From Planosporangium mesophilum (GTDB lineage Bacteria > Actinomycetota > Actinomycetes > Mycobacteriales > Micromonosporaceae): a stretch of DNA of 64,000 nucleotides. Under the pieces are notes generated by a model. The model worked only from the letters and a program-made list of their open reading frames with translations, was not told the DNA's origin and searched no databases. Positions 1 to 64,000 of the stretch are shown here, piece after piece. Made by a program: the position numbers and the translations under genes. Numbering within the stretch: position 1 is the first letter of the stretch; each line of letters opens with the position of its first letter. Location: NCBI RefSeq assembly GCF_016863255.1, contig NZ_BOON01000031.1, positions 62,001 through 126,000 of the forward strand. Reading direction: 5' to 3'.

Positions 1-1
1 C

Positions 2-316
2 CCGAACGAGAAGCCCAGCTCCTCCGTCGCGTCCGGGTACGGCGGCGCCATGGTCTTCATCGAGATCCTGCGCAAGGCCTGCCAGAACAAGGACCTGACC
101 CGCGAGGGCATGGAGACCGCGTTCCGCCAGCTCGGCCAGGTCGACACCGGCGGGGTGTACCCGCCGCTGGACTTCAGCAAGCCGGGCAAGCCGTCGAGCC
201 GCTCCAGCGGTATCGGCCAGCCGGACCCCGCACAGACCGGCGGCCTGAAGGAGCTGCGCGCCCCGTTCGTCTCCGACCTCGCCAAGGACTACCCGGCCGG
301 GGCGGACGCCAAGTAG
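2..316 (+). CDS. ABC transporter substrate-binding protein, branched-chain amino acid type (3' part only)
   Basis: The reading frame is open from the left edge of the window, so the gene begins outside it; about 104 C-terminal residues are visible. The segment GYGGAMVFIEILRKAC followed by a helix-rich stretch and a proline-rich tail resembles the C-terminal lobe of periplasmic binding proteins of the LivJ/Peripla_BP_6 type, where a conserved alanine/glycine-rich turn precedes a helix. Such proteins capture amino acids, amides or aromatic acids outside the membrane for an ABC importer. Assignment rests on a short C-terminal piece and on family knowledge, so the substrate is unknown. A strong hairpin follows the stop codon. 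Confidence 0.6.
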   Translation, partial: PNEKPSSSVASGYGGAMVFIEILRKACQNKDLTREGMETAFRQLGQVDTGGVYPPLDFSKPGKPSSRSSGIGQPDPAQTGGLKELRAPFVSDLAKDYPAGADAK

Positions 317-623
317 GACAGTCAACACCCCGTCATCCCCTCCCCCCGGCCCCGCGCCCGGACGGACTCCGTCCGGGCGCGGGGCGCTCCCGTCGGTTGG
401 CCTCCTCGATCTGCGGCGTCCTCGTCGGTGGCGTCCTGGCGGCCCGTGCCCCGTGGAGAACGCCGGATACGTCACACTCGGAAAGTAATGATCGTCACTT
501 AGCGCGAAGTTACGGCCGAGTATGGTTTACGACAATCGGCGGTCCCGGGCGTGCACCCGCGGGCCGCCGGCCTGATCCGCGCAGTGGTTACCGAGGCCGG
601 ACCGGGGCGCGCAGGAACAGAGA
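317..623 (+). other. Intergenic region with terminator and probable promoter
   Basis: No credible gene in these 307 bases. It holds the hairpin at 349-385 and, near the right end, a less GC-rich patch (about 470-530). In that patch TTAGCG (499-504) and TATGGT (521-526) are spaced 16 bp apart and could be a sigma-70-type promoter for the downstream MBL-fold gene. The promoter call is weak. Confidence 0.4.
349..385 (+). terminator. Intrinsic-type terminator hairpin
   Basis: Perfect 15-bp GC-rich stem (arms 349-363 and 371-385) with a 7-nt loop, 33 nt after the stop codon of the binding-protein gene. There is no T-tract, as is common in high-GC actinobacteria. Confidence 0.8.
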
Positions 624-1685
624 GTGACGGGGGACGACGCGGTGCTGGTGACCGGTGAGGCGCAACGCGAGGCCTGGCGGGCCAAGACCCTGCCCCCGGT
701 CGAAGCGGTCCGCCCCGGCCTGTGGTCGGTACCGGTACCGATCCCGCTGAGCCCGCTCCGGTACACCCTGTGCTACCTGTTCGCCACCGACGCCGGCGTG
801 GTGGTCGTCGACCCCGGCTGGGACACCGACGACGGGCGGGCCGCCCTCTCCGCCGGCCTCGCGGCGGCGGGCGCCGGGCTCAGCGACGTCACCGGCGTCG
901 TCGCCACCCATGTCCACCCCGACCACCACGGGCTCAGCGGCTGGCTCCGCGAGACCAGTGGTGCCTGGGTCGCGATGCACCCGGCCGAGCGCGACACCCT
1001 GCCGGGCCGGATCTGGCGCGCCACCTCGGCCGGGCCCGGCGACCGCGAATGGCTGCGGGCCCAGGGCGTACCCGACGACGAGGCCGACGCCGTCGCCCTG
1101 GACCCCGAGGTGATGGAGCCGCTGTTCGACATGGCCGAACCGGACCGGCTCCTGCACGACGGCGAGCGGGTACCCGTACCGGGCCGCGACGTCCGGGCGG
1201 TCTGGACCCCCGGCCACACGCCCGGCCACCTGTGCCTGCACGACGCCGACGCCGGGGTGCTGCTCACCGGCGACCACCTGCTGCCCCGCATCAGCCCCAA
1301 CATCGGGGTGAACCGGGCACAGGACGGCGACCCGCTGACCGCGTACCTGGAGTCACTGGAGCTCGTCGCCGGGTACGCCGGCAGCGAGGCGCTGCCGGCC
1401 CACGAGTACCGGTTCCGCCGGCTCGACGTCCGGGCCCGCAGCCTGGTCGACCACCACCGGCAGCGCTGCGAGGAGATCGTCAAGGCGGTGGATGACCTGG
1501 GCGAGGCCACCGCCTGGCAGGTCGCCGCCCGGCTGACCTGGTCCCGGGGCTGGCCCGCGCTGCAGGGGATGCTGCGCCGGATGGCCCTCGGGGAGACCGT
1601 CGCGCACCTCAACCACCTCCGGACCACCGGCATCCTGCGGTCCGACGAGGGCCGTCCGGATCTGTGGCGCCGGGCCGACGGCTGA
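624..1685 (+). CDS. MBL-fold metallo-hydrolase
   Basis: 353 residues with a GTG start. The metal-binding signature HVHPDH lies at residues 96-101, the glycine/threonine-rich GHTPGHL with its histidine follows about 100 residues later, and LLTGDHLL supplies the bridging aspartate. This is the canonical order of a two-metal metallo-beta-lactamase-fold hydrolase. The C-terminal 80 residues look like the helical/winged extension seen in lactamase-B proteins that act on thioesters or lactones (LACTB2/glyoxalase-II-like). Cytoplasmic; no signal peptide. It stands alone, convergent with a GntR gene. The substrate cannot be told from sequence. Confidence 0.85.
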   Translation: MTGDDAVLVTGEAQREAWRAKTLPPVEAVRPGLWSVPVPIPLSPLRYTLCYLFATDAGVVVVDPGWDTDDGRAALSAGLAAAGAGLSDVTGVVATHVHPDHHGLSGWLRETSGAWVAMHPAERDTLPGRIWRATSAGPGDREWLRAQGVPDDEADAVALDPEVMEPLFDMAEPDRLLHDGERVPVPGRDVRAVWTPGHTPGHLCLHDADAGVLLTGDHLLPRISPNIGVNRAQDGDPLTAYLESLELVAGYAGSEALPAHEYRFRRLDVRARSLVDHHRQRCEEIVKAVDDLGEATAWQVAARLTWSRGWPALQGMLRRMALGETVAHLNHLRTTGILRSDEGRPDLWRRADG

Positions 1686-1703
1686 GCTGCCGGGCCGCTG
1701 GCT

Positions 1704-1724
1704 GAGGAGCCGTTACGGCTCCTC
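1704..1724. terminator. Short bidirectional hairpin between convergent genes
   Basis: Perfect 9-bp inverted repeat (1704-1712 and 1716-1724) with a TTA loop. The loop is itself the complement of the TAA stop codon of the minus-strand GntR gene. It sits between the MBL and GntR stop regions. Confidence 0.6.
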
Positions 1725-2366
1725 CTGCGGCAGCTTCAGGTACTGCTGCTGATGGTCACCCAGCAGCCGGGCGCACTCCTCGCTGTCCCCGCGCCCGAAC
1801 GCCTCCACGATCGGTACGTGTGACTCGGCGGCGGCGTGCAGGTCGACGTGGCCCCGCACCACGGTCGCAATGGTGCGCACCTCGAGGAGCAGGCTGTCCC
1901 AGATCTCGAGCAGCAGCCGATTGCCCGTCGCCACGATGACCGCACGGTGGAAGGCGACACTGCCCCGGGCGAATTCCCGCACGTCACCGGCGTCGGCGGC
2001 GGTACGCATCCGCTCCAGCGCCTGCCGCAGCGGGGACGGATCGGCGTGCAGCGTCTCCATCGCGTACCGGCCGGCGGTCTCCTCCAGAGCCATCCGCACC
2101 AGGTACACCTCGGCCAGGTCCTCCTGGCTGGCGGCGCGTACGAAGGTCCCCCGCCGCGGCGAGTTCTCCACCAGCCGGGTGGCGACGAGCTCGCGCAGCG
2201 CCTCGCGCACCGGGCCCTGGCTGACCCCGAACTCGCGCGCCAGCTGCAACTCCACCAGCCGGGTGCCGGGCGGGTACGTGCCGTTTATCACCCGCTCCAG
2301 GACGGCCTGCTTGACTTTCTCGCAGAGCGTCTCATGCGGCATCGTCATGCCATCACGGTGCCACAT
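1713..2366 (-). CDS. GntR-family regulator, FCD (FadR) subfamily
   Basis: About 217 residues. The N-terminal winged helix contains the GntR pattern PPGTRLVELQLAREFGVSQG followed by PVREALREL. The C-terminal all-helical FCD domain has metal/effector-binding histidines in AFHRAVI, the ESH segment and the DHQQQY tail. Such proteins repress catabolic genes and release DNA on binding an organic acid. Several starts are possible within the first seven codons (TTG at 2369, ATG at 2366, ATG at 2348); none has a clear ribosome binding site. No target operon is adjacent, apart from the secreted protein gene upstream on the same strand, so the regulon is unknown. Confidence 0.85.
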   Translation of the reverse strand: MWHRDGMTMPHETLCEKVKQAVLERVINGTYPPGTRLVELQLAREFGVSQGPVREALRELVATRLVENSPRRGTFVRAASQEDLAEVYLVRMALEETAGRYAMETLHADPSPLRQALERMRTAADAGDVREFARGSVAFHRAVIVATGNRLLLEIWDSLLLEVRTIATVVRGHVDLHAAAESHVPIVEAFGRGDSEECARLLGDHQQQYLKLPQEEP

Positions 2367-2422
2367 CAACTCGGAGATCCATATTCAATCGCGCCGATTC
2401 GTTGCTTCGTGTCGAACACGGC

Positions 2423-3517
2423 TCACGCTCCGCGGCCGTACCTGGTGACGGCGGCCTTGACGAACTGGAAGGTCGCGGGGTCGGCCGCCAGGTTGTCGTT
2501 GGTCATGAAGCTCAGCGCGAAGAGTCCGTCCCGCCGCACGTCACGCACGTAGTCGTCGGTGAAGATCTGGCGTACGTCCGAGGCGAACGTCGCCCGGCTG
2601 CCGTTGTTCGGCCGGTAGTGCGCGAGCATGACCGGCCCGTACCGTCCGAGGATCTTCGTCATCGCGCGGATCTGGGCCGGGTTGTGGCCGTTGTCGTCCA
2701 TCGACTGGAAGCTCTGGAAGTCCGACATCCTCATCAGGTCCTCGAAGTGTCCGATGAGACTGCGCCCGCCGCCCTTCTCCGGATAGTCGTACGTTGCCAG
2801 CCAGCCGCCGAACCCCAGCGAGACCCGGGCGTTGGCGGCCTGCTCGTGCAAGATCTGGTACGCCGCCCGGTACTGATCCTTGAGCGCCAGGTAGTAGTTG
2901 GTCGACTGTGGATCGGAGCTCCACTCGTTGTCGACGCACGGGTACGTCGAGAACTCCGTGAACAGCGTGACGTACAGCGGCGGTCCGGCCTTCGCGCCGG
3001 CGAAGATCCGGGCCAGCTGGCGGATGTCGTCGAGGAACCGGCTCGACACCGGGTACCGGCGCCCGCACGCCGTACCGTACCTGGTCGACACCGGTCCCTC
3101 GGTGTCACCTGACCACACCACCACGTGCATCGCGTAGCCCGACCGGTAGAGCCGGGGCACCCAGGTGGTACGCCAACTCGCCATGAAGTCCCCGAGATCT
3201 TCGGGCTTGTTGTACCAGCTTGTCAGCATCCTGACCGGCGCCTGCCGGGTCAGCGGGAACGTACTCGCCCGGTCGGCCTCGTCACCGATGCCGATGAGCA
3301 GCCCGTCGCTGGTCCCCGATGCCGACGGTCCCGGCGACACCGGCCGCGGCGAGGGGGCGGCCGGGCTTGACGACGGGGCGGCGCGCAGCTCGGCCCGGGA
3401 GTCGGGGCGGAGGCCCCAGGCGGCGACGCCGACGACCGCGACCACCACGGCGGCCAGCCCGGCGACTGCCATCGGCGTTAACCGGCCCAGGGGGCGGCGG
3501 TGTCGGCTGCTCACCAT
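2423..3517 (-). CDS. Secreted or membrane-anchored glycoside-hydrolase-like protein
   Basis: 364 residues. An N-terminal basic stretch, one hydrophobic segment (about residues 15-35) and a Pro/Ser/Ala linker (about 45-70) suggest an anchored or exported protein. The remainder alternates strands and helices with Trp/Tyr-rich turns. TLFTEFSTYPC and FGGWLATYDYPEKG resemble the beta-4 and following strands of clan-A TIM-barrel glycosidases, where a glutamate is the acid/base. It is not a confident match to any one family and I do not name an activity. It lies 53 nt upstream of the GntR gene on the same strand and may be co-transcribed with it. Confidence 0.55.
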   Translation of the reverse strand: MVSSRHRRPLGRLTPMAVAGLAAVVVAVVGVAAWGLRPDSRAELRAAPSSSPAAPSPRPVSPGPSASGTSDGLLIGIGDEADRASTFPLTRQAPVRMLTSWYNKPEDLGDFMASWRTTWVPRLYRSGYAMHVVVWSGDTEGPVSTRYGTACGRRYPVSSRFLDDIRQLARIFAGAKAGPPLYVTLFTEFSTYPCVDNEWSSDPQSTNYYLALKDQYRAAYQILHEQAANARVSLGFGGWLATYDYPEKGGGRSLIGHFEDLMRMSDFQSFQSMDDNGHNPAQIRAMTKILGRYGPVMLAHYRPNNGSRATFASDVRQIFTDDYVRDVRRDGLFALSFMTNDNLAADPATFQFVKAAVTRYGRGA

Positions 3518-3593
3518 GGGTCCGCACCCTAGCGGCCCGCCCGCCGCCGGTCTGTCCCGCCGTCGGCCGGTGCCCGGACCCTGACGTGGCGAG

Positions 3594-3872
3594 CTACTCG
3601 ACCGGCCGCCGCAGCGAGTAGGTGACCGCGTGCAGGCGAAGCGGCTGACCGATCATCAGAACGGCGCGGTCGTAGGCCTGCCAGCCCTCGGCGCCGGCCC
3701 GGTTGAGGTGGCGCAGGTCGCCGAAGCGCTCGTCGGTCCCCCACCGTTGCACGCCCCCCGGGTGGTAGAAGAGGGCGTCCCAGTCCATGAACTTGTCGGT
3801 ACCGAAGTCACCGGTCGCCTTGTACTCCAGGCGCGCGTACTCCCATCGCGTCACGGATTCATCATGCCGCAT
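3594..3872 (-). CDS. Small hypothetical protein, DUF4177-like
   Basis: 92 residues. It begins near TRWEYARLEYK and ends with a segment containing LNRAGAEGWQAYD, the WEY...LN..GAEGW pattern I associate with DUF4177-type small proteins of unknown function. No membrane segment. The ATG at 3872 has only a weak ribosome binding site and a GTG six codons later is an alternative. It lies between the secreted protein and cyanase on the same strand. Confidence 0.5.
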   Translation of the reverse strand: MRHDESVTRWEYARLEYKATGDFGTDKFMDWDALFYHPGGVQRWGTDERFGDLRHLNRAGAEGWQAYDRAVLMIGQPLRLHAVTYSLRRPVE

Positions 3873-3920
3873 GTCCGCCCCGGTGCGGGTACGGCGTCCC
3901 CCGACCGGTTGGCTACCCCG

Positions 3921-4367
3921 TTACGACGGCCATTCGTACGACAGGAACTTGCCGTCCATCGTGATCACGACGCGGTCGCCGGCCGGGTGGTCCCGGCGGG
4001 CGATGGAGATGCCGAAGTTGATCGCGCTCATGATGCCGTCGCCGAACTGTTCGTGGATGACCTCCTTGATGGCCGGCCCGTAGACCTGGATCACCTCGTA
4101 CAGCCGGTAGATCGTCGGATCGGTCGGCACCGCGGTGGGTAGCGCGCCGCGCATCGGTACGGACGCCAGTACCGGGATGGTCTCCCTCGGCAGCCCCAGC
4201 CGGCCGGTGACGATCTCCGCGTCGCCGGTGTCGAGCGGGTGCTGGCCGAGCAGGGCGGCCACCGTCCACACGACCGGCTTGCCGATGGCGTCGGCCAGGT
4301 CCTGCCAGGACAGCCCGCGCTCCAGCCTGGCTGCGAGCACCGCCTGCGTGATCTCGTCTCGGGTCAC
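3921..4367 (-). CDS. cynS: Cyanase (cyanate hydratase)
   Basis: 148 residues, the usual family length. Catalyses bicarbonate-dependent breakdown of cyanate to ammonia and CO2 in the cytoplasm. The N-terminal helical domain (TRDEITQAVLAARLERG, LSWQDLADAIGKP) is followed by the catalytic C-terminal domain. There the family's Arg and Glu are seen in IYRLYEVIQVYG and the Ser in DGIMSAINF, and the protein ends in the typical FLSYEW. The start is the GTG at 4367 because GGAGG lies just upstream; the frame stays open further upstream only by chance. It is not next to a cyanate transporter or carbonic anhydrase. The divergent neighbour is a DUF2203 gene. Confidence 0.93.
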   Translation of the reverse strand: MTRDEITQAVLAARLERGLSWQDLADAIGKPVVWTVAALLGQHPLDTGDAEIVTGRLGLPRETIPVLASVPMRGALPTAVPTDPTIYRLYEVIQVYGPAIKEVIHEQFGDGIMSAINFGISIARRDHPAGDRVVITMDGKFLSYEWPS

Positions 4368-4502
4368 GGTCGCACCTCCGCTGCCGACATGACCGCGCCC
4401 GGAGCGTTGAAACCCGCTCGCCGTACCCTTGTACGCTGCCGCGCCGGTGGGCGACCGACCGGCACTGAGGTGACCGGCTCGGCCGGGTGGAAGGCTGGAG
4501 GC

Positions 4503-4865
4503 ATGGGGTTGTTCACGCTGGCCGAGGCGCGGGAAGAACTGGCGCGGCTGCGACCGGTACTCGACGAGATCGTCGCCGTCCGGGCCGACGCCGCCGAACT
4601 GGCCGCGGCCCTGACGATCGGTGGAGCGCCGACCCGGCTCGGTGGCCTGCCCGAGTGGAAGGCCGCCGAGGCCAGGCTGGACGAGTTGATGGCCGAGGTA
4701 CAGCAGACCGGCGCCGAGCTCAAGAGCCTGGCACCGTTGCTCGTCGACTTCCCCGCCGACCTCGACGGCGAGCCGGTACTGCTGTGCTGGCTGGAGGGCG
4801 ACGCCGAGCTGACCTGGTACCACCGCTCGGACCTCGGCTTCGCCGGACGGCGTCGGCTGCTCTGA
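4503..4865 (+). CDS. DUF2203 family protein
   Basis: 120 residues. It starts MGLFTLAEAREELARL and contains a central helical part and the strongly acidic/aromatic end VLLCWLEGDAELTWYHRSDLGFAGR, a hallmark of the DUF2203 family (soluble, function unknown). The ATG at 4503 is preferred over upstream in-frame codons because it coincides with the conserved start of the family. It is divergent from cyanase, with 135 bp between them available for promoters. Confidence 0.75.
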   Translation: MGLFTLAEAREELARLRPVLDEIVAVRADAAELAAALTIGGAPTRLGGLPEWKAAEARLDELMAEVQQTGAELKSLAPLLVDFPADLDGEPVLLCWLEGDAELTWYHRSDLGFAGRRRLL

Positions 4866-4874
4866 CGCCCGTCA

Positions 4875-4889
4875 GCCCCGTACCGGGGC
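4875..4889. terminator. Small hairpin between convergent genes
   Basis: A 6-bp GC stem (GCCCCG/CGGGGC) with a TAC loop lies between the DUF2203 stop and the LysE stop. It is weak, and it is the only candidate terminator in this 53-bp gap. Confidence 0.3.
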
Positions 4890-4918
4890 CGGGTCCACGC
4901 CGAGGCGCATCTGCCGTA

Positions 4919-5545
4919 CTACGGCGTGCGCGACAGGTTGACGGCGAGCGCCACGATCAGCAGGCTCGACGCGAGAGCGGTCACCAGGCGCCCACGCGGC
5001 CCGGAGAGCGCCCGTCCGACCAGCGCCCCTCCGACTGCGATCAGTAGCTGCCAGCTCACGGACGCCAGGAACGCACCCAGGACGAACAACACCTCGCCCG
5101 GTACGGTCAGCCCGTCGGCGGCCTGCCGGCCGAGCACCAACGCTCCGAAGTAGACGATGGTCATCGGGTTGAGCAGCGTCAACCCGAGCAGCCCGCCGTA
5201 CGCGCGGACGGAAGTGGCGAGCCCGGGGCCTGCCGGCGACGCGCTGTCGGGACCACGACGGTGCCGTAGGGCGCTGGCCGTGGTACGGGCGGCGATGCCG
5301 ATCAGGACGACCACGGCCAGCCACCGCATGGGCGTGGCGACCGGAGCGATGAGGCCGGCGAGCGCGCCACCGCCGACGACCGCGAGCAGGGCGTAGAGAC
5401 CGTCGGCCGTCGCGACGCCGAGCGCGGCGGCGGCACCGACCCGAAGCGACGTACGGGCGGTCAGGCCGATGATGAGGACGGCGACGGCCCCCACCGGGAC
5501 GGCGACGCCGTACCCGGCGACGACGCCCGCCACGAAGGCGGTCAT
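4919..5545 (-). CDS. LysE/RhtB family amino-acid exporter
   Basis: 208 residues with about six hydrophobic segments spread over the whole length. The N-terminal segment has the family-typical GYGVAVPVGAVAVLII, and the central NPMTIVYFGAL corresponds to the conserved N-P-[KT] turn before TM4. Members export lysine, homoserine or threonine and related amino acids. The ATG at 5545 is chosen because the family begins right at the first membrane helix; the upstream in-frame extension to 5749 would add a low-complexity repeat (see 5690-5749). Single gene, convergent with DUF2203. Confidence 0.8.
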   Translation of the reverse strand: MTAFVAGVVAGYGVAVPVGAVAVLIIGLTARTSLRVGAAAALGVATADGLYALLAVVGGGALAGLIAPVATPMRWLAVVVLIGIAARTTASALRHRRGPDSASPAGPGLATSVRAYGGLLGLTLLNPMTIVYFGALVLGRQAADGLTVPGEVLFVLGAFLASVSWQLLIAVGGALVGRALSGPRGRLVTALASSLLIVALAVNLSRTP

Positions 5546-6008
5546 GATCGCAGCAGGGCGACCGGCGCAGCGCTGGGCAGCGTCTGCTGTCGCCGGCCAG
5601 GCTCGGCCACGGCGGCAGGGACGTTGACGGCAGCGAGCAACTCGATCACGGGAGCATTGTCGGCCGCCCCACGCCGCGGCGGCGACCGAATTTCCCACCG
5701 ACACATTTCCCGACGCCACGTTTCCCGGCGCCACGTTCCCCGGCGACAACCGCAGGCGCGCCCGCGGCCGGAAGGTCCCGAGTCACCGTCCGGCCGCGGG
5801 TGGGCCTGGCTCCCCTACCAGCGGCGCGGGCGTCGACCACCAACGTCCGCCGCCGTCAGGCAACGGGCGTACCGGCGAGGGCGGTCGCCGGCAGCCCGGT
5901 TCGGGGGGTACGGAGCGCGATCCGCTCCGTTGCCTCACTGAAGCAGATCGGCCCCCGCCGCTCCAGGCATCTAAGCTTTTCTTCAGGCAGCGCTCACCGT
6001 GCTCTAAC
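5546..6008. other. 463-base intergenic region with a tandem repeat, no gene seen
   Basis: Lies upstream of the LysE gene and downstream of the flavoprotein gene, both on the minus strand. Open frames here are low-complexity shadows. The only structure is the 15-bp repeat at 5690-5749 and a short AT-richer patch near 5970-5985. No convincing terminator or promoter was found. Confidence 0.5.
5690..5749. repeat. 15-bp tandem repeat, four copies
   Basis: Four imperfect 15-bp units (5690-5704, 5705-5719, 5720-5734, 5735-5749), each containing TTTCCC or TTCCCC and ending near CGCCAC. The period is a multiple of three, so on the minus strand it would read as repeated GNV-type pentapeptides in frame with the LysE gene. 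It is probably non-coding. Confidence 0.75.
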
Positions 6009-7562
6009 TCAGCCGAGCAGAATTCCCGGGTTGAGCACGCCGTGCGGATCCAGGACGTCCTTGACGCCGCGCAGCACCGCCGTCGCCTGAGGGCCGATCT
6101 CGGCGCCGTACCACGGCAGGTGGTCGCGGCCGATCCCGTGGTGGTGACTGATCGTGGCGCCGGTGGCCGCGATCGCGTCGCCCGCCGCCGCCTTCGCCGC
6201 CCCCCACTGCGCGACCGGGTCGGCCGCCTGGGCCGCCAGCACCGTGAAGTACAGCGAGGCACCGCTCGGGTACACGTGGGAGATGTGACACCAGACCAGG
6301 GCCGGGGTGTCGCGACCGGCCAGCGCGGTGGCGAGCGCGTCGCGGACGGCCGGGTAGGTGCCGGGCAGCGCGCTCCAGAACGCCGCGGTCTCGACCGTCT
6401 CGACCAGCACACCGGCGTCGAGCAGCGCGTCGCGCAGGTACGGCGCCGCGAACCGGTCCCGTAGCCACGCCCGTCCCGGCTCGGGGCCGAGCGGCCGGCC
6501 GCCGAGCCCCGTCAGCCGGTCGGTGAGCGCCGTTTCCGTGGCGGCGACGCGCTCCTCCGTACCCTCAAGGCCTGTGATCATCAGGCAGCCGCCGGAGTCG
6601 TCGCCGCCCGCGCCCATGGCGTTGACCGCGGTCTCGACCTCGTCGGAGCAGCGCAGTACGGCCGGCAGCGGACCGTCCTGCGCCAGCGCGCGGGTCGCCT
6701 CGGTGGCGGTCGCGAAGTCGGAGAACCGCCAGCCCAGGTAGCGGCGCGCGGCCGGCGTGGGCCGGATCTGCACGGTCACCTCGGTGATGATCCCGAAGAC
6801 CCCCTCCGAGCCGAGCAACAACTGTCGCAGGTCCGGACCGGCAGCGCTGTGCGGCGCGCGGCCGAGGTGCAGCGTGCCGGTCGGGGTGGCGACCCGCAGG
6901 CCGACGACCATCTGGTCGAACCGGCCGTAGCCGGCCGACGCCTGCCCGGACGAGCGCGTCGCGGCGAACCCGCCAAGCGTCGCGTACTCGAACGACTGCG
7001 GGAAGTGGCCGAGTGTGAAGCCACGGGTGGCGAGCAACTCCTCGGCCCGGGGTGCGCGTACGCCGGCCTCGAACGTGGCCGTACGCGAGACCGGGTCGAG
7101 ATCGAGCAACCGGTCGAGCCGGGCGAGATCGAGGGCGACGAGCCCGGCGTACCCGTCCCGGCGTGCTCGCAGACCGCCGACCACCGACGTGCCGCCGCCG
7201 AACGCCACGACGGCGATCCGGTTCGCATCGCAGGCCCGCAGCACGGCGACGACCTGCTCGTGATCGGCCGGCTCGACCACCGCGTCGGGGGCGTCTGCGG
7301 CCACCCCGGCGCGCAGCCGCAGCAGGTCGACGGTCGACTTCCCGGCGGCGTGGGACAGCCGCGCCGCGTCGTCGGTACGCACCCGCGCGCCGGACTCCTC
7401 GAGCGCGCGCAGGCACCGGCCGGGCAGCGCGGCGGGGGGCAGCGCGACGACCGGGACCGGCGGGCGCGGCTCGGGCAGGTCCAGCACGGAGGCGAGGAGG
7501 CCGCGTACGGCGTCGGGCAGCGTTGCCGCGCGGCTCGGGTCACCCCACCGGTACACATCCAT
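6009..7562 (-). CDS. FAD-binding oxidoreductase similar to alkyl-DHAP synthase
   Basis: 517 residues. The N-terminal PCMH-type FAD domain (about residues 80-260) carries AFGGGTSVVGG and the substrate-side GGFAATRSSGQAS. The C-terminal cap domain ends with SHHHGIGRDHLPW, the histidine motif of alkyldihydroxyacetone-phosphate synthases and related D-lactate/glycolate oxidases, followed by the conserved DPHGVLNPG. The motif suggests a flavin enzyme acting on a glycerol-phosphate-like or hydroxyacid substrate. It is divergent from a TetR-glpD pair with only 17 bp between start codons, a layout I recall from mycobacteria (Rv2251, Rv2250c, glpD1). The start matches the conserved YRWGD beginning, and the mRNA is probably leaderless. 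Confidence 0.8.
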   Translation of the reverse strand: MDVYRWGDPSRAATLPDAVRGLLASVLDLPEPRPPVPVVALPPAALPGRCLRALEESGARVRTDDAARLSHAAGKSTVDLLRLRAGVAADAPDAVVEPADHEQVVAVLRACDANRIAVVAFGGGTSVVGGLRARRDGYAGLVALDLARLDRLLDLDPVSRTATFEAGVRAPRAEELLATRGFTLGHFPQSFEYATLGGFAATRSSGQASAGYGRFDQMVVGLRVATPTGTLHLGRAPHSAAGPDLRQLLLGSEGVFGIITEVTVQIRPTPAARRYLGWRFSDFATATEATRALAQDGPLPAVLRCSDEVETAVNAMGAGGDDSGGCLMITGLEGTEERVAATETALTDRLTGLGGRPLGPEPGRAWLRDRFAAPYLRDALLDAGVLVETVETAAFWSALPGTYPAVRDALATALAGRDTPALVWCHISHVYPSGASLYFTVLAAQAADPVAQWGAAKAAAGDAIAATGATISHHHGIGRDHLPWYGAEIGPQATAVLRGVKDVLDPHGVLNPGILLG

Positions 7563-7564
7563 GA

Positions 7565-7579
7565 GTTACACTGTGACAC
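7565..7579. promoter_or_regulatory. Palindromic operator between divergent start codons
   Basis: The 15-bp sequence GTTACACTGTGACAC fits GTnnCACnGTGnnAC. It nearly fills the 17 bp between the starts of the flavoprotein and TetR genes. It is the obvious candidate binding site of the TetR protein and must overlap the promoters of both. TACACT (7567-7572) could serve as -10 for a leaderless TetR mRNA. Confidence 0.6.
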
Positions 7580-8239
7580 ATGGCGTCCAGTCGTAACAAC
7601 GTGGGTCGCGCCCAGGCCGGGCGGACCGAGGAGGACGCGCTGCTCGACGCGGCTCGAACCGCTGTGCTCGCGGTCGGCCTGCGGCGTACCACCCTCACCG
7701 ACGTCGCGCGCCGGGCCGGCGTCTCGCGCATGACCATCTACCGCCGCTGGCCGGACATGAGCGCCCTGGTGGGCGACCTCATGACCCGGGAGTGGGGCGC
7801 GCTCACCCAGGCCGCGCTGGCCGCCGCCGAGGGCACGACCGCCGCCGCCGAGGGCACGACCGCTGACGACGCGACCGGCAACAGCGCAGACCGCGCCGCG
7901 CGGCAGCGCTTCGTCGCCGCGATCACCGCGGCCACCCGGGCCCTGCGCCACCACCCGGTGTTCCGCCGCATCGTGGAGCTCGACCCCGAGATCCTGCTCC
8001 CGTACCTGGTGGACCGGCGCGGCCGCAGTCAGGACCAGATGCTCGTGATGATGTCGACCGCGATCGAACACGCCGCCGACGGCTCGATCCGGGCCGGCGA
8101 CCCCGGCCTGCTGGCGCGGGGCGTGCTGCTCGCGACGCAGGGGTACGTGCTGTCGCTTCCGACCATGACCGACGGGTACGACGAGGACGCGCTCGACGAC
8201 CAGCTGCGACTCCTCCTCGACCGGTACCTGGCGCCATGA
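7580..8239 (+). CDS. TetR-family transcriptional regulator
   Basis: 219 residues. The N-terminal DNA-binding domain reads RTTLTDVARRAGVSRMTIYRRWPDMSALVGDL, the standard TetR helix-turn-helix. The C-terminal ligand domain is divergent, as usual. A 21-bp direct repeat (7820-7861) adds an AAAEGTT duplication between the helices. Its stop overlaps the ATG of the glpD-like gene by four bases, so the two are translationally coupled. It probably represses itself, glpD and the divergent flavoprotein gene through the palindrome at 7565-7579. The ligand is unknown, perhaps an acyl or glycerolipid metabolite. Confidence 0.88.
   Translation: MASSRNNVGRAQAGRTEEDALLDAARTAVLAVGLRRTTLTDVARRAGVSRMTIYRRWPDMSALVGDLMTREWGALTQAALAAAEGTTAAAEGTTADDATGNSADRAARQRFVAAITAATRALRHHPVFRRIVELDPEILLPYLVDRRGRSQDQMLVMMSTAIEHAADGSIRAGDPGLLARGVLLATQGYVLSLPTMTDGYDEDALDDQLRLLLDRYLAP
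7820..7861 (+). repeat. 21-bp direct duplication inside the TetR gene
   Basis: Two identical 21-bp units (7820-7840 and 7841-7861) encode a repeated seven-residue AAAEGTT segment in a linker of the regulator. The duplication is in frame. Confidence 0.8.
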
Positions 8240-9855
8240 GTACCTCGCCGTCGAACACCTCGCTGTCGAACACCTCGCTGTCGGCCGCGCGCCGGTCCCA
8301 GGAGCTGGCCGACCTGGCCGACGGGCGCACGGTCGACGTGCTCGTCATCGGGCTCGGGGTCACCGGTGCCGGCGTCGCGCTCGACGCCGCCGCGCGCGGA
8401 CTGTCGGTCGCCGCCATCGACGCGCACGACCTGGCGTACGGCACGTCCCGGTGGAGTTCCAAGCTCGTCCACGGTGGACTCCGGTACCTCGCGGCAGGCA
8501 AGCTCGGGCTGGCGTACGAGAGCGCGGTCGAACGTGGCATCCTGCTGCGGCACACCGCGCCGCACCTGGTCGCACCGCTGCCCTTCGTCATGCCGCTGAC
8601 CACGGCGACCGGCCGCGGCACCGCGACCGCCACCCGGCTGGCCCTGGCCGCCGCCGACGTGCTGCGCACGGCCGCGGGTACGCCCCGGTCGGTGCTGCCG
8701 CCCAGCCGGCGGGTCAGCCGCGCCGAGGCGCGCCGGCTGTTCCCCGCCCTCCGCCCGGGCGACCTGCGCGGCGCGTTCGTGCACTGGGACGGCCAGCTCG
8801 TCGACGACGCACGGCTGGTCGTCACGCTGGCCCGGACCGCCGCCGGGCTCGGTGCCGCGATCCTGACCCGCTGCCGGGCCCGGCAACCGAGCTTTGACGC
8901 GGCGCCCGGCGTGGTGCCGGCCGTGGACACCCTGACCGGGCGGCGCTTCGATCTTCGCGCCCGCACGGTGGTCAACGCGACCGGCGTGTGGGCCGACCAG
9001 CTCGACCCGTCGGTACGGCTGCGCCCGTCCCGAGGCACCCACCTGGTCCTGCCCGCGCGGCTGCTCGGCCACCCGGCGGCGGCGCTGACGGTGCCGATCC
9101 GCGGTCACCGCAACCAGTTTGCACTCGTCCTCCCCCAGCCCGACGACCGGGTGTACGTCGGTCTCACCGACGAACCGGTCGACGGGCCGGTGCCCGACGT
9201 CCCCCGACCCGAGCCCCACGACATCGCGCTCCTGCTCGACGCCGTGAATGGCGCGCTCCAGACACCCGTCGGCCCCGGCGACGTGATCGGCGCGTTCGCC
9301 GGGCTGCGCCCGCTGCTGGCCGGCTCGGCGGCGCGCACCGCCGACCTGTCCCGCCGGCACGCCGTGCGCACCTCGCCGGGCGGCCTGGTCACGGTGGTCG
9401 GCGGGAAGCTCACCACGTACCGGCGGATGGCCCGCGACGCCGTCGACGCCGCGGTCGCGGCGGGGCGGCTGAAGGCGGGCCCGTGCCGCACCGCCCGCCT
9501 GCCGCTGGTCGGCGCGGGTGAAGCGCCGCCGGCCCGAGAAGCACCGTCGGCCCGAGAAGCACCGTCGGCCCGAGAAGCACCGTCGGCCCGAGAAGCACCG
9601 CCGGCCCGGCTGGTGGCGCGCTACGGCGCCGAGGCCGGCGCGGTCGCGGCCCTCGCCGACGGTGACCCGGACCTGCTGCGGCCGGTGGCCGAGGGCGTAC
9701 CCGTGACCGGCGCCGAACTGCTGTGGGCGGTGCGCCACGAGGGCGCCCTCGACGTCGACGACCTGCTCGACCGCCGGACCAGGATCGGGCTCGTACCCGC
9801 CGACCGGGAGCGCGCGCTGCCCGCCGCCCGCGCGATCCTCGCAGCGGAGGGCTGA
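8236..9855 (+). CDS. glpD: FAD-dependent glycerol-3-phosphate dehydrogenase
   Basis: 539 residues. Oxidises glycerol-3-phosphate to dihydroxyacetone phosphate at the inner membrane face and passes electrons to quinone. The FAD dinucleotide fold VLVIGLGVTGAGVALDAAARG lies near residue 35, followed by the family motifs GTSRWSSKLVHGGLRYL, RGTHLVLP and VGGKLTTYRRMA. The C-terminal GlpD domain is shorter than in E. coli. Between the FAD domain and the C-terminal domain lies a five-fold REAPSA-type repeat (9520-9609). Start overlaps the TetR stop (ATGA). The N-terminus contains a repeated SNTSL. Pairing with an AGPS-like flavoprotein suggests a glycerophosphate or ether-lipid role, which is inference. 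Confidence 0.88.
   Translation: MSTSPSNTSLSNTSLSAARRSQELADLADGRTVDVLVIGLGVTGAGVALDAAARGLSVAAIDAHDLAYGTSRWSSKLVHGGLRYLAAGKLGLAYESAVERGILLRHTAPHLVAPLPFVMPLTTATGRGTATATRLALAAADVLRTAAGTPRSVLPPSRRVSRAEARRLFPALRPGDLRGAFVHWDGQLVDDARLVVTLARTAAGLGAAILTRCRARQPSFDAAPGVVPAVDTLTGRRFDLRARTVVNATGVWADQLDPSVRLRPSRGTHLVLPARLLGHPAAALTVPIRGHRNQFALVLPQPDDRVYVGLTDEPVDGPVPDVPRPEPHDIALLLDAVNGALQTPVGPGDVIGAFAGLRPLLAGSAARTADLSRRHAVRTSPGGLVTVVGGKLTTYRRMARDAVDAAVAAGRLKAGPCRTARLPLVGAGEAPPAREAPSAREAPSAREAPSAREAPPARLVARYGAEAGAVAALADGDPDLLRPVAEGVPVTGAELLWAVRHEGALDVDDLLDRRTRIGLVPADRERALPAARAILAAEG
9520..9609 (+). repeat. 18-bp tandem repeat, five copies, coding
   Basis: Five units of 18 bp (9520-9537, 9538-9555, 9556-9573, 9574-9591, 9592-9609). 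The middle three are identical. In the glpD frame they encode REAPSA/REAPPA hexapeptides, a flexible acidic/basic linker between the FAD-binding and C-terminal domains. Confidence 0.92.
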
Positions 9856-9875
9856 CGCGACCGACGGTCACCGGA

Positions 9876-11291
9876 TCAGGCCGCCGCCTCCTGCTGCTCA
9901 CGTACGAGCTCGTGCGCCTCCTCCACGTCGGTGGCCACCGGGGGCGCGGTGGGCAGGGGCCGGCCCGCGCTCTCCGGCGTGAACAGCACCGTCACCGCGC
10001 CGACCAGTCCGGCGACGGCCAGGTAGTACCCGGGCGCCAGGAGGTTGTGGGTGGCCTGTACCAGCGCCGTGGCGATCAACGGGGTGGTGCCACCGAACAG
10101 CGACACCGAGAAGTTGTACGCGATCGACAACGCGCCGGAGCGCACGTCGGTGGGGAACAGCGCGGGCAGGGTGGCGGGCATCGTGCTGTCGAAGCACAGG
10201 TAAATCAACCCCAGGAGCAGGCAGCCCGCGAAGACCGAGGTGAGGGTGCGGCGGGTGATCAGCATGAACGTGGGCACCGACCCCGCGACGAGCAGCAGGC
10301 TGCCGGTCATCAGCACGGGTCTGCGCCCGACCAGGTCGGACAGGCGCCCGACGAGCGGCAGCAGCACCATGAGTACGACCATGACGGCCAGCACGATCGT
10401 CAGGGCGACGGGCTGCGGCAGGCCGAGCCCGGCCGACAGGTAGCTGGGCATGAACGACGTGAGGATGTAGCTGGTCACGTTGAAGACCAGCACCAGCCCG
10501 ACGCACACCAGCAGCGGGCGGCGCTGCTGGGCGAGGATGCGTCGCAGCTCCCGCCGTGCCCCGAAGACGCGCTGGGGGGCCCGCCCGTCGAGCTGCTCGT
10601 ACGCCGGGGTCTCCTCGAGCTTGAGCCGCAGGTACAGCCCGGCGAGGCCGAGCGGGCCGGCGATCAGGAACGGGACCCGCCAGCCCCAGGCGAGCAGGTC
10701 CCGGCCGGGTAGCGTCGCGGTCAGCACGGTGACCACCCCCGCGCCCAGCACGAAGCCGGCCATCGTGCCGAACTCGAGCCAGCTGGCCTGGAACCCGCGG
10801 CGACGATCGGGGGCGTGCTCGGTGAGGAACGTCATGGCCGAGCCGTACTCGCCGCCGGTGGAGAAGCCCTGGACAAGCCGGGCGACGAGCAGCAGCGCCG
10901 GGGCCCAGGCCCCGATCTGGGCGTAGCCGGGCAGGAGCCCGATGGAGAAGGTCCCGATCGCCATCATGATGACCGTGACGGCCAGCACCTGTCTGCGTCC
11001 GATCCGGTCGGCGAGCGGACCGAAGAAGAGTCCGCCCAGCGGCCGGACTCCGAACGCGACGGCGAACGTGGCGAAGGTCGACAACAGCTGCACCGGTCCG
11101 CTCGACGCGGGGAAGAAGACCCGGCCCAGGGTCACCGCGATGTAGCTGTAGACCCCGAAGTCGTACCACTCGACCATGTTGCCGACCGCCGTACCCGCGG
11201 TCGTGCGCCGCAGCATCGCCTCGTCGACGATGGTGGGCCTGCCCCACGGTCCGGTGGGGAGCTCTCGGTGCGCCGGCTGTCCTGAAGTCAT
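9876..11291 (-). CDS. MFS transporter, metabolite:H+ symporter type
   Basis: 471 residues with about 12 hydrophobic segments. It has the MHS-family signatures: GNMVEWYDFGVYSY in the first helix, RPLGGLFFGPLADRIGRR in the TM2-TM3 loop, GFSTGGEYGSAMTFLTEHAP near TM4-TM5 and GRLSDLVGRRPV in the central loop. Relatives (ProP, ShiA, KgtP) import betaines, shikimate or dicarboxylates with protons; the substrate here is not evident. Single gene, convergent with glpD (20 bp between stops) and divergent from the ferredoxin gene. Confidence 0.87.
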   Translation of the reverse strand: MTSGQPAHRELPTGPWGRPTIVDEAMLRRTTAGTAVGNMVEWYDFGVYSYIAVTLGRVFFPASSGPVQLLSTFATFAVAFGVRPLGGLFFGPLADRIGRRQVLAVTVIMMAIGTFSIGLLPGYAQIGAWAPALLLVARLVQGFSTGGEYGSAMTFLTEHAPDRRRGFQASWLEFGTMAGFVLGAGVVTVLTATLPGRDLLAWGWRVPFLIAGPLGLAGLYLRLKLEETPAYEQLDGRAPQRVFGARRELRRILAQQRRPLLVCVGLVLVFNVTSYILTSFMPSYLSAGLGLPQPVALTIVLAVMVVLMVLLPLVGRLSDLVGRRPVLMTGSLLLVAGSVPTFMLITRRTLTSVFAGCLLLGLIYLCFDSTMPATLPALFPTDVRSGALSIAYNFSVSLFGGTTPLIATALVQATHNLLAPGYYLAVAGLVGAVTVLFTPESAGRPLPTAPPVATDVEEAHELVREQQEAAA

Positions 11292-11465
11292 GACCTTCGG
11301 TGGGGTCTACCCGTACCCGGGGGTCACAACCGCGTCAGGGTCGGTTGATCGCGGGCCGGTGAACCCGGCGGCCTCCGGAGACCGGTGCAGACTCCGGTGA
11401 AGATCGTCCTAAGTCCCGCTTAAGTGCCTCCTCGCCACCGGGCCGGGCGACATAGCGTGTCCGGC

Positions 11466-11969
11466 GTGTACTCGGACCCGGTTCTCGTACTGACGCTCAT
11501 CACCGTCGTGCTCTGGCTGGCGGTGATCGGCTGGCGACTGTGGCGCCGGGAGCGGGCGGATGGCGAAGGCCGGAGCGCCCGTGGCTGGGCCGACGAACCG
11601 GACTGGGACGAGACCTACGCGGACGGGTTCGACGAGGCCGAGACCGACGAGGACGAGGCCCCGGACTGGGACGACGAGCCGCGGCCGGCCGAGCGGCCGC
11701 TCCCCGCGGCACAGCGCGCCGAGGTCGCGATCAACCCCGGCAAGTGCATGCGGTTCGCGTTCTGCGAGCACGAGGCGCCCGCGGTCTTCAAGCTGACGGG
11801 TGACCGGATCGACTACAAGCCGTCGGTACCCGCCGACCAGGTCGACGCGGTCGCGATGGCGGTGAAGGTCTGCCCGGCGCGCGCGATCACGATGAAGCTA
11901 CCGGGAGTGAAGCCGTACCTGCCGCAGCCGCCGGTCGACGACGACGCGCGGCGGCCGGTGCGCCGGTAG
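11466..11969 (+). CDS. Membrane-anchored ferredoxin
   Basis: 167 residues from the GTG at 11466, which places the hydrophobic helix VLVLTLITVVLWLAVIGW at the very N-terminus; an upstream ATG at 11424 would add 14 residues. A long Asp/Glu-rich spacer (about residues 35-75) leads to a C-terminal ferredoxin domain with CMRFAFC (C-x5-C) and the remote VCPARAI. This is the three-plus-one cysteine layout of actinobacterial [3Fe-4S]/[4Fe-4S] ferredoxins. It closely resembles the ferredoxin domain of the fusion protein encoded at 13859-14782, which suggests a shared redox partner. Location: cytoplasmic face of the membrane. Confidence 0.75.
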   Translation: MYSDPVLVLTLITVVLWLAVIGWRLWRRERADGEGRSARGWADEPDWDETYADGFDEAETDEDEAPDWDDEPRPAERPLPAAQRAEVAINPGKCMRFAFCEHEAPAVFKLTGDRIDYKPSVPADQVDAVAMAVKVCPARAITMKLPGVKPYLPQPPVDDDARRPVRR

Positions 11970-11975
11970 GGGACG

Positions 11976-12323
11976 TCACGAGGAAGGAACGCCCGGCGCC
12001 CTGTCCGGCGCGGGATCGCCGCCGACGACCGCCAGCGCGCCCGTCACGTCGAGGACGCGGTACACCAGCCCGGTCGGGTTCACCACGCGAAGGCAGCAGT
12101 GCTCGCGGCGGGCGAGCCGCCAGAGCCGGACGATCACGCTGACCGCGGTCGAGTCGATGAACCGCAACTCGGCCAGGTCGAGTTGGACCGTTCCCGGGCG
12201 CCGCCGGGTGATGAGCCGGCGGACCATGGCCTCGAAGCCGTCCGCCACGCTGAGGTCCATCTCGCCGCACAGGGCGATGACCAGCCCCGATCCGTCCGCG
12301 CGTACCTGGTGCGTGAACGTCAT
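11976..12323 (-). CDS. STAS-domain anti-sigma factor antagonist
   Basis: 115 residues from the ATG at 12323, preceded by AAGGGCGG. The single STAS domain carries LCGEMDLSVADGFEAMV and the phosphorylation-loop signature LRFIDSTAVSVIVRL with the conserved serine. SpoIIAA-type proteins bind an anti-sigma kinase when unphosphorylated. Neither a kinase (RsbW-like) nor a phosphatase is adjacent, so the partner is elsewhere. Convergent with the ferredoxin gene, with 6 bp between stops. Confidence 0.82.
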   Translation of the reverse strand: MTFTHQVRADGSGLVIALCGEMDLSVADGFEAMVRRLITRRRPGTVQLDLAELRFIDSTAVSVIVRLWRLARREHCCLRVVNPTGLVYRVLDVTGALAVVGGDPAPDRAPGVPSS

Positions 12324-12488
12324 GGTCCGCCCTTTCCCGATGGTGCGGTGGGGTCCCGCCACGCCCACCGACACTGCGCCCCCCTCGGCCCTCCGCCACC
12401 GGTGACGGACCATCCGCCCGGCAACGGACCAGGAATGCGCTGGGTCGGCACCCTACCACCGTGCGCGACGCATTGGTGCACACCGATT

Positions 12489-12522
12489 CTGGCACCGCCG
12501 CGCAAGGGTGCGGCGGTGCCAG
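12489..12522 (-). terminator. Terminator hairpin after the FAD reductase gene
   Basis: Perfect 13-bp stem (12489-12501 and 12510-12522) with an 8-nt loop, 22 bp downstream of the stop codon of the minus-strand reductase gene. It ends the three-gene operon 15667-12545. Confidence 0.75.
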
Positions 12523-12544
12523 TCGCGGGTCGGCTGACGGCGGC

Positions 12545-13834
12545 TCAGCTCACGGCGGCCAGGCGGCGGCCCGACCCGGTACGGGTCTCCTCCGGCCGGC
12601 TCTTCGGCTGCGGCAGCACCCTGACCGGGGTGTCGATGAGCATCGCGCGGGTCGTCTCGGTGAACGCGCGGGCCGCGTTCACCGCGATCAGCCCCACCAG
12701 CTCGTCGTCGCGGTAGTAGCTGGCCATGACCCCGGCCCGCGCGGTGTCCCGCCGGCCCGGGCGCATCTCGGTCAGCACGATGTGATCGGTGGGCTTGAAG
12801 TCGCCGGCGACCATGACACGCAGGCCGTTCTGAAGCGTCCAGTACCGCGGCACGATGCCGACCGGTGGCACCTCGCGGTCGCCGGCGAGCAGCGTACGGG
12901 CGGCGGCGTGGCCCATCTCGACGGCGGCGATCCACTGCCCCACCATCATCGGCTCGCCACTGTAGAGCAGGTTGGGCCAGCGCACCGCGGCGCCCGCCGC
13001 GACGACCCCGTCGATGTGGGCGCCGGTGACATCGACCGCGCGCAGGCTCTCGTCGCACAGGATGCCGCGCGAGATGTCGATGCCGGTACCGGAGAGGAAG
13101 TCGGTGTCCGGCTTCTCACCCAGCGTCGCCACCACGATGTCGGCGTTGACGTACGAGCCGTCGTCGAGGGAGAGCCGCCAACCACCCCGGCGGCGCTCGA
13201 CCTCCTTCACCCGGCGGCCCAGCCGCATCTCCACCCCGAACCGGTCATGTTCGTCGGCGATGAGCGCTCCGATCGGCTCGCCGACGGCGCGGCCCATCAC
13301 GTACGGCTTGGGGTCGATCAGTACCGCCTCGCGGGCGAGCTCACGTACCGCGCAGGCCACCTCGCAGCCGGTGATACCGCCGCCGACGATCGCGACCCGC
13401 TCGGCGTGGCGCAGGTCCTGGCGCAGCTGCCAGGCCTCGTCGACGCTGTGCAGCACGTGCATGCCGGGGCCGTCCGGCCAGCCCTTGGGCAGCGTGGCGT
13501 AGCTGCCGGTCGCGAGGACGAGCCCGTCGAAGGCGTACTCCTCGTCGGTCTGGGTCAGCACCGTACGCCGGCGAAGGTCGACCTCGACGGCGCGGCGGCC
13601 GTGCTCCCACCGCACGTCCAGCCCGCCGTCGATCGGCATCCGGACGTCCTGCGGCCGGGCGTGCCCGGTCAGCAGGCTCTTGGAGCAGGCCGGCCGGTCG
13701 TACGGGGCGTCCGGCTCGTCGCACAGCAGCGTGATGTTGCCGGTGAAGCCCTGGCGGCGAAGCTCCTCGGAGGCGGCCATGCCCGCCGGTCCGCCGCCGA
13801 TCACCAGGACCCGGTCGGACCAGCCGTACTCCAT
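12545..13834 (-). CDS. FAD-dependent NAD(P)H:ferredoxin-reductase-like protein
   Basis: 429 residues from the ATG at 13834, which has AAGGAG six bases upstream. The N-terminal FAD fold VLVIGGGPAGMAASEELRRQGF is followed by PYDRPACSKSLLTG, the second dinucleotide fold ERVAIVGGGITGCEVACAV and the third FAD motif with VAAGAAVRWPN. This is the layout of rhodocoxin/putidaredoxin reductases and nitrite-reductase-type FAD proteins. It probably passes electrons from NAD(P)H to a ferredoxin. The gene directly follows (about 25 bp) a membrane ferric-reductase/ferredoxin fusion, its likely partner. Confidence 0.85.
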   Translation of the reverse strand: MEYGWSDRVLVIGGGPAGMAASEELRRQGFTGNITLLCDEPDAPYDRPACSKSLLTGHARPQDVRMPIDGGLDVRWEHGRRAVEVDLRRRTVLTQTDEEYAFDGLVLATGSYATLPKGWPDGPGMHVLHSVDEAWQLRQDLRHAERVAIVGGGITGCEVACAVRELAREAVLIDPKPYVMGRAVGEPIGALIADEHDRFGVEMRLGRRVKEVERRRGGWRLSLDDGSYVNADIVVATLGEKPDTDFLSGTGIDISRGILCDESLRAVDVTGAHIDGVVAAGAAVRWPNLLYSGEPMMVGQWIAAVEMGHAAARTLLAGDREVPPVGIVPRYWTLQNGLRVMVAGDFKPTDHIVLTEMRPGRRDTARAGVMASYYRDDELVGLIAVNAARAFTETTRAMLIDTPVRVLPQPKSRPEETRTGSGRRLAAVS

Positions 13835-13858
13835 CGATCTCCTTGCGCGACGCATGCG

Positions 13859-14782
13859 TCACTTACCTCCACGGCGGTGAAACCCGGTCACGTTCGCCAA
13901 CGTTTCCTTCGGCCGATCAGCGGCCGTCTCCGTCTCCACGGTCTCGTTCTTCGGCATGTACACCCGGGACCCGGCCCGGTTCATCCTGATGGCCCGCGCG
14001 GGGCAGAGCCTGACGGCGCGGGCGACGGCCTCGATCTCCTCGGGCGGCACAGTCGAGCGGTACCCGAGCCGGCCGTCGGCCCGCAGCTCGAAGATCTCGG
14101 GCGCCTCCCGCTCGCAGAAGCCGTCCCGGGTGCACCGTCCGGCGTCGACGACGACCTCGGCGGTCTGGCCGCGCAGCCGGTTGCTGGCCCGGTCGGTGAT
14201 CGCCCGCTTGCGCTTGAGCGCCCAGTCGGAGACGCCCAGCCACAGCACGACCGTGCTCAACCACATCAGCAGGACCGGGATCTTGACGAAGAGCGGACCG
14301 ACGTGGGAGCCCGACAGCAACAGGTGCCCCGTCAGCAGGGTGAAGGCCGCGTACGCGAGCGAGTGCAGCGCCCGCCACCGGCCGTACCCGAGGATCCGCT
14401 GCAGCGGCATGGAGATCAGCAGGGCGGTCATGATCTCCGCCGCGAGCACGCCGACTCCGATGCCGATCGGGTCGCGGCCGTTGGCGAACGGGACGAACTC
14501 GTCGATGAGGCGGACGGTACCCACCGGGTTGGCCAACTGCGTGAAGGCGTGGACCCAGCCGAGGGTCATGGCGGTCAACGCGAGGGTCATGTGGGTCGCG
14601 TACAGCTGCGAGTGCTTGAAGCGGGTCATGGCCCAGCCGCGGCCGAGCATCATGCCCCACAGGATCGTGACCCACAACAAGAGGTACGAGAGGAACCCGG
14701 CCGTGTGCGCCACCAGGTGCACGCTCTGCGCGGCGGTGCAGTCGGGGGCGATCACCACGGTGCAATGGGCATCCGCGAGCAC
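13859..14782 (-). CDS. Ferric-reductase-like membrane protein fused to a ferredoxin domain
   Basis: 307 residues. Five to six hydrophobic helices (residues about 20-200) with paired histidines in HLVAHTAGFLSYLLL, HMTLALTAMTLGWVHAF and ALHSLAYAAFTLLTGH. This matches the haem-b-binding ferric-reductase-like transmembrane fold. After a basic loop a ferredoxin domain (about 215-285) has RCTRDGFCEREAPEIF and RLCPARAI. The usual FAD/NAD(P)H module of ferric reductases is absent and appears to be supplied by the separate downstream flavoprotein. Electrons would flow from the FAD protein through the ferredoxin domain to haem and across the membrane; this is inference. Confidence 0.75.
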   Translation of the reverse strand: MLADAHCTVVIAPDCTAAQSVHLVAHTAGFLSYLLLWVTILWGMMLGRGWAMTRFKHSQLYATHMTLALTAMTLGWVHAFTQLANPVGTVRLIDEFVPFANGRDPIGIGVGVLAAEIMTALLISMPLQRILGYGRWRALHSLAYAAFTLLTGHLLLSGSHVGPLFVKIPVLLMWLSTVVLWLGVSDWALKRKRAITDRASNRLRGQTAEVVVDAGRCTRDGFCEREAPEIFELRADGRLGYRSTVPPEEIEAVARAVRLCPARAIRMNRAGSRVYMPKNETVETETAADRPKETLANVTGFHRRGGK

Positions 14783-14818
14783 GCGGCCGACCTCACTTTC
14801 TCAGGGCAGGGGTACGGG

Positions 14819-15667
14819 TCAGGAACCGCGGACGACGCGTCTGATACTGACCAGGGCCAGCAGGGCCGTGACGATCGCGAGCGCGACAACGGGCAGCCTC
14901 AGGACGTTCGAGTCCTTCGGTACCGGGGCCTTCGCGGCGGCCAGCGCCACGGCCGGCGCTCCGATCGCCGCGTGCGGGAGGCTGTCGTACTGGACCAGGC
15001 CCGTGCTCTCCAGCAGCGACATGTGCTTGTTGACCATCAGGTTGGCCCGCTCTGCCAGCAGCCGGACCATCTCGTTGCGGGTGTTGGCCCGTATCGAGGC
15101 GATGGCCGCGAAGACGCCGCCGTGGGCGAAGCGCAGCCACTTGACGGCCGTCACGTCGAACTCGTGGCCACTCATCGGCCAGAACTCCCGCATCCAGGCC
15201 TGCTGCTCGGCGGAGGGCTGGTCGGGTACTGCGACGTTGAGCTGGCGCGCGACGAACCGGCCCTCCTCGTCGAGCTGCTGATGGTCGGAGGCGAGGATCC
15301 GGCAGATCTCCTTGACGCGCTCGCTGCCGGCCCGCTCCTGCGCGTGCAGGCAGGTGGGGCGCTCCCAGAGGCCCGCCTGGCGGACCTTGACCAGGAAGAC
15401 CCGGTCCGTGTCGTCGAGCGGCCCGAAGCGCGTCTGCGTCTCGCCGGCTCCGGGTATCGCGTTCTCCACCACCGCGCCCGCGCCGGGCGGGTTGTTCGCG
15501 GGTGGCAGCACGCCCCTGCCGGTGCTGACGTCCCCGGGGACGGCTCCGCCGAACGGATCCGGCTGGGCGGCGTGAGCCGCACCCGGTACCGCGAGGGTCG
15601 TCGCGAGCGCGGCGGCCACCACCAGCGTCGGCCTGAACCACAACCCGGCGTTCCTCGGTCCGAACAT
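14819..15667 (-). CDS. Secreted DUF4142 protein with C-terminal membrane anchor
   Basis: 282 residues from the ATG at 15667, which has GGTGGG upstream and puts a signal peptide (cleavage near AAHA-AQ) at the N-terminus. The middle holds a DUF4142-type four-helix domain: DDTDRVFLVKVRQAGLWE, then a segment with ICRILASDHQQLDEEGRFVARQL. A terminal hydrophobic helix and Arg-rich tail form a membrane anchor, so the domain is extracellular. DUF4142 is ferritin-like and its function is unknown. First gene of an operon with the ferric-reductase-like fusion and the FAD reductase, so a redox or metal role outside the membrane is plausible. Confidence 0.7.
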   Translation of the reverse strand: MFGPRNAGLWFRPTLVVAAALATTLAVPGAAHAAQPDPFGGAVPGDVSTGRGVLPPANNPPGAGAVVENAIPGAGETQTRFGPLDDTDRVFLVKVRQAGLWERPTCLHAQERAGSERVKEICRILASDHQQLDEEGRFVARQLNVAVPDQPSAEQQAWMREFWPMSGHEFDVTAVKWLRFAHGGVFAAIASIRANTRNEMVRLLAERANLMVNKHMSLLESTGLVQYDSLPHAAIGAPAVALAAAKAPVPKDSNVLRLPVVALAIVTALLALVSIRRVVRGS

Positions 15668-15862
15668 TCCCACCCAATCCCTGACGTCGTCCGTCGTGCG
15701 CCGCCGGTCATCGATGGCGATCACCGGTCGGCGGCCCACCGGAAAAGCTAGGGCTCGGTGAGGTATCCGAACAGATACTTAAGGAGTAGTTATGGCAGAA
15801 CTTCACGAGGTTTTATGGATCAAGCTGACTACCACCGCTCGCGAGTGGACAGTCACACCTCG

Positions 15863-16612
15863 TCAGGTGGGTACGGCCACGAGAAGGGTGCCGGCGCCCG
15901 TACGGACCTCGAGGCGAGACAGGTCCGACGGCCGCAGGTCGGTGCCTCCGTGCAGGACGAGCGGCCCCGGCCGGGCCGTGGTCCCGTAGCCGCCCGGCGG
16001 CACGCTCCACCCCATGACCACCTCGCTGCGCCCGGCCTTGGAGACCGCGACGAGCCGGCACACCAGCGGTCCGTCCACTCTGGTCAGTCGTAGCGTCACC
16101 TGGGAGCCCCACTGCTTCGGCTCCATCTGCACGGTGGCGTCGGCACCGGTGTTCGGGTCGGCGGCGTGCAGCCGCTGCGCGACCGGTGACATCGGAGGCA
16201 CTCCGGGAAGCTCGTTGCCGGTCAGCCCCAGGCTCACCGCCACCGCGCCACCGGCGACGAACAGTGCCAGGCACGCGGCCAGGGTGAACGCCCGGCGGGC
16301 TGCGCCGCGGCGACGCGGTCCGGCCGCGCGGGGACCGTTGTTGCGTAGGTCTGGGTGGCGCTGATCTGGGTGGCGCTGGTCTAGATGGCGCGGGTCTGCG
16401 TTGCGCGGCTGGGGCGTGGGGCGCGCCGCGAGGACCGGTTCCCGCGGGTCCACCCGCGACAGCAGGGCCGCGACCGGGGAGAGCTCCGCCAGTTCGTGCG
16501 GGCACGATCGGCACGCCATCAGGTGTCGCTCGAACCGGGCGGTGTCGCGCGGGTCGAGGACGCCCAGCGCGTACGCGCCGACGTCCCGGTGGACGTCCTC
16601 CGGGGTCGTCAT
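15863..16612 (-). CDS. Anti-sigma factor with zinc-finger (RskA/RslA type)
   Basis: 249 residues. The N-terminal ZAS domain has HRDVGAYALGVLD and HLMACRSCPHEL (H-x3-C-x2-C). A His/Asp/Arg-rich repeated linker (about 70-100) leads to one membrane helix (about 110-130) and an extracytoplasmic RskA-like domain with GGYGTTARPGPLVL. It holds its sigma factor inactive at the membrane until proteolysis. Start overlaps the sigma stop by 4 bp. The linker is encoded partly by a 15-bp repeat (16348-16392). Confidence 0.85.
   Translation of the reverse strand: MTTPEDVHRDVGAYALGVLDPRDTARFERHLMACRSCPHELAELSPVAALLSRVDPREPVLAARPTPQPRNADPRHLDQRHPDQRHPDLRNNGPRAAGPRRRGAARRAFTLAACLALFVAGGAVAVSLGLTGNELPGVPPMSPVAQRLHAADPNTGADATVQMEPKQWGSQVTLRLTRVDGPLVCRLVAVSKAGRSEVVMGWSVPPGGYGTTARPGPLVLHGGTDLRPSDLSRLEVRTGAGTLLVAVPT
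16348..16392. repeat. 15-bp tandem repeat in the anti-sigma linker
   Basis: Three 15-bp units (16348-16362, 16363-16377, 16378-16392), the first two differing at a single base, encode the repeated HPDQR-type segments of the anti-sigma factor. Confidence 0.8.
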
Positions 16613-17205
16613 GCCGTCACTCCCTGCTCCTCCAGCGCGAGCCGCAACGCCCGGAGGGCGTAGTAGACCCGTGACTTGACCGTGCCGACGGGCACGCCGA
16701 GGACCTCGGCGGCTTCCTGCACCGTGCGGCCGCGGAAATACGTCTCGACAACAACCTCGCGGTGGGCTGCGCTCAACGACCGCAGCGCGTCCGTGAGGAC
16801 CAGCAGTTGCAGCACCCGGTCGGTCTGGTCGGCCGTGGCCACGGTCGCCAGCGGGGCGTCGTCGGTCTCCGGCGGCCGCGCCTTGCGGCTGCGGTACCCG
16901 TCGATGACGATGCGGCGGGCCACCGCGACCAGCCACGGCCGTACCGAGGTGTGGCCGCTGGTGGTCAGTTCGCGGGCGTGGCGCCAGGCCCGCAGCAGCG
17001 TCTCCTGTACCACGTCCTCGGCGCGCTGGCGGTCGCCGCCGGTCAGCCGCAACACGAACAGCAGCAGCCCGTCGGCGTGCTCGGCGTACAGCGACCGGAC
17101 CAGTTCCTCGTCGCGCGCCGCCGACCCCGACGCCCGGTCGCGATCCGACGGCCCCGCCCCCTGGTCGCGACCACGTCTGGCGCCTCGCTCCGTCAACGCC
17201 GGCAC
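16609..17205 (-). CDS. ECF RNA polymerase sigma factor (SigK/SigL-like)
   Basis: About 198 residues from the GTG at 17205. Region 2 reads LYAEHADGLLLFVLRLTGG...AEDVVQETLLRAWRHA. Region 4 reads LSAAHREVVVETYFRGRTVQEAAEVLGVPVGTVKSRVYYALRAL. The frame is open to 17373, but the added part contains a 10-bp non-triplet repeat (17257-17286), so the longer start is unlikely; the exact start is uncertain. Coupled with its anti-sigma factor (ATGA overlap). The divergent lipoprotein gene with a TGAACC-type promoter is a probable target, as in mycobacterial SigK/SigL loci. Confidence 0.85.
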   Translation of the reverse strand: MPALTERGARRGRDQGAGPSDRDRASGSAARDEELVRSLYAEHADGLLLFVLRLTGGDRQRAEDVVQETLLRAWRHARELTTSGHTSVRPWLVAVARRIVIDGYRSRKARPPETDDAPLATVATADQTDRVLQLLVLTDALRSLSAAHREVVVETYFRGRTVQEAAEVLGVPVGTVKSRVYYALRALRLALEEQGVTA

Positions 17206-17256
17206 CGGCCGAGTGGGCGCACCGCGACCGTACGGGTCACCGGGACCACCGCCATC

Positions 17257-17286
17257 ACCTCCGTCGACCTCCGTCGACCTCCGTGG
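17257..17286. repeat. 10-bp tandem repeat upstream of the sigma gene
   Basis: Three units of ACCTCCGTCG (the last with one change). A 10-bp period is incompatible with coding, which supports a sigma start downstream of it. Confidence 0.75.
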
Positions 17287-17382
17287 ACACTCGACGGGAG
17301 ATACGCACGAGCCGCGCCGTCGGCTCAATCCGCCGGCGATGACTTTCCGTCGGCTCTCAATCGTCGAAGCCACTCACCCGGT

Positions 17383-17411
17383 TGAACCGCTCGCGCGGGT
17401 CGGCGCGTAGG
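17383..17411 (+). promoter_or_regulatory. Candidate ECF-type promoter of the lipoprotein gene
   Basis: TGAACC (17383-17388) and CGTAGG (17406-17411) are separated by 17 bp, the AAC/CGT pattern of ECF promoters of the SigK/SigL class. It lies 58 bp upstream of the lipoprotein start and beside the sigma gene. This is inference from pattern. Confidence 0.5.
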
Positions 17412-17413
17412 TT

Positions 17414-17445
17414 CTACCGTCACACCGACCTACCGTCACACCGAT
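17414..17445 (+). repeat. 16-bp direct repeat in the 5' leader
   Basis: CTACCGTCACACCGAC is repeated once (17430-17445, last base changed), directly after the candidate ECF promoter and before the ribosome binding site of the lipoprotein. Confidence 0.8.
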
Positions 17446-17468
17446 CGATCCGACGAAGGAGCGTCCGC

Positions 17469-17960
17469 GTGCGCCGACCGATCGTGGCAGCCCTGGCCAT
17501 GGCCGCCGTCCTGTCCGCCACGGCGTGCGGCTCCCCCGACCCGATCGAGGTCGCCGCCCCCGCCAGCCCGCTGCCGGCCGCCGAGATCCGGGGCACGGCT
17601 GTGCTGCGCGCCGAGAACCTGCCGCAGGTGGGAGCCGTGGTCGTCGACGGCGGCGGTTACACGCTGTACCGGTTCGACCGGGACAGCGCCCGGCCGCCGA
17701 AGAGCACCTGCCTCGAGGACTGCTGGATGAAGTGGCCACCGGTGATCGACACCGGCGACCTCCGGCTGGAGGGCATCGACCAGGGCCTCGTCGGCAGCGT
17801 GGTACGCCCGGACTCCACCCGCCAGGTCACGATCGGCGGCTGGCCGGTCTACCGGTACGCCGGTGACGCGGCACCGGGCGAGACCAAGGGGCACGGCGTG
17901 GGCAACACGTGGTTCGCCGTGACGCCGCAGGGCCGGAAGGCAACCGGCTCGACCGGCTGA
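17469..17960 (+). CDS. Secreted lipoprotein of the COG4315 (YxFxxD repeat) type
   Basis: 163 residues from the GTG at 17469 with AAGGAG upstream. The signal peptide ends in a lipobox with ATAC followed by GS. The mature part has two copies of the pattern aromatic-x-aromatic-x-x-D/A: YTLYRFDRDS with CLEDCWMKWPP, and WPVYRYAGD followed by GETKGHGVGNTWFAV. This is the haem/redox-associated COG4315 fold of unknown function common in actinobacteria. Two cysteines in CLEDC may be redox active. It is divergent from the ECF sigma/anti-sigma pair and probably its target. Confidence 0.82.
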   Translation: MRRPIVAALAMAAVLSATACGSPDPIEVAAPASPLPAAEIRGTAVLRAENLPQVGAVVVDGGGYTLYRFDRDSARPPKSTCLEDCWMKWPPVIDTGDLRLEGIDQGLVGSVVRPDSTRQVTIGGWPVYRYAGDAAPGETKGHGVGNTWFAVTPQGRKATGSTG

Positions 17961-18075
17961 CGAAATCATAAATTTCTATTAGATGGCCTTTAAGTCCGTA
18001 CCAGCGTCCGCGTCGGCCGGGCCGGACCGGATCTACGCTCGGGGTCCGAGAACCGGTCTGAAGCGGAGGTTGCGC

Positions 18076-18927
18076 GTGGACGCGCCCCACACGACGCCCA
18101 CGTCGGTCTGGAGCCTCGAGCCGCCCGTGCCGGCGGACCCGCCACGGCACCGGCACCGGTCGCCCCGCCGACGTACCGGCGTGCACCCCGCGCTCGTCGC
18201 GGCGGTCGCCGCCGTGGCCGTCGGCCTCTCGTCAGCGGTCGGCGCGCTCGCCTTCGGCACCCCCGCCACCCGCGCGGCAAAGGCGCCGACAACCTCGGGC
18301 GTACTGGAGATCGCGACGGCGACGCAGGCGGAATCCCCGGCGGCGGTCGGCCGGTCGGGGCTGGCCGCGGCGGACGGATCAGCCACGGCGAGCCCGGCCG
18401 TACCCGTACCCGCGCCCCCGGCAGCCGGAGAACCGGCGGCCGGTGGACCCGCGCCGGCCCCCGCAGCGCCCGCACCGCCTGCCGCCCCGGCGGCACCCGT
18501 ACCGTCACCACCCTCGGCCGACCCGCCACCGCCCGCCGACGCCGGCGCCGAGTCGCTGCTGCTGACGCTGGTCAACCAGGCGCGGGCCACGGTCAACTGC
18601 GTGGCGCTCACCGTCGATCCCCGGCTCGCCGCCGCCGCGCGGGCCCACTCGGCCGACATGGCCGACCGCCGCTACTTCGCCCACGACACCCCGGACGGCG
18701 TCGGCGTCGGCACCCGCGTCACCAACGCCGGGTACCAGTGGTCGGCCGTGGGCGAGAACATCGCCAAGGGGCAGCAGGACGCCACCGCCGTCCTGCGGGC
18801 CTGGCTGAACAGCCCGGGGCACCGGGCCAACATCCTCAACTGCCGCTACACCAACATCGGGATCGGGCTGGCGTATCAGGACGGTACGCCACTGTGGACC
18901 CAGGACTTCGGCGCCCCTCTTCCCTGA
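18076..18927 (+). CDS. CAP-domain (SCP/PR1) secreted protein
   Basis: 283 residues. The GTG at 18076 is chosen for its GGAGG six bases upstream. A cytoplasmic basic region, one hydrophobic helix (about 40-60) and a long Ala/Pro linker (to about 155) precede a C-terminal CAP domain: NQARATVNC, ARAHSADMADRRYFAHDTPDG, GENIAKG, WLNSPGHRANILN and GIGLAYQDGTPLWTQDFG. Its cavity histidines and glutamate are present (H of FAHD, E of GENI, H of PGHR). Extracellular; bacterial CAP proteins often bind small ligands. Transcription ends in the 19-bp hairpin overlapping its stop codon. Confidence 0.85.
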   Translation: MDAPHTTPTSVWSLEPPVPADPPRHRHRSPRRRTGVHPALVAAVAAVAVGLSSAVGALAFGTPATRAAKAPTTSGVLEIATATQAESPAAVGRSGLAAADGSATASPAVPVPAPPAAGEPAAGGPAPAPAAPAPPAAPAAPVPSPPSADPPPPADAGAESLLLTLVNQARATVNCVALTVDPRLAAAARAHSADMADRRYFAHDTPDGVGVGTRVTNAGYQWSAVGENIAKGQQDATAVLRAWLNSPGHRANILNCRYTNIGIGLAYQDGTPLWTQDFGAPLP

Positions 18928-18974
18928 TCACCGAGAGTTTGTGCTGCCCGGACGACACAAACTCTCGGTGATCA
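18925..18974. terminator. Strong bidirectional terminator hairpin
   Basis: Perfect 19-bp inverted repeat (18925-18943 and 18956-18974) with a 12-nt loop. The left arm starts at the TGA of the CAP gene and the right arm ends 15 bp before the stop of the convergent M1 peptidase gene. The stem is unusually AT-containing (GAGAGTTTGTG) for this genome. Confidence 0.85.
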
Positions 18975-18989
18975 TGGGAGGGGCCGCGC

Positions 18990-20495
18990 TCAGTGGTGCA
19001 GCGCGGCGTGCGTCTCCTCGATCTTCTGCCATGACTTCGGCTGCGCGGGGATGGCACGGGCGGCCATCGTGGACGGGCTACCGAGGTTCGGGCGGCCCGG
19101 GGTGAACAGCCAGGTCGTGAACAGCGCGTCCAGGTCCTTGCCCGACATCTTCTCGGCCAGTGCCTGGAACTGCTCGATGGTGGCGTTGCCGTACCGGTGG
19201 CTCGCGGTCCACTCGCGCAGGATGCTGAAGAACGTGTCGTCGCCGACGGCCAGCCGCAACTGGTGCAGCGTCATCGCGCCCCGGTCGTACACGGCGGCGT
19301 GGAACGGGTCCTGCGCACCCGGGTCCCCGGGCTTCACCTGCCAGAACGGGTCGTCCGGCGGGTACAGGGCGTAGGTGTAGTCGAACAGTTCCTGGGCCGT
19401 ACCCTCGCCCTGCGCCTCGGACCACAGCCACTCCGCGTAGCTGGCGAAGCCCTCGTTGAGCCAGATGTTGCGCCAGTCCGCCACCGACACCGAGTCGCCG
19501 AACCACTGGTGGGCGTTCTCGTGCACCACCACGTACATGTTGGACCCGCGCCGGAAGAACCGGCCGTCGTACATCGGCCGGGTCTGGTCCTCAAGGGCGT
19601 ACCCCATGCTCGCGGGCGGCGTCACGACCCCGCCGCGCGCCTCGAACGGGTACGGGCCGAAGACGGTGCTCTCCCAGTCGACCACCTCGGAGGTTCGCTC
19701 GACGCTGGCCCGGGCGGCGTCCGCGAACTCGCCGAGGTTGTCGGAGTACGCGTTGATGACCGGCTGGCCGGACACCGACGTGTCGGTGCGGATCTCGTAC
19801 TGGCCGATCGCCATGAACGCCAGGTAGGTCGCCATCGGCTTGGTCGAGCGCCAGTACCAGCGGCTCCAGCCGGACAGTTCCCGGACGGGCTGGCTGGGCA
19901 TCACACCGTTACTGACGACCTGGGTGCCGTCCGGTACCAGTACCGCGATGTCGAACGTCGCCTTGTCGGTGGGGTGGTCGTTGCTCGGGAACCACCACCA
20001 GGCGATCTCGGGCTCGCCGACCGCGAGCGCGCCGTCGGAGGTACGCACCCAGGAGGTGAAGCCGTTGACCTTGACGGCCGACGGCGTGTCGGCGTACTGG
20101 ACGACGACCGTGAGCTGCTGGCCGGCGTTGACCGGCCGGGCCGGCTTGACCACGAGTTCGTGGGCGCCCTGACGGGCGAAGGACGCCTGCCAGCCGTTGA
20201 CCCGTACCGAGGTGACCGCGAGGGCGAAGTCCAGGTTGAACTGCGACAGGTCCTGCGTGGCGCGGGCCAGGATGGTCGTGGTGCCGGTCAGCTTGTCGGT
20301 GTCCGGCCAGTACCGCAGCCGTACGTCGTAGTGCGAGACGTCGTATCCACCGTTGCCGTAGTCGGGGTAGTAGCTGTCGCCGACCCCGGGGCCACCCGGC
20401 GCCGGAGCGGCGCGTGGACGCACGGTCGCGCTGGCCGGGGTGCCGGCCAGGGCGACCGCCAGGACGGTCGTGACTGCCACCAGTGCTCGCCGCAC
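18990..20495 (-). CDS. Secreted M1-family metallopeptidase
   Basis: 501 residues from the GTG at 20495, which has GGAAGGAG upstream and gives a clean signal peptide (cleavage near ASA). Zinc site HENAHQWFGD with the third ligand in NEGFASYAEWLW. The exopeptidase-type motif is ASMGYALEDQTRP in place of GAMEN, as in other actinobacterial members. The N-terminal beta-saddle domain contains YDVSHYDVRLRYWPDTDKL. The usual C-terminal ARM-like domain is reduced. Likely an extracellular aminopeptidase. Convergent with the CAP gene and divergent from the ROK regulator. Confidence 0.88.
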   Translation of the reverse strand: MRRALVAVTTVLAVALAGTPASATVRPRAAPAPGGPGVGDSYYPDYGNGGYDVSHYDVRLRYWPDTDKLTGTTTILARATQDLSQFNLDFALAVTSVRVNGWQASFARQGAHELVVKPARPVNAGQQLTVVVQYADTPSAVKVNGFTSWVRTSDGALAVGEPEIAWWWFPSNDHPTDKATFDIAVLVPDGTQVVSNGVMPSQPVRELSGWSRWYWRSTKPMATYLAFMAIGQYEIRTDTSVSGQPVINAYSDNLGEFADAARASVERTSEVVDWESTVFGPYPFEARGGVVTPPASMGYALEDQTRPMYDGRFFRRGSNMYVVVHENAHQWFGDSVSVADWRNIWLNEGFASYAEWLWSEAQGEGTAQELFDYTYALYPPDDPFWQVKPGDPGAQDPFHAAVYDRGAMTLHQLRLAVGDDTFFSILREWTASHRYGNATIEQFQALAEKMSGKDLDALFTTWLFTPGRPNLGSPSTMAARAIPAQPKSWQKIEETHAALHH

Positions 20496-20580
20496 GATGG
20501 GGCTCCTTCCGTAGCGGGGCGGCGAGCGATGCGGTCCGCGCCGGATCGCCGACCCGGGTTTGGTCGTCCGGCGAAACGTA

Positions 20581-20601
20581 TCGAAGGATGTAAACCTTCG
20601 A
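20581..20601. promoter_or_regulatory. Inverted repeat upstream of the M1 peptidase
   Basis: TCGAAGG and CCTTCGA, 7 bp each and separated by 7 bp (ATGTAAA), lie about 85 bp upstream of the peptidase start in a less GC-rich stretch. It could be an operator or a leader hairpin. Confidence 0.4.
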
Positions 20602-20784
20602 AACCCCATATCGCACCGATGGGGTACGGCGAGGGCGCGCGGCTGAGCGGAACGTTTCCCGCTGCGCGGAATTTCCTGTTGCACGGATTCACGTCCGTTG
20701 TCGTCCCGGTCGTTCCACGCTGCGTATCGCGACCGTTACAGTGCTCGCGTTCGCAAGCCGCCGACCGATGAGGAGGGCCCCGGG

Positions 20785-21999
20785 GTGCACCGACGCTCCT
20801 GGCTACCGGAAGACGTACGTGCGCACAACCGGGGACTGCTGCTGAGACTGCTCGCCGAACAGGGCGCGCTGTCCCGCCGGGACCTGGCCGGCCGGACCGG
20901 GCTGAGCATCCCGACCGTGGCCTCGATCGTCACCGACCTCGCCGACGAGGGGTACGTGATCGAGTCCGTCCCGCCGGTCCGCCACACGCGTCGCGGGCCC
21001 CGCCCGTCCGTGGTGACGCTGTCGCGGGACGGGTACGCGTTCCTCGGCGTCGACATCGGCGCCGAGGAACTCCGGATCGGCCTGGTCGACCTGTCGGGCC
21101 TGGTCGTGGCTGCCACCCGGGTACCGCTGGAGCGCGGCGCGGCCGCGCCGCGGGTCATCGACGCCGCGGTGGCCGCCGCCACCCCGATGCTCGAGTCGAC
21201 CGAGCGCACCACCGTCGCCATCGGCGTCGGCGTGCCCGGTCCGGTCGACGACGGGCGCCGCCGGTGCATGCTGTCGCTGGCGCTCGGCTGGCGCAACGTG
21301 GACATCGCCGACCGGTTCGAGTGCGCGTTCGACCGGCCGACCGTGGTCGAGTACAACGTCCGCGCGATGGCGATGGCCGAGGCGCGGCACGGGCTGGGTC
21401 AACGGGCCGAGAACCTGCTGTACGTGCACGTCGGCGACGGCGTCGGCTTCGGGTTCGTGGTGGACGGCCAGCCGTTCCGGCAGGGCGCCCACGGCGTGTC
21501 CGAACTGGGGCACCATCGGGTGGCCGCCGACGGGCCGCGCTGCCCGTGCGGGTCGGTCGGCTGCCTGGAGGCGATGCTGTCCGAGCCGAGCCTGCGCGCG
21601 CGGGTCGGGCGGGCGGCCGGCGACAGCGCGGTGCTGGCGCGGGCCGAGCGCGAGCACCCCGCGCCGCTGGACGCGCTCGACGCGGCGGCACACGCCGGCG
21701 ACGAGGCCGCGGCCGCCGTGCTCGACGAGTTCGCCGAGCACCTGAGTACGGCGATCGCCGTCAACGTCAACGTCTTCAGTCCGACCCGGGTGGCGCTGGG
21801 TGGCATCGTCGCGACCGCGCCGAAGGAGGTACTGAGGCGGGTACAGGCCGCGACCCGGGAGAAGATCTGCTCGGTCCTGCGCCACCAGGTCATCGTCGAG
21901 GCCTCGGCGCTGGGCCGGCACGCCGGCCTGCTGGGCGCCGCGATCGGCGCCCTCGACGAGGTCTTCTACCAGCGGGGCGCGGTACCGGCACAGCCGTAG
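20785..21999 (+). CDS. ROK-family transcriptional regulator
   Basis: 404 residues from the GTG at 20785 with GAGGAGG upstream. The N-terminal MarR-like winged helix (GALSRRDLAGRTGLSIPTVASIVTDL) is followed by a ROK sugar-kinase-like domain: FLGVDIGAEELRIGLVDL, VGVPGPVD, then HVGDGVGFGFVVDG, and the zinc-binding CPCGSVGCLEA with the preceding ELGHH. It is NagC/XylR-like and senses a sugar or amino sugar. The DxGxT phosphate loop reads DIGAEE, so it is probably not a kinase. It lies at the head of the ABC/amino-sugar-kinase/peptidase region and probably controls it. Confidence 0.87.
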   Translation: MHRRSWLPEDVRAHNRGLLLRLLAEQGALSRRDLAGRTGLSIPTVASIVTDLADEGYVIESVPPVRHTRRGPRPSVVTLSRDGYAFLGVDIGAEELRIGLVDLSGLVVAATRVPLERGAAAPRVIDAAVAAATPMLESTERTTVAIGVGVPGPVDDGRRRCMLSLALGWRNVDIADRFECAFDRPTVVEYNVRAMAMAEARHGLGQRAENLLYVHVGDGVGFGFVVDGQPFRQGAHGVSELGHHRVAADGPRCPCGSVGCLEAMLSEPSLRARVGRAAGDSAVLARAEREHPAPLDALDAAAHAGDEAAAAVLDEFAEHLSTAIAVNVNVFSPTRVALGGIVATAPKEVLRRVQAATREKICSVLRHQVIVEASALGRHAGLLGAAIGALDEVFYQRGAVPAQP

Positions 22000-22032
22000 C
22001 GCAGCGAGGTGCCAATGAGCACAGCCGTACTG

Positions 22033-22839
22033 CTACTCGAGACCCGGCGTCGCGCTGGCGACGATGACCCGGGTCCCCGCCTCCTCCAGGGCGCGGACGA
22101 CCTCGGGGTCGGCGTCGGCGTCCGTGATGACCGCGGTGATCGCGGCGAGGGCGCAGACCCGGCCGACGGCCACCCGGCCCAGCTTCGAGGAGTCGGCCAG
22201 GAGGTAGCTCTCCCGCGCCTGGCGCAGGATGGCCTGCCGTACCGGGATCTCGTCCAGCCGGTCGCCGGTGACGCCGGCCTGCGGGTGGACCCCGTCGGCG
22301 GCGAGGAAGGCCCGGTCGGCGAAGAAGTCGGCGAAGAACCGCTCGGCCGCGCTGCCGACGCAGACCAGGTCGTCGCGGCGTACCTGCCCACCGGCCAGGT
22401 GCACCTCGACGCCGTCGCGGCCGGCCAGGTCGCCGGCGGTGGCGAGGGAGGTGCACAGCGCGCGCCCGGTGAAGGTGGCCGGCAGCGCGCGGGCCGCCTC
22501 TCCGACGGTGGTCCCGGCGTCGAAGACGATCGTCTCGCCGGGCTCGACGAGCGCGCCCGCGGCGGCGGCGATGGCCCGCTTGGGGTCCAGGCGTACCACG
22601 TCGCGCCCGTCGACCCCTTGCTCCCACCGGCGGTCGTCGGAGGCAACGGCACCGCCGTAGACCCGGCGCAGCAGGCCGCGGTCCTCCAGGACCTGCAGGT
22701 CGCGGCGGATCGTCTCGCCGGACACGGCGTACCGACGGGCCAGGTCGTCGACCCGGACGCGGGAGTCGCGGCGCAGTTGCGCGGCGATCTGCAGGCGCCG
22801 CTGCTCGGGGAGCACTGCGGGCAGCAGTTCTTCCTTCAT
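22033..22839 (-). CDS. DeoR-family regulator of sugar metabolism
   Basis: 268 residues. The N-terminal helix-turn-helix (RRLQIAAQLRRDSRVRVDDLARRYAVSGETIRRDLQ) and the DeoRC sensor domain (DPKRAIAAAAGALVEPGETIVFDAGTT, DGVHPQAGVT, LLADSSKLG) are complete. Such repressors respond to phosphorylated sugars. Divergent from the ABC binding-protein gene across 300 bp, and convergent with the ROK gene. Together with the adjacent kinases it suggests control by a sugar phosphate. Confidence 0.88.
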   Translation of the reverse strand: MKEELLPAVLPEQRRLQIAAQLRRDSRVRVDDLARRYAVSGETIRRDLQVLEDRGLLRRVYGGAVASDDRRWEQGVDGRDVVRLDPKRAIAAAAGALVEPGETIVFDAGTTVGEAARALPATFTGRALCTSLATAGDLAGRDGVEVHLAGGQVRRDDLVCVGSAAERFFADFFADRAFLAADGVHPQAGVTGDRLDEIPVRQAILRQARESYLLADSSKLGRVAVGRVCALAAITAVITDADADPEVVRALEEAGTRVIVASATPGLE

Positions 22840-23139
22840 CCGTTGACTCCGCCACTTCGCCGGGGGCTATCACGTCCAGGGTCGCCGCAGCCAGGATCGC
22901 CGCAGCCGGAATTGTACGAGTCGCCCCTGGTCATCGCGGCTGTCCCCGCCCCGTCGGAGCCTTCCACGGGGCCCGGTTCACCCGATGATCGTAACCCTTC
23001 GATGTGGATTTCTGTCAGTGTCGTTGTGGACTGTTGACGGTTCCTGATCGCGGTGCCAAACTCACCGCCACACCACGTCCACCAGCATCGATCCCGCAGT
23101 GCTCCTTGAACGCAGCGCCACACGAACCGTGAGGACGCC
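22840..23139. promoter_or_regulatory. Divergent intergenic region with weak promoter
   Basis: 300 bases without a gene between the DeoR and binding-protein genes. It contains TTGACG (23034-23039) and CAAACT (23057-23062) with a 17-bp spacer, a weak candidate promoter for the ABC operon. It also has a short direct repeat, TCGCCGCAGCC, at about 22880-22908. No clear operator palindrome was found. Confidence 0.4.
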
Positions 23140-24963
23140 ATGCCCCGTACCCCGAAACACCGCCGCCTGGCCACCGTGCTCGCCGTGGCCACCGCCTGCG
23201 CGGCGCTGGGCTTCCCCGCCGTGGCGTCCGCCGCTCCGGCCGACCAGTCGGCCGGGCCGAAGACGCTGACGATCGCCACCAACGGCAGTGTCGACTCGCT
23301 CAGCCCGTTCCTGGCCCAGCGCCTCCTGCCGACCCACATCCACCGGCTGATCTACGACTTCCTGACCAACTACGACCCCAAGGACGACCACGCCGTACCG
23401 GCGCTGGCGACGTCGTGGTCGACGTCGCCGGACAAGCTGGTGTGGACGTTCACGATCCGCGACGGGATGAAGTGGTCCGACGGGAAGCCGGTGACCGCCG
23501 AGGACATCGCCTGGACCTACAACCTGATCATGACGAGCCCGGACGCGGCCACCGGCAACGGCAACTTCGTGGTCAACTTCAAGAGCGTGGCCGCGCCGGA
23601 TCCCAAGACGCTGGTCATCACGCTGAGCAAGCCACAGGCGACGATGCTCGCCCTGGACATCCCGGTCGTACCCAAGCACGTGTGGGAGTCGCACGCGGCC
23701 GACATCGGGAAGTTCCACAACGACACCCAGTTCCCGATCGTGAGCAACGGGCCGTTCATCCTGTCCGGCTACGCCAAGGGGCAGTACATCGAGCTGACGG
23801 CGAACCCGAACTACTGGCGGGGCAAGCCGAAGTTCGACAAGGTGATCTACCGGTACTACAAGGACAGCGACGCGATGGTCGAGGCGCTGAAGAAGGGCGA
23901 GGCGCACTTCGTCAGCCCGCTGACCCCGGCGCAGTACAACGCGCTGGGCGACCGGCCGGAGATCACCCGGAACAAGGCCCAGGGCAAGCGCTTCTACGCC
24001 CTGGCCGCGAACCCCGGCGCCACCACCAAGTCCGGGCAGGCGTTCGGCGACGGCAGCCCGGCGCTGCGCGATTCGCAGTTCCGCCGGGCGCTGATGTACG
24101 CGATCGACTCCAAGACCCTCGTCGCCAAGACGCTGGGCGGCTACGGCGAACCGGGCGCGGGTTACCTGCCGCCGATCTGGGCGAACAACCACTGGAAGCC
24201 GGACGCGGCGGAGGCGTACACCCACAACCCGGACAAGGCCGGCGAGATGCTCGACGCCCTCGGGTACCGCAAGGGCGCCGACGGGATGCGCACCACGCCC
24301 GACGGCCAGCCGTTGACGCTGCGGCTGTTCGGCCAGACCCAGCGCGTCGACGACACGCAGAACGCCAGCTACATCAGCGAGTGGCTCAAGGGCGTCGGCG
24401 TCGGCGTGACGGTCAGCATGATGGACCAGGGCAAGCTCGCCGACGTGGAGACGGCCGGCAACTACGACCTCGCCTTCGACAGCTGGAGCACCAACCCGGA
24501 CCCGGACTTCGTCCTGTCGCTGCAGACCTGCGCCGGGCGCCCGGACACACCCGGGGCCTCCTTCCTCGGTGACACCTTCGTCTGCGACGCGACCTACGAC
24601 GAGCTCTACGCCCAGCAGATCACCGAGTACGACCAGGCCAAGCGCTCGGACCTCGTCAAGCGGATGCAGCAGCAGCTCTACCGCGGCGCGTACGTCAACG
24701 TCCTGTACTACGCCAATGTGCTGGAGGCGTACCGGTCCGACGTGATCGGCTCGATGCAGAAGCAGCCGCAGCCGAACGGGATGTACTACCCCCAGGACGG
24801 CTACTGGGCCTGGTGGTCGGCGACCCCGGCCACCGCGGCGCCGAAGAAGTCCGGGAACACCGGCGCGATCGTCGCCGGCGTCGCCACCGCCGCGATCATC
24901 GGCGCGGCGGGCGTCCTCTTCGCCACCCGCCGCCGGCGGGCAGGCGCGGACGACCGCGAGTAG
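23140..24963 (+). CDS. Opp/Dpp-type ABC substrate-binding protein with C-terminal membrane anchor
   Basis: 607 residues. Type I signal peptide (cleavage near ASA) without a lipobox cysteine. The body is an SBP_bac_5 domain: LVWTFTIRDGMKWSDGKPVTAEDIAWTYN, FSGYAKG-like NGPFILSGY, NPNYWRGKPKFDKVIY and FRRALMYAID. The last 45 residues form one hydrophobic helix followed by Arg-rich residues, so the protein is tethered by its C-terminus rather than by lipid. It binds oligopeptides or similar solutes. First gene of a five-gene ABC operon. Confidence 0.88.
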   Translation: MPRTPKHRRLATVLAVATACAALGFPAVASAAPADQSAGPKTLTIATNGSVDSLSPFLAQRLLPTHIHRLIYDFLTNYDPKDDHAVPALATSWSTSPDKLVWTFTIRDGMKWSDGKPVTAEDIAWTYNLIMTSPDAATGNGNFVVNFKSVAAPDPKTLVITLSKPQATMLALDIPVVPKHVWESHAADIGKFHNDTQFPIVSNGPFILSGYAKGQYIELTANPNYWRGKPKFDKVIYRYYKDSDAMVEALKKGEAHFVSPLTPAQYNALGDRPEITRNKAQGKRFYALAANPGATTKSGQAFGDGSPALRDSQFRRALMYAIDSKTLVAKTLGGYGEPGAGYLPPIWANNHWKPDAAEAYTHNPDKAGEMLDALGYRKGADGMRTTPDGQPLTLRLFGQTQRVDDTQNASYISEWLKGVGVGVTVSMMDQGKLADVETAGNYDLAFDSWSTNPDPDFVLSLQTCAGRPDTPGASFLGDTFVCDATYDELYAQQITEYDQAKRSDLVKRMQQQLYRGAYVNVLYYANVLEAYRSDVIGSMQKQPQPNGMYYPQDGYWAWWSATPATAAPKKSGNTGAIVAGVATAAIIGAAGVLFATRRRRAGADDRE

Positions 24964-24973
24964 ACGCCGCACC

Positions 24974-26038
24974 ATGACGACGACCTCGACCGACCGGCCG
25001 CCGGTCCCCCGCCCCGCGAGGCTGCCCTCGCGGGGCGGGGGGCGGCGCCTCCGGCTGGGCCCGCTCCCGCTGCGCTACGTCGCCGCCAAGGTCGGCGGTG
25101 CCGCGGTGAGCCTGATCGCCGTGATGCTCACCGCCTTCTTCCTATTCAAGATCCTGCCCGGAGACCCGGTACGGGCCATCACCCACGGCATACCGACCAG
25201 CCCGGAGCAGCTGGCGCACCTGCGGCACCAGTTCGGCCTGGACAAGCCGCTGGCGGCCCAGTTCGGCGACTACGCCGTCCGGATCCTGCACGGCGACCTC
25301 GGCATCTCGTACCAGTACAAGACGTCGGTCGCCGGGCTCATCGGCGAACACCTGTGGCCGACGATCTACCTGGTCGGCACCGCGACCGTGCTGTCGGCGG
25401 CGCTCGGCCTGCGGGTCGGCATCCGCAGCGCCTGGCGCCACGGCAGCACCGGCGACCGGGTCAACACCGGCGTCGCCCTCGCGCTCTGGTCCGTGCCGAC
25501 GTTCTGGCTGGGCCTGCTGTTCATCATCGTGTTCGCGACCGGGATCGGCCCGATCCCGGGGCTGTTCCCCACCGGCGGGATGAGCACCCCCGGTACCGAG
25601 GGCTTCGTCGCGGTGCTCGTCGACCACCTGCGTCACCTGGTGCTGCCCTGCCTGACCCTGGTCGCCGTCATCTACGCGCAGTACGTGCTCACGATGCGGG
25701 CGTCCCTGCTGGACGAGATGGGCAGCGACTACCTCACGACCGCGCGGGCCAAGGGGCTGCGCGACGACGACGTCCGGCGCCGCCACGCGGTACCGAACGC
25801 GCTGCTGCCGACCGTGACGGTCTTGTTCATCAACATCGGTCGCGTGGTGTCCGGATCGATCCTGGTGGAGACCATCTTCTCCTGGCCGGGGCTGGGCAGC
25901 CTGTTCTACGAGGCGCTGACCGTACCCGACCTGCCCCTGCTCGAAGGGCTGTTCATCGTCTTCTCCGGTGCGGTGATCCTCATGAATCTGCTCGCCGACC
26001 TGCTGTACCCGGTTCTCGACCCCAGGGTGCGTACGTGA
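24974..26038 (+). CDS. ABC transporter permease (DppB/OppB type)
   Basis: 354 residues. Cytoplasmic Pro/Arg-rich start, then six hydrophobic helices. DppB signatures: FKILPGDPVRAITHG with LRHQFGLDKPLAAQFGDY early, and the EAA loop YLTTARAKGLRDDDVRRRHAVPNALLPTVT. 10 bp downstream of the binding-protein gene and overlapping the next permease by one base (TGATG). Confidence 0.9.
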   Translation: MTTTSTDRPPVPRPARLPSRGGGRRLRLGPLPLRYVAAKVGGAAVSLIAVMLTAFFLFKILPGDPVRAITHGIPTSPEQLAHLRHQFGLDKPLAAQFGDYAVRILHGDLGISYQYKTSVAGLIGEHLWPTIYLVGTATVLSAALGLRVGIRSAWRHGSTGDRVNTGVALALWSVPTFWLGLLFIIVFATGIGPIPGLFPTGGMSTPGTEGFVAVLVDHLRHLVLPCLTLVAVIYAQYVLTMRASLLDEMGSDYLTTARAKGLRDDDVRRRHAVPNALLPTVTVLFINIGRVVSGSILVETIFSWPGLGSLFYEALTVPDLPLLEGLFIVFSGAVILMNLLADLLYPVLDPRVRT

Positions 26039-26949
26039 TGACCGCGGTCACGACGGCAGCGAGCACGCGGCGGATCGCCTGGACCCGCCGGCGCCGGTCG
26101 CTGGCCCGGTTCTGCCGGGAGTACGCGAAGAGCCGGGCGGGGATGTTCGGGCTGTGCGTCCTGGTGCTCGCCGGTGGCGCGGCGGTCGCGGCGCCGCTGT
26201 TCATCAGCGCCCACGAGCTCAGCGCCGTCTACGCGCCGGGCAGCCCGCTCCGACCGCCCTCAGCGCGCTTCCCGCTCGGTACCGACGGGTACGGCCGCTC
26301 GATGGTGGCCGTCACGGTCTGGGGCGCGCGGATCTCCCTGACCGTCGGCTTCCTCGCCACGTTCATGTCGATCGGTATCGGCACGCTCGTCGGCATCACC
26401 GCCGCCCACTTCCGGGGCTGGGCGGACACCGTCCTGATGCGGGTGACCGACTGGTTCCTGGTCCTGCCGACCCTCGTCCTCGCCGCCGCGCTGGCCAGCG
26501 TGCTGCCGCGCGGCGTGACGACCGTCGTGGTGGCGATCGGCGTCACCTGCTGGGCCACGACCGCCCGGCTGGTCCGGTCGCAGACCCTGACCGTCGAGTC
26601 CCGGCCGTACATCGAGCGCGCCACGGCGCTCGGCGCCGGCCACTGGCACGTGATGACCCGCCACGTCCTGCCGAACGTGATGCCGCTGGTCCTGGCCCAG
26701 ACCACCCTCATCGTCTCGGAGGCGATCCTGCTGGAGGCCACCCTGGCGTTCCTCGGCCTGAGCGACCCGACCAAGGTCTCCTGGGGTACGACGCTGCAAC
26801 TCGCCCGGCAGGTGGGCGCGGTCAGCGCCGGCGACTGGTGGGTCCTGCTGCCACCCGGGCTCGCGATCGCCGCGGTGGCCCTGGCCTTCAGCCTGTGTGG
26901 ACGGACCATGGAGTCGGTGCTCAACCCCCGGCTGCGGGAGCGCGCATGA
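26038..26949 (+). CDS. ABC transporter permease (DppC/OppC type)
   Basis: 303 residues from the ATG at 26038. N-terminal basic segment, six helices, PLGTDGYGRSMVAVTVWGARISL (OppC signature) and the EAA loop YIERATALGAGHWHVMTRHVLPN, then FLGLSDPTKVSWGTTL. Pairs with the preceding permease. Start and stop overlaps with both neighbours indicate translational coupling. Confidence 0.9.
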   Translation: MTAVTTAASTRRIAWTRRRRSLARFCREYAKSRAGMFGLCVLVLAGGAAVAAPLFISAHELSAVYAPGSPLRPPSARFPLGTDGYGRSMVAVTVWGARISLTVGFLATFMSIGIGTLVGITAAHFRGWADTVLMRVTDWFLVLPTLVLAAALASVLPRGVTTVVVAIGVTCWATTARLVRSQTLTVESRPYIERATALGAGHWHVMTRHVLPNVMPLVLAQTTLIVSEAILLEATLAFLGLSDPTKVSWGTTLQLARQVGAVSAGDWWVLLPPGLAIAAVALAFSLCGRTMESVLNPRLRERA

Positions 26950-27977
26950 CACAGCCCGGCCGGGCGCCAGAGGCGCGGCCCGACAAGGCGCCTACGGCGC
27001 AGCTGCTCGACATCCGGAACCTGACGGTCACCTACCGCACCGGCGGCGGCCCGCTCCCGGCGGTACGCGGAGTGGACCTCAGCCTCGCCGCCGGGCAGAA
27101 GCTCGGCCTGGCCGGCGAGTCCGGCTGCGGCAAGTCCACCCTGGCCGCGTCGGTACTGCGGCTGCTCCCGCCCGGTACGACCACCACCGGCGAGATCCTG
27201 CTCGGCGGCGAGGACGTGCTCACCATGGGCTGGAGTCGGCTGCGGGCGGTCCGCTGGGCCGGGGCGTCGATCGTCTTCCAGGGCGCGATGCACTCGCTCA
27301 ACCCGGTACGCCGCATCGCCCACCAGATCGCCGAGCCGATCCTGCTGCACGACAAGGTCTCCGAGACCCTCGCCCACGAGCGCGTCGCCGTCCTTCTGGA
27401 ACAGGTCGGGCTGGCCGCGGCCCGCGCGTCGGCGTACCCGCACGAACTCTCCGGCGGCCAGCGGCAGCGGGTGATGATCGCGATGGCGCTGGCCTGCTCC
27501 CCCAACCTGATCGTGGCCGACGAGCCGACCACCGCCCTGGACGTGATGGTGCAGGCGCAGATCCTGCGCCTCATCGGCGACCTGGTCGCCGCGCAGGGCA
27601 TCAGCCTGTTGATGATCAGCCACGACCTGGCCGTACTGGCGCAGACCTGCGACCGGCTCGCGGTGATGTACGCCGGCCGGATCGTCGAGGACGGGCCGGC
27701 GCACCAGGTCTTCACCGACGGCCGGCACCCGTACACCCGGGCGCTGGCCGCCGCGTTCCCTCGGATCGGCGACCCGTCGTCCCGGCGGGCCCCGCACGGC
27801 CTGCCCGGCGACCCGCCCGACCCGACCGCGCTGCCGACCGGCTGCGCCTTCCGGCCCCGGTGCCCGCTCGCGATCGAGACCTGCGCGCACGTCGATCCCG
27901 CGCTGTCGGTCGCCGGCCCCGGCCGGGCGGCGGCGTGCGTACACGTGACATCCGTACCGACCGGCGGGGAGCGGTGA
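26946..27977 (+). CDS. ABC transporter ATP-binding protein (DppD/OppD type)
   Basis: 343 residues. Walker A GESGCGKST, Q-loop IVFQGAMHSLNP (canonical QDP replaced by QGA, as in several actinobacterial OppD), signature LSGGQRQR, Walker B LIVADEPTTALD and H-loop ISHDL. The C-terminal oligopeptide-transporter extension contains CAFRPRCPLAIETC, typical of the [4Fe-4S]-cysteine tail of this family. ATG at 26946 overlaps the previous stop. Confidence 0.9.
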   Translation: MTQPGRAPEARPDKAPTAQLLDIRNLTVTYRTGGGPLPAVRGVDLSLAAGQKLGLAGESGCGKSTLAASVLRLLPPGTTTTGEILLGGEDVLTMGWSRLRAVRWAGASIVFQGAMHSLNPVRRIAHQIAEPILLHDKVSETLAHERVAVLLEQVGLAAARASAYPHELSGGQRQRVMIAMALACSPNLIVADEPTTALDVMVQAQILRLIGDLVAAQGISLLMISHDLAVLAQTCDRLAVMYAGRIVEDGPAHQVFTDGRHPYTRALAAAFPRIGDPSSRRAPHGLPGDPPDPTALPTGCAFRPRCPLAIETCAHVDPALSVAGPGRAAACVHVTSVPTGGER

Positions 27978-29065
27978 TGACCGAGCGGGTACCCGTGCTG
28001 AGCGCCCATGACCTGCGGGTCAGCTTTCCGGCCCGGCACGGCCACGGTGTCGCTCACGCCGTCGATCGCGTGAACCTCGACGTGTACCCCGGCGAGATCG
28101 TCGCGCTGGTCGGCGAGTCCGGGTGCGGCAAGACCACGCTCGCCCGTACCCTGCTGGGCCTGGAGAAGCCGGGTGGCGGCCAGGTGCTGCACCACGGCCA
28201 ACCGGTCCGGTACACCTCGCGCGGGCTCAAGGCGTACCGCCGCGACGTCCAACTGGTGCTCCAGGACCCCAGTGGCTCGCTGAACCCCCGGCACACCGTG
28301 TACGAGGCGGTCGCCGAGGGGCTGCGGATCCATGGCCACACGGCGCTGGGTGACTTCCCCGACGAGCAGGCGAAGGTCGCCGACGCGCTCGCCCGCGCGG
28401 GGCTGCGGCCGGCCGAGCGGTTCTTCCTGCGGTACCCCCACGAGCTGTCCGGCGGGCAGCGCCAGCGCGTGGTCATCGCCGGCGCCCTCGTCCTCGACCC
28501 CGCCATCCTCGTCGCCGACGAGCCGGTCGCCTCGCTCGACGCGTCGGTACGCGGGGAGATCCTCAAGCTGCTGCTCGGGCTGCGCGACGAGCGGGGGCTC
28601 TCCGCCCTCGTCGTCACCCACGACCTCGGGCTGGCGTGGAACATCGCCGACCGGGTCGCGGTCATGTACCTGGGCCGCATCGTGGAGACCGGGCCGGTCG
28701 AGAAGATCCTGACCGCGCCGGAGCACCCGTACACGCGGGCGCTGCTGTCGGTGCTTCCCGAGTCCGGGCTTTCCGAGGCCGGTGGAGCCGGGCCGACCAT
28801 CCTGACCGGCGAGGCGCCCGACCCGACCCGGATCCCGACCGGCTGCCGGTTCCATCCCCGCTGCCCGGTCGTCGCCAGTGGACGCGCCGCGGCCCTGGAC
28901 ATCGAGGCCGCGTGCCGCGGCCGTGACCTGCCGGTCCTGGACGGCGGCGGCGAAGCGCAGGTGGCCTGCCACGCGGTGGGGTCGGATGCGGGAGCGCCCG
29001 ACCTGAGAACGACGCCTACCCCGCGACCAGGCGCCGGTGCAGCGCCTCGGCGTCGCCGTCGCTGA
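27977..29065 (+). CDS. ABC transporter ATP-binding protein (DppF/OppF type)
   Basis: 362 residues. Walker A GESGCGKTT, QDPSGSLNPRHTV, signature LSGGQRQR, Walker B ILVADEPVASLD and H-loop THDLG. The C-terminal extension has PTGCRFHPRCPV. A Pro/Arg tail of about 30 residues extends past the family end and runs through the 3' end of the convergent kinase gene, so the two genes overlap by 50 bp tail to tail. Starts one base before the previous stop ends (TGATG). Last gene of the ABC operon. Confidence 0.9.
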   Translation: MTERVPVLSAHDLRVSFPARHGHGVAHAVDRVNLDVYPGEIVALVGESGCGKTTLARTLLGLEKPGGGQVLHHGQPVRYTSRGLKAYRRDVQLVLQDPSGSLNPRHTVYEAVAEGLRIHGHTALGDFPDEQAKVADALARAGLRPAERFFLRYPHELSGGQRQRVVIAGALVLDPAILVADEPVASLDASVRGEILKLLLGLRDERGLSALVVTHDLGLAWNIADRVAVMYLGRIVETGPVEKILTAPEHPYTRALLSVLPESGLSEAGGAGPTILTGEAPDPTRIPTGCRFHPRCPVVASGRAAALDIEAACRGRDLPVLDGGGEAQVACHAVGSDAGAPDLRTTPTPRPGAGAAPRRRRR

Positions 29066-30038
29066 GCTGCGGCAGGGCGGCCAGCCAGGCGGCGCCCGCC
29101 GCGCCGTCGCGGGACACGGCCACCTCGGCCCGCGACCAGCGCTCGGCGATCTCTTTCACCACCAGATCGTGTACCGGGGTCGAAGCGCCCAGGATCGCAC
29201 CGGCGAGCACGATCGGGGTGTCGGACGCCGCCGGCCGGGTCCGGGACAGCGTCGCCACCAGCATCCCGCCGGCGCGGCGCACGATCTCCTCGGCCACCGG
29301 GTCACCGGCGGCGCAGGCCCGCATCACCAGCGGCGCGAGGCCGGCCAGGGCGACGGGGGGCCGGTTGACCACCTCCTGGACGAGGGCGGCCGCGACGCGC
29401 CGCTCCGCCCGGTCCAGCCCGGGTTCGACCGATGCGGTACCGGCCGTGTCGGTCTCCGGCAGCACCTCGAAGTACCACTCCAGGACCAGGTCGGCCAGTT
29501 CGGTCGGGGCGGCGCGGCCGTCGATGGCGGCCAGGGTCGCGCGGACCGCCTGGCGGCCGATCCAGAACCCCGACCCGTCGTCACCGAGCAGCCAGCCGTA
29601 CCCGTCGTGGATGCGCACCGGCTCGCGGCCGCGTACCTCGGCGGCCACCGCACCGGTTCCGGCCAGCAGGATCGAGCCGGCGGGCCGGGCGGTACCCGCG
29701 GCGTAGGCCACCGCGACGTCGCTGACGACCTGTACCGGGCAGGTGAGGCCGGCGTCCCGCCAGATCCGCCCGAACACCTCGGCGGTGTGCGGCTCGGCGG
29801 CGTACTTACTCACCCCGGCCAGCCCGACGACGCACGCTCGTACCGCGGTGGGGTCGCTGCCGGCGAGCGCCGCGCCGAGGGCCTCGGCGACCCGTGCCGC
29901 GGCGACCTCGGCGCCGTGGGCCGAGGGGTTGCCCCCGGCCGCCGTACCCGACCCGAGGCGCTCGCCGTCGGAGGTGGCGAGCAGGGCGCGGGTACCCGTA
30001 CCGCCGATGTCGAGACCGAGAACCCGGAAGTCGGACAT
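29016..30038 (-). CDS. BadF/BadG-type kinase (N-acetylhexosamine kinase-like)
   Basis: 340 residues from the ATG at 30038 with AAGGAG upstream. Phosphate-binding loop LGLDIGGTGTRALLAT at residues 7-22, GNPSAHG, an ADP-site motif with SILLAGTGAVAAEVRG, then GYGWLLGDDGSGFWIGRQAV. This set is shared by mammalian NAGK and bacterial MurK-type kinases that phosphorylate GlcNAc or MurNAc. Located tail to tail with the peptide ABC operon and upstream-adjacent to a paralogue. A role in recycling amino sugars is inferred. Confidence 0.8.
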   Translation of the reverse strand: MSDFRVLGLDIGGTGTRALLATSDGERLGSGTAAGGNPSAHGAEVAAARVAEALGAALAGSDPTAVRACVVGLAGVSKYAAEPHTAEVFGRIWRDAGLTCPVQVVSDVAVAYAAGTARPAGSILLAGTGAVAAEVRGREPVRIHDGYGWLLGDDGSGFWIGRQAVRATLAAIDGRAAPTELADLVLEWYFEVLPETDTAGTASVEPGLDRAERRVAAALVQEVVNRPPVALAGLAPLVMRACAAGDPVAEEIVRRAGGMLVATLSRTRPAASDTPIVLAGAILGASTPVHDLVVKEIAERWSRAEVAVSRDGAAGAAWLAALPQLSDGDAEALHRRLVAG

Positions 30039-30198
30039 GCCCCGCGCGCTCCTTCGTCGTCCGACACGGCGCCGATGTGGCTTCCTGTGGAATCCTGCCA
30101 GACCCGACGGGCCAGGCCAAGCATTCACCGACATCCATCAGCGGGGCCTCCCCAAGGTCCGCCGGGTCAGGGCTGGGCGCCGTCGGATGTTGGCCGGG

Positions 30199-31221
30199 TC
30201 AGGGCCGCACCACGGGCGCGGGGGCGGTGAGCCGGGTGTGCGCGTCGACGTCCAGGCCCGGATTCAGCCGCTTCGCAGCCAGCCACGCCGCCCCGCCCGC
30301 GGGGCGTTCGGCGTGCAGCGGCTGACCGCCGTGGTGGCCGGCGAGGCGCCGGCCGACCTCGCGGCCGATCAGCCCGGTCCGGCCCAGCAGCGACCCGGCC
30401 AGTACCAGCGGCTCACCCGGGTCGTCGTCACCGGCCAGCGCGGTCGCGGTCTCCACCAGCAGGGTGACGGCCCGGTCCACGATCCGCTGGGCGACCCGGT
30501 CGCCGGCCTCGGCGGCCGCCGGTACGAGCGGAGCCAGCGCCGCCAGCGCGATCGGCGGCCCGTCGTAGACCGCGTCGCGCAGCAGCTCCACCTGCTCCCC
30601 CACCTCGGCCGGTACGTCGTCGTGGCCGGTCAGGGCGGCCAGTACGGCGTGGCGCAGCAGCGTCTGCTCGCCCCGCCGGTCGAGGGCGGCGAACACCGCG
30701 CGTACCGCCTGCCGGCCGATCCAGAACCCCGAGCCGTCGTCGCCCACGAGCCAGCCGTTGCCGTCGATGCGGTCGGTGACCTCCTCGCCGTCGATGCGGG
30801 CGGCGATCGACCCGGCCCCGGCGATCAGCACCGAGCCGGCGCGGGCGGGCGTACCGGCGGCGAAGGCGGCGACGGCGTCGGCCACGATCCGGATCGGACA
30901 GGTCAGCCCCGCCGCGGCCCACACCTGCGCCAGGGTCGCGGCCGAGGCGCCCCGGGAGAACCGCAGGACGCCGGCGGCGCCGACGACCACGCCGTCCACC
31001 TCGCCGGGATCGAATCCGGTCAGCGCGTGGGTGACCGCCGCCCGCAGGTGCTCGACGACCTCGGCCAGCGGCAGCGCGGTGGGGTTGGCCGAACCGGACC
31101 GCCCGGCGCCGACCGGGACGCCGTCCGCGGTCGCCAGTACGGCCTCGACGAGGCCGCTGTCGGCGTCGACCCCGAGGACCAGCGAGGCACGTGCCGACCC
31201 GCCCCTGGTCGTGCCGCGCAT
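30199..31221 (-). CDS. BadF/BadG-type paralogue with altered phosphate loop
   Basis: 340 residues, clearly homologous to the neighbour over GSVLIAGAGSIAARIDG, GNGWLVGDDGSGFWIGRQAVRAVFAA and SLLGRTGLI. The N-terminal phosphate loop reads LGVDADSGLVEAVLAT: the GGT of DIGGT is lost (D19-A-D-S-G). Without it ATP phosphate binding should be impaired, so this may be a sugar sensor, a pseudo-kinase or an enzyme with another phosphate donor. 160 bp upstream of the intact paralogue on the same strand. Confidence 0.75.
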   Translation of the reverse strand: MRGTTRGGSARASLVLGVDADSGLVEAVLATADGVPVGAGRSGSANPTALPLAEVVEHLRAAVTHALTGFDPGEVDGVVVGAAGVLRFSRGASAATLAQVWAAAGLTCPIRIVADAVAAFAAGTPARAGSVLIAGAGSIAARIDGEEVTDRIDGNGWLVGDDGSGFWIGRQAVRAVFAALDRRGEQTLLRHAVLAALTGHDDVPAEVGEQVELLRDAVYDGPPIALAALAPLVPAAAEAGDRVAQRIVDRAVTLLVETATALAGDDDPGEPLVLAGSLLGRTGLIGREVGRRLAGHHGGQPLHAERPAGGAAWLAAKRLNPGLDVDAHTRLTAPAPVVRP

Positions 31222-31354
31222 GGCGCCCCCCTTCGGAGCCGGGCAGTTGGCGCCGATATTAAGGGGACGGTGCCCGCTACGAGAAGACCGTCACCCGCGT
31301 CGGCGCCGCGACCCGGGCCCGGAATGCCCGGGCTCATAAAATCCACAAGAATCA

Positions 31355-31394
31355 AAGACTAGTCTTGACGACGTTGTCGGCCCGTGTGGATAGT
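31355..31394 (+). promoter_or_regulatory. Promoter with palindromic operator before the C39-peptidase operon
   Basis: TTGACG (31365-31370), an 18-bp spacer and GATAGT (31389-31394) form a good actinobacterial promoter. A perfect 12-bp palindrome AAGACTAGTCTT (31355-31366) overlaps the -35 box, the expected position of a repressor site. The start codon is 37 bp downstream of the -10 box. Confidence 0.6.
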
Positions 31395-31430
31395 CCTGAT
31401 AAGACCCGCGCCCCTCACGAGGGAGACCCC

Positions 31431-32819
31431 ATGCACGGCAGCTGGCACCGAGAACTCCCCGTGGTGGCGGCTCTGGCCGCCGTCCTGCTCACCGGCGGCG
31501 CGAGCCCCGCCGGCGCGACGACGAACGGCGCGACGACGAACGGCGCGGCGACGAACGACCCGGCGGCCACCACCAGCAAGGCCGCGACCGAAGCCCGGGT
31601 CGCGTTCCACGACTGGACCACGACGACGGACTTCGTCGCCGGTACCGCCCGGGGGGTCCTCCCCCTCCCCGGCCCGCGCCTCGGCATCGTCATCGGCCGC
31701 TCCGCCGGCACCACGACCTACCACGACCCGTACCTGAACACCGACCGCGGATACGACTACGGCACCTGGACGTCGCCGGTGCGACGGCTGGACTTCGGCG
31801 CGACCGAGATGGTCGCGTCCTGGAGCGCCCAGACGCCGCCGGGCACCTGGCTGAAGGTCGAGCTCAACGCGACGATGGAGGACGGCGCCGGTACCGGTTG
31901 GCTGGACATGGGGCACTGGGCCGCCGGCGACGGCGACATCCACCGGACGTCGGTCAGCCCGTCCGCCGCGCCCTACGGCGGGGTCGACACCGACACCTTC
32001 ACCACGTCCGCCGGTCACACGGTCCGCGCGTACCAGCTGCGGGTCACCCTGTACCGGGCGGCAGGCACGGCCGGCTCGCCCCGGCTGTGGCAGGTCGGCG
32101 CGTTCGCCTCGGCGACTCCCAACCGGACGGGCGTACCGACCAGCACGCCGGGGCCCGCCTCGGCGGCCGGTATCGAGCTGAAGGTCCCCCGGTACTCCCA
32201 GAACGTCCACGCCGGCCAGTACCCGGAGTGGGACGGTGGCGGCGAGGCCTGGTGCAGCCCCACCTCGACCGAGATGGTCGTCGAGTACTGGGGCAAGTAC
32301 CCGAGCAGGGAGCAGCTCGCCTTCGTCGACCCCGGCTACGCCGACCCGAGCGTCGACGTGGCGGCCCGCGCCACGTACGACTACGCCTACCAGGGCACCG
32401 GCAACTGGCCCTTCAACACCGGGTACGCCTCGAGCTACGGCCTGGACGGCCAGATCGTCCAGCTGCGCTCGCTGGACGACGTGGAGCGCCTCATCGCCGC
32501 CGGCATCCCGGTGATCACCTCGCAGTCGTTCGAGCGGGGCGAGATCGACGGCGCCGACTACCGGACCAACGGCCACCTCTGGGTCATCGTCGGGTTCACC
32601 AAGGCCGGCGACGTCGTCGTCAACGACCCGGCGTCGAACTCGAACCCGGAGGTCCGCAACGTCTACCCCCGGCGACAGTTCGAGACCGTGTGGCTGCGCA
32701 CCTCGTTCACCCGCCCGAACGGCTCGACCGGGCACGGTACCGGCGGTATCGCGTACGTCATCAAGCCGCACGACAAGCCGCTGCCGCCGGCCATCGACCC
32801 CGCCAACCCCTCCTGGTGA
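31431..32819 (+). CDS. Secreted C39-like (peptidase_C39_2) protein
   Basis: 462 residues from the ATG at 31431 with GGGAG upstream. Signal peptide, then an ATTNG repeat (31515-31559). An N-terminal beta-rich domain is followed by a C39-like papain-fold domain: VPRYSQNVHAGQYPEW, catalytic Cys in GGEAWCSPTSTEMVVEYW, His in TNGHLWVIVGF and Asn/Asp in VVVNDPASNSN. Extracellular cysteine peptidase or amidase acting on peptides, possibly of cell-wall origin. 4 bp before dppA, so co-transcribed with it. Confidence 0.83.
   Translation: MHGSWHRELPVVAALAAVLLTGGASPAGATTNGATTNGAATNDPAATTSKAATEARVAFHDWTTTTDFVAGTARGVLPLPGPRLGIVIGRSAGTTTYHDPYLNTDRGYDYGTWTSPVRRLDFGATEMVASWSAQTPPGTWLKVELNATMEDGAGTGWLDMGHWAAGDGDIHRTSVSPSAAPYGGVDTDTFTTSAGHTVRAYQLRVTLYRAAGTAGSPRLWQVGAFASATPNRTGVPTSTPGPASAAGIELKVPRYSQNVHAGQYPEWDGGGEAWCSPTSTEMVVEYWGKYPSREQLAFVDPGYADPSVDVAARATYDYAYQGTGNWPFNTGYASSYGLDGQIVQLRSLDDVERLIAAGIPVITSQSFERGEIDGADYRTNGHLWVIVGFTKAGDVVVNDPASNSNPEVRNVYPRRQFETVWLRTSFTRPNGSTGHGTGGIAYVIKPHDKPLPPAIDPANPSW
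31515..31559 (+). repeat. 15-bp in-frame repeat after the signal peptide
   Basis: Units 31515-31529 and 31530-31544 are identical; 31545-31559 is degenerate. They encode ATTNG, ATTNG and AATND at the mature N-terminus. Confidence 0.85.
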
Positions 32820-32823
32820 GCAC

Positions 32824-33657
32824 ATGCGGATCCTGATCTCGGCCGACATGGAGGGCGCCACCGGAGTGACCTGGCCCGCCGACGTCGAGCCGGGTACCGA
32901 GCAGTGGCAGCGGTGCCGGGTGATGTTCACGTCGGACGTGAACGCGGCGATCGCCGGGTTCTTCGACGGCGGCGCCGCCGAGGTGATCGTCAACGAGGCC
33001 CACGCGACCATGCGCAACCTGCTGCTGGAGGAGCTCGACCACCGGGCGAGCATGCTCACCGGCCGGCACAAGGACCTCAGCATGGTCGAGGGCATCCAGG
33101 ACCCGGCCGTCGACGGGGTCGCGTTCGTCGGGTACCACACCGGCGCCGGTACCGAGGGCGTGCTCGCCCACACGTACCTGGCCAACTCGATCACCGGCGT
33201 GTGGGTCGACGGCGAACCGGCCAGCGAGGGCCGGCTCAACGCGCTGGTCGCCGCCGGGTACGGGGTACCGGTCGTCCTCGTCACCGGCGACGACCGCGCT
33301 TGCGCCGACGCGGCTGGGTACGCCCCGGCGGCCGGTACCGTCGCGGTCAAGGACTACGTGAGCCGGTACGCCGCGGTGTGCCGGCCGCCGCAGGCCACGT
33401 ACGCCGCGATCCGCGCCGCGGCGAAGGAGGCGACGGCGCTGGCGGCGCGGCGGCAAGCCACAGGCGGGCGGGGGTACTCCGTCGAGGTGGAGTTCGACGC
33501 CGCGCACCTGGCCGGGGCCGCTGCGCTGGTACCGTCCGTGGAGCGCACGGGAGTACGCCGCGTCGCGTACCGCAGCCCCTCGGCCTACGACATGATCCGC
33601 TGCTTCAAGACGGTCACGACGATGGCGCACGCCGCGGTGGAGGCGCACTATGGCTGA
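32824..33657 (+). CDS. dppA: D-aminopeptidase, M55 family
   Basis: 277 residues. Starts MRILISADMEGATGV, the zinc-binding D-x-E of DppA, followed by GFFDGGAAEVIVNEAHATMRNLL, with the zinc histidine in FVGYHTGAG, and NGxxASExGRLNALVA-type DGEPASEGRLNALVAAGYG. DppA forms a decameric ring and removes N-terminal D-amino acids such as D-Ala from peptides. Sits between the C39-like protein and an M20 peptidase in one operon. This is strong support for D-amino-acid-containing, i.e. peptidoglycan-derived, peptides as substrate. Confidence 0.9.
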   Translation: MRILISADMEGATGVTWPADVEPGTEQWQRCRVMFTSDVNAAIAGFFDGGAAEVIVNEAHATMRNLLLEELDHRASMLTGRHKDLSMVEGIQDPAVDGVAFVGYHTGAGTEGVLAHTYLANSITGVWVDGEPASEGRLNALVAAGYGVPVVLVTGDDRACADAAGYAPAAGTVAVKDYVSRYAAVCRPPQATYAAIRAAAKEATALAARRQATGGRGYSVEVEFDAAHLAGAAALVPSVERTGVRRVAYRSPSAYDMIRCFKTVTTMAHAAVEAHYG

Positions 33658-35047
33658 ACCGGCCGGACCCGCTGGACCCGCTGCGCCCGCTGGGCCGACC
33701 GCAGCGGCGGAGCCGGTCGACGACCCCCGTACCGAGGACGAGGTCGTCCGGTTCTGCTCGGACCTCATCCGGGTCGACACCGCCAACCGGGGCGGCGGCG
33801 ACGGGGTCGAGCGGCCCGCCGCCGAGTACGTCGCCGAGGTTCTCAGCGAGGCGGGCCTGGACCCGCTGCTCCTGGAGTCCGCGCCCGGCCGCGCCAACGT
33901 CGTCACCCGGATCACCGGTACCGAGCAGGGCCGGCCGGCCCTGCTCGTGCACGGCCACCTGGACGTGGTGCCCGCCGACCCGGCCGAGTGGCGGATCCCG
34001 CCCACCTCCGGTGAGGTCGTCGATCGGGTGATCTGGGGACGCGGCGCGGTCGACATGAAGAACACGGTCGCGATGATCCTGTCCCTGGTACGGAGCTGGG
34101 GGCGGCAGGGGCGGCGGCCGCGCCGCGACCTCGTCCTCGCGTTCACCGCCGACGAGGAGGACACCGCGGCCTACGGGGCCCGCTTCCTCGTCGAGCGCCA
34201 CGCCGACCTGTTCGACGGCTGCACCGAGGCGATCGGCGAGTCCGGCGCCTTCGCCTTCCACACCGACGGCGGTGCCCGGCTGTACCCGGTCGCCACCGGC
34301 GAGCGGGGTACCGCCTGGCTGAGGTTGACCGCGCGCGGCACGGCCGGCCACGGCTCCCGCGTCAACACCGACAACGCGGTGGCCAAGCTCGCCACCGCCA
34401 TCACGCGCATCGCCGAGCACGAGTGGCCGGTACGGCTCATCCCGACCGTACGCGCCTGCCTGACCGGCATCGCCGCGTCCCTCGACAGACCCGCCGGGGA
34501 CCTGTCCGCCGAAGACCTCGACGAGACGAACGCCGCCGCGCTCGTCGAGGCGCTCGGCCACGCCGGGGCGCTGGTCGCCCCGATCCTGCGCAACAGCGCC
34601 AACCCGACGATGCTGTCGGCCGGGTACAAGGTCAACGTCATCCCCGGCGAAGCCGTCGCCTACGTGGACGGCCGGGTCCTGCCCGGTCACCGCGACGAGT
34701 TCGAGGCCACCCTCGACGCCCTGACCGGGCCGGACGTCGCGTGGGGGTACGCGCACTCCGAGATCGCGCTGGAAGCGCCGCTGGACACCCCGACCGTGGC
34801 CGCGATGGCCGACGCACTGCGCGCCGAGGACCCGACCGGGCACGTCGTCCCGTACTGCATGGCCGGCGGTACCGACGCCAAGCAGTTCGCCCGGCTGGGC
34901 ATCGCCGGGTACGGCTTCGCGCCCCTCGGGCTGCCGCCGGGCTTCGACTACCACGCGATGTTCCACGGGGTCGACGAACGGGTCCCGATCGACGCCCTCA
35001 CCTTCGGTGTCCGGGTCCTGGACCGGTTCCTGACCACGGTGAGCTGA
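33650..35047 (+). CDS. M20-family metallopeptidase
   Basis: 465 residues. Zinc/catalytic motifs ALLVHGHLDVVPAD, IWGRGAVDMKN, then FTADEEDTAAYGA and the C-terminal CMAGGTDAKQFARLG. The dimerisation domain begins at GTAGHGS. Same layout as the ArgE/DapE/CPG2 group, close to members that hydrolyse dipeptides or N-acyl amino acids. Start overlaps dppA by 8 bp. An Ala/Pro-rich N-terminal 20 residues may be disordered. The last codons are duplicated after the stop (35038-35065). Confidence 0.87.
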   Translation: MAEPAGPAGPAAPAGPTAAAEPVDDPRTEDEVVRFCSDLIRVDTANRGGGDGVERPAAEYVAEVLSEAGLDPLLLESAPGRANVVTRITGTEQGRPALLVHGHLDVVPADPAEWRIPPTSGEVVDRVIWGRGAVDMKNTVAMILSLVRSWGRQGRRPRRDLVLAFTADEEDTAAYGARFLVERHADLFDGCTEAIGESGAFAFHTDGGARLYPVATGERGTAWLRLTARGTAGHGSRVNTDNAVAKLATAITRIAEHEWPVRLIPTVRACLTGIAASLDRPAGDLSAEDLDETNAAALVEALGHAGALVAPILRNSANPTMLSAGYKVNVIPGEAVAYVDGRVLPGHRDEFEATLDALTGPDVAWGYAHSEIALEAPLDTPTVAAMADALRAEDPTGHVVPYCMAGGTDAKQFARLGIAGYGFAPLGLPPGFDYHAMFHGVDERVPIDALTFGVRVLDRFLTTVS

Positions 35048-35065
35048 AGCATGGTGAGCTGAAGC
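35038..35065 (+). repeat. 15-bp duplication over the stop codon
   Basis: GGTGAGCTGAAGC occurs at 35038-35050 and again at 35053-35065 (period 15). The first copy contains the stop codon of the M20 peptidase gene; the second is outside it. Confidence 0.8.
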
Positions 35066-35131
35066 GTTGGGGTGAGCGGGCCGAACCGCGCATACAACGC
35101 CGATTGCGGGTTATCGGCTGACCGAGGAGCC

Positions 35132-36871
35132 ATGTCGACCCGGTACGACGTCGTGATCGTGGGTGGCGGTGGAGCCGGCCTGCGCGCCGCCATCGCCGTG
35201 GCCGAGGCGCGCCCGGACCTCAGCATCGCGATCATCTCCAAGGTCTACCCGATGCGCAGCCACACGGTCTCCGCCGAGGGCGGCGCCGCCGCGGTCATCC
35301 GCCCGCCCGACACCCTCGACGACCACGCCCACGACACCATCTCCGGCGGCGACTGGCTGTGCGACCAGGACGCCGTCGAGGCGTTCGTGGCCGAGGCGCC
35401 CGGCGAACTGCTGCGGCTGGAGCACTGGGGCTGCCCGTGGAGCCGCGAACCCGACGGCCGGATCGCGGTCCGCCCGTTCGGCGGGATGCGGCGGGTACGG
35501 ACCTGGTTCGCCGCCGACAAGACCGGGTTCCACCTGCTCCACACGCTGTTCCAGACCTCGCTGAGGTACCCCTCGATCGTCCGGTACGACGAGTGGTTCG
35601 TCACCAGGCTGCTCGTCGACGACGGCCGGGTCTGGGGCGTGGTGGCGATCGAGGTGATGTCGGGCCGGATCGACGCGATCACCGCCGAGTCCGTCATCCT
35701 GTGTACCGGCGGCTGCGGCCGGGTCTACCCGTTCACCACGAACGCCAACATCTCCACCGGCGACGGCCTGGCCCTGGCGTACCGGGCCGGCGCGCCGCTG
35801 GAGGACATGGAGTTCGTCCAGTACCACCCGACCGGCCTGCCGTTCACCGGCATCCTCATCTCCGAGGCGGCCCGGGCCGAGGGCGGCTGGCTGGTCAACC
35901 GGGACGGGTACCGCTACCTGCAGGACTACAACCTCGGCAGGCCCGCGCCCGGACCGGTGCTGCGCAGCATGGAGCTGGGCCCCCGGGACCGGCTGTCGCA
36001 GGCGTTCGTCAAGGAGGTCGATCGGGGGCGGACCACCGACACGCCGTGGGGTCCCGTCGTCCACCTGGACCTGCGCCACCTCGGCGCGGAGGTCATCGAG
36101 GCGAGGCTGCCGTTCGTCCGGGAGCTGTGCCGCGACTACGAGCACGTCGACCCGGTACGGGAGCTGATCCCGGTACGGCCGGTGGTGCACTACATGATGG
36201 GCGGCGTCTCCACCGACCTGGTCGGGGCAACCGCCCTGGACGGGCTGTACGCCGCGGGCGAGACGGCGTGCGTGAGCATCAACGGGGCCAACCGGCTCGG
36301 CTCGAACTCCCTGCCCGAACTGCTGGTCTTCGGTGCCCGGGCCGGCGCGGCGGTGGCCGAGGCCGCCGGCCGGCACACCGGACCGGCCCCGGCGGTCGCC
36401 GCCCAGGCCAGGGACGAGGAGCACCGCCTGGAGTCCGACCTGCTGCACCGCGAGGGCGGGCGGGAGCGGCTCGCCACGATCCGCGAGGAGCTGCGGGAGA
36501 CGATGGAGCAAGGCGTGGGGATCTACCGCTCCGGCGACTCGACCGCCAAGGCCGCGGACAAGCTGTACGAGCTTCGCGAGCGGTGCCGCAACGCCGCCGT
36601 CGACGACCACAGCCGGGTCTTCAACACCGAGCTCGTCGCCGCGCTGGAGCTGTCGTTCCTGCTCGACGTGGCGGAGAGCATCGTGCGGTGCGCCTCGCTG
36701 CGCGAGGAGTCCCGGGGCGCGCACCAGCGCACCGACTTCCCCGCCCGGGACGACGAGCGCTTCCTGGCCCATTCGCAGATCCGGCGTACCGGGGACGGGG
36801 CCTCGACGGTCTCCTACCGGCCGGTGACGATCACGCGCTGGCCGCCGGCCGAGCGGGTGTACGGGAGGTGA
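35132..36871 (+). CDS. frdA: Fumarate reductase/succinate dehydrogenase flavoprotein subunit
   Basis: 579 residues from the ATG at 35132 (ACCGAGGAG upstream). FAD fold [16 protein letters not shown], covalent-FAD site [12 protein letters not shown], substrate site [23 protein letters not shown] and [10 protein letters not shown], then [36 protein letters not shown]-terminal helical domain with the [14 protein letters not shown] segment. First of four coupled genes in the order A-B-C-D. Two small membrane anchors and no cytochrome b gene point to the quinol:fumarate reductase type D complex. Confidence 0.92.
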
Positions 36872-36876
36872 CGATC

Positions 36877-37614
36877 ATGGCCGACACCATCACGCTGGAG
36901 GTCGCCCGGTACCGCCCGGAGCAGGAGGACGAACCGACGACCCAGTGCTACGAGATCCCGATGCGCCGGGAGTGGACCGTCCTGGACGGGCTCAACCACG
37001 TCAAGGACCGGCTGGACGGCACGCTCTCGTTCCGCTGGTCCTGCCGGATGGGCATCTGCGGCAGCTGCGGCATGACGATCGACGGTGACCCGGTACTGGC
37101 GTGCGAGACGTTCCTGACCGACCACCACCCGGGGCCGGTACGGGTCGAGCCGCTGCGGAACTTCCCGGTGATCCGCGACCTCGTCGTGGAGCTGACCGAC
37201 TTCATGGCCAAGCTCCCGCACGTGATGCCCTGGCTGGTCGCTGACGAGCCGCCGCCGGATACCGAGTACCTGCAGAAACCGGCGGAGGTGGACGAGTACC
37301 AGCAGTACAGCATGTGCATCAACTGCATGCTCTGCTACGCCGCCTGCCCGGTGTACGGGCTCGAGCGTGACTTCCTCGGGCCGGCGCTGATCGCCCTCGC
37401 GCAGCGGTACAACCTCGATTCCCGCGATCATGGCGACCACGACCGGCTGGAGATCCTGTCGGCGCCGGAGGGCATCTGGGACTGCACGTTCGTCGGTGAG
37501 TGCAGCCGGGCCTGCCCGAAGGGGGTGGATCCGGCCGGCGCCATCCAGCGCTACAAGCTGGAGGCGGCCAAGCGGACGGTACGGTCCCTGCTGCTTCCCC
37601 GGGGCCGGCGGTGA
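36877..37614 (+). CDS. frdB: Fumarate reductase iron-sulfur subunit
   Basis: 245 residues. [2Fe-2S] motif [16 protein letters not shown] and CETF, [4Fe-4S] motif [14 protein letters not shown], and a third cluster motif [17 protein letters not shown]. Transfers electrons between FrdA flavin and membrane quinone. 5 bp after frdA and overlapping frdC (GTGA). Confidence 0.93.
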
Positions 37615-38015
37615 CCGGGTACACCGGGCTCTACCAGCGCCTGTACCGGCCCCGGGTGCCGATCCTGTGGTGGGTGCGCCGGCGGTCGTACCTGCTGTTC
37701 GTCCTCCGCGAGCTGAGCAGTGTCTTCGTCGCCTGGTCGGTGGTGTACACGCTGCTGCTGGTGCACGCGGTCACCGCGGGCGAGCGGTCGTACCGGGGGT
37801 TCCTGGCCTGGAGCGCCCGGCCGCAGGTGCTCGCGGTCAACGTGGTGGCGCTGCTCTTCGTGCTCTTCCACGCCGTTACCTGGTTCGCGCTGGCGTCGCG
37901 GGCCGTGGTCGTACGGGTGCGAGGCAGACGGGTCCCCGGTGTCTGGATCGTCGCGGCCAACTACGCGCTCTGGGCCGTGGCATCGGCCATCGTCGCGTGG
38001 GTGGTGCTGCGATGA
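37611..38015 (+). CDS. frdC: Fumarate reductase membrane anchor subunit C
   Basis: 134 residues, three hydrophobic helices. Begins near [28 protein letters not shown], the FrdC-type start with the R-E-x-S-S segment, and contains [17 protein letters not shown] start overlaps the frdB stop. No haem-ligand histidine pair of the cytochrome-b type is seen, consistent with a haem-free type D complex. Confidence 0.88.
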
Positions 38016-38371
38016 CGGTCGTCCGGCGACCGGTCGAACCCCTGCTGTGGCTCGCGTTCAGCGCGGGCGGGGTCCTGGCGGCGCTGCTGGTACCGGCGCT
38101 GCTGTTGCTGTTCGGCGTCGCGTTCCCGCTCGGCTGGCTGCCGGCCCCCGGGTACCCGCACCTGGACGCCGTGGTCCGCCATCCGCTGGTCCGGCTCGTC
38201 CTGTTCGCCCTGTGCGTGCTGGCGTTGTTCCACGCCGCGCACCGGCTCCGCTACACCGTCCGGGACGGGCTGCAGTTGCGGCGGCTGAGCGGGCTGATCG
38301 ACGCCTCCTGCTACGGCGCCGCGCTGGCCGGCTCCGCCGCCGCCGGATATCTGCTGTTGGCCGCCGGGTGA
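38012..38371 (+). CDS. frdD: Fumarate reductase membrane anchor subunit D
   Basis: 119 residues with three hydrophobic helices. RRPVEPLLWLAFSAGGVLAALLVPALLLLFG at the N-terminus and FHAAHRLRYTVRDGL in the middle are typical of FrdD. ATG overlaps the frdC stop. Completes the quinol:fumarate reductase FrdABCD. Confidence 0.88.
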   Translation: MTVVRRPVEPLLWLAFSAGGVLAALLVPALLLLFGVAFPLGWLPAPGYPHLDAVVRHPLVRLVLFALCVLALFHAAHRLRYTVRDGLQLRRLSGLIDASCYGAALAGSAAAGYLLLAAG

Positions 38372-38405
38372 GTGGATTCGCGGCGTAGCCGGGTAGGCAC
38401 CTGCC

Positions 38406-38873
38406 GTGAGTTGGCGCAGCCGCAACGAGGTGGCGGTCGCGCTGGCCCTGCTGGTCGCCTGCTGGTTCGCGCTGGCGATCCCGGGCCGCGGCGGTCCGGA
38501 CCGGCAGGCGTTCGACACGACGGTGGCCGCGTCGGCGCGGGACGGGCTGTCCAACGTACGGACCGCGTGGCTCGTCGGCGATGCTCACCGGGGCGGTCGG
38601 GTCACCCGTACCTACCTGTCTGCGGTGCTGGATCACTCCATCCGGGCCGTGGCGACGGCGCAACTGCGGCTGGCCGAGACGCCCCCGCCCGGGCGGGCGC
38701 AAGCCGCCGTCCGCGACGCGTTGAGGACGCTGCTGGACGAGGGCGAACGCGCCATCGGTGACCTGGTGGGGGCGGTCTACCGGGGCGACACCGCGGGCGT
38801 ACGGGCGGCCGTCGCGGCGCTCGGAGCCATCGGCGACCGGCTGGCCGACTTCGTCGATCGGCACCCGTCGTGA
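38406..38873 (+). CDS. Small membrane-anchored helical protein, function unknown
   Basis: 155 residues. One N-terminal hydrophobic helix (VAVALALLVACWFALAIPG), then an exported or cytoplasmic helical domain rich in Ala/Arg/Glu with heptad-like spacing (HSIRAVATAQLRLAE, VRDALRTLLDEGERAI). I do not recognise a family. GTG start. Its stop overlaps the start of the NRAMP-like gene, which indicates a joint role. Confidence 0.6.
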   Translation: MSWRSRNEVAVALALLVACWFALAIPGRGGPDRQAFDTTVAASARDGLSNVRTAWLVGDAHRGGRVTRTYLSAVLDHSIRAVATAQLRLAETPPPGRAQAAVRDALRTLLDEGERAIGDLVGAVYRGDTAGVRAAVAALGAIGDRLADFVDRHPS

Positions 38874-40099
38874 AGCAGCTGCTCGCCCTCAGCCTGGGGA
38901 TCCTCACCGCCATCGGCGGCTTCGTCGACATCGGCGACTTCGTGGCCAGCTCCCAGGCGGGCGCCCGCTTCGGCATGTCGCTGGCGTGGGTGCTGGTCGT
39001 CGGCGTGGTGGGGATCTGCGCGTACGCGGAGATGGCCGGCCGGGTCACGGCGATCAGCGAGCGGGCGGTCTTCGACCTCGTCCGCGAGCGGCTCGGCCCG
39101 CGGGTCGCGCTGCTCAACCTCGCGGCGACGTTCCTGGTCACGGTGATCACGCTGGGCGCCGAGATGGGCGGCGTCGCGCTGGCCGTCGAACTCGCCACCA
39201 GCGTCCACTACCTGCTCTGGGTGCCCGTGGTGGGTTTCGCGCTGTGGGTCGTGCTGTGGCGGCTGAAGTTCCAGCACCTGGAGCGGATCTTCTCGCTGGC
39301 CGGGCTGGCGCTGGTGGTGTTCGTCGTCGCGTTGACCCACCTGAACCCGGACTGGTCCGGCATGTGGCGGCAGGCCAGCCGGCCCACCCCGGCCGACGGG
39401 GAGGACTGGCCGACCTACGGGTACTTCGCCGTCGCACTGTTCGCCTCGGCACTGACGCCGTACGAGGTGTTCTTCTTCTCGTCCGGTGCGGTCGAGGACA
39501 AGTGGGGGCGCGACCAGATCTCCACCATGCGGGCCAACGTCCTGATCGGCTTTCCGGTCGGCGGGCTGTTGTCGCTCGGCATCATGGCCACCGCCGCGAC
39601 GCTGTTCCACCCGCTGCGGATCGAACTGGACTCGGTGGGCCAGGCCATCCTGCCGGTCGCGATCGGCCTCGGCAAGCTGGGGCTCGTCGCGGCGATCCTG
39701 GGTCTCTTCGCCGCCACCTTCGGCGCGGCGATGGAGACCGGACTGTCGGCGGCGTACACCGTCGCGCAGTACTTCGGCTGGCAGTGGGGCAAGTTGGTGG
39801 CGCCCCGGCAGGCGGCCCGTTTCCACACGCTGCTGCTGGTCAGCGTCCTGACCGGGGTGCTGCTGCTGTTGACCACGGTGGATCCGGTGCGGCTGACCGA
39901 GTTCATGCTGGTCTTCAGCGCCGTCATCCTGCCGCTGACGTACCTGCCGATCCTGGTCGTGGCCAACGACCACGAGTATCTCGGCGAGCGGGTCAACGGC
40001 CCGGTCGCCAACACGGTCGGGACCGTGTTCCTCCTCGTGATCGTCGTCGCCGCGGTCGCGGCGGTACCGCTCATGATCGCCACCGGAATGGGAGGCTGA
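38870..40099 (+). CDS. NRAMP-family transporter with non-canonical metal-site residues
   Basis: 409 residues, about 11 hydrophobic helices. The NRAMP fold is recognisable in TM1 (GGFVDIGDFVASSQAGARFG) and TM6 (FASALTPYEVFFFSSG). The metal-site motif DPGN of TM1 reads D20-I-G-D23, and the TM6 MPHN motif reads T-P-Y-E (residues 196-199), so both the Asn and the Met metal ligands of Mn/Fe transporters are replaced. The substrate may differ (Mg2+ or another ion); this is inference. Coupled to the upstream small membrane protein and followed by two PRC-barrel genes. Confidence 0.8.
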   Translation: MKQLLALSLGILTAIGGFVDIGDFVASSQAGARFGMSLAWVLVVGVVGICAYAEMAGRVTAISERAVFDLVRERLGPRVALLNLAATFLVTVITLGAEMGGVALAVELATSVHYLLWVPVVGFALWVVLWRLKFQHLERIFSLAGLALVVFVVALTHLNPDWSGMWRQASRPTPADGEDWPTYGYFAVALFASALTPYEVFFFSSGAVEDKWGRDQISTMRANVLIGFPVGGLLSLGIMATAATLFHPLRIELDSVGQAILPVAIGLGKLGLVAAILGLFAATFGAAMETGLSAAYTVAQYFGWQWGKLVAPRQAARFHTLLLVSVLTGVLLLLTTVDPVRLTEFMLVFSAVILPLTYLPILVVANDHEYLGERVNGPVANTVGTVFLLVIVVAAVAAVPLMIATGMGG

Positions 40100-40101
40100 C
40101 G

Positions 40102-40470
40102 ATGTTCATCGGCTTCCACCTGCTCGACCGCCAGATCATCGACTGTGACGGCCTGCTGGTGGGCAAGGTCGACGACGTGGAGCTCTCCGACGGCGACCCA
40201 CCCGAGGTCGCGGCGCTACTGATGGGGCCGCAGGTACTGGGTGAGCGGATGGGCGGCCGGCTCGGCCGGGTCCTCGCCCGCCTGGCCCACCGGCTGCACG
40301 CCGCCGTCGACCCCGGGCCGGCCCGGATCCCGTACCGGGACGTCGCCGTCCGCGTGAGCGCGGTACACCTGCGGATCTCCTACCGTGACCTGCCCCGGCC
40401 GGCGCTGGAGGGGTGGCTGTGCGACCACGTCATCGAGCGGATCCCGGGAGCCGGACGTGCGGGCGAGTGA
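40102..40470 (+). CDS. PRC-barrel domain protein
   Basis: 122 residues. HLLDRQIIDCDGLLVGKVDDVELSDGD is the typical first half of a PRC barrel (photosynthetic reaction centre H-subunit fold). Basic and hydrophobic helices follow, then a second short beta segment (ARIPYRDVAVRVSAVHLRIS). 2 bp after the transporter stop. PRC-barrel proteins often act as regulatory modules on membrane complexes. Function here unknown. Confidence 0.72.
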   Translation: MFIGFHLLDRQIIDCDGLLVGKVDDVELSDGDPPEVAALLMGPQVLGERMGGRLGRVLARLAHRLHAAVDPGPARIPYRDVAVRVSAVHLRISYRDLPRPALEGWLCDHVIERIPGAGRAGE

Positions 40471-40723
40471 CCTCATCAGATGTCGGGCGTACGACCGGAC
40501 CGGGGCGTGCCTGGGCACCGTGGTCGACCTGGTCGCCGCCCCCGACGGGGACGGAACGCTGGTCGTGGTCGCGGTCGTCGTCAGCCGCCGCTGGCACGGC
40601 CGGCTCCTCGGACACGAACGCAGCGAGGGGGGCGGGCCGTGGCTGCTCGAACGCGCGATGAGACTCATGTCGCGCGGCATGCGTACGGTCGCCTGGAGCG
40701 AGGTCCGGATAGATCATCGCTAA
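40457..40723 (+). CDS. Second PRC-barrel-like small protein
   Basis: 88 residues from the GTG at 40457 (GGGAG upstream), overlapping the previous gene by 14 bp. RASDLIRCRAYDRTGACLGTVVDLV and the final VAWSEVRIDHR match the PRC-barrel pattern. Probably interacts with, or modulates, the NRAMP-like carrier encoded upstream. Confidence 0.68.
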   Translation: MRASDLIRCRAYDRTGACLGTVVDLVAAPDGDGTLVVVAVVVSRRWHGRLLGHERSEGGGPWLLERAMRLMSRGMRTVAWSEVRIDHR

Positions 40724-40752
40724 CGGCCGCAGCAATCCTATATCATGTACGA

Positions 40753-41421
40753 ATGCGTCCTCTCCCTCGTCTCACGCTCACCGATGACGTGTACGAGGCC
40801 GTCAAGTCCCTGATCATGGATCACCGGATCGCGCCGGGCGAGCGGGTCACGATCGACGCCCTGGCCCGGCAGTTGGCCGTCTCCCCCACGCCGGTCCGGG
40901 AGGCCCTGGCCCGGCTCGAGTCCGAGGGGCTGGTCCGCAAGCGCGCGATGGCCGGCTACACCACGGCCCCGCTGCTGACCCGTACGGAGTTCGAGGAACT
41001 GTTCGAGATGCGGCTGCTGCTGGAGTGCCCGGCGGCGGCGCGCGCGGCCGGGCGCCGCGCCGCCGGGCAACTCGACGTCGACGTCCTCGCCCAGGAGGCC
41101 GACCTGCCCGATCACCTCTCCGGAGACGGGTACGCCGGGCACGCGCCCTTCACCGCCCAGGACGCCGTGTTCCACGAGCTGGTCGCGGAGGCCAGCGGCA
41201 ACTCGATGCTGCACGCCACCTTCGTCCGACTCCATGCCCACCTGCACCTGCACCGCCTGCAGTTCCCCACCGCGCACCTGGGCATCAGCGGCCAGGAGCA
41301 CCGACGGATCGTCGCGGCGATCGCGGCCGGGACCCCCGACGCGGCCGCCGACGCCATGCGCCGCCACCTCGAAGCCGCCCGGCAGCGGCACCGCGACCAT
41401 TTCGCGGCGCTGGACACCTAG
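40753..41421 (+). CDS. GntR-family regulator (FCD), probable regulator of lutABC
   Basis: 222 residues from the ATG at 40753. Winged helix: LTDDVYEAVKSLIMDHRIAPGERVTIDALARQLAVSPTPVREALARLESEGLV. FCD domain with metal-binding His in DAVFHELV, RLHAHLHLHR and EHRRIV. TATATC (40739-40744) lies only 8 bp before the ATG, suggesting a leaderless or very short leader. Lies 44 bp upstream of lutA on the same strand. LldR-type regulators of this subfamily sense lactate. Confidence 0.85.
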   Translation: MRPLPRLTLTDDVYEAVKSLIMDHRIAPGERVTIDALARQLAVSPTPVREALARLESEGLVRKRAMAGYTTAPLLTRTEFEELFEMRLLLECPAAARAAGRRAAGQLDVDVLAQEADLPDHLSGDGYAGHAPFTAQDAVFHELVAEASGNSMLHATFVRLHAHLHLHRLQFPTAHLGISGQEHRRIVAAIAAGTPDAAADAMRRHLEAARQRHRDHFAALDT

Positions 41422-41465
41422 CGCCTGATGTCCCATGACCGCGGAGAAGAAGAACGGAGGATGAC

Positions 41466-42167
41466 GTGCGGATCGCGCTGTTCGTGACCTGCGTCAACGA
41501 CCTGCTCTACCCGGACACCGGCAAGGCGGTCGTCCGGCTGCTGGAGCGGCTCGGGCACCAGGTCGACTTCCCCGAGGCCCAGACCTGCTGCGGGCAGATG
41601 CACGCCAACTCCGGGTACCGCGACGAGGCCGTCCCGCTGGTGCGCGGCTTCGTCGAGGCGTTCGACCGGTACGACGCCGTGGTGGCGCCGAGCGGCTCGT
41701 GCGTCGCGATGGTGCGCGAGTCCTACCCGCGCCTGGTACCGGAGGCGGCCGGGATCGCGGAGCGCGTCTACGAGCTGTCCGAACTGCTCGTCGACGTCCT
41801 CGGCGTCACCGACGTCGGCGCCTCGTTCCCGTACCGGGTGACCTACCACCCGACCTGTCACGGCCTGCGCATGCTGCGCCTGGGTGACAAGCCGCTGCGG
41901 CTGCTGCGCGCGGTCGAGGGCCTGGAGCTGGTACCCCTCCCCGGCGCCGAGGAGTGCTGCGGCTTCGGCGGCACGTTCGCGTTGAAGAACTCCGACGTGT
42001 CCACCGCGATGCTCGCCGACAAGTGCGCGGCGATCTGCGACACCGGCGCCGACGTGATCGCGGCCGCCGACAACTCGTGCCTGGCGCACATCGGCGGCGG
42101 CCTGTCCCGCCGCGGCGCGCCGGTACGCGTCATGCACTACGCGGAGATCCTCGGAGGTGGATCGTGA
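41466..42167 (+). CDS. lutA: L-lactate utilization protein LutA (Fe-S subunit)
   Basis: 233 residues from the GTG at 41466 with GGAGG upstream. Two CCG-type cysteine-rich domains: FPEAQTCCGQMHANSGY and GAEECCGFGGTFALKNSDVS, plus PSGSCVAMV and DNSCLAHIGG. LutABC oxidises L-lactate to pyruvate. Overlaps lutB by 4 bp. Confidence 0.92.
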   Translation: MRIALFVTCVNDLLYPDTGKAVVRLLERLGHQVDFPEAQTCCGQMHANSGYRDEAVPLVRGFVEAFDRYDAVVAPSGSCVAMVRESYPRLVPEAAGIAERVYELSELLVDVLGVTDVGASFPYRVTYHPTCHGLRMLRLGDKPLRLLRAVEGLELVPLPGAEECCGFGGTFALKNSDVSTAMLADKCAAICDTGADVIAAADNSCLAHIGGGLSRRGAPVRVMHYAEILGGGS

Positions 42168-43618
42168 GCGAGCGCCTTCCCCACGGCAGTGGTCGCCTCG
42201 CGGGGCCCCGTCCGTTCCCCGACGCCGCCGTCGTGGAGCTGGGCAAGCCGCAACTGCGCGCCAACCTGCACAAGGCCACCCACACGATCCGCAACAAGCG
42301 GGCCCGCGTCGTCGACGAGCTGCCGGACTGGGAGAAGCTGCGGCTGGCCGGCAGCGCGATCAAGTCCGACGTGATGGCCCGGCTGCCCGAGCTGCTGGTC
42401 CAGTTCGAGGCCGCCGCGACCGCCGCCGGCGCCACGGTGCACTGGGCCCGCGACGCCGCCGAGGCGTGCGAGGTGGTCACCGGGCTGGTCCGCGAGACCG
42501 GCGCCGACGAGGTGGTCAAGGTCAAGTCAATGGCCACCCAGGAGATCGAGCTGAACGAGGCGCTCGAGGCGGCCGGCATCACCGCCACCGAGACCGACCT
42601 GGCCGAGTTGATCGTGCAGCTCAACGACGACCAGCCGTCGCACATCCTGGTACCGGCGATCCACTACAACCGCAGCCAGATCCGCGACATCTTCACCGAG
42701 CGGATGGGCGACGCGCCCGCCGGCCTCACCGACGAGCCGCGCGTACTGGCCGAGGCGGCCCGCCTCCACCTGCGCCGCAAGTTCCTGTCGTCGAAGGTCG
42801 CCATCTCCGGCGCGAACTTCGCCGTCGCCGAGACCGGCACGCTCGTCGTGCTGGAGTCCGAGGGCAACGGGCGGATGTGCCTGACCCTGCCGGAGACACT
42901 GATCTCGGTGGTCGGCGTGGAGAAGCTGCTACCGTCCTTCACCGACCTTGAGGTCTTCCTCCAACTGCTGCCCCGGTCGTCGACCGGTGAGCGGATGAAC
43001 CCGTACACGTCGATGTGGACGGGGGTGACGCCGGGCGACGGACCGCAGAACGTCCACATCGTACTGATCGACAACGGCCGGTCGGCCACGCTCGCCGACG
43101 AGGTCGGCCGCCAGGCCCTGCACTGCATCCGCTGCTCGGCCTGCATGAACGTGTGCCCGGTGTACGAGCGGGTCGGCGGCCACGCGTACCAGTCGGTGTA
43201 CCCCGGTCCGATCGGTGCGATCCTGTCGCCGCAGATGACGGGAGTCTCTGCCAGCGGGGTTTCCAGCACGCTGCCGTTCGCGTCGACGCTCTGCGGCGCC
43301 TGCTACGACGTCTGCCCGGTACGCATCAACATTCCCGAGGTGCTGGTGCACCTGCGCCAGGAGGCGGTGGACGCCCATCGGGGCAAGCCGTCCGCCGAGC
43401 GGACCGCCATGAAGGCGATGGGCTGGGTGATGGGCGACCGGCGCCGGTACGCCCGGGCCCTGCGGGCGGCCCGGGCCGGCAGCGCGCCGCTGGCCGCCGT
43501 GCTCCGCCGGCGGAAGGTCCGCCGGCTGCCCTGGCCGATGTCGGCGTGGACGGCGAGCCGCGACGCGCCGCTGCCGGCGACCGAAACGTTCCGTGACTGG
43601 TGGCGGAGGACCCGATGA
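42164..43618 (+). CDS. lutB: L-lactate utilization protein LutB (Fe-S subunit)
   Basis: 484 residues. LUD domain in the first 300 residues (KSMATQEIELNEALEAAGI, VAISGANFAVAETGTLVVLESEGNGR). Two [4Fe-4S] motifs follow, CIRCSACMNVCPVY and CGACYDVCPVRINIP. GTG start overlaps lutA; ends in an ATGA overlap with lutC. Transfers electrons from lactate oxidation, possibly to menaquinone. Confidence 0.92.
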   Translation: MSERLPHGSGRLAGPRPFPDAAVVELGKPQLRANLHKATHTIRNKRARVVDELPDWEKLRLAGSAIKSDVMARLPELLVQFEAAATAAGATVHWARDAAEACEVVTGLVRETGADEVVKVKSMATQEIELNEALEAAGITATETDLAELIVQLNDDQPSHILVPAIHYNRSQIRDIFTERMGDAPAGLTDEPRVLAEAARLHLRRKFLSSKVAISGANFAVAETGTLVVLESEGNGRMCLTLPETLISVVGVEKLLPSFTDLEVFLQLLPRSSTGERMNPYTSMWTGVTPGDGPQNVHIVLIDNGRSATLADEVGRQALHCIRCSACMNVCPVYERVGGHAYQSVYPGPIGAILSPQMTGVSASGVSSTLPFASTLCGACYDVCPVRINIPEVLVHLRQEAVDAHRGKPSAERTAMKAMGWVMGDRRRYARALRAARAGSAPLAAVLRRRKVRRLPWPMSAWTASRDAPLPATETFRDWWRRTR

Positions 43619-44235
43619 ACGCGCGTGACGAGATCCTGGCCCGGCTGCGGACCGCGCTCGGCCCCACCCCGTCGGCGCCCCCGGTGCCGCGCGACTACCG
43701 GGTCGACGACGACCTCGACGACGCTGCCCGGCTGGAGACGTTCGTCGACCGGTTGGTCGACTACAAGGCCGAGGTGACCCGCTGTACCCCGGACACGCTG
43801 GCCGAGGCGGTCGGCGCGGCGCTGGCCGGGGTCGAGCGCCTCGTCGTGCCCGGTGACGTGCCCGAGGGCTGGCTGTCGGCGTACCCGGGGACAGCGGTGG
43901 CCGATGGCCCGCAGCCGCTCACCGTGTCCGACCTGGACGACGCCGACGCGGTCCTCACCGGGTGCGCCGTCGCGGCCGCGCTGACCGGCACGATCGTGCT
44001 CGACGGCGGCGCCGGGCAGGGGCGCCGGGCGCTCACTCTGGTACCCGACCACCACGTCTGCGTCGTCACCGCCGACCAGGTCGTCGGCGGCGTGCCGGCC
44101 GCGATCCGGCGACTCGCCCCTACCCGGCCGCTGACGTTCATCTCCGGCCCGTCGGCCACCAGCGACATCGAACTCAACCGGGTGGAGGGGGTCCACGGTC
44201 CGCGCCGGCTGCACGTGATCATCGTCGAGTCCTGA
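43615..44235 (+). CDS. lutC: L-lactate utilization protein LutC (LUD domain)
   Basis: 206 residues. LUD/YkgG domain with VLTGCAVAAALTGTIVLDGGAGQGRRALTLVPDHHVCVV and a C-terminal SGPSATSDIELNRVEGVHGPRRLHVI, the family signature. Third gene of the lut operon, starting in the lutB stop. No clear terminator follows. Confidence 0.92.
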   Translation: MNARDEILARLRTALGPTPSAPPVPRDYRVDDDLDDAARLETFVDRLVDYKAEVTRCTPDTLAEAVGAALAGVERLVVPGDVPEGWLSAYPGTAVADGPQPLTVSDLDDADAVLTGCAVAAALTGTIVLDGGAGQGRRALTLVPDHHVCVVTADQVVGGVPAAIRRLAPTRPLTFISGPSATSDIELNRVEGVHGPRRLHVIIVES

Positions 44236-44293
44236 CCCGGCGCGGTGGGCTTGCTCCGCGGCGCACTTACAGCGCGGCTACGATCGGCTACCC

Positions 44294-44962
44294 ATGGATG
44301 CGAACGCTGAGATCGCGATGGTCGCCCTCCCGGCCGGGGAGGTGACGCTGTCGGACCGGCGCACCCAGCGCCGCTGGACGGTCGAGCTCGCGCCGTACCG
44401 GCTCGCGGCGTTCCCGGTCACCCAGGCGCAGTACGCGGAGGTGACCGGCGAGCGGCCGAGCGCGGCGCGCGGGGACCGGTTGCCCGTCGAGGGAGTCTCC
44501 TGGCGGGGCGCGGTCCGGTTCTGCAACACACTGTCGCGAAGGGACGGCCTGACGCGTGCGTACCGCCTCGACGGCGAGCACGTCGAGTGGGACGTCTCCG
44601 CCGACGGGTACCGGCTGCCGACCGAGGCCGAGTGGGAGCACGCCTGCCGCGCCGGCACGACGGGCCCGCGGTACGGGCCGCTCGACGAGATCGCGTGGTA
44701 CCGGGGCAACTCGCAGGAGCGCGTCCACGAGGTGGGTGGCAAGCGGCCCAACGCCTGGGGCCTGTACGACATGCTGGGCAACGTGTGGGACTGGTGCTGG
44801 GACGTCTACGACGCCGAGGTCTACGGCACCTACCGCGTCCTGCGCGGGGGCGGGTGGTTCGACGAGCACTGGAGCTGTCGGGCCTCGGTACGGCGGCGAA
44901 GCCACCCGACGTTCCGGGTCGACGACGTGGGCTTTCGCGTCGCCCGTTCCGGTCCGTCCTGA
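44294..44962 (+). CDS. SUMF1/FGE-sulfatase-domain protein lacking the catalytic cysteine pair
   Basis: 222 residues. LAAFPVTQAQYAEVTG, VEGVSWRGAVRFCNTLSRRDG, YRLPTEAEWEHACRAGT, NAWGLYDMLGNVWDWCWDVY and RVLRGGGWFDEHWSCRASVRR are the ordered motifs of the formylglycine-generating-enzyme fold. Formylglycine-generating enzymes use two nearby C-terminal cysteines; here that segment has only one, in WSCRAS. It is therefore more likely a non-FGE member (for example an EgtB/PvdO-like or ligand-binding domain) than a sulfatase activator. No sulfatase is adjacent. Confidence 0.8.
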   Translation: MDANAEIAMVALPAGEVTLSDRRTQRRWTVELAPYRLAAFPVTQAQYAEVTGERPSAARGDRLPVEGVSWRGAVRFCNTLSRRDGLTRAYRLDGEHVEWDVSADGYRLPTEAEWEHACRAGTTGPRYGPLDEIAWYRGNSQERVHEVGGKRPNAWGLYDMLGNVWDWCWDVYDAEVYGTYRVLRGGGWFDEHWSCRASVRRRSHPTFRVDDVGFRVARSGPS

Positions 44963-45145
44963 CCACGGGGACCGGCCGTACGAAGCGATCGGGCCGGATG
45001 AGGACCCCCACGGGACGCTAACTCCAGCCGTCATCCGTCCTGTACGAGACAACGGACCGGCGGCGGTACCGGTAAAGTCTGGGCAGGCCCGATAGATCGA
45101 TCACCACAGATGGGGAGCCCGCACCGACACGAGAGGAACCCCAGC

Positions 45146-46168
45146 ATGAGGCGCTTCCGCTCGACAGCACTCCTGACCATCACCACTCTCATGGTCGCCC
45201 TCGCCGGGTGCGGAGGCTCGGCGAAGGACGAGGATCCTTCCGGCGCCAGTTCCAGTCCGGACAAGGTGACCTACCTGACCGCTTTCGGCGCGGTAGGGCG
45301 CGACGCGTTCGCCTGGGTCGCCCAGGAGAAGGGTTACTTCAAGGCCGCCCGTCTCGACGTGACGATCCAACCGGGGTCGGCCACGGGTGAGAATCTCAAG
45401 AACCTCGCCGCCGGTCAGGCCCAGTTCGCCAGCCTCGACCTCGTCGGCGCCTGGATCCTCGCCGGCAAGGGCGAGTACAAGGACTTCCGGACGATCGCGG
45501 TCATCCACCAGCAGACCCTTGTCTCGATAATTTCGCTCGAGGGCTCGGGCGTCGCCTCCCCCGAGGAACTCGAGGGCAAGAAGATCGGCGCGGCCACCGG
45601 CTCGGTGAATCAACTGCTCTTCCCCGCGTACGCGAAAGCAGCCGGCATCGACGCGACGAAGGTTCAATGGGTCAACACACAACCGGCGCAGTTGCCCACG
45701 CTGCTGGCCAGCAGGCAGGTCGACGCGTTGAGCACCTTCCTCATCGGCCAGCGGGGCATCGAGAAGGCCGCGAACAAGAAGGCGGTCGTTCTGCCGTACA
45801 GCCGATACCTCACCGACCTGCTCGGCAACGGGATCATCACGACGTCCAAGATCGCCACCGGCTCCCCCGACCTCGCGGCTCGGTTCCGGGACGCGATGCT
45901 CCAGGGCCTGCGGTACACGATCGACCACCCCGACGAGGCCGCCCAGATCATGAAGAAGGCCCAGCCCGCTGCCGACGTCGCCGCAGCGGTCGGTGAGATC
46001 ACCCTGATGACTCCCTATGTGACGCCGTCGGGATCAAGCTCGCCGATCGGTTCGGTGACCGAGCAACGCGTCGCGCGGGCACTCGGGACCCTGCAGACCG
46101 CCAACCTCATTCCGGCCGGGCTCACGCCGAGTGCGGTCGTGGACTTCAGCCTCACGCCCAAGGCCTAG
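45146..46168 (+). CDS. NitT/TauT-type ABC substrate-binding lipoprotein
   Basis: 340 residues. Signal peptide with lipobox LAGC. NMT1/SsuA-like body: TAFGAVGRDAFAWVAQEKGYFKAARLDVTIQPGSATGENLKNLAAGQAQFASLDL, LEGKKIGAATGSVNQLLFPAYAKAAGID. Binds a small sulfonate, nitrate or pyrimidine-like solute; substrate unresolved. ATG at 45146 with GAGAGGA upstream. First gene of a four-gene operon. No TPP or other riboswitch core was seen in the leader. Confidence 0.85.
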   Translation: MRRFRSTALLTITTLMVALAGCGGSAKDEDPSGASSSPDKVTYLTAFGAVGRDAFAWVAQEKGYFKAARLDVTIQPGSATGENLKNLAAGQAQFASLDLVGAWILAGKGEYKDFRTIAVIHQQTLVSIISLEGSGVASPEELEGKKIGAATGSVNQLLFPAYAKAAGIDATKVQWVNTQPAQLPTLLASRQVDALSTFLIGQRGIEKAANKKAVVLPYSRYLTDLLGNGIITTSKIATGSPDLAARFRDAMLQGLRYTIDHPDEAAQIMKKAQPAADVAAAVGEITLMTPYVTPSGSSSPIGSVTEQRVARALGTLQTANLIPAGLTPSAVVDFSLTPKA

Positions 46169-46184
46169 ACCACGACGGAGACCG

Positions 46185-47003
46185 ATGACGACAACATCGC
46201 ACGATCCTGAAGCGCCGCAGTACTCCTTCGACAACAACGACCCCGAAGCGGCCGACCGCCACAACTACCTGGCCGAGATACTCGACGAGTTCACGTTCTC
46301 CCAGCTGTCACGGCTGGCACCGCTGACCGGACGGCGTTGCCTGGAGTTGGGTGCGGGTGCCGGTACCGTCGCATCGTGGCTGGCCGGCCAGGTCGGCCCG
46401 GCCGGTCATGTGCTCGCCACCGACCTCGACCCGCGCTATCTGCCCTCGGACGCCGGCTATTCGGTCCTGCGCCACGATCTCCGTAATGATCCGGTACCAG
46501 GCGGGCCGTGGGACCTCATCCACGCCCGACTGGTGCTGGTGCACCTGCCGGAGCGCCGCGAGATCCTGAAGCGTCTCGTGGCGGCCCTGGCACCGGGCGG
46601 CCATCTGGCGGTGGCGGACTGGGCGACGACGCACCGGAGGCTGGTGCTCGCCACACCCGACCCGGAGGCGACCGCGCTCGTCGACGCGTACCACGATGCC
46701 CTCGTCACCCAGGTGTTCCCGGGCCGCGGTGCCGACCCCACCTGGGCCGAGAGCATTCACGCGGCGATGCTGGACGAGGGCCTGGTCGACGTGACGACCG
46801 AGATCAGCGCCGGTTCCTGGCCTGGCGGCTCGGCCGGTGCGCGGCTCATCGAGGTCAACCTGGCCCAACTCCGCGCCGACTTCGAGGCAGCGGGCTTCAC
46901 CCCCGACCGGCTCGACCGGCTGCGGGCGGTGGTCAACGATCCGCGGGTCGTGCTGCGCGGCCACTTCACGTACCTGACGGTCGGCCGGCGGCCGGTCTCA
47001 TGA
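46185..47003 (+). CDS. Class I SAM-dependent methyltransferase
   Basis: 272 residues from the ATG at 46185. Motif I LELGAGAGTVASWLAGQVG, acidic motif LATDLDPRYL, motif II-like WDLIHARLVLVHLPER and motif III LVAALAPGGHLAVADW. Small-molecule methyltransferase fold (UbiE/ArsM-like). Unusual in that it lies between the binding protein (17 bp) and permease (ATGA overlap) genes of an ABC importer, so it may act on the imported compound. Confidence 0.83.
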   Translation: MTTTSHDPEAPQYSFDNNDPEAADRHNYLAEILDEFTFSQLSRLAPLTGRRCLELGAGAGTVASWLAGQVGPAGHVLATDLDPRYLPSDAGYSVLRHDLRNDPVPGGPWDLIHARLVLVHLPERREILKRLVAALAPGGHLAVADWATTHRRLVLATPDPEATALVDAYHDALVTQVFPGRGADPTWAESIHAAMLDEGLVDVTTEISAGSWPGGSAGARLIEVNLAQLRADFEAAGFTPDRLDRLRAVVNDPRVVLRGHFTYLTVGRRPVS

Positions 47004-47755
47004 GAACACCGCGGGTTGTCGCACCGTTCTTCGGCGTGGTCGGCACCGTGGCGGTGTGGTGGCTGGCCACGGCCCTGTTCCACATCCGGCCGCTGTTCCT
47101 GCCCGCACCGCCCGACATCGTCTCCGCGTTCCGCCGCCAGCCGGCGTACCTGCTGCACGAGGCGTGGGCGACGGTGACGGAGACGATCATCGGCTTCGGC
47201 ATCGCGGCGGCCGCCGGGCTCGGTGTCGCCGTCGTCCTCGCCGCGTCGCGTACCGTCGAACGCGCGCTGCTCCCGCTGTTCGTGGCGCTCAACTCCGTAC
47301 CGAAGGTGTCGGTCGCGCCGCTGCTGGTGGTGTGGCTCGGATTCGGCCCGCGCCCGAAGATCTTCATGGTGGTCCTGATCTGCTTCTTTCCGGTCGTCGT
47401 CGCCACCATGGCCGGCCTCAGCTCCACCCCGGCCGAATTGAGCGACCTCGTCCGGTCGCTGTCCGCGTCGTGGTGGCAGACCTACGTGAAGGTCCGCCTG
47501 CCCTGGGCACTTCCGCAGATCTTCGTCGGACTGAAGGTCGCGGTCTCGCTCGCGGTGGTCGGCGCCGTGGTCGCGGAGATCAGCAACCCGAACCGTGGCC
47601 TGGGTGCGGTCATCGTCCTGTCCGGAACGTCATTCGACACTCCCCTCGCGTTCGCCGCGATCGTGCTGCTGGCGCTCATCAGTGTCGTGCTGTTCTACCT
47701 GGTGGCGAGCGCCGAGCGGCTGTTGCTGCCGTGGGCGAGGGCGATCACCGGATGA
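47000..47755 (+). CDS. NitT/TauT-type ABC permease
   Basis: 251 residues, six hydrophobic helices. LFLPAPPDIVSAFRRQP, TVTETIIGFGIAAAAGLGVAVVLA, then ALNSVPKVSVAPLLVVWLGFG and the EAA loop LVRSLSASWWQTYVKVRLPWALPQIFVGLK are SsuC/TauC-type. Coupled to the methyltransferase and ATPase genes. Confidence 0.9.
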   Translation: MRTPRVVAPFFGVVGTVAVWWLATALFHIRPLFLPAPPDIVSAFRRQPAYLLHEAWATVTETIIGFGIAAAAGLGVAVVLAASRTVERALLPLFVALNSVPKVSVAPLLVVWLGFGPRPKIFMVVLICFFPVVVATMAGLSSTPAELSDLVRSLSASWWQTYVKVRLPWALPQIFVGLKVAVSLAVVGAVVAEISNPNRGLGAVIVLSGTSFDTPLAFAAIVLLALISVVLFYLVASAERLLLPWARAITG

Positions 47756-48501
47756 TCTCTCTCGTCGAGGTGTCCCATGCGTTCCGCGGACGCGCCGGTG
47801 CGGTCGAGGCGCTGGCCGAGGTCGACCTCGAGATCGGCGAGGGCGAGTTCGTCGCGGTGATCGGGCGCTCCGGCTGCGGTAAGTCGACCCTGCTGCGCCT
47901 CATCGCGGGGCTGATCACCCCGTCTTCGGGTCGCGTCCGGGTGGACGGTGTGATGGTCACCAGGCCACGGCCGGACGTCGCGATGCTGTTCCAGCAGCCC
48001 GCGCTCCTGCCGTGGCGCTCGGTACGCGACAACGTGCTGCTGCCGGCCGAGATCCTCCGACTGCCCCGACCGGCGTACGCCGAGCGCGCGCAGGAACTGA
48101 TCGAGACCGTCGGCCTGGCCGGCTTCGAGAAGCGGCTCCCGCACGAGCTGTCGGGCGGCATGCAGCAGCGGGCCGCGCTGTGCCGGGCGCTGCTGCACCG
48201 ACCTCGGGTACTGCTCATGGACGAGCCGTTCTCCGCGCTGGACGCGCTGACCCGCGAGGAGCTTGCGGGTGAACTCCAGCGCATCCACATGGACCTCCGC
48301 CCGACGACCGTCTTCGTCACGCACTCGATCCAGGAGGCCGTCCTGCTCGCCGACCGGGTGGTGGTGCTGAGCCCGCGCCCGGGCCAGGTACGCAAGATCG
48401 TCGAAATCGCGATCCCACGCCCGCGCTCGTTCGGACACAACGCGCACCTCGAGGAGGTCACCGAGCACGTGGCCGAACTGCACGAACTGCTGCTCACCTG
48501 A
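47752..48501 (+). CDS. NitT/TauT-type ABC ATP-binding protein
   Basis: 249 residues. Walker A GRSGCGKST, Q-loop LFQQPALLPWRSVRDNV, signature LSGGMQQRAALCRALLH, Walker B VLLMDEPFSALD and H-loop THSIQEAVLLADRVVVLSPRPG. SsuB/TauB-type. Start overlaps the permease stop. Confidence 0.92.
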   Translation: MISLVEVSHAFRGRAGAVEALAEVDLEIGEGEFVAVIGRSGCGKSTLLRLIAGLITPSSGRVRVDGVMVTRPRPDVAMLFQQPALLPWRSVRDNVLLPAEILRLPRPAYAERAQELIETVGLAGFEKRLPHELSGGMQQRAALCRALLHRPRVLLMDEPFSALDALTREELAGELQRIHMDLRPTTVFVTHSIQEAVLLADRVVVLSPRPGQVRKIVEIAIPRPRSFGHNAHLEEVTEHVAELHELLLT

Positions 48502-48595
48502 GCTACCAGGCGCCGGGCCACCACCTTCGGCCCCACCCGGCTCGGCGAAGGCCGGCCGGGCCGCCGCGCCGAGCAGGGTCGGTACGCTCGGCGCG

Positions 48596-49048
48596 ATGAA
48601 GAGACTGCTGATCGTCCACCACACGGCGTCGCCCACGCTGCAGGCGATGTACGAGGCGGTGCGTGCCGGCGCGAGCGCCGACGGGATCGAGGGCGTGGAG
48701 GTCGTCTCCCGGCCGGCGCTCACCGCCACCGCCGTCGACGTGCTGGAGGCCGACTGCTACCTGCTCGGCACGCCGGTCAACATCGGGTACATGAGCGGCG
48801 CGTTGAAGCACTTCTTCGACCAGGTCTACTACCCGTGCCTGGAGGCGACCGCCGGCCGGCCGTACGCCGCGTATCTGCACGGCAACAACGACGCGAGCGG
48901 GGCGGTACGCGCCATCGAGGCGATCACGACCGGGCTGGGGTGGAAGCGGGTACGGCCTCCGGTGGTCGTCCTCGGCGAGCCGGGCAAGGCCGCCCTGGAG
49001 CAGTGCTGGGAACTGGGCGCGACGGTCGCCGCCGAACTGGCCGGCTGA
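48596..49048 (+). CDS. Flavodoxin-like / NADPH-dependent FMN reductase-family protein
   Basis: 150 residues. KRLLIVHHTASPTLQAMYEAVRAGA replaces the usual S-x-T-G-N-T phosphate loop of flavodoxins, and YLLGTPVNIGYMSGALKHFFDQVYYPCLEA is the WrbA-like FMN/quinone site. Probably a soluble FMN protein that reduces small acceptors. Single gene, 94 bp after the ABC operon; ends in a strong terminator. Confidence 0.78.
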   Translation: MKRLLIVHHTASPTLQAMYEAVRAGASADGIEGVEVVSRPALTATAVDVLEADCYLLGTPVNIGYMSGALKHFFDQVYYPCLEATAGRPYAAYLHGNNDASGAVRAIEAITTGLGWKRVRPPVVVLGEPGKAALEQCWELGATVAAELAG

Positions 49049-49051
49049 CGC

Positions 49052-49100
49052 GCCGTACCTGACCGCACCGGTTGGCCGAGCCGGTGCGGTCAGGTACGGC
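49052..49100. terminator. Strong bidirectional terminator
   Basis: Perfect 20-bp inverted repeat (49052-49071 and 49081-49100) with a 9-nt loop. It follows the flavodoxin-like gene; the right arm overlaps the stop and last codons of the convergent IclR gene. Confidence 0.88.
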
Positions 49101-49845
49101 CGGGGCGGCCGAGGTCCGCGGCGGCGCCGCGCAGGTGGGTCAGCAACTGGTCGGGCAGGTCCATCCCCCGCGTCGACACGCCCACGGCCCACCAGCCGAC
49201 CGGGTCGTCGGCCGGGGTGACCACGCTCGCGCAGGCGACGTTCTCGCGGAACTGACCGCGTTCGATCACCACGTCCCCCGGCCGGAGCTGACGCAGCTCG
49301 GCCTCGACCGCCGCCACCTCGGTCGGGGTGTCACGGGTGAACCGGCGCAGGCCCTGCGCGGACAGGATCCGGCGCAGCGCCCGCCTGGGCAGCGTGGTCA
49401 GCAGCGACTTGCCGAGCGCGGTGGCGTGCGCGGCGGTCTCCAGACCGACCTGGAGATCCTCCAACCACGGCGAGTGCGGCCCCTCCACCACCTCCACGAC
49501 CACCATCCGGTCGCCGGCGATGCGGGCGAGGTACGCGGTGTGCCCGCCGACCGCCGCGAGGTGCCGCAGCACGGTCGCCGCCGACGGCGGGCGCTGGAAC
49601 GAGCCGACCAGCTCATGGAAGCGCTCGGCCAGTCGTGACCCGAGCGCGTACGTGCCGTCGACCTGGCGGATCAGATAACCCTCGTAACACAGGGTCCGGA
49701 CGAGGTGATAGGCGGTCGACAGGTTGAGCCCGCACCGGCGCGCGATCACCTTGACCGGCAGCGGCCGCTCGGCCTGCGCGACCTGTTCGAGCACGCGCAG
49801 CGCCCGCGACACGCTCTGGACGAAGTCGGTGGGCTCCGACCGCAT
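49090..49845 (-). CDS. IclR-family transcriptional regulator
   Basis: 251 residues from the ATG at 49845; an in-frame start at 49905 would add 20 residues and run into the candidate operator. Winged helix: SVSRALRVLEQVAQAERPLPVKVIARRCGLNLSTAYHLVRTL. IclR effector domain: ATALGKSLLTTLPRRALRRIL and GWWAVGVSTRG. Divergent from the DUF59/amidohydrolase pair across 80 bp, and the likely regulator of that pair. Confidence 0.87.
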   Translation of the reverse strand: MRSEPTDFVQSVSRALRVLEQVAQAERPLPVKVIARRCGLNLSTAYHLVRTLCYEGYLIRQVDGTYALGSRLAERFHELVGSFQRPPSAATVLRHLAAVGGHTAYLARIAGDRMVVVEVVEGPHSPWLEDLQVGLETAAHATALGKSLLTTLPRRALRRILSAQGLRRFTRDTPTEVAAVEAELRQLRPGDVVIERGQFRENVACASVVTPADDPVGWWAVGVSTRGMDLPDQLLTHLRGAAADLGRPGRT

Positions 49846-49876
49846 GCATACCAGGATGTGGCCAGCCGCAGGCATT

Positions 49877-49895
49877 TGAAAAGTACGGGGTTTCA
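49877..49895. promoter_or_regulatory. Candidate IclR operator
   Basis: TGAAA and TTTCA arms separated by 9 bp (49877-49881 and 49891-49895) lie in the divergent IclR/DUF59 region. A second, 6-bp inverted repeat (CGGGTC/GACCCG, 49898-49914) lies next to it, just upstream of the DUF59 start. Confidence 0.45.
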
Positions 49896-49925
49896 TGCGG
49901 GTCAAGCGGACCCGACGATCGACGT

Positions 49926-50306
49926 ATGTCCGTACCGACCTGGGCGCGGGATGCGCTCGCCGACGTGTACGACCCCTGCTGCCAGGAGAAGGGCATCTCG
50001 GTCATCGACATGGGGCTGGTCCGGTCAGTCCATGTCGATCAGGGCCGGGCCCGGGTGGAGCTGCTGCTCACCTCGGGGTGGTGCCCGTTCGCCGCCAGGG
50101 TGCTGACCGACGTGAAGGACCGGATCCTGGCGCAGCCCGGGATCAGCGACGCCGAGGTGGAGATCGTGTGGGACGAGGCGTGGACCACCGACCGGCTGTC
50201 CGAGAAAGCGGTCCGGGTCCTTCGCTTCCTGCCTCCCCCCGCGGCGGTGCCCGATCGGGACGGGTACATCGCCGCCCACTCACTGGGAAGGAGTGACAAG
50301 TCATGA
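49926..50306 (+). CDS. DUF59/MIP18-family protein (PaaD/SufT-like)
   Basis: 126 residues. PCCQEKGISVIDMGLVRSVHVDQGRARVELLLTSGWCPF is the MIP18-type fold, and LTSGWCPF corresponds to the conserved T-x(3)-C-P. Members help deliver iron-sulfur clusters or metals. Coupled to the following amidohydrolase by a 4-bp overlap, so it probably serves that enzyme or a partner of it. No ribosome binding site is seen before the ATG. Confidence 0.78.
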   Translation: MSVPTWARDALADVYDPCCQEKGISVIDMGLVRSVHVDQGRARVELLLTSGWCPFAARVLTDVKDRILAQPGISDAEVEIVWDEAWTTDRLSEKAVRVLRFLPPPAAVPDRDGYIAAHSLGRSDKS

Positions 50307-51310
50307 TCGATGATGTCTTCGTCTTCGACGGCGTCGCGCACGTGTTCAACTTCGAGTCCAAGAACGCCTTCGGTACGCCAGGCGAGATGTTCTCCAACCA
50401 CCTGTACGCGTTCCACAACACGCTGACCCCGGACGGCGAGCCGCACCTGCCGCCCGAGGAGTTCCTGCGCCAGTGGACGGTCTCCGACATCCGGAAGATG
50501 GTCTACGACGAGTCGGACACCGACATGCTGGTGGCGATGCCGCTGCCGCTGACCGACCTGTACCACGACGGCCTGTCCGCGTGGGAGAGCTGCGCCGAGC
50601 TCGCCAGCCGGGACCCCGACCGGACCGTCTTCTGGGGCTCGGTCAACCCTCTCGAGGGCCGCAAGGCGCTGGATCTGATGGAGCGCCAGGTCGGCGAGTT
50701 CGGCGCCAGGGCGTTCAAGTTCTACAACGTCCGGTACGACTACGGATCGCCGTACCCGTGGCGCATGGACGATCCCCAGGTCGCCTTCCCCATCTTCGAG
50801 AAGGCGCAGGAGCTGGGCGTCAACCTGATCGGCGTGCACAAGGGCGTCCCGCTCGGGCCGCAGCCGATCGAGCACACCCAGACCTGGGACATGGACGGGG
50901 CGGCGGCCAACTTCCCCGACCTCAACTTCATCATCTACCACGTCGGGCTGCCGTTCCTCGACGAGACGTGCTGGCAGCTCATCCGGTACCCCAACCTGTA
51001 CGCCTCGCTGGCCGCGACGATCAACTTCCTGGTCCGGGCGCCCCGCATGTTCGCCGAGATCCTGGGCAAGCTGCTGTTCTGGTGCGGCGAGGACAAGATC
51101 GTGTACGGCTCGGAGGCGCCGATCTTCCATCCACAGTGGGCACTTCGGGCGTTCATGGACTTCCAGATCCCGCAGGACCTGTGCGACGGGTACGGCTACC
51201 CGCAACTCACCGATCAGGCCAAGCGGAAGATCCTGGGCGAGAACCTGCTGCGCCTGCACGGCATCGACGTCGCCGACGCCCGTGCCAGGCTGGGCCGTAC
51301 CCACACCTAG
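50303..51310 (+). CDS. Amidohydrolase-2-family protein
   Basis: 335 residues. TIM-barrel amidohydrolase-2 (ACMSD-like). FVFDGVAHVFNF carries a histidine near the first strand (normally HxH; here only one His is seen). Later metal-site candidates are in GVHKGVPLG, IIYHVGLPF and IVYGSEAPIFHP (S-E where the family usually has S-D). These departures may mean an atypical metal site or a decarboxylase/lyase. GGAAGGAG upstream. Followed by a strong terminator. Confidence 0.78.
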   Translation: MIDDVFVFDGVAHVFNFESKNAFGTPGEMFSNHLYAFHNTLTPDGEPHLPPEEFLRQWTVSDIRKMVYDESDTDMLVAMPLPLTDLYHDGLSAWESCAELASRDPDRTVFWGSVNPLEGRKALDLMERQVGEFGARAFKFYNVRYDYGSPYPWRMDDPQVAFPIFEKAQELGVNLIGVHKGVPLGPQPIEHTQTWDMDGAAANFPDLNFIIYHVGLPFLDETCWQLIRYPNLYASLAATINFLVRAPRMFAEILGKLLFWCGEDKIVYGSEAPIFHPQWALRAFMDFQIPQDLCDGYGYPQLTDQAKRKILGENLLRLHGIDVADARARLGRTHT

Positions 51311-51415
51311 CATCGCCCCGATGGGGACGTGACAAGCTCACCACCGACTCAGGCGTCGAGGACCGCGAATCCGGTGGCTTCGGCGGGGTGACGCCGGTAC
51401 ACAACGCACGGTCCC

Positions 51416-51467
51416 GGGCTCTTGGACGCTTGTGCCACCCATAGGCGGCCCAAGCGTCCAAGAGCCC
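51416..51467. terminator. Strong bidirectional terminator
   Basis: Perfect 17-bp inverted repeat (51416-51432 and 51451-51467) with an 18-nt loop between the amidohydrolase (plus) and the cellulase (minus). Confidence 0.85.
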
Positions 51468-51472
51468 AGAAG

Positions 51473-52897
51473 CTACGGGCTGGTACAGGTCAGCGTCGGG
51501 TTCGACGCGCTCCCGTTGGCGGTGAACCCGAACTGGGTCGACGCCCGCGCGGCGAGCGATCCGTTCCACGAGGCGTTCTTCACCGTCGCGGTGGAGCCGC
51601 TGACGCTCAGCGTCCCGTTCCAGACCTGGCTGATCGACTGGCCGGAGGCCAGCGTCCAGGTCACCGTCCAGCCGTTGACGGCCGAGGTACCGGCGGTGAC
51701 CGTGACCTGTCCCTGGAACCCGCCCTGCCACGAGTTCACCGTCTGGTACGCAGCGGTGCAGGCACCCGTAGCCGGTGGGGGCGTGGTCGGGGACGGGGTG
51801 GACGGCGGGGTTGGAGACGGAGTCCTCGTCGGCGTGGGAGACGGCGTGGTGGACGGAGTAGAAGGCGGTGCGGTGGTGGGTGGCGCGGTCGTCGGCGGCT
51901 CGCTGGGCGGGTACGGTGCGCTGCTGGCCAGGCTGTACGCGAGATCCGGTACGAACGAGCCGGCCGCGTACCCGCAGCCGTCGGCCTCGCCCGGCGGCTT
52001 GATCCACAGGTACGCGTCGATGTTCGCGTCGCCGGTGTTCGTGGTCGGGTACTGGCCGATGCGGCGGTCGGTGTTGTCGTCGGCGCACCAGTCACCACTG
52101 GCCCCGCCGTTGCGGCTGGTGTCGATGATCTGGCGCTTGCCCGGGACGCCGGCCCCGGCGAGGGCGGAGATGATCGACCGGCCGTAGCTGGCCTCGCTCG
52201 ACGTGGATTGGAAGTTCGACACGTTGGTGTAGAAGCCGTCGGCGTACTGCACGCCGGCCGCCCTGAGCCGGTTGGCCTGCTCGCTTGCGCTGTTCCAGGC
52301 CGAGTGCCCGCCGTCGAGGTACACCTTGGCGTTCGCGTTGCCGGCCTTGATGGTCTGCGTCGCCGTCGTCAGGGCCTGGTTGCGTGCGGCGAGCTCGCTC
52401 GCGCTCAGGCAGGTCTGCAGCGCGATCGAGTCGGTCTCCAGGATGACGATGACGGTCCGGTCGCCCAGACCTCGGGAGAAGTTGGAGACCCAGGTCTGGT
52501 ACTGGTTGAAGTCCGGGGCGCCGCCCGCGCTGGCGCCGCCGCAGTCGCGGTTGGGGATCTCGTAGACCGACAGGACGGGGATCCGGTTCGCCGCGTTCGC
52601 GGCGCCGATGTACGTGGAGACGTCGGACTGGACGGTCGACGGGTTGAAGGACGACAGCCAGTGCGCCTGCGGCTGGCTGGCGATCTTGTCACGGATCACC
52701 GGGGTACGCGAGTCGTTGGGGTTGGCCGCGACCCACTTGACGACCTGGGTGTTCGGATCGCGGTACAGGGCGCCGGAGAGGGTGCCGGCGGACGCGGAGC
52801 CGCTGGTGAACCACACGCTGGCGGCGACCGCACCAGCGACGGCCACCGCGGCGATGGTCGCCGGTCGGCGGCGGCCGGATGAGGGGCGAGAGGGCAC
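51473..52897 (-). CDS. Secreted cellulase, GH6 catalytic domain with CBM2
   Basis: 474 residues. Signal peptide to about residue 38. GH6 catalytic domain (about 40-325): signature VYEIPNRDCGGASAGG, catalytic Asp region VIVILETDSIA and WIKPPGEADGCG. A Pro/Thr/Ser linker (about 330-372) and a C-terminal CBM2 (ACTAAYQTVNSWQGGFQGQVTVTAG to the final CTSP) follow. Inverting beta-1,4-glucanase or cellobiohydrolase, extracellular, bound to cellulose through the CBM. A perfect CebR-type operator lies 40 bp upstream. Confidence 0.93.
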   Translation of the reverse strand: MPSRPSSGRRRPATIAAVAVAGAVAASVWFTSGSASAGTLSGALYRDPNTQVVKWVAANPNDSRTPVIRDKIASQPQAHWLSSFNPSTVQSDVSTYIGAANAANRIPVLSVYEIPNRDCGGASAGGAPDFNQYQTWVSNFSRGLGDRTVIVILETDSIALQTCLSASELAARNQALTTATQTIKAGNANAKVYLDGGHSAWNSASEQANRLRAAGVQYADGFYTNVSNFQSTSSEASYGRSIISALAGAGVPGKRQIIDTSRNGGASGDWCADDNTDRRIGQYPTTNTGDANIDAYLWIKPPGEADGCGYAAGSFVPDLAYSLASSAPYPPSEPPTTAPPTTAPPSTPSTTPSPTPTRTPSPTPPSTPSPTTPPPATGACTAAYQTVNSWQGGFQGQVTVTAGTSAVNGWTVTWTLASGQSISQVWNGTLSVSGSTATVKNASWNGSLAARASTQFGFTANGSASNPTLTCTSP

Positions 52898-52936
52898 GGG
52901 GGTGTTCCTTCCTCCCAGAAAACTGACAGATATCGA

Positions 52937-52950
52937 TGGGAGCGCTCCCA
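52937..52950. promoter_or_regulatory. CebR-type operator (TGGGAGCGCTCCCA)
   Basis: Perfect 14-bp palindrome identical to the CebR box known from Streptomyces and Thermobifida cellulase genes. CebR, a LacI-type repressor, releases it on cello-oligosaccharides. Placed between promoter and start of the GH6 gene. Confidence 0.88.
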
Positions 52951-53043
52951 GGTGAGGTTAGTGCACCCGGCTGTCAACTGCCAAGAGGTACGCGGCGCAC
53001 TCAGTCCCATCAATCCGGCGGCGAATCGTGGTAGACACAGGTC

Positions 53044-53889
53044 ATGGCGACCCTTCGATGGCTGCGGCCGACGGCACGCGTCCTCGCCACCCTGCTCGTG
53101 ACCACGGTCCTCAGCTGGACGCCGACCGCCGCCACGGCCGAGGCCGGCATCGTCCGAGCCTCCGCGCCGGCCGGGGCCGGCGGGCGCGGCCCGGCCGGGT
53201 TCGTCGCCTTGTCCGATGTGGATCACACGATCCTCCAGGACATCCGGTACGACACGTACCACAACTTCGTCGGCCGCCCGATTGTCGGCTACCGCGACCC
53301 GATCTGCATCCTCACCCGGCAGGCCGCCGAGGGCCTGCACCGGGCACAGGTCGCCGCTCAGAGCCTCGGGTACAGCCTCAAGGTCTACGACTGCTTCCGC
53401 CCCCAGCGCGCCGTGGACGACTTCGTACGCTGGGCGGAGCGCCTCGACGACCAGCGGATGAAGGCCGAGTTCTATCCGCGCGTGGACAAGACCGTGCTGT
53501 TCGCCGACGGGTACATCGCCAGCAGGTCGGGGCACAGCCGGGGCAGCACCGTCGACCTCACGCTGGTCGCCCTGCCGCCCCGCCCGCAGCGCCCGTACCT
53601 GCGGGGCGAGCCACTGGTCTCCTGTTTCGCGCCCCGGTGGCAGCGGTTCGGAGACAACACCGTGGACATGGGTACCGGATTCGACTGCTTCGACCCGCTG
53701 GCCAACACCCTCGACCCGCGGATCACCGGCCGCGCGATGGACAACCGCCTGCTCCTCAAGCAGGTGATGACGGACGCGGGCTTCACCAACTACGCCAGCG
53801 AATGGTGGCACTACACGCTCGCCGGCGAGCCGTACCCGGACACGTACTTCGACTTCCCGGTGGCGCGCCGAGCCGTGACGGGCGGATAA
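53044..53889 (+). CDS. Secreted D-Ala-D-Ala dipeptidase (VanX-like, M15D)
   Basis: 281 residues with a signal peptide (to about residue 32). Zinc/active-site motifs in order: VYDCFRPQRAVDDFV (catalytic Arg), SGHSRGSTVDLTL (H-x6-D) and ASEWWHYTL (E-x-x-H). M15D peptidases hydrolyse D-Ala-D-Ala or related D-dipeptides. Here it is exported, unlike resistance VanX, so it probably trims cell-wall dipeptides outside. 17 bp upstream of hypF on the same strand, but functional linkage is not obvious. Confidence 0.88.
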   Translation: MATLRWLRPTARVLATLLVTTVLSWTPTAATAEAGIVRASAPAGAGGRGPAGFVALSDVDHTILQDIRYDTYHNFVGRPIVGYRDPICILTRQAAEGLHRAQVAAQSLGYSLKVYDCFRPQRAVDDFVRWAERLDDQRMKAEFYPRVDKTVLFADGYIASRSGHSRGSTVDLTLVALPPRPQRPYLRGEPLVSCFAPRWQRFGDNTVDMGTGFDCFDPLANTLDPRITGRAMDNRLLLKQVMTDAGFTNYASEWWHYTLAGEPYPDTYFDFPVARRAVTGG

Positions 53890-53906
53890 CCAGGGCGGAG
53901 GTCGTC

Positions 53907-56225
53907 GTGGCGGACGAGGACACGCCGGTACGGTGGCGGATCCGGGTCGAAGGCATCGTCCAAGGGGTCGGCTTCCGGCCCTTCGTGTACGCCCTGGCCA
54001 TCCGCCACGGCCTGGCGGGGCTGGTCGGCAACGACGCGCAGGGGGTCTTCCTCGAGGTCGAGGGGCCCCCGTCCGGTGTCGCGGAGTTCCACCGTGACCT
54101 GACCCGCGAACCGCCGCCGCTTGCGGTCATCGAGCGGGTCACCGCCGAGCCGATGCCGGCGACCGGGCTGCCGGGTTTCGTGGTCGCCGCCAGCGAGCCC
54201 GGTGGCGAACGCCAGACGCTCATCTCACCCGACACCGCCACCTGCGCGGACTGCCTTCGTGAGCTGTTCGACCCGGTCGACCGCCGGTACCGGTACCCGT
54301 TCGTCAACTGCACCAACTGCGGCCCCCGGTTCACCATCGTCCGCGACGTCCCGTACGACCGGCCCTTCACCACGATGGCCGGGTTCCCGCTGTGCGCGGA
54401 GTGCGCCCGCGAGTACGCCGACCCGGCCGACCGGCGCTTCCACGCGCAGCCCGTGTGCTGCCCGGCGTGCGGCCCCCGGCTGCGGCTGATCACCTCGCCG
54501 GGCGAGGACATCACCGGCGCACCGCCGGGCGAGGACGTACCCGGTGACCCGATCGCGGCCACCGTCGCGCTGCTGCGGGCCGGCAAGGTCGTCGCCGTCA
54601 AGGGGCTCGGCGGCTACCATCTCGCGGCGGACGCGGCGTCGCCGGAGGGCGTCGCCGCGCTGCGCTCCCGCAAGCACCGCGAGGAGAAGGCCTTCGCGGT
54701 CATGGTGGCCGACGTCGCCGCCGCCCGGAAGCTGTGCGCCGTCGACGACGCCGAGGAGCGGGTGCTCACCAGTCCCCGGCGCCCGATCGTGCTGTTGCGG
54801 CGCCACCGGGACTCGGCGCTCGCCGAGCAGGTCGCACCGGGCAACCGGTTCCTCGGCCTGATGCTGCCGTACACGCCGCTGCACCATCTGCTGACCCGTG
54901 AACTCGACCGCCCGTTCGTCCTCACCAGCGGCAACGTGAGCGACGAACCGATCGCCTACGAGGACGCCGACGCGTTGGCCCGGCTGTCGCCGATCACCGA
55001 CGCCTTCCTGCTCCACGATCGGCCGATCCACATCCGTACCGACGACTCGGTCACCCGCGCGGTCGCCGGGCGGGAAATGCCGATCCGGCGCTCCCGCGGG
55101 TACGCCCCCGCTCCGCTGCGCCTGGGCCGCGCCGTCCCCCGCCCGGTGCTCGGCTGCGGTGCGGAGCTGAAGAACACGTTCTGCCTGGCGAAGGGCGAGT
55201 ACGCGTTCGTCTCGCACCACATCGGCGACCTGGAGAACTACGCCACCCTGCGCTCGTTCACCGATGGGGTCGCACACTTCCGGCGGCTGTTCGACATCGA
55301 TCCGCAGGTGATCGCGCACGACCTGCACCCCGAGTACCTGTCCACGAAGTACGCCCTGGACCAGACCGCGATCGGCCACCGGGTACCGGTGCAGCACCAC
55401 TGGGCCCACATCGCCTCCTGTCTGGTCGACAACGGGGAGGTGGAGCCGGTCATCGGGGTGGCCTTCGACGGCCTCGGCTACGGCGAGGACGCCACCATCT
55501 GGGGCGGCGAGTTCCTGGCCGCCGACCTGACCAGCTTCGAGCGCGTCGGGCTCCTCGAACCGGTACGGATGCCGGGCGGGGTGGCGGCGATCCGGCAGCC
55601 CTGGCGGATGGCGGCCGCGTACCTCGACGCCGCGTTCGCCGGCGACCCGCCCCGGGATCTGGCGGTGGCCGAGCGCAACGCGTCCACCTGGGACGCCGTG
55701 CTCGCGGTGGGGCGCTCCGGGCTCAACTCCCCGCTCACCTCGAGCGCGGGTCGCCTCTTCGACGCCGTCGGCGCGCTGCTGGGCGTACGCGACGTCATCA
55801 GCTACGAGGGTCAGGCCGCGGTGGAGCTGGAGCAGCGCGTCGACCCGCACGCGGACGGGGCGTACGAGGTCGGGTTCGCCGAGGGGCGACCGTTCCGGGT
55901 ACGCGGAGCCGACCTGGTCCGGGCGGTCGTGGCCGACCTGCACCGTCACGTGCCGGTCGAGACGATCGCGATGCGCTTCCACCGGGGTATGGCGACGGCG
56001 ATCGTGGCCGGCGCCGAGCGGGCCCGGGCGGCGACCGGGCTGTCGGCCGTGGCCCTGTCCGGTGGCGTGTTCCAGAACATGGTGCTGCTGTCGGGCGCCG
56101 TCGAAGGGCTGAGCCGGCGGGGTTTCCGGGTGCTCACGCACCACCGTGTGCCGCCCAACGACGGCGGGATCAGCCTCGGCCAGGTCGCGGTCGCCGCCGC
56201 CCGCGACCGGGCCGGGCTGGTGTGA
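53907..56225 (+). CDS. hypF: Carbamoyltransferase HypF (hydrogenase maturation)
   Basis: 772 residues from the GTG at 53907, with GGAGG five bases upstream. Domains in order: acylphosphatase (IVQGVGFRPFVY, about 10-95), two zinc fingers with CADCLRELF, CTNCGPRF, CAECAREY and CPACGPRL (about 110-190), YrdC-like carbamoyl-adenylate domain (GGYHLAADA, SGNVSDEPI) and Kae1-like domain (ending with SGGVFQNMVLLSG and NDGGISLGQ) with QHHWAHIASC. Makes the thiocyanate on HypE for the CN ligands of the [NiFe] centre. Convergent with the rest of the hyp operon; only 3 bp separate the stops. Confidence 0.96.
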   Translation: MADEDTPVRWRIRVEGIVQGVGFRPFVYALAIRHGLAGLVGNDAQGVFLEVEGPPSGVAEFHRDLTREPPPLAVIERVTAEPMPATGLPGFVVAASEPGGERQTLISPDTATCADCLRELFDPVDRRYRYPFVNCTNCGPRFTIVRDVPYDRPFTTMAGFPLCAECAREYADPADRRFHAQPVCCPACGPRLRLITSPGEDITGAPPGEDVPGDPIAATVALLRAGKVVAVKGLGGYHLAADAASPEGVAALRSRKHREEKAFAVMVADVAAARKLCAVDDAEERVLTSPRRPIVLLRRHRDSALAEQVAPGNRFLGLMLPYTPLHHLLTRELDRPFVLTSGNVSDEPIAYEDADALARLSPITDAFLLHDRPIHIRTDDSVTRAVAGREMPIRRSRGYAPAPLRLGRAVPRPVLGCGAELKNTFCLAKGEYAFVSHHIGDLENYATLRSFTDGVAHFRRLFDIDPQVIAHDLHPEYLSTKYALDQTAIGHRVPVQHHWAHIASCLVDNGEVEPVIGVAFDGLGYGEDATIWGGEFLAADLTSFERVGLLEPVRMPGGVAAIRQPWRMAAAYLDAAFAGDPPRDLAVAERNASTWDAVLAVGRSGLNSPLTSSAGRLFDAVGALLGVRDVISYEGQAAVELEQRVDPHADGAYEVGFAEGRPFRVRGADLVRAVVADLHRHVPVETIAMRFHRGMATAIVAGAERARAATGLSAVALSGGVFQNMVLLSGAVEGLSRRGFRVLTHHRVPPNDGGISLGQVAVAAARDRAGLV

Positions 56226-56228
56226 CGG

Positions 56229-56630
56229 TCAGCCTCCCTGGTCACCCCGCTGCAGGTTCGGGCTCTCCTCGTCGATGGGGCCCTGCGCGTTGACGCCGGA
56301 CGAGTCCCGCTCGTCCGAGGTGCCGTACGGGCGCTCGGACGCGCCCTTCGTACCCTCGTCGGTCCGTCCGGACTCCTGGTCGGCGCCGACCTCCTCGCCG
56401 CGGCGGGTCATGCTCTCGCCGACGCCGAGGGGCGTCTCGGCGTCCATGTCGGTGGGCGGCACGCCGCTCTCGTCGACGGCATCGTCGTGGTAGCCGCCTT
56501 CGCCCGCGACATTGGACGACCGGCTGATCGGGTTCTCCTGGATTGCGCCTCCCGCGCCCTTCTCGTCGTCGTAGGGCGGCAGTGGGTGTTCGTCGCCCCG
56601 CTCGTAGGGCGGGACCTGGTGTTGGGTCAT
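56229..56630 (-). CDS. Small acidic, probably disordered protein at the end of the hyp operon
   Basis: 133 residues, almost without hydrophobic residues: rich in Gly, Asp, Glu, Ser and Pro with no predicted fold. AGGGAG lies seven bases before the ATG. 11 bp downstream of the hypE stop on the same strand, so co-transcribed. I do not recognise a family. It may be a general stress-type disordered protein placed here by chance or a real operon member. Confidence 0.6.
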   Translation of the reverse strand: MTQHQVPPYERGDEHPLPPYDDEKGAGGAIQENPISRSSNVAGEGGYHDDAVDESGVPPTDMDAETPLGVGESMTRRGEEVGADQESGRTDEGTKGASERPYGTSDERDSSGVNAQGPIDEESPNLQRGDQGG

Positions 56631-56641
56631 GGGGCGTCTCC

Positions 56642-57724
56642 CTAACAGATGCGTGGCAGTGGGTCGCCGACGAGGACGTCGACGATGCGGGTACCGCCGA
56701 ACTCGGTCTTGAGCAGCACCAGCGACGGCGGGTCCGCCTTGACCTGACCGATGACGGCGGCCTCGGTACCCTGCGGATGCGTGCGCAGCGCGTCGAGGGC
56801 CGCGTCGGCGTCCTCGGGGGCTACCACGGCGATGAACCGACCTTCACAGGCGACGTACAGCGGATCAATTCCCAGGATCTCGGACGCCCCGCGGACCTCG
56901 GTCCGCACCGGAACGGCACGCTCGTCGAGGACGACGGCCACGTCCGAGGCGCGCGCCACCTCGTTGAGGACCGTCGCCACGCCGCCGCGGGTGGCGTCAC
57001 GCAGGCAGCGAACCCCGGGGGCGGCGGCGAGCAGCCGGTCGACGAGGTCGGCCAGTGGCGCCGTGTCCGACGTGAGGTCCGCTTCGATGTCCAGTTCGCC
57101 GCGGGCGAGCATGATGGTGATGCCGTGGTCGCCGATCGGCCCGGAGACCAGGACGACGTCGCCGGGCCGGGCGCGGCTGGCGCCCAGCGTGAGGTCGTGG
57201 GAGATGACGCCGACGCCCGCGGTGTTGATGTAGCAGCCGTCGGCCTTGCCGCGCTCGACGACCTTGGTGTCCCCGGTGACGATCTGGACCCCGGCCGCCT
57301 CGGCGGCGCGGGCCATCGACTCGGCGATGCGGACGAGGTCCTCGGTCGGTAACCCCTCCTCCACGATGAACCCGCTGGACAGGTACCGGGGCCGGGCACC
57401 CGACATGGCAAGGTCGTTGACCGTACCGTTGACGGCCAGCTCGCCGATGTCGCCGCCCGGGAAGAACAGCGGGTGGACCACGAACGAGTCGGTGGTGAAC
57501 GCCAGCCGCGGCCCGCCCAGCGAGAGCACCGCCTGGTCTTCCAGCGGTTCGAGCAACGGGTTGCGGAACGCCTCGAGGAACACCGCCTCGATCAGGGTGT
57601 GGGTCGCCTTGCCCCCGGCACCGTGGGCCAGGGTGATCCGTTCGTCCTTGATCTTCGCCCGGCGCCGGCGGGCCTTGTCGATGCGCTCGAGGACCTGCCG
57701 TTCCCGGTCGTCGACGCTCGTCAT
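56642..57724 (-). CDS. hypE: Hydrogenase maturation protein HypE
   Basis: 360 residues from the ATG at 57724, overlapping the hypD stop. AIRS/PurM-like ATPase: ERITLAHGAGGKATHTLIEAVFL, FTTDSFVVHPLFFPGGDIGELAVNGTVNDLAMSGARP, then GDTKVVERGKADG and LRDATRGGVATVLNE. Ends in PRIC, the C-terminal cysteine that carries the thiocarboxamide and thiocyanate. The N-terminus has 30 extra residues with a basic KARRRRAK segment before the usual start. Confidence 0.95.
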   Translation of the reverse strand: MTSVDDRERQVLERIDKARRRRAKIKDERITLAHGAGGKATHTLIEAVFLEAFRNPLLEPLEDQAVLSLGGPRLAFTTDSFVVHPLFFPGGDIGELAVNGTVNDLAMSGARPRYLSSGFIVEEGLPTEDLVRIAESMARAAEAAGVQIVTGDTKVVERGKADGCYINTAGVGVISHDLTLGASRARPGDVVLVSGPIGDHGITIMLARGELDIEADLTSDTAPLADLVDRLLAAAPGVRCLRDATRGGVATVLNEVARASDVAVVLDERAVPVRTEVRGASEILGIDPLYVACEGRFIAVVAPEDADAALDALRTHPQGTEAAVIGQVKADPPSLVLLKTEFGGTRIVDVLVGDPLPRIC

Positions 57725-58857
57725 GAGCGCGTCGCCTCCATCACGCGGGTACGGGTGAACCGGCCGAAGTTGTAGTACGCCGCGCACGCGCCCTCGGGCG
57801 AGACCATGCAGGTGCCGATCGGCGTCTCCGGGGTGCACGCGGTGCCGAACACCTTGCACTCCCACGGCTTCAGGACGCCCTTGAGGACCTCGCCGCACTG
57901 GCAGGCCTTCGGGTCGGCCACCCGCACGCCGGGCAGGTCGAAGATGCGTTCGGCATCGAAGCGGGCGTACTCCTCCCGTACCTTCAGCGCGGAGTGGGAG
58001 ATGAAGCCGAGGCCCCGCCACTCGAAGTACGGGCGTAGCTCCATGACCTCGTTGATGACTCCGAGTGCCCTGAGGTTGCCGTCCCACGGCACGACCCGGC
58101 TGTACTGGTTCTCCACCTCGCAGCGGCCCTCGGACAGCTGGACGAGGATCATGTAGATGGTCTGGAGGATGTCCAGCGGCTCGAACCCGGCGACGACCAG
58201 GGGCTTGTCGTACTGGCGGGTGATGAAGTCGTACGGCCGGCAGCCGATGACCGTGGAGACGTGACCGGGGCCGATGAACCCGTCCAGGCGCAGGTCCGGC
58301 GAGTCGAGGATGGCCTTGATCGCCGGGATGATCGTGACATGGTTGCAGAAGATCGAGAAGTTCTCGACCCCCTCCTTGGCGGCCCGCAGGACCGTCATGG
58401 CGGTCGACGGCGCGGTGGTCTCGAACCCGATCGCCATGAACACCACGCGCTTGTCCGGGTTCTGCTTGGCGATCTTCAGCGCGTCCAGCGGGGAGTACAC
58501 CATGCGGATGTTCGTGCCCGCCGCGTTGGCGTCGAAGAACGTGTCGCCGCTGCCCGGTACCCGCATCATGTCGCCGAACGACGTCATGATGACGTCGGGC
58601 TGCCGGGCGATGTAGATGGCGTCGTCGACCCGGCCCATCGGGATCACGCAGACCGGGCAGCCGGGCCCGTGTACCAGCGTGACGGACTCCGGCAGGTAGT
58701 CCTCCAGTCCGTGCTTGTAGATGGTGTGGGTGTGCCCACCGCACACCTCCATGAACTTGTACTGCCGGCCCGGCTCGCACAGCTCGGCGATCCGGGCGGC
58801 CAGTGCCTGTGCCTTGTCCGCGTCGCGGTACTCGTCGACGAATCGCATCCGTGTCAT
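57721..58857 (-). CDS. hypD: Hydrogenase maturation protein HypD
   Basis: 378 residues. FMEVCGGHTHTIYKHGL, HGPGCPVCVIPM and the [4Fe-4S] cysteines in CQCGEVLKG, PWECKVFGTACTPETPIGTC. Scaffold for Fe(CN)2CO assembly together with HypC. 63 bp downstream of hypC, a gap that holds a hairpin (58881-58914). Confidence 0.96.
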   Translation of the reverse strand: MTRMRFVDEYRDADKAQALAARIAELCEPGRQYKFMEVCGGHTHTIYKHGLEDYLPESVTLVHGPGCPVCVIPMGRVDDAIYIARQPDVIMTSFGDMMRVPGSGDTFFDANAAGTNIRMVYSPLDALKIAKQNPDKRVVFMAIGFETTAPSTAMTVLRAAKEGVENFSIFCNHVTIIPAIKAILDSPDLRLDGFIGPGHVSTVIGCRPYDFITRQYDKPLVVAGFEPLDILQTIYMILVQLSEGRCEVENQYSRVVPWDGNLRALGVINEVMELRPYFEWRGLGFISHSALKVREEYARFDAERIFDLPGVRVADPKACQCGEVLKGVLKPWECKVFGTACTPETPIGTCMVSPEGACAAYYNFGRFTRTRVMEATRS

Positions 58858-58880
58858 CTCTACCTCGATCCGGGCCGATT

Positions 58881-58914
58881 GGCCGCGGGTGCCGCACAGG
58901 CGCCACCCGCGGCC
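58881..58914 (-). other. Hairpin in the hypC-hypD gap
   Basis: 11-bp inverted repeat (58881-58891 and 58904-58914) with a 12-nt loop in the only sizeable gap within the operon. Possible attenuator or mRNA-processing or stability element. Confidence 0.45.
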
Positions 58915-58920
58915 CGGTTG

Positions 58921-59193
58921 TCATTCGATCTTGGATTCGCGCAGGGCGTTCAGCTCGTCCTCGTACGCCTGGCCGATCCCTTCCAGGAACTCCAGCGCCG
59001 CCTTGGCCTCGGACTCGTCGATTTTGGACAGAGCGAAGCCGACATGGATCAGGATCCAGTCCCCGCGCCCCAGGCTCTCGCCCTCGAGCAGCCCGATGTT
59101 GATGGCCCGCCGCACGCCACTGACGTCCACCCGGGCCAGGTCCGGGTGGTCATCCATGATCTCGATGACCTCACCGGGAATCCCCAGACACAT
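58921..59193 (-). CDS. hypC: Hydrogenase assembly chaperone HypC/HupF
   Basis: 90 residues. Starts MCLGIPG with the functional Cys2, followed by VDVSGVRRAINIGLL and GDWILIHVGFALSKIDESEA. Chaperone that carries the Fe(CN)2CO unit from HypD to the large subunit. Overlaps hypA by 23 bp. Confidence 0.95.
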   Translation of the reverse strand: MCLGIPGEVIEIMDDHPDLARVDVSGVRRAINIGLLEGESLGRGDWILIHVGFALSKIDESEAKAALEFLEGIGQAYEDELNALRESKIE

Positions 59194-59575
59194 CCGAACT
59201 CACCTCCTCGCGCGGCGTACCGCTCGCGCCCGGCGTGCCGTTCTCGGCCACCGTGATGGACTCGAGCACCAGCTCGTCGCCACCGATCAGCTCGGTCCCT
59301 GACGCGCCGCAGGCCGGGCAGAGGGCCACCGGCTCGGCGGTCTCGTCCTGCCAGCCACAGGCCGGGCAGGCGGCCCGCGCCGGTACGGTGACCAGCTCCA
59401 CCGCCGCGCCCTCGGCTACCGTCCCCGCCGACACGAGCGCGAACGCCTGCTCCAGCGACGGCTCCACCACGCGGTGCAGGACACCGATGCGCATCCGGAC
59501 TGCGGTCACCCGGCGCCCGGCGGCCCGCCGCTCGATGGCCTCGACGAACGGCTCACAGAGGCCGATCTCATGCAT
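59171..59575 (-). CDS. hypA: Nickel-insertion protein HypA
   Basis: 134 residues. Starts MHEIGLCEPFVEAI (His2-Glu3 nickel site). The zinc site is CPACG followed by CPACG. A C-terminal extension of about 20 residues rich in Gly/Pro/Ser/Glu reaches into hypC. Delivers Ni2+ to the large subunit, normally with HypB, which is not in the window. 4 bp after the second tiny membrane protein gene. Confidence 0.93.
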   Translation of the reverse strand: MHEIGLCEPFVEAIERRAAGRRVTAVRMRIGVLHRVVEPSLEQAFALVSAGTVAEGAAVELVTVPARAACPACGWQDETAEPVALCPACGASGTELIGGDELVLESITVAENGTPGASGTPREEVSSDVSGDSR

Positions 59576-59579
59576 GCGA

Positions 59580-59687
59580 TCACATCCTGCGGATGCGCAG
59601 GTAACGGTTGATGTCGGGGAGGCTCACGATCAGGAAGGCCGCCACGATCACCACCACCACCGCGATCAGCCACAACCACCAGGTCAT
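59580..59687 (-). CDS. Tiny membrane protein (35 aa) in the hydrogenase operon, copy 2
   Basis: 35 residues. One membrane helix WLWLIAVVVVIVAAFLIV, then SLPDINRYLRIRRM at the C-terminus. GGAG lies six bases before the ATG at 59687. 10 bp after copy 1 and 4 bp before hypA. Shares the SLPD-(I/L)-x-RYL-(K/R)-IR ending with copy 1; I recall small actinobacterial proteins with this tail as DUF6893. Function unknown. Too short for most gene finders. Confidence 0.75.
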   Translation of the reverse strand: MTWWLWLIAVVVVIVAAFLIVSLPDINRYLRIRRM

Positions 59688-59697
59688 CGTCGTCTCC

Positions 59698-59802
59698 TCA
59701 CATCATCCGAATCTTCAGGTAGCGCGCGAGGTCGGGAAGCGACTGCACCACGACCACGGCGACACCGACGACCAGTAACGGGACCATCACTCGCCGTATC
59801 AT
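59698..59802 (-). CDS. Tiny membrane protein (34 aa) in the hydrogenase operon, copy 1
   Basis: 34 residues. MIRRVM followed by a hydrophobic helix (about 7-19) and SLPDLARYLKIRMM. Starts 6 bp after the protease stop; GAGAGGG lies about a dozen bases before the ATG, inside the end of the protease gene. Paralogue of copy 2, probably by tandem duplication. A single N-in or N-out helix with a basic amphipathic tail could tether the hydrogenase or its maturation proteins to the membrane; that is inference. Confidence 0.75.
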   Translation of the reverse strand: MIRRVMVPLLVVGVAVVVVQSLPDLARYLKIRMM

Positions 59803-59808
59803 CGGCGC

Positions 59809-60294
59809 TCACACCCTCTCCGTTTCGTTGGCTACCAGGTCCAGTACGGTCCGGACCGCGTTGTCCACGGCCGCCTCGACCGGCGCGGACAGCCCGATCC
59901 GGTCGGTCATGTCGGCCGGCTCGCACCCCACGATCAGGACCCGGTCGAGGGTGCCGCCGAGCGTGTGGACCAGCGCGAGCACGGTGTCCGGGGTCATGTC
60001 GTGCGCGTCCATCGCCGGGCCGCCGCTGTCGGGGACCGCGGTCACGTCGGGTTCGAAGACGTACACCGTGCCGGGCGGCTCGCCGCGCGAGAGCGCGTCG
60101 ACGAGAATGACCGTCTCGTACCCGTCGAGCAGTTCGTACGCGAGGTGCACGCCGCGGATGCCGTAGTCGGCGACCTTGACGCCGGGCGGCAGTTCGGTGC
60201 CGAGCAGGCGGCGGACCACCTCCACCCCGAAGCCGTCGTCGCCCAGGAAGACGTTGCCGATCCCCGCCACCAGCCACCGGGCCCGCTCGGTCAT
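59809..60294 (-). CDS. Hydrogenase maturation protease (HyaD/HycI/HupD type)
   Basis: 161 residues. LVAGIGNVFLGDDGFGVEVVRRL (nickel-binding Asp/Glu region), VADYGIRGVHLAYELLDGYETVILVDAL and a conserved His in MDAHDMTPDTVLALVHTLGG, all typical of NiFe endopeptidases. Removes the C-terminal peptide of the large subunit after Ni insertion. Overlaps the 440-residue protein gene by 4 bp. Confidence 0.93.
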   Translation of the reverse strand: MTERARWLVAGIGNVFLGDDGFGVEVVRRLLGTELPPGVKVADYGIRGVHLAYELLDGYETVILVDALSRGEPPGTVYVFEPDVTAVPDSGGPAMDAHDMTPDTVLALVHTLGGTLDRVLIVGCEPADMTDRIGLSAPVEAAVDNAVRTVLDLVANETERV

Positions 60295-61613
60295 GACGCC
60301 TCCTCCACGAGCTCGACCTCGCCGGGGGCGAAGTACAGGAACCGGCCGACCGAACGGTTCAGCTCCGCGGCCGGATCGTCGTCGAGCGTCACCGCGAGAT
60401 GGGTCGAGCCGTCGACGTCGAACAGCACCGCCTCGACCGTGGCGGTACGGTCCTGCAGGAACATGTCCTGGGCGTCCGCCCGGCCCATCGGATGCAGCCG
60501 GACCCGGCTGCCCCGCCGCGCCAACCCGCCGGGGACCGGGACGCTGTCGGTCTCCGGGTTGACCGAGCGGTCCGCGCCCGGGTCCCACCACGGCTGCGGG
60601 TCCGCCTTGCCGCCGTTGCCACCGTTCGACCCCGGCATCTCGGCCACCTCCTCGTCGCCGGTGGGCTCCCGCATCTCGGGCACACCGTCGTCACCGGTGA
60701 CCCGGCGCAGGTACCGCACCGCGCCATGAAGGCGCTCCAGTACCTCCCCCGGCATGTTGTCGGCACGGTCCACAATGGCCGCCGCGCGCGGGTCGGTCTC
60801 CCGCGCCTCCCGCTTCTCCTCGTCGGTCAGCGTCATCGTGCGCAGCGTCAGCAGCTCGTCGATCTCGGTGCCGTCGTAGAAGTCCCCCGTGCTCTCCGGG
60901 GCGATCTCCGGGTGGTCGTACAGGATGATCGGCGAAGACAACATCACGTCACGCCGGCCCTCGCCGACCAGTACCGGCCAGGTGTGCTCGTTCCGGCACG
61001 ACGCGACCGCGTCTTGCGCCCACTCCGGCGGTTCGAGCAGCGAGACGAACTGGCCGGACCGCACCGACAGCAGCGCATGGGTACTGATCAGCGCGAACGG
61101 GAGCATCTCGGCGCGCGGCGCGTCCGGGTCGTGGTCGGCGGCCGTGTGGTTCTCCACCTGGATCCGCACCCGCAGCAGCCCGTACGGCCCCTCGATCGGG
61201 GTCGTGGCGATCCGGATGACGCCGGAGAGCCGCGAGCGACGGCGTACCACGTCACCCTCGGTCTCCGAGCCGCCGGGGATGGCGAATCCGGTCGTCTGCT
61301 CGTCGGCGCCCGGCTTGAGGACGGCGGTCGCGGTCACCTCCTGCACCACGCCCTCGTCCCAGACGGGCGGGCCCTCCCGCCGCTGGATCTGCAGGAAGCG
61401 TACGGTCACGGTCAGCTCGGGATCGGTGTCGTCCGGTTCGACCAGGCACTCGGTCCGGGAGAACCACGGCTCGCTCCCGGCGGCACCGCGCGGGGCGAGT
61501 ACCCCGAACTGCCAGCGCACCTGGTTCTTCGCCGCCGAGGCGCGGTACGGGTACAGCACGTACCCCTCGAACAGCACGGTGTCGGCGACCTGCCGGGCCA
61601 ACTCCAGGCTCAC
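60291..61613 (-). CDS. Hydrogenase-cluster protein of unknown function (440 aa)
   Basis: 440 residues, no membrane segment. The N-terminal part (about 1-280) is beta-rich: VLFEGYVLYPYRASAAKNQVRWQFGVLAP, TECLVEPDDTDPELTVTVRFLQ, VRIQVENHTA and LISTHALLSV. A Gly/Asn-rich linker (about 325-350) precedes a small C-terminal beta domain (RRGSRVRLHPMGRADAQDMFLQDRTATVEAVLFDVDG...HLAVTLDDDP) that recalls an OB-like or HypC-like module. I believe homologues accompany actinobacterial hydrogenases, but I do not know a function. Start and stop overlap both neighbours, so it is a core operon member. Confidence 0.8.
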   Translation of the reverse strand: MSLELARQVADTVLFEGYVLYPYRASAAKNQVRWQFGVLAPRGAAGSEPWFSRTECLVEPDDTDPELTVTVRFLQIQRREGPPVWDEGVVQEVTATAVLKPGADEQTTGFAIPGGSETEGDVVRRRSRLSGVIRIATTPIEGPYGLLRVRIQVENHTAADHDPDAPRAEMLPFALISTHALLSVRSGQFVSLLEPPEWAQDAVASCRNEHTWPVLVGEGRRDVMLSSPIILYDHPEIAPESTGDFYDGTEIDELLTLRTMTLTDEEKREARETDPRAAAIVDRADNMPGEVLERLHGAVRYLRRVTGDDGVPEMREPTGDEEVAEMPGSNGGNGGKADPQPWWDPGADRSVNPETDSVPVPGGLARRGSRVRLHPMGRADAQDMFLQDRTATVEAVLFDVDGSTHLAVTLDDDPAAELNRSVGRFLYFAPGEVELVEEAS

Positions 61614-62251
61614 CTCACCACCTCCCCGGCCTCGGCCAGCAGCACCTGCAGCGTCTCCTCCCAGGTGGCGAGGGTCCGCTCGGACTTGAACCTGGCCAGC
61701 GCCGCGAGCGTGTCACGGTGCAGCCGCAGCCAGGCGCTGTTCGGGAAGTGGTAGTCCATGGTTTCGCGCCAGACCCGTACCGGCAGCCGGTAGTTGCACT
61801 CCTTGTGCCACGGCACCTGCTCCACCTGCATGCCGGCCGGCCCCTGCAGGAAGACCGTGCCGCTGAACAGGAGCAGCAGCGGGACGTCGCCGCCTGCGAG
61901 CGCGTCGAAGTACCGCGTGGAGGCGACCTCGAGGTCGTAGCTGCACGGCACCGGCAGCTCGATCTCGATGCTGTTGCGGAACGCCGGCACCAGGGCCGAC
62001 ACGGTCGCGAACTGGAGTGGCTTGAGGGTGTCGCCCCACCGGTCGGGGGTGCCGAAGAGGTCGTTCAGCCGCTCGGCCTCCCCCTCGTCGTACGTGCGCC
62101 GAACGGGTTGGATGCGCATCTGGCAGCGCAGCCCGATGGCGCCGACCTGAGCACCGGTGGTCTCGGCCACCCGCAGCACGAGGGTCAGGATCGGTGCGGC
62201 CGCGTACCGCTCGGCACGGGAATCGATGCAGTCGAAGACGAGCTCCCCCAT
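61610..62251 (-). CDS. DUF6084-type hydrogenase-cluster protein
   Basis: 213 residues, soluble. Begins near ELVFDCIDSRAERYAAAPILTLVLRVAETTG, with RYDxGEAERLNDLFGTPDRWGDTLKPLQF-like RTYDEGEAERLNDLFG, a beta-rich middle (IEIELPVPCSYDLEV) and a C-terminal helical region with HKECNYRLPVRVWRETMDYHFPNSAWLRL. The assignment to DUF6084 is from memory of proteins in actinobacterial hydrogenase loci. One base after the DUF5947-type gene; overlaps the 440-residue protein gene by 4 bp. Confidence 0.75.
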   Translation of the reverse strand: MGELVFDCIDSRAERYAAAPILTLVLRVAETTGAQVGAIGLRCQMRIQPVRRTYDEGEAERLNDLFGTPDRWGDTLKPLQFATVSALVPAFRNSIEIELPVPCSYDLEVASTRYFDALAGGDVPLLLLFSGTVFLQGPAGMQVEQVPWHKECNYRLPVRVWRETMDYHFPNSAWLRLHRDTLAALARFKSERTLATWEETLQVLLAEAGEVVR

Positions 62252-62252
62252 G

Positions 62253-62888
62253 TCAGGCCTCGTCCCCGGCCGGCCGGGCGTCCTCGGCTCGCTCGACCAC
62301 CCGGTCGAAGAAGGCGTCGACCTCGCGCCACACGTCCTCGCCGCCGTCGAAACCGCGCCAGTTCATGCGCATCCGGCCCACCAGCTCGTAGCAGGCGTCG
62401 ATGGGTACGAGGTAACCCTCGAAGCGGTCGCCGGCGCGGCGCAGCACGACCGCCTCGACGTCGGGGGCGAGGTCGGCGACGCTCGCGTTGGCCGCCAGGA
62501 TCTCCGACCAGGCCTCGGTCGGCAGCATCGACTCGGTCGCCCCCGCCGGGCCGGGGTAGAAGGCGACGTGACGATCCTGCTCGGCGTTGCGGAACACGAA
62601 GATCAGGTTCACTGGGACACCAAGCTCGTCCCACTGCGCCGGGGTCATCCGGAACTCCGGGTCGTACCGGTACCGGTCCGGGATGGCGCGGTACCTGTTC
62701 TGGGCCGCGCCATCCCGGGTGAACAGCAGGTAGCACGCCCGGCAGGCGCACATCACGGTGCGGCCCTTCAGGTCGGCCACGTGCGAGTGGTCCGGACCGA
62801 GCGGCTCGGCGCACATCTCGCACCGCTCGCCGGGGACCACCTTGGCGCGCGTGCCCTCGATGAATCGCCGCAGCCCCGGAGCTGTCAT
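62253..62888 (-). CDS. DUF5947-type protein with cysteine-rich metal site
   Basis: 211 residues from the ATG at 62888 (ATGA overlap). Near the N-terminus CEMC (Cys23, Cys26) and CACRAC (Cys47, Cys49, Cys52) flank a H-x-H (34-36), a compact zinc- or iron-binding module; LLFTRDGAAQNRYRAIPDRY follows. The rest is a mixed alpha/beta domain with LIFVFRNAEQDRHVAFYPGPAG. I associate this with DUF5947 proteins next to NiFe hydrogenases; function unknown, possibly metal or redox. Confidence 0.77.
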   Translation of the reverse strand: MTAPGLRRFIEGTRAKVVPGERCEMCAEPLGPDHSHVADLKGRTVMCACRACYLLFTRDGAAQNRYRAIPDRYRYDPEFRMTPAQWDELGVPVNLIFVFRNAEQDRHVAFYPGPAGATESMLPTEAWSEILAANASVADLAPDVEAVVLRRAGDRFEGYLVPIDACYELVGRMRMNWRGFDGGEDVWREVDAFFDRVVERAEDARPAGDEA

Positions 62889-63772
62889 GAGGCCACCTCG
62901 ACCGGCAGCGCGATGCGGACCGCGCCGCCAGCGTCCTCCAGCAGCGGGAGCGGCTCGAGGTGTGCGCCGTCCTCGCCGCGTCCGGCGAGCCGGACGTCGT
63001 ACCGCACACCGCAGCCGCCGCAGGAGAGCCAGGTGCCGGTCAGCGTGCCATCCACAAGGGACATCCCGCAGCCGGGGCAGGCGTCCCGGTACGCGACGAG
63101 CCTGCCGTCGGCGCGGCACACCGCGACCCGCTGCCCGCCGAGCGTCACCAGGCGCACCGACCCGGATTCGAGCGTGGACAGCGACGACACCTCCTGCCAC
63201 TCCCCGGTGGCGTCAGCCGGGTTCGTACGCTGGCGCAGCGACTCGACGGGAATGAGCCGCGGCCCCGGAGCGGGCGGCGCCGCCACCCCCTCGGCATCGA
63301 CGCGGAGCACCTCGGGCGCCGCCTCCAGGATCGCCCGCTCGATGGCCAGCTTCACGGTCATCGCCGAGGAGGGGCAGCCGTCGCAGCTGCCCTCCAGCCG
63401 CAGCCGCACCACCCCGTCGTCGTCGATTCCGAGAAGCTCCACGCCGCCGGCGTGCGAACCGAGGTACGGGCGGACCCCGTCGAGGGCGCGCTGCACCCGC
63501 TCGGCCACGCCGAGCGGGTGCAGCCCGTGCAGGATCAGCAGGCTGGCGACGAGGTCGTCGGCGGCGAACCTGTCGGCCAGGGCGGCGCTGTCCTCGCTCG
63601 CCGCGACGATCTCGACGATGCGGGACAGCCCCTCCCCGTACACGTCCACCAGCAGGCTCACCAGTTCCTCGGCCCGCTCGCTCACCCGCGCGTCGGCCTC
63701 CTCGCCGAGTTCGGCGAGGAGTTGCTCGACGCGGGCACCGGCCTTCCGGACATCCGGTGTAGTCGTGGTCAT
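62885..63772 (-). CDS. NifU C-terminal domain fused to a Rieske-like domain with all-cysteine ligands
   Basis: 295 residues from the ATG at 63772. Residues 1-90 helical. A NifU/Nfu domain (about 90-160) has RPYLGSHAGGVELLGIDDDG and CDGC (130-133). A Rieske-like beta domain (about 190-290) has CPGC (232-235) and CGGC (251-254) exactly where Rieske proteins have C-x-H and C-x-x-H. Four cysteines would bind iron or zinc like a rubredoxin, or an all-Cys [2Fe-2S] cluster. First gene after the large subunit, 4 bp away. May build or relay clusters for the hydrogenase. Confidence 0.83.
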   Translation of the reverse strand: MTTTTPDVRKAGARVEQLLAELGEEADARVSERAEELVSLLVDVYGEGLSRIVEIVAASEDSAALADRFAADDLVASLLILHGLHPLGVAERVQRALDGVRPYLGSHAGGVELLGIDDDGVVRLRLEGSCDGCPSSAMTVKLAIERAILEAAPEVLRVDAEGVAAPPAPGPRLIPVESLRQRTNPADATGEWQEVSSLSTLESGSVRLVTLGGQRVAVCRADGRLVAYRDACPGCGMSLVDGTLTGTWLSCGGCGVRYDVRLAGRGEDGAHLEPLPLLEDAGGAVRIALPVEVAS

Positions 63773-63776
63773 GCGT

Positions 63777-64000
63777 TCACGCCGAACCGGTGAACGCCGT
63801 CGGGGTGTGCAGTTTCTGGAGCGTCTTGCCGTTGCCGAGGTACATGTGCACGCCACAGGGCAGGCACGGGTCGAAGCTGCGCACGGCCCGCATGATGTCG
63901 ATGCCCTTGAAGTTGTCCGGCGGGTTCTCCTCGAAGATCGGCGTGTTCTGCACGGCGTCCTCGTACGGGCCGGGCGTGCCGTACGAGTCGCGCACGCTGC
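63777..64000 (-). CDS. [NiFe]-hydrogenase large subunit (C-terminal part, cut by window end)
   Basis: The frame is open through the right edge; only the last 74 residues are visible. RDSYGTPGPYEDAVQNTP and FDPCLPCGVHMYLGNGK contain the L2 motif D-P-C-x-x-C-x-x-H that holds the Ni-Fe centre through two cysteines. After the histidine a 22-residue tail (MYLGNGK to the final FTGSA) should be removed by the maturation protease encoded at 59809-60294. CLPCGVH suggests a group 1 uptake enzyme, likely group 1h, but this needs the full sequence. The promoter and small subunit lie outside the window. Confidence 0.93.
   Translation of the reverse strand, partial: SVRDSYGTPGPYEDAVQNTPIFEENPPDNFKGIDIMRAVRSFDPCLPCGVHMYLGNGKTLQKLHTPTAFTGSA

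Follow-up and report, generated by a model that had tools for sequence, protein, structure and literature searches.

The window analysed here, the whole 64,000-nucleotide stretch of Planosporangium mesophilum DNA, ends within an operon that, judged by its sequence, encodes a group 1h (high-affinity, HhySL-type) [NiFe]-hydrogenase with a group-specific accessory module. The genes of this module are tightly linked and, in the samples searched, accompany group 1h with a gene order conserved in six phyla. Among their products, the tiny DUF6893 membrane proteins are candidates for the membrane anchor of HhySL, which is our leading hypothesis.

Gene content and enzyme class

Twelve minus-strand genes follow that of the large subunit (56229..63772), and the existence of a hydrogenase operon is confirmed. 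The 3' end of hhyL, the gene of the group 1h [NiFe]-hydrogenase large subunit with its match to 5aa5 HofG (63777..64000, running on to about 65582), is followed on the same strand by hhyE (62885..63772), which encodes NifU and four-cysteine Rieske-like C-terminal domains (Pfam NifU 1.5e-22, Rieske 3.2e-9). Then come genes for a DUF5947 protein with a CxxC-HxH-CxCxxC metal-site motif (62253..62888; Pfam 1.2e-73, 247 bits), a DUF6084 protein (61610..62251; Pfam 5.4e-89, 298 bits), the 440-residue protein U440, predicted to fold into a beta-rich N-terminal domain and a C-terminal SH3-like barrel (60291..61613), and a hydrogenase maturation protease of the HycI/HupD family (59809..60294; TIGR00072 1e-37). 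Two DUF6893 membrane microproteins are encoded next, the candidate anchor tm1 (59698..59802, 34 aa; PF21833 5.7e-10) and its tandem paralogue tm2 (59580..59687, 35 aa; 1e-11). The operon continues with hypA (59171..59575; Pfam 8.4e-25), hypC (58921..59193; Pfam 3.2e-24), hypD and hypE (57721..58857 and 56642..57724; 63% and 58% identity to annotated hypD and hypE of Cupriavidus necator pHG1) and the gene of an acidic, hydrophilic tail protein (56229..56630; net charge -20). The domains listed in the preliminary description were recovered as Pfam matches (NifU and Rieske, DUF5947, DUF6084, protease HycI, HypA, HypC), and its two tiny membrane proteins are both DUF6893.

From hhyL to the tail gene the intergenic distances are 4, -4, 1, -4, -4, 6, 10, 4, -23, 63, -4 and 11 bp, negative values being overlaps. 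The tight packing described earlier thus matches the measured gaps, and the range of 4-bp overlaps or 1-11 bp gaps stands for most pairs; however, with the start codons chosen here hypA and hypC share 23 bp. The operon is longer than the window, its upstream end lying near window position 68324. Past the window end, upstream of hhyL, it encodes the small subunit, a SIS-domain protein, a HypC-like protein and a second SIS-domain protein.

The large subunit scored 1055.6 bits against 5aa5 (HofG, a solved group 1h enzyme) versus 146.8 bits for the next solved structure. In the sample of its phylum it is 64-89% identical to large subunits of 1h loci, while the remaining long matches with E below 1e-80 reach 34-44% (both among the matches listed). 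Its closest known relatives are the large subunits of actinobacterial-type HhySL/HofKG of group 1h (group 5), represented by the C. necator AH (PDB 5aa5, 1056 bits) and M. smegmatis Hhy. Gene set and order (hhyS-hhyL-NifU-DUF5947-DUF6084-U440-protease) are shared with C. necator pHG1. In contrast to other group 1h loci, the window locus carries two tandem DUF6893 genes where usually one is found, and the upstream SIS1/hypC-like/SIS2 arrangement sets it apart from known group 1h systems. Huc (group 2a, with the HucM scaffold) oxidises H2 at high affinity and feeds the quinone pool, and resembles the present system in this respect; the operon genes here, however, match other families.

Linkage of the accessory genes to group 1h

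A back-translated DUF6084 alignment was too variable for the collection scan; the large subunit served instead and is also the less biased query. The counts start from 80 named loci, whose phylum labels were assigned by hand, and 17 of these were set aside. Each of the 63 loci kept as assessable extends 5.8 kb or more beyond hhyL on the downstream side and, in addition, either has the same length of sequence upstream or contains U440/DUF6084, a last clause that favours presence. Under a rule without this clause (5.8 kb on each side of hhyL) 56 loci from six phyla were counted: hhyE, DUF5947, DUF6084 and U440 are each present in all of them, protease and DUF6893 each in 55, both lacking at L125. 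The downstream rule only (64 loci) gave 62 each for hhyE, DUF5947 and DUF6084, 63 each for U440 and the protease and 60 for DUF6893, while the unfiltered 80 loci gave 78 for hhyE, 72 each for DUF5947 and DUF6084, 71 for the U440 N domain, 69 for the protease and 65 for DUF6893. DUF5947, DUF6084 and U440 are consecutive in 62 of the 63 assessable loci.

The preliminary description had named two observations that would speak against its claim, namely accessory genes absent from most homologous operons or frequent without any hydrogenase. Neither was made: the genes are present in 62-63 of 63 loci (56 of 56 with the stricter flanks), and in a sample of 296 genomes from the same phylum as the window, DUF6084 (found in 27), DUF5947 (26) and U440 (28) occur, among the matches listed, only alongside a group 1h large subunit or where a contig end truncates the operon. 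In 263 of these genomes, defined as having neither a 1h-like match among the matches listed nor a contig-cut cassette, DUF6084 was found in none, although short weak 1h fragments may have been missed. Mere flanking genes are ruled out by this count, and chance or an annotation artefact by co-occurrence and synteny. Two diverged solo U440 N-terminal domains (L030, L031) lie away from any hydrogenase gene found, a weak exception.

The tail protein is patchy and not part of the core of the system. It was detected in 3 of 41 related genomes, the window's own included and the other two weak, and scored above 100 bits at 3 of 134 loci (L003, L032, L058) and 21-47 bits at six more. The relatives at L032 and L058 are full-length, 48-50% identical and directly follow hypE. 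Of the earlier statement that all these genes work with the enzyme, the linkage to 1h is upheld for hhyE, DUF5947, DUF6084, U440 and DUF6893. The count of "at least six" new accessory genes is not upheld: the tail is patchy, the need for HhyE had already been shown, and a role for a DUF5947 homologue had already been proposed.

DUF6893 microproteins

With 39.5 and 45.1 bits, tm1 and tm2 exceed the PF21833 gathering cut-off of 24.6 bits, for which the Pfam entry gives no function. Members comprise about 35 residues with a single hydrophobic segment and a C-terminus of the form [P/K]D-x2-RYL-[KR]-[IM]-R-x-M right at the stop codon. The C-termini here are LPDLARYLKIRMM (tm1) and LPDINRYLRIRRM (tm2), and the mean Kyte-Doolittle (KD) values of the hydrophobic segments, 2.37 and 3.18, are the highest of the operon; the best 19-residue means elsewhere are 1.72 in DUF6084, 1.43 in HhyS and 1.06 in HhyL, and neither subunit has a hydrophobic membrane segment. 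In 85 of 86 profile matches Met stands at the stop codon, Met being the profile's own last position. A separate pattern scan of 81 loci on both strands gave 63 matches in 133 kb downstream of protease or U440 versus three in 2.85 Mb elsewhere, and these three (L083, L098, L118) look like true members at other places in 1h loci.

A copy is present in 59 of the 63 assessable loci, the remainder (L102, L125, L126, L130) having none that was recognised. These counts include copies found by pattern only (L082, L084, L106; L084 and L106 were set by hand), an opposite-strand upstream copy (L083) and one upstream of hhyS (L098). A divergent form was spotted by eye in Streptomyces-type loci (L048, L049, L075), and none was recognised in L033 or in the actinobacterial L050-L052 and L054, whose large subunits are 65-66% identical. 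Three whole genomes from two other phyla contain one match each, and five non-1h hydrogenase loci (L066-L070) none. PF21833 matches inside long frames of G252 (795 aa) and G300 (597 aa) were treated as spurious. Unannotated genes were found on C. necator pHG1 and immediately upstream of hhyS in two Methylacidiphilum-like genomes.

Such very short frames, for which the records of pHG1 and of the M. intracellulare plasmid have no gene call, might be taken for a DNA or RNA element instead of genes. We regard this as extremely improbable, since codon-position identities of 0.66/0.80/0.50, with 78 distinct peptides from 84 distinct DNA stretches, point to conservation as protein, and since hydrophobic segment and stop position are maintained in six phyla. 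Our addition to the Pfam entry is the steady link to the group 1h operon and the stop-linked C-terminus. Neither DUF6893 nor DUF5947 is named in the papers found, in a literature that excludes most subscription papers and all preprints, so that earlier notice is possible; in the same literature DUF6084 is named once, in a paper on aurodox biosynthesis.

DUF6084 and U440

DUF6084 is predicted to form an Ig-like beta sandwich with C-terminal helices (AlphaFold2 mean pLDDT 92). Its best fold match is IrmA (Z 9.7, 103 residues, rmsd 3.0), and Foldseek returned numerous Ig-like folds, KirBac and ApaG among them, without a functional lead. U440, which like the tail protein matched no Pfam or NCBIfam family, is split into two genes at 16 of 18 acidobacterial and 5 of 6 Chloroflexota loci having both domains. 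Residues 15-232 may share a fold with the N-terminal domain of DrmA from DISARM (Z 11.1 over 167 residues at 10% identity, rmsd 3.6; Foldseek E 1.2e-4). The C-terminal domain, a putative SH3-like barrel, gave matches to PetP (Z 7.9, 75 residues, rmsd 3.1) and PsaE (Z 6-7) of photosynthetic electron-transport complexes, with which many other SH3-like rows are tied, and was also compared with nitrile hydratase beta SH3-like domains. The matches of DUF6084 and the U440 C-terminus are to common folds, which give no function.

Possible roles in electron transfer or maturation

HhyE and/or DUF5947 might carry electrons from HhyS to menaquinone, the other proteins forming a scaffold. The cysteines of HhyE (C130, C133, C232, C235, C251, C254) correspond to the NifU CxxC and two C-terminal CxxC. 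The fusion described earlier is real insofar as both Pfam domains match; however, CPGC...CGGC (CxxC...CxxC) replaces the CxH pair of Rieske proteins and HucE. This is the HhyE signature (PMC6883350), and the M. smegmatis protein, whose gene adjoins hhySL, is described with the same three motifs (PMC6883350); nothing specific differs between the two, while the family overall often lacks the cysteines. M. smegmatis requires HhyE for H2 oxidation, and native gels are reported to show HhyE together with HhyLS (PMC6883350). For DUF5947, the CxxC-HxH-CxCxxC set is kept in 106 of 108 homologues; of the two exceptions, one has longer spacing and one is cut by a contig end. PMC6883350 names MSMEG_2717 as a candidate acceptor and cites a 2013 proposal of the same role for its C. 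necator homologue PHG067, which by gene order would be a DUF5947 homologue. Such electron roles are therefore already in print and not new. However, the NifU CxxC is intact in 48 of 113 group 1h HhyE proteins (0 of 16 in Pseudomonadota), which makes HhyE unlikely as universal electron outlet. Neither HhyE nor DUF5947 was found at two Methylacidiphilum-like loci that do have DUF6084, U440, protease and DUF6893, and no DUF5947 was detected when both genomes were searched for it, while M. fumariolicum is reported to grow on H2 using Hyd-1h (PMC7174314). By this comparison HhyE and DUF5947 seem not to belong to the universal parts, and we consider the electron-outlet reading improbable.

Alternatively, DUF6893, DUF6084, U440 and DUF5947 could be maturation factors only, a 1h counterpart of chaperones such as HoxO/Q/R/T/V, which help to assemble oxygen-tolerant membrane hydrogenases. 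DUF6893 would then transiently recruit assembly to the membrane, and all would be absent from the finished enzyme. The genes lie mostly between the structural genes and those for protease and Hyp proteins, and DUF5947 has a zinc-ribbon-like cysteine/histidine set. The group 1d set of C. necator (HoxZ, HoxO, HoxQ, HoxR, HoxT, HoxV) has the same kind of operon position and possibly equal tasks (anchor, small-subunit chaperoning, rubredoxin-like protein). Its anchor, however, is a cytochrome b, whereas the candidate here is a peptide of 34-35 residues. Purified M. fumariolicum Hyd-1h is reported as two bands, HhyL and HhyS (PMC7174314), although a peptide of 4 kDa might go unseen on such a gel, and an artificial acceptor is described as not bypassing HhyE loss (PMC6883350). 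In contrast, hhalign found no homology of DUF5947, DUF6084, U440 or HhyE to C. necator HoxO, HoxQ, HoxR, HoxT and HoxV (probabilities 0.0-1.8%, with single-sequence targets and distant homology possible), and an always-retained hydrophobic helix exceeds what soluble chaperones need. Taken together, we see maturation only as possible, yet rather doubtful.

Possible role in membrane attachment

The 1h enzyme is described as lacking a membrane anchor and yet membrane-associated, and its detachment from the membrane raised the Km from 140 to 300 nM (PMC7174314). Published accounts call attachment pivotal for affinity without explaining how a cytosolic enzyme that lacks a membrane segment is held there and gains access to the quinone pool (PMC7174314, PMC6883350). 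Of the three roles suggested in the preliminary description (oxygen tolerance, membrane attachment, electron delivery), membrane attachment is the best fit for the tiny proteins, whereas the electron-delivery role of HhyE or DUF5947 does not hold generally.

The overall explanation that we favour, and hold to be somewhat probable, is that of a 1h enzyme with a specific module in which DUF6893 acts as membrane holder and DUF6084/U440 as adaptor pair. HhySL would be made and active in the cytosol and matured by the Hyp proteins and the protease, while the beta sandwich DUF6084 and U440, with its beta domain and small PetP- or PsaE-like barrel, may form a cytosolic assembly or adaptor pair. The single helix of DUF6893 would lie in the membrane with its basic C-terminus on the cytosolic side, where the PD-x2-RYL-x-IR-x-M end could dock onto the hydrogenase or the adaptor and keep the enzyme close to the quinone pool. 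HhyE and DUF5947, with cysteine sites in many lineages, might supply clusters or pass electrons where present and would be dispensable in places. The chances seem evenly balanced for the more specific proposal that DUF6893 is a near-universal, often unannotated tether, also found in lineages described as anchor-free or cytoplasmic, whose C-terminal peptide docks HhySL or DUF6084/U440 and sets the H2 affinity in vivo. Counting against an anchor, pHG1 has a DUF6893 gene although a cytoplasmic location and low affinity are reported for the Cupriavidus enzyme (PMC7174314), and in some 1h operons no copy could be recognised.

Group 1h hydrogenases are credited with removing a large share of atmospheric H2 (PMC7174314). 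With a near-universal membrane peptide of rigid C-terminus, the question of their attachment may be reducible to one gene, and biotechnological reconstruction of the oxygen-insensitive enzyme should include DUF6893, DUF6084 and U440.

Results

The large-subunit gene is followed by twelve genes on the minus strand, as in the preliminary description; intergenic gaps across the operon range from -23 to +63 bp. The window covers bases 62001-126000 of a 179.6 kb contig, and the 6.6-Mb genome contains only one [NiFe]-hydrogenase large-subunit gene. Pfam or NCBIfam assignments were obtained for the NifU/Rieske fusion (hhyE), DUF5947, DUF6084, the maturation protease, two DUF6893 proteins, HypA and HypC, while hypD and hypE were assigned through similarity to annotated relatives. 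The 440-residue protein (U440) and the acidic tail protein encoded after hypE gave no Pfam or NCBIfam match. Upstream, past the window end, the operon also encodes the small subunit and two SIS-domain proteins with a HypC-like protein between them. A long frame converging on the operon (53028-56225, plus strand) was judged by eye to be a putative hypF. Compared with solved structures, the large subunit reached 1055.6 bits for C. necator HofG (5aa5, actinobacterial-type) and 146.8 for the next one, so sequence similarity places the hydrogenase in group 1h (group 5).

To what extent the accessory genes go with this enzyme was assessed in two samples. The first comprised 296 genomes drawn evenly from the window's phylum, presumably Actinomycetota in view of the organism's best plasmid matches (Streptomyces, Embleya, Kitasatospora). 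Among the matches listed, at least 140 of these had any large-subunit match and at least 30 a group 1h-like one (≥65% identity in at least one large-subunit fragment). DUF6084 was found in 27 genomes, DUF5947 in 26 and U440 in 28. A check for accessory genes without hydrogenase left contig-end cases only: 24 of the 27 DUF6084 genomes belong to the 1h-like set among the matches listed, and in the other three (G228, G254, G328) a contig ends about 950 bp or less from DUF6084, which has the remaining cassette genes at its side. All DUF5947 and U440 genomes (26/26 and 28/28) belong to this set or have both genes but no DUF6084 (G167, G210). The latter two are among the six 1h-like genomes lacking DUF6084 among the matches listed; in the other four (G146, G169, G223, G265) the large subunit was seen as fragments only. 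None of the three families occurred in genomes of this sample whose listed hydrogenase matches are solely other group 1-like types, nor in five non-1h hydrogenase loci that were read (L066-L070).

The second sample consisted of 80 named loci, selected by the large subunit alone and assigned by record title to Pseudomonadota, Acidobacteriota, Verrucomicrobiota, Planctomycetota, Chloroflexota and Actinomycetota. Absence from homologous operons was rare: among 63 loci with enough flank, hhyE, DUF5947, DUF6084 and the protease were each present in 62, DUF6893 in 59 and both the N- and C-domains of U440 in all 63, while DUF5947, DUF6084 and U440 were consecutive in 62. Under a stricter rule (5.8 kb on both sides of hhyL, 56 loci) hhyE, DUF5947, DUF6084 and U440 were found in 56/56, protease and DUF6893 in 55/56. 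On the C. necator plasmid pHG1, where the solved enzyme is encoded, gene order is identical. The claim that all accessory genes go with the hydrogenase stands for hhyE, DUF5947, DUF6084, U440 and, at nearly all loci, DUF6893, and not for the patchy tail protein. Among 41 related genomes the latter was detected in three: the window's own and, weakly, two others; it exceeded 100 bits in only 3/134 loci (the window's own locus L003, L032, L058) and reached 21-47 bits in six more. Since it likewise follows hypE in L032 and L058, at 48-50% identity, it may be a lineage-level extra.

There were exceptions. The Planctomycetota locus L130 lacks hhyE, DUF5947, DUF6084 and DUF6893, and in a Streptomyces-type set (L048, L049, L075) U440 lies upstream of hhyS and DUF6084 is missing. 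Two diverged solo U440 N-terminal domains outside hydrogenase loci (L030 8737-9702, L031 4420-5280) lack the conserved TEIDE region; both SIS genes adjoin the L030 copy.

Both tiny membrane proteins of the operon are PF21833 (DUF6893) members. A profile of the initially identified members, searched against 134 loci (L003, L023-L155), yielded 86 copies in 82 loci, 85 of them with the terminal Met exactly at the stop codon. Independently of this profile, L003 and the 80 named loci were scanned for ORFs of 26-110 aa with a hydrophobic segment and R/K-Y/F...M at the extreme end: the 133 kb that follow the protease or U440 contained 63 matches, and elsewhere there was one in 1.36 Mb on the same and two in 1.49 Mb on the opposite strand. 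These three appear to be true members and are located upstream of hhyS (L098), upstream on the opposite strand (L083) and in a second, reversed 1h operon (L118). Identity by codon position over the last 12 codons is 0.66/0.80/0.50, so conservation acts at the protein level.

Within the 296 genomes PF21833 was found in 26, 21 of which also contain DUF6084; in three more (G189, G234, G307) the gene adjoins hyp genes, and two matches are partial, inside long frames. G189 holds a decayed group 1h operon (L157, about 6155-7436), in which two hhyS remnants and a weak U440 trace lead into DUF6893 and the protease; hyp and SIS genes surround them. Six DUF6084 genomes of this sample gave no PF21833 match: G081 (contig end), G221 (U440 interrupted, protease not found) and four genomes with 65-66% identity to the window in the large subunit (G139, G142, G163, G302). 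Streptomyces-type loci have a divergent form, PxLxRExRIWRM followed by ~12 further residues. Searched as whole genomes, two Verrucomicrobiota and one Ktedonobacteria each contained a single match. On pHG1 an unannotated copy lies between protease and hypF (L072 13667-13756), and a second public plasmid record likewise lacks the gene call (L074, about 11973-12089). Two paralogues per operon occur in the window (59580-59802), L039, L042, L088 and L092; in the Acidobacteriota loci L088 and L092 they differ in type, which suggests hetero-oligomers.

Discussion

Group 1h enzymes with adjoining conserved hypothetical genes (hhaABC) are already published (PMC6776052), and further reports describe four function-unassigned coding sequences adjoining hhyL in methanotrophs (2025; PMC12319191) and six hypothetical proteins within the 1h cluster of R. 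equi (2026; PMC13332983). In the literature searched, as far as accessible, no paper appeared under the name DUF6893 and no hydrogenase study linked such a peptide to the enzyme.

The AlphaFold2 model of DUF6084 (mean pLDDT 92) is an Ig-like beta sandwich with helices, nearest to IrmA (Z 9.7, 103 residues, rmsd 3.0). In U440 (window 60291-61613; mean pLDDT 80), residues 15-232 are predicted to fold like one domain of DrmA, a component of the DISARM phage-defence complex (Z 11.1, 167 residues, rmsd 3.6); no defence link was seen in the gene context of U440. Residues 347-437, approximately, form a predicted SH3-like barrel resembling PetP of cytochrome b6f (Z 7.9, 75 residues, rmsd 3.1) and, with a lower score, PsaE. 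In most loci from Acidobacteriota and Chloroflexota, each of the two U440 domains has a gene of its own. DUF5947 contains CxxC-HxH-CxCxxC in 106/108 sequences. The NifU/Rieske-like reading of the fusion was right as to fold; the Rieske ligands are missing, since the extra motifs are CxxC rather than CxH. The window's protein has the NifU CxxC and two more CxxC motifs, the same cysteine set as in the published signature of HhyE, whereas HucE has CxH. The NifU CxxC is intact in 48 of 113 group 1h proteins, a set that includes incomplete sequences, and in 0/16 from Pseudomonadota. HhyE is reported as required for H2 consumption and a PHG067 homologue is put forward as electron acceptor (PMC6883350). 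By profile, DUF6084, U440, DUF5947 and HhyE are unlike the C. necator chaperones HoxO/Q/R/T/V.

The phosphoheptose-isomerase-like SIS pair flanks the HypC-like gene upstream of hhyS (L003 11696-12388 and 12651-13325; about window 66695-68324, past its end), as in L032, L083, L119 and others. At the equivalents of GmhA H61/E65, the second SIS of two-SIS loci keeps both residues in 0/24, while SIS1 keeps H and E in 12/13 and solo copies keep HEQH in 22/25. Judging from these residues, the pair would combine a catalytic with a degenerate member and perhaps serve maturation. Since SIS1-hypC-like-SIS2 also adjoins hypD/hypE at a non-1h hydrogenase (L069 11857-13190, 40% identity), the pair may be a general maturation component and not one particular to group 1h. 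In three public records (L072 6867-7922, L073 5946-7025, L074 5571-6626) the small subunit of group 1h bears the annotation 'hydrogenase expression protein HypE', although it aligns with HhyS at 67-82% identity. On L074, an M. intracellulare plasmid typed mobilizable, the operon (within 4395-20639) is followed within ~0.7 kb by genes annotated as NADH-quinone oxidoreductase subunits A-G, which may supply the electron route of the 1h enzyme.

One study describes the M. fumariolicum enzyme as membrane-associated despite having no membrane anchor and as losing affinity on detachment, and homologues of the hypothetical proteins of the Pyrinomonas 1h operon as absent there (PMC7174314). A sample of 288 genomes from the phylum to which the Verrucomicrobiota locus L090 belongs contained two more (2.2 and 2.5 Mb) that encode a 1h enzyme (75-76% identity) at loci of 39.6-39.7% G+C; we infer that both are Methylacidiphilum. 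In each, the gene immediately upstream of hhyS encodes a DUF6893 microprotein (21 bits); downstream of hhyL, on the opposite strand, lie U440, DUF6084 and the protease. HhyE was not found in a search at either locus, and DUF5947, a family matched in 26/296 genomes, gave no match at the locus or genome-wide. Thus DUF6893, DUF6084, U440 and the protease constitute the persisting set.

In the samples compared, DUF6893 is linked and specific to the group 1h operon, conserved, and equipped with a hydrophobic segment and a C-terminal motif. The strongest argument against a docking role is that the C. necator enzyme, purified after homologous expression, is reported as cytoplasmic (PMC7174314), although pHG1 has a DUF6893 gene; the peptide could have been left out of that expression. 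Three points argue most strongly for docking: a hydrophobic segment of this kind is missing from every other protein of the window operon, DUF6893 is retained even where the gene set is smallest, and an anchor is lacking in the published account of the M. fumariolicum enzyme. DUF6893 would then be a single-pass peptide. Its basic C-terminus would, by the positive-inside rule, face the cytosol, and there it would dock the hydrogenase or the DUF6084/U440 pair.
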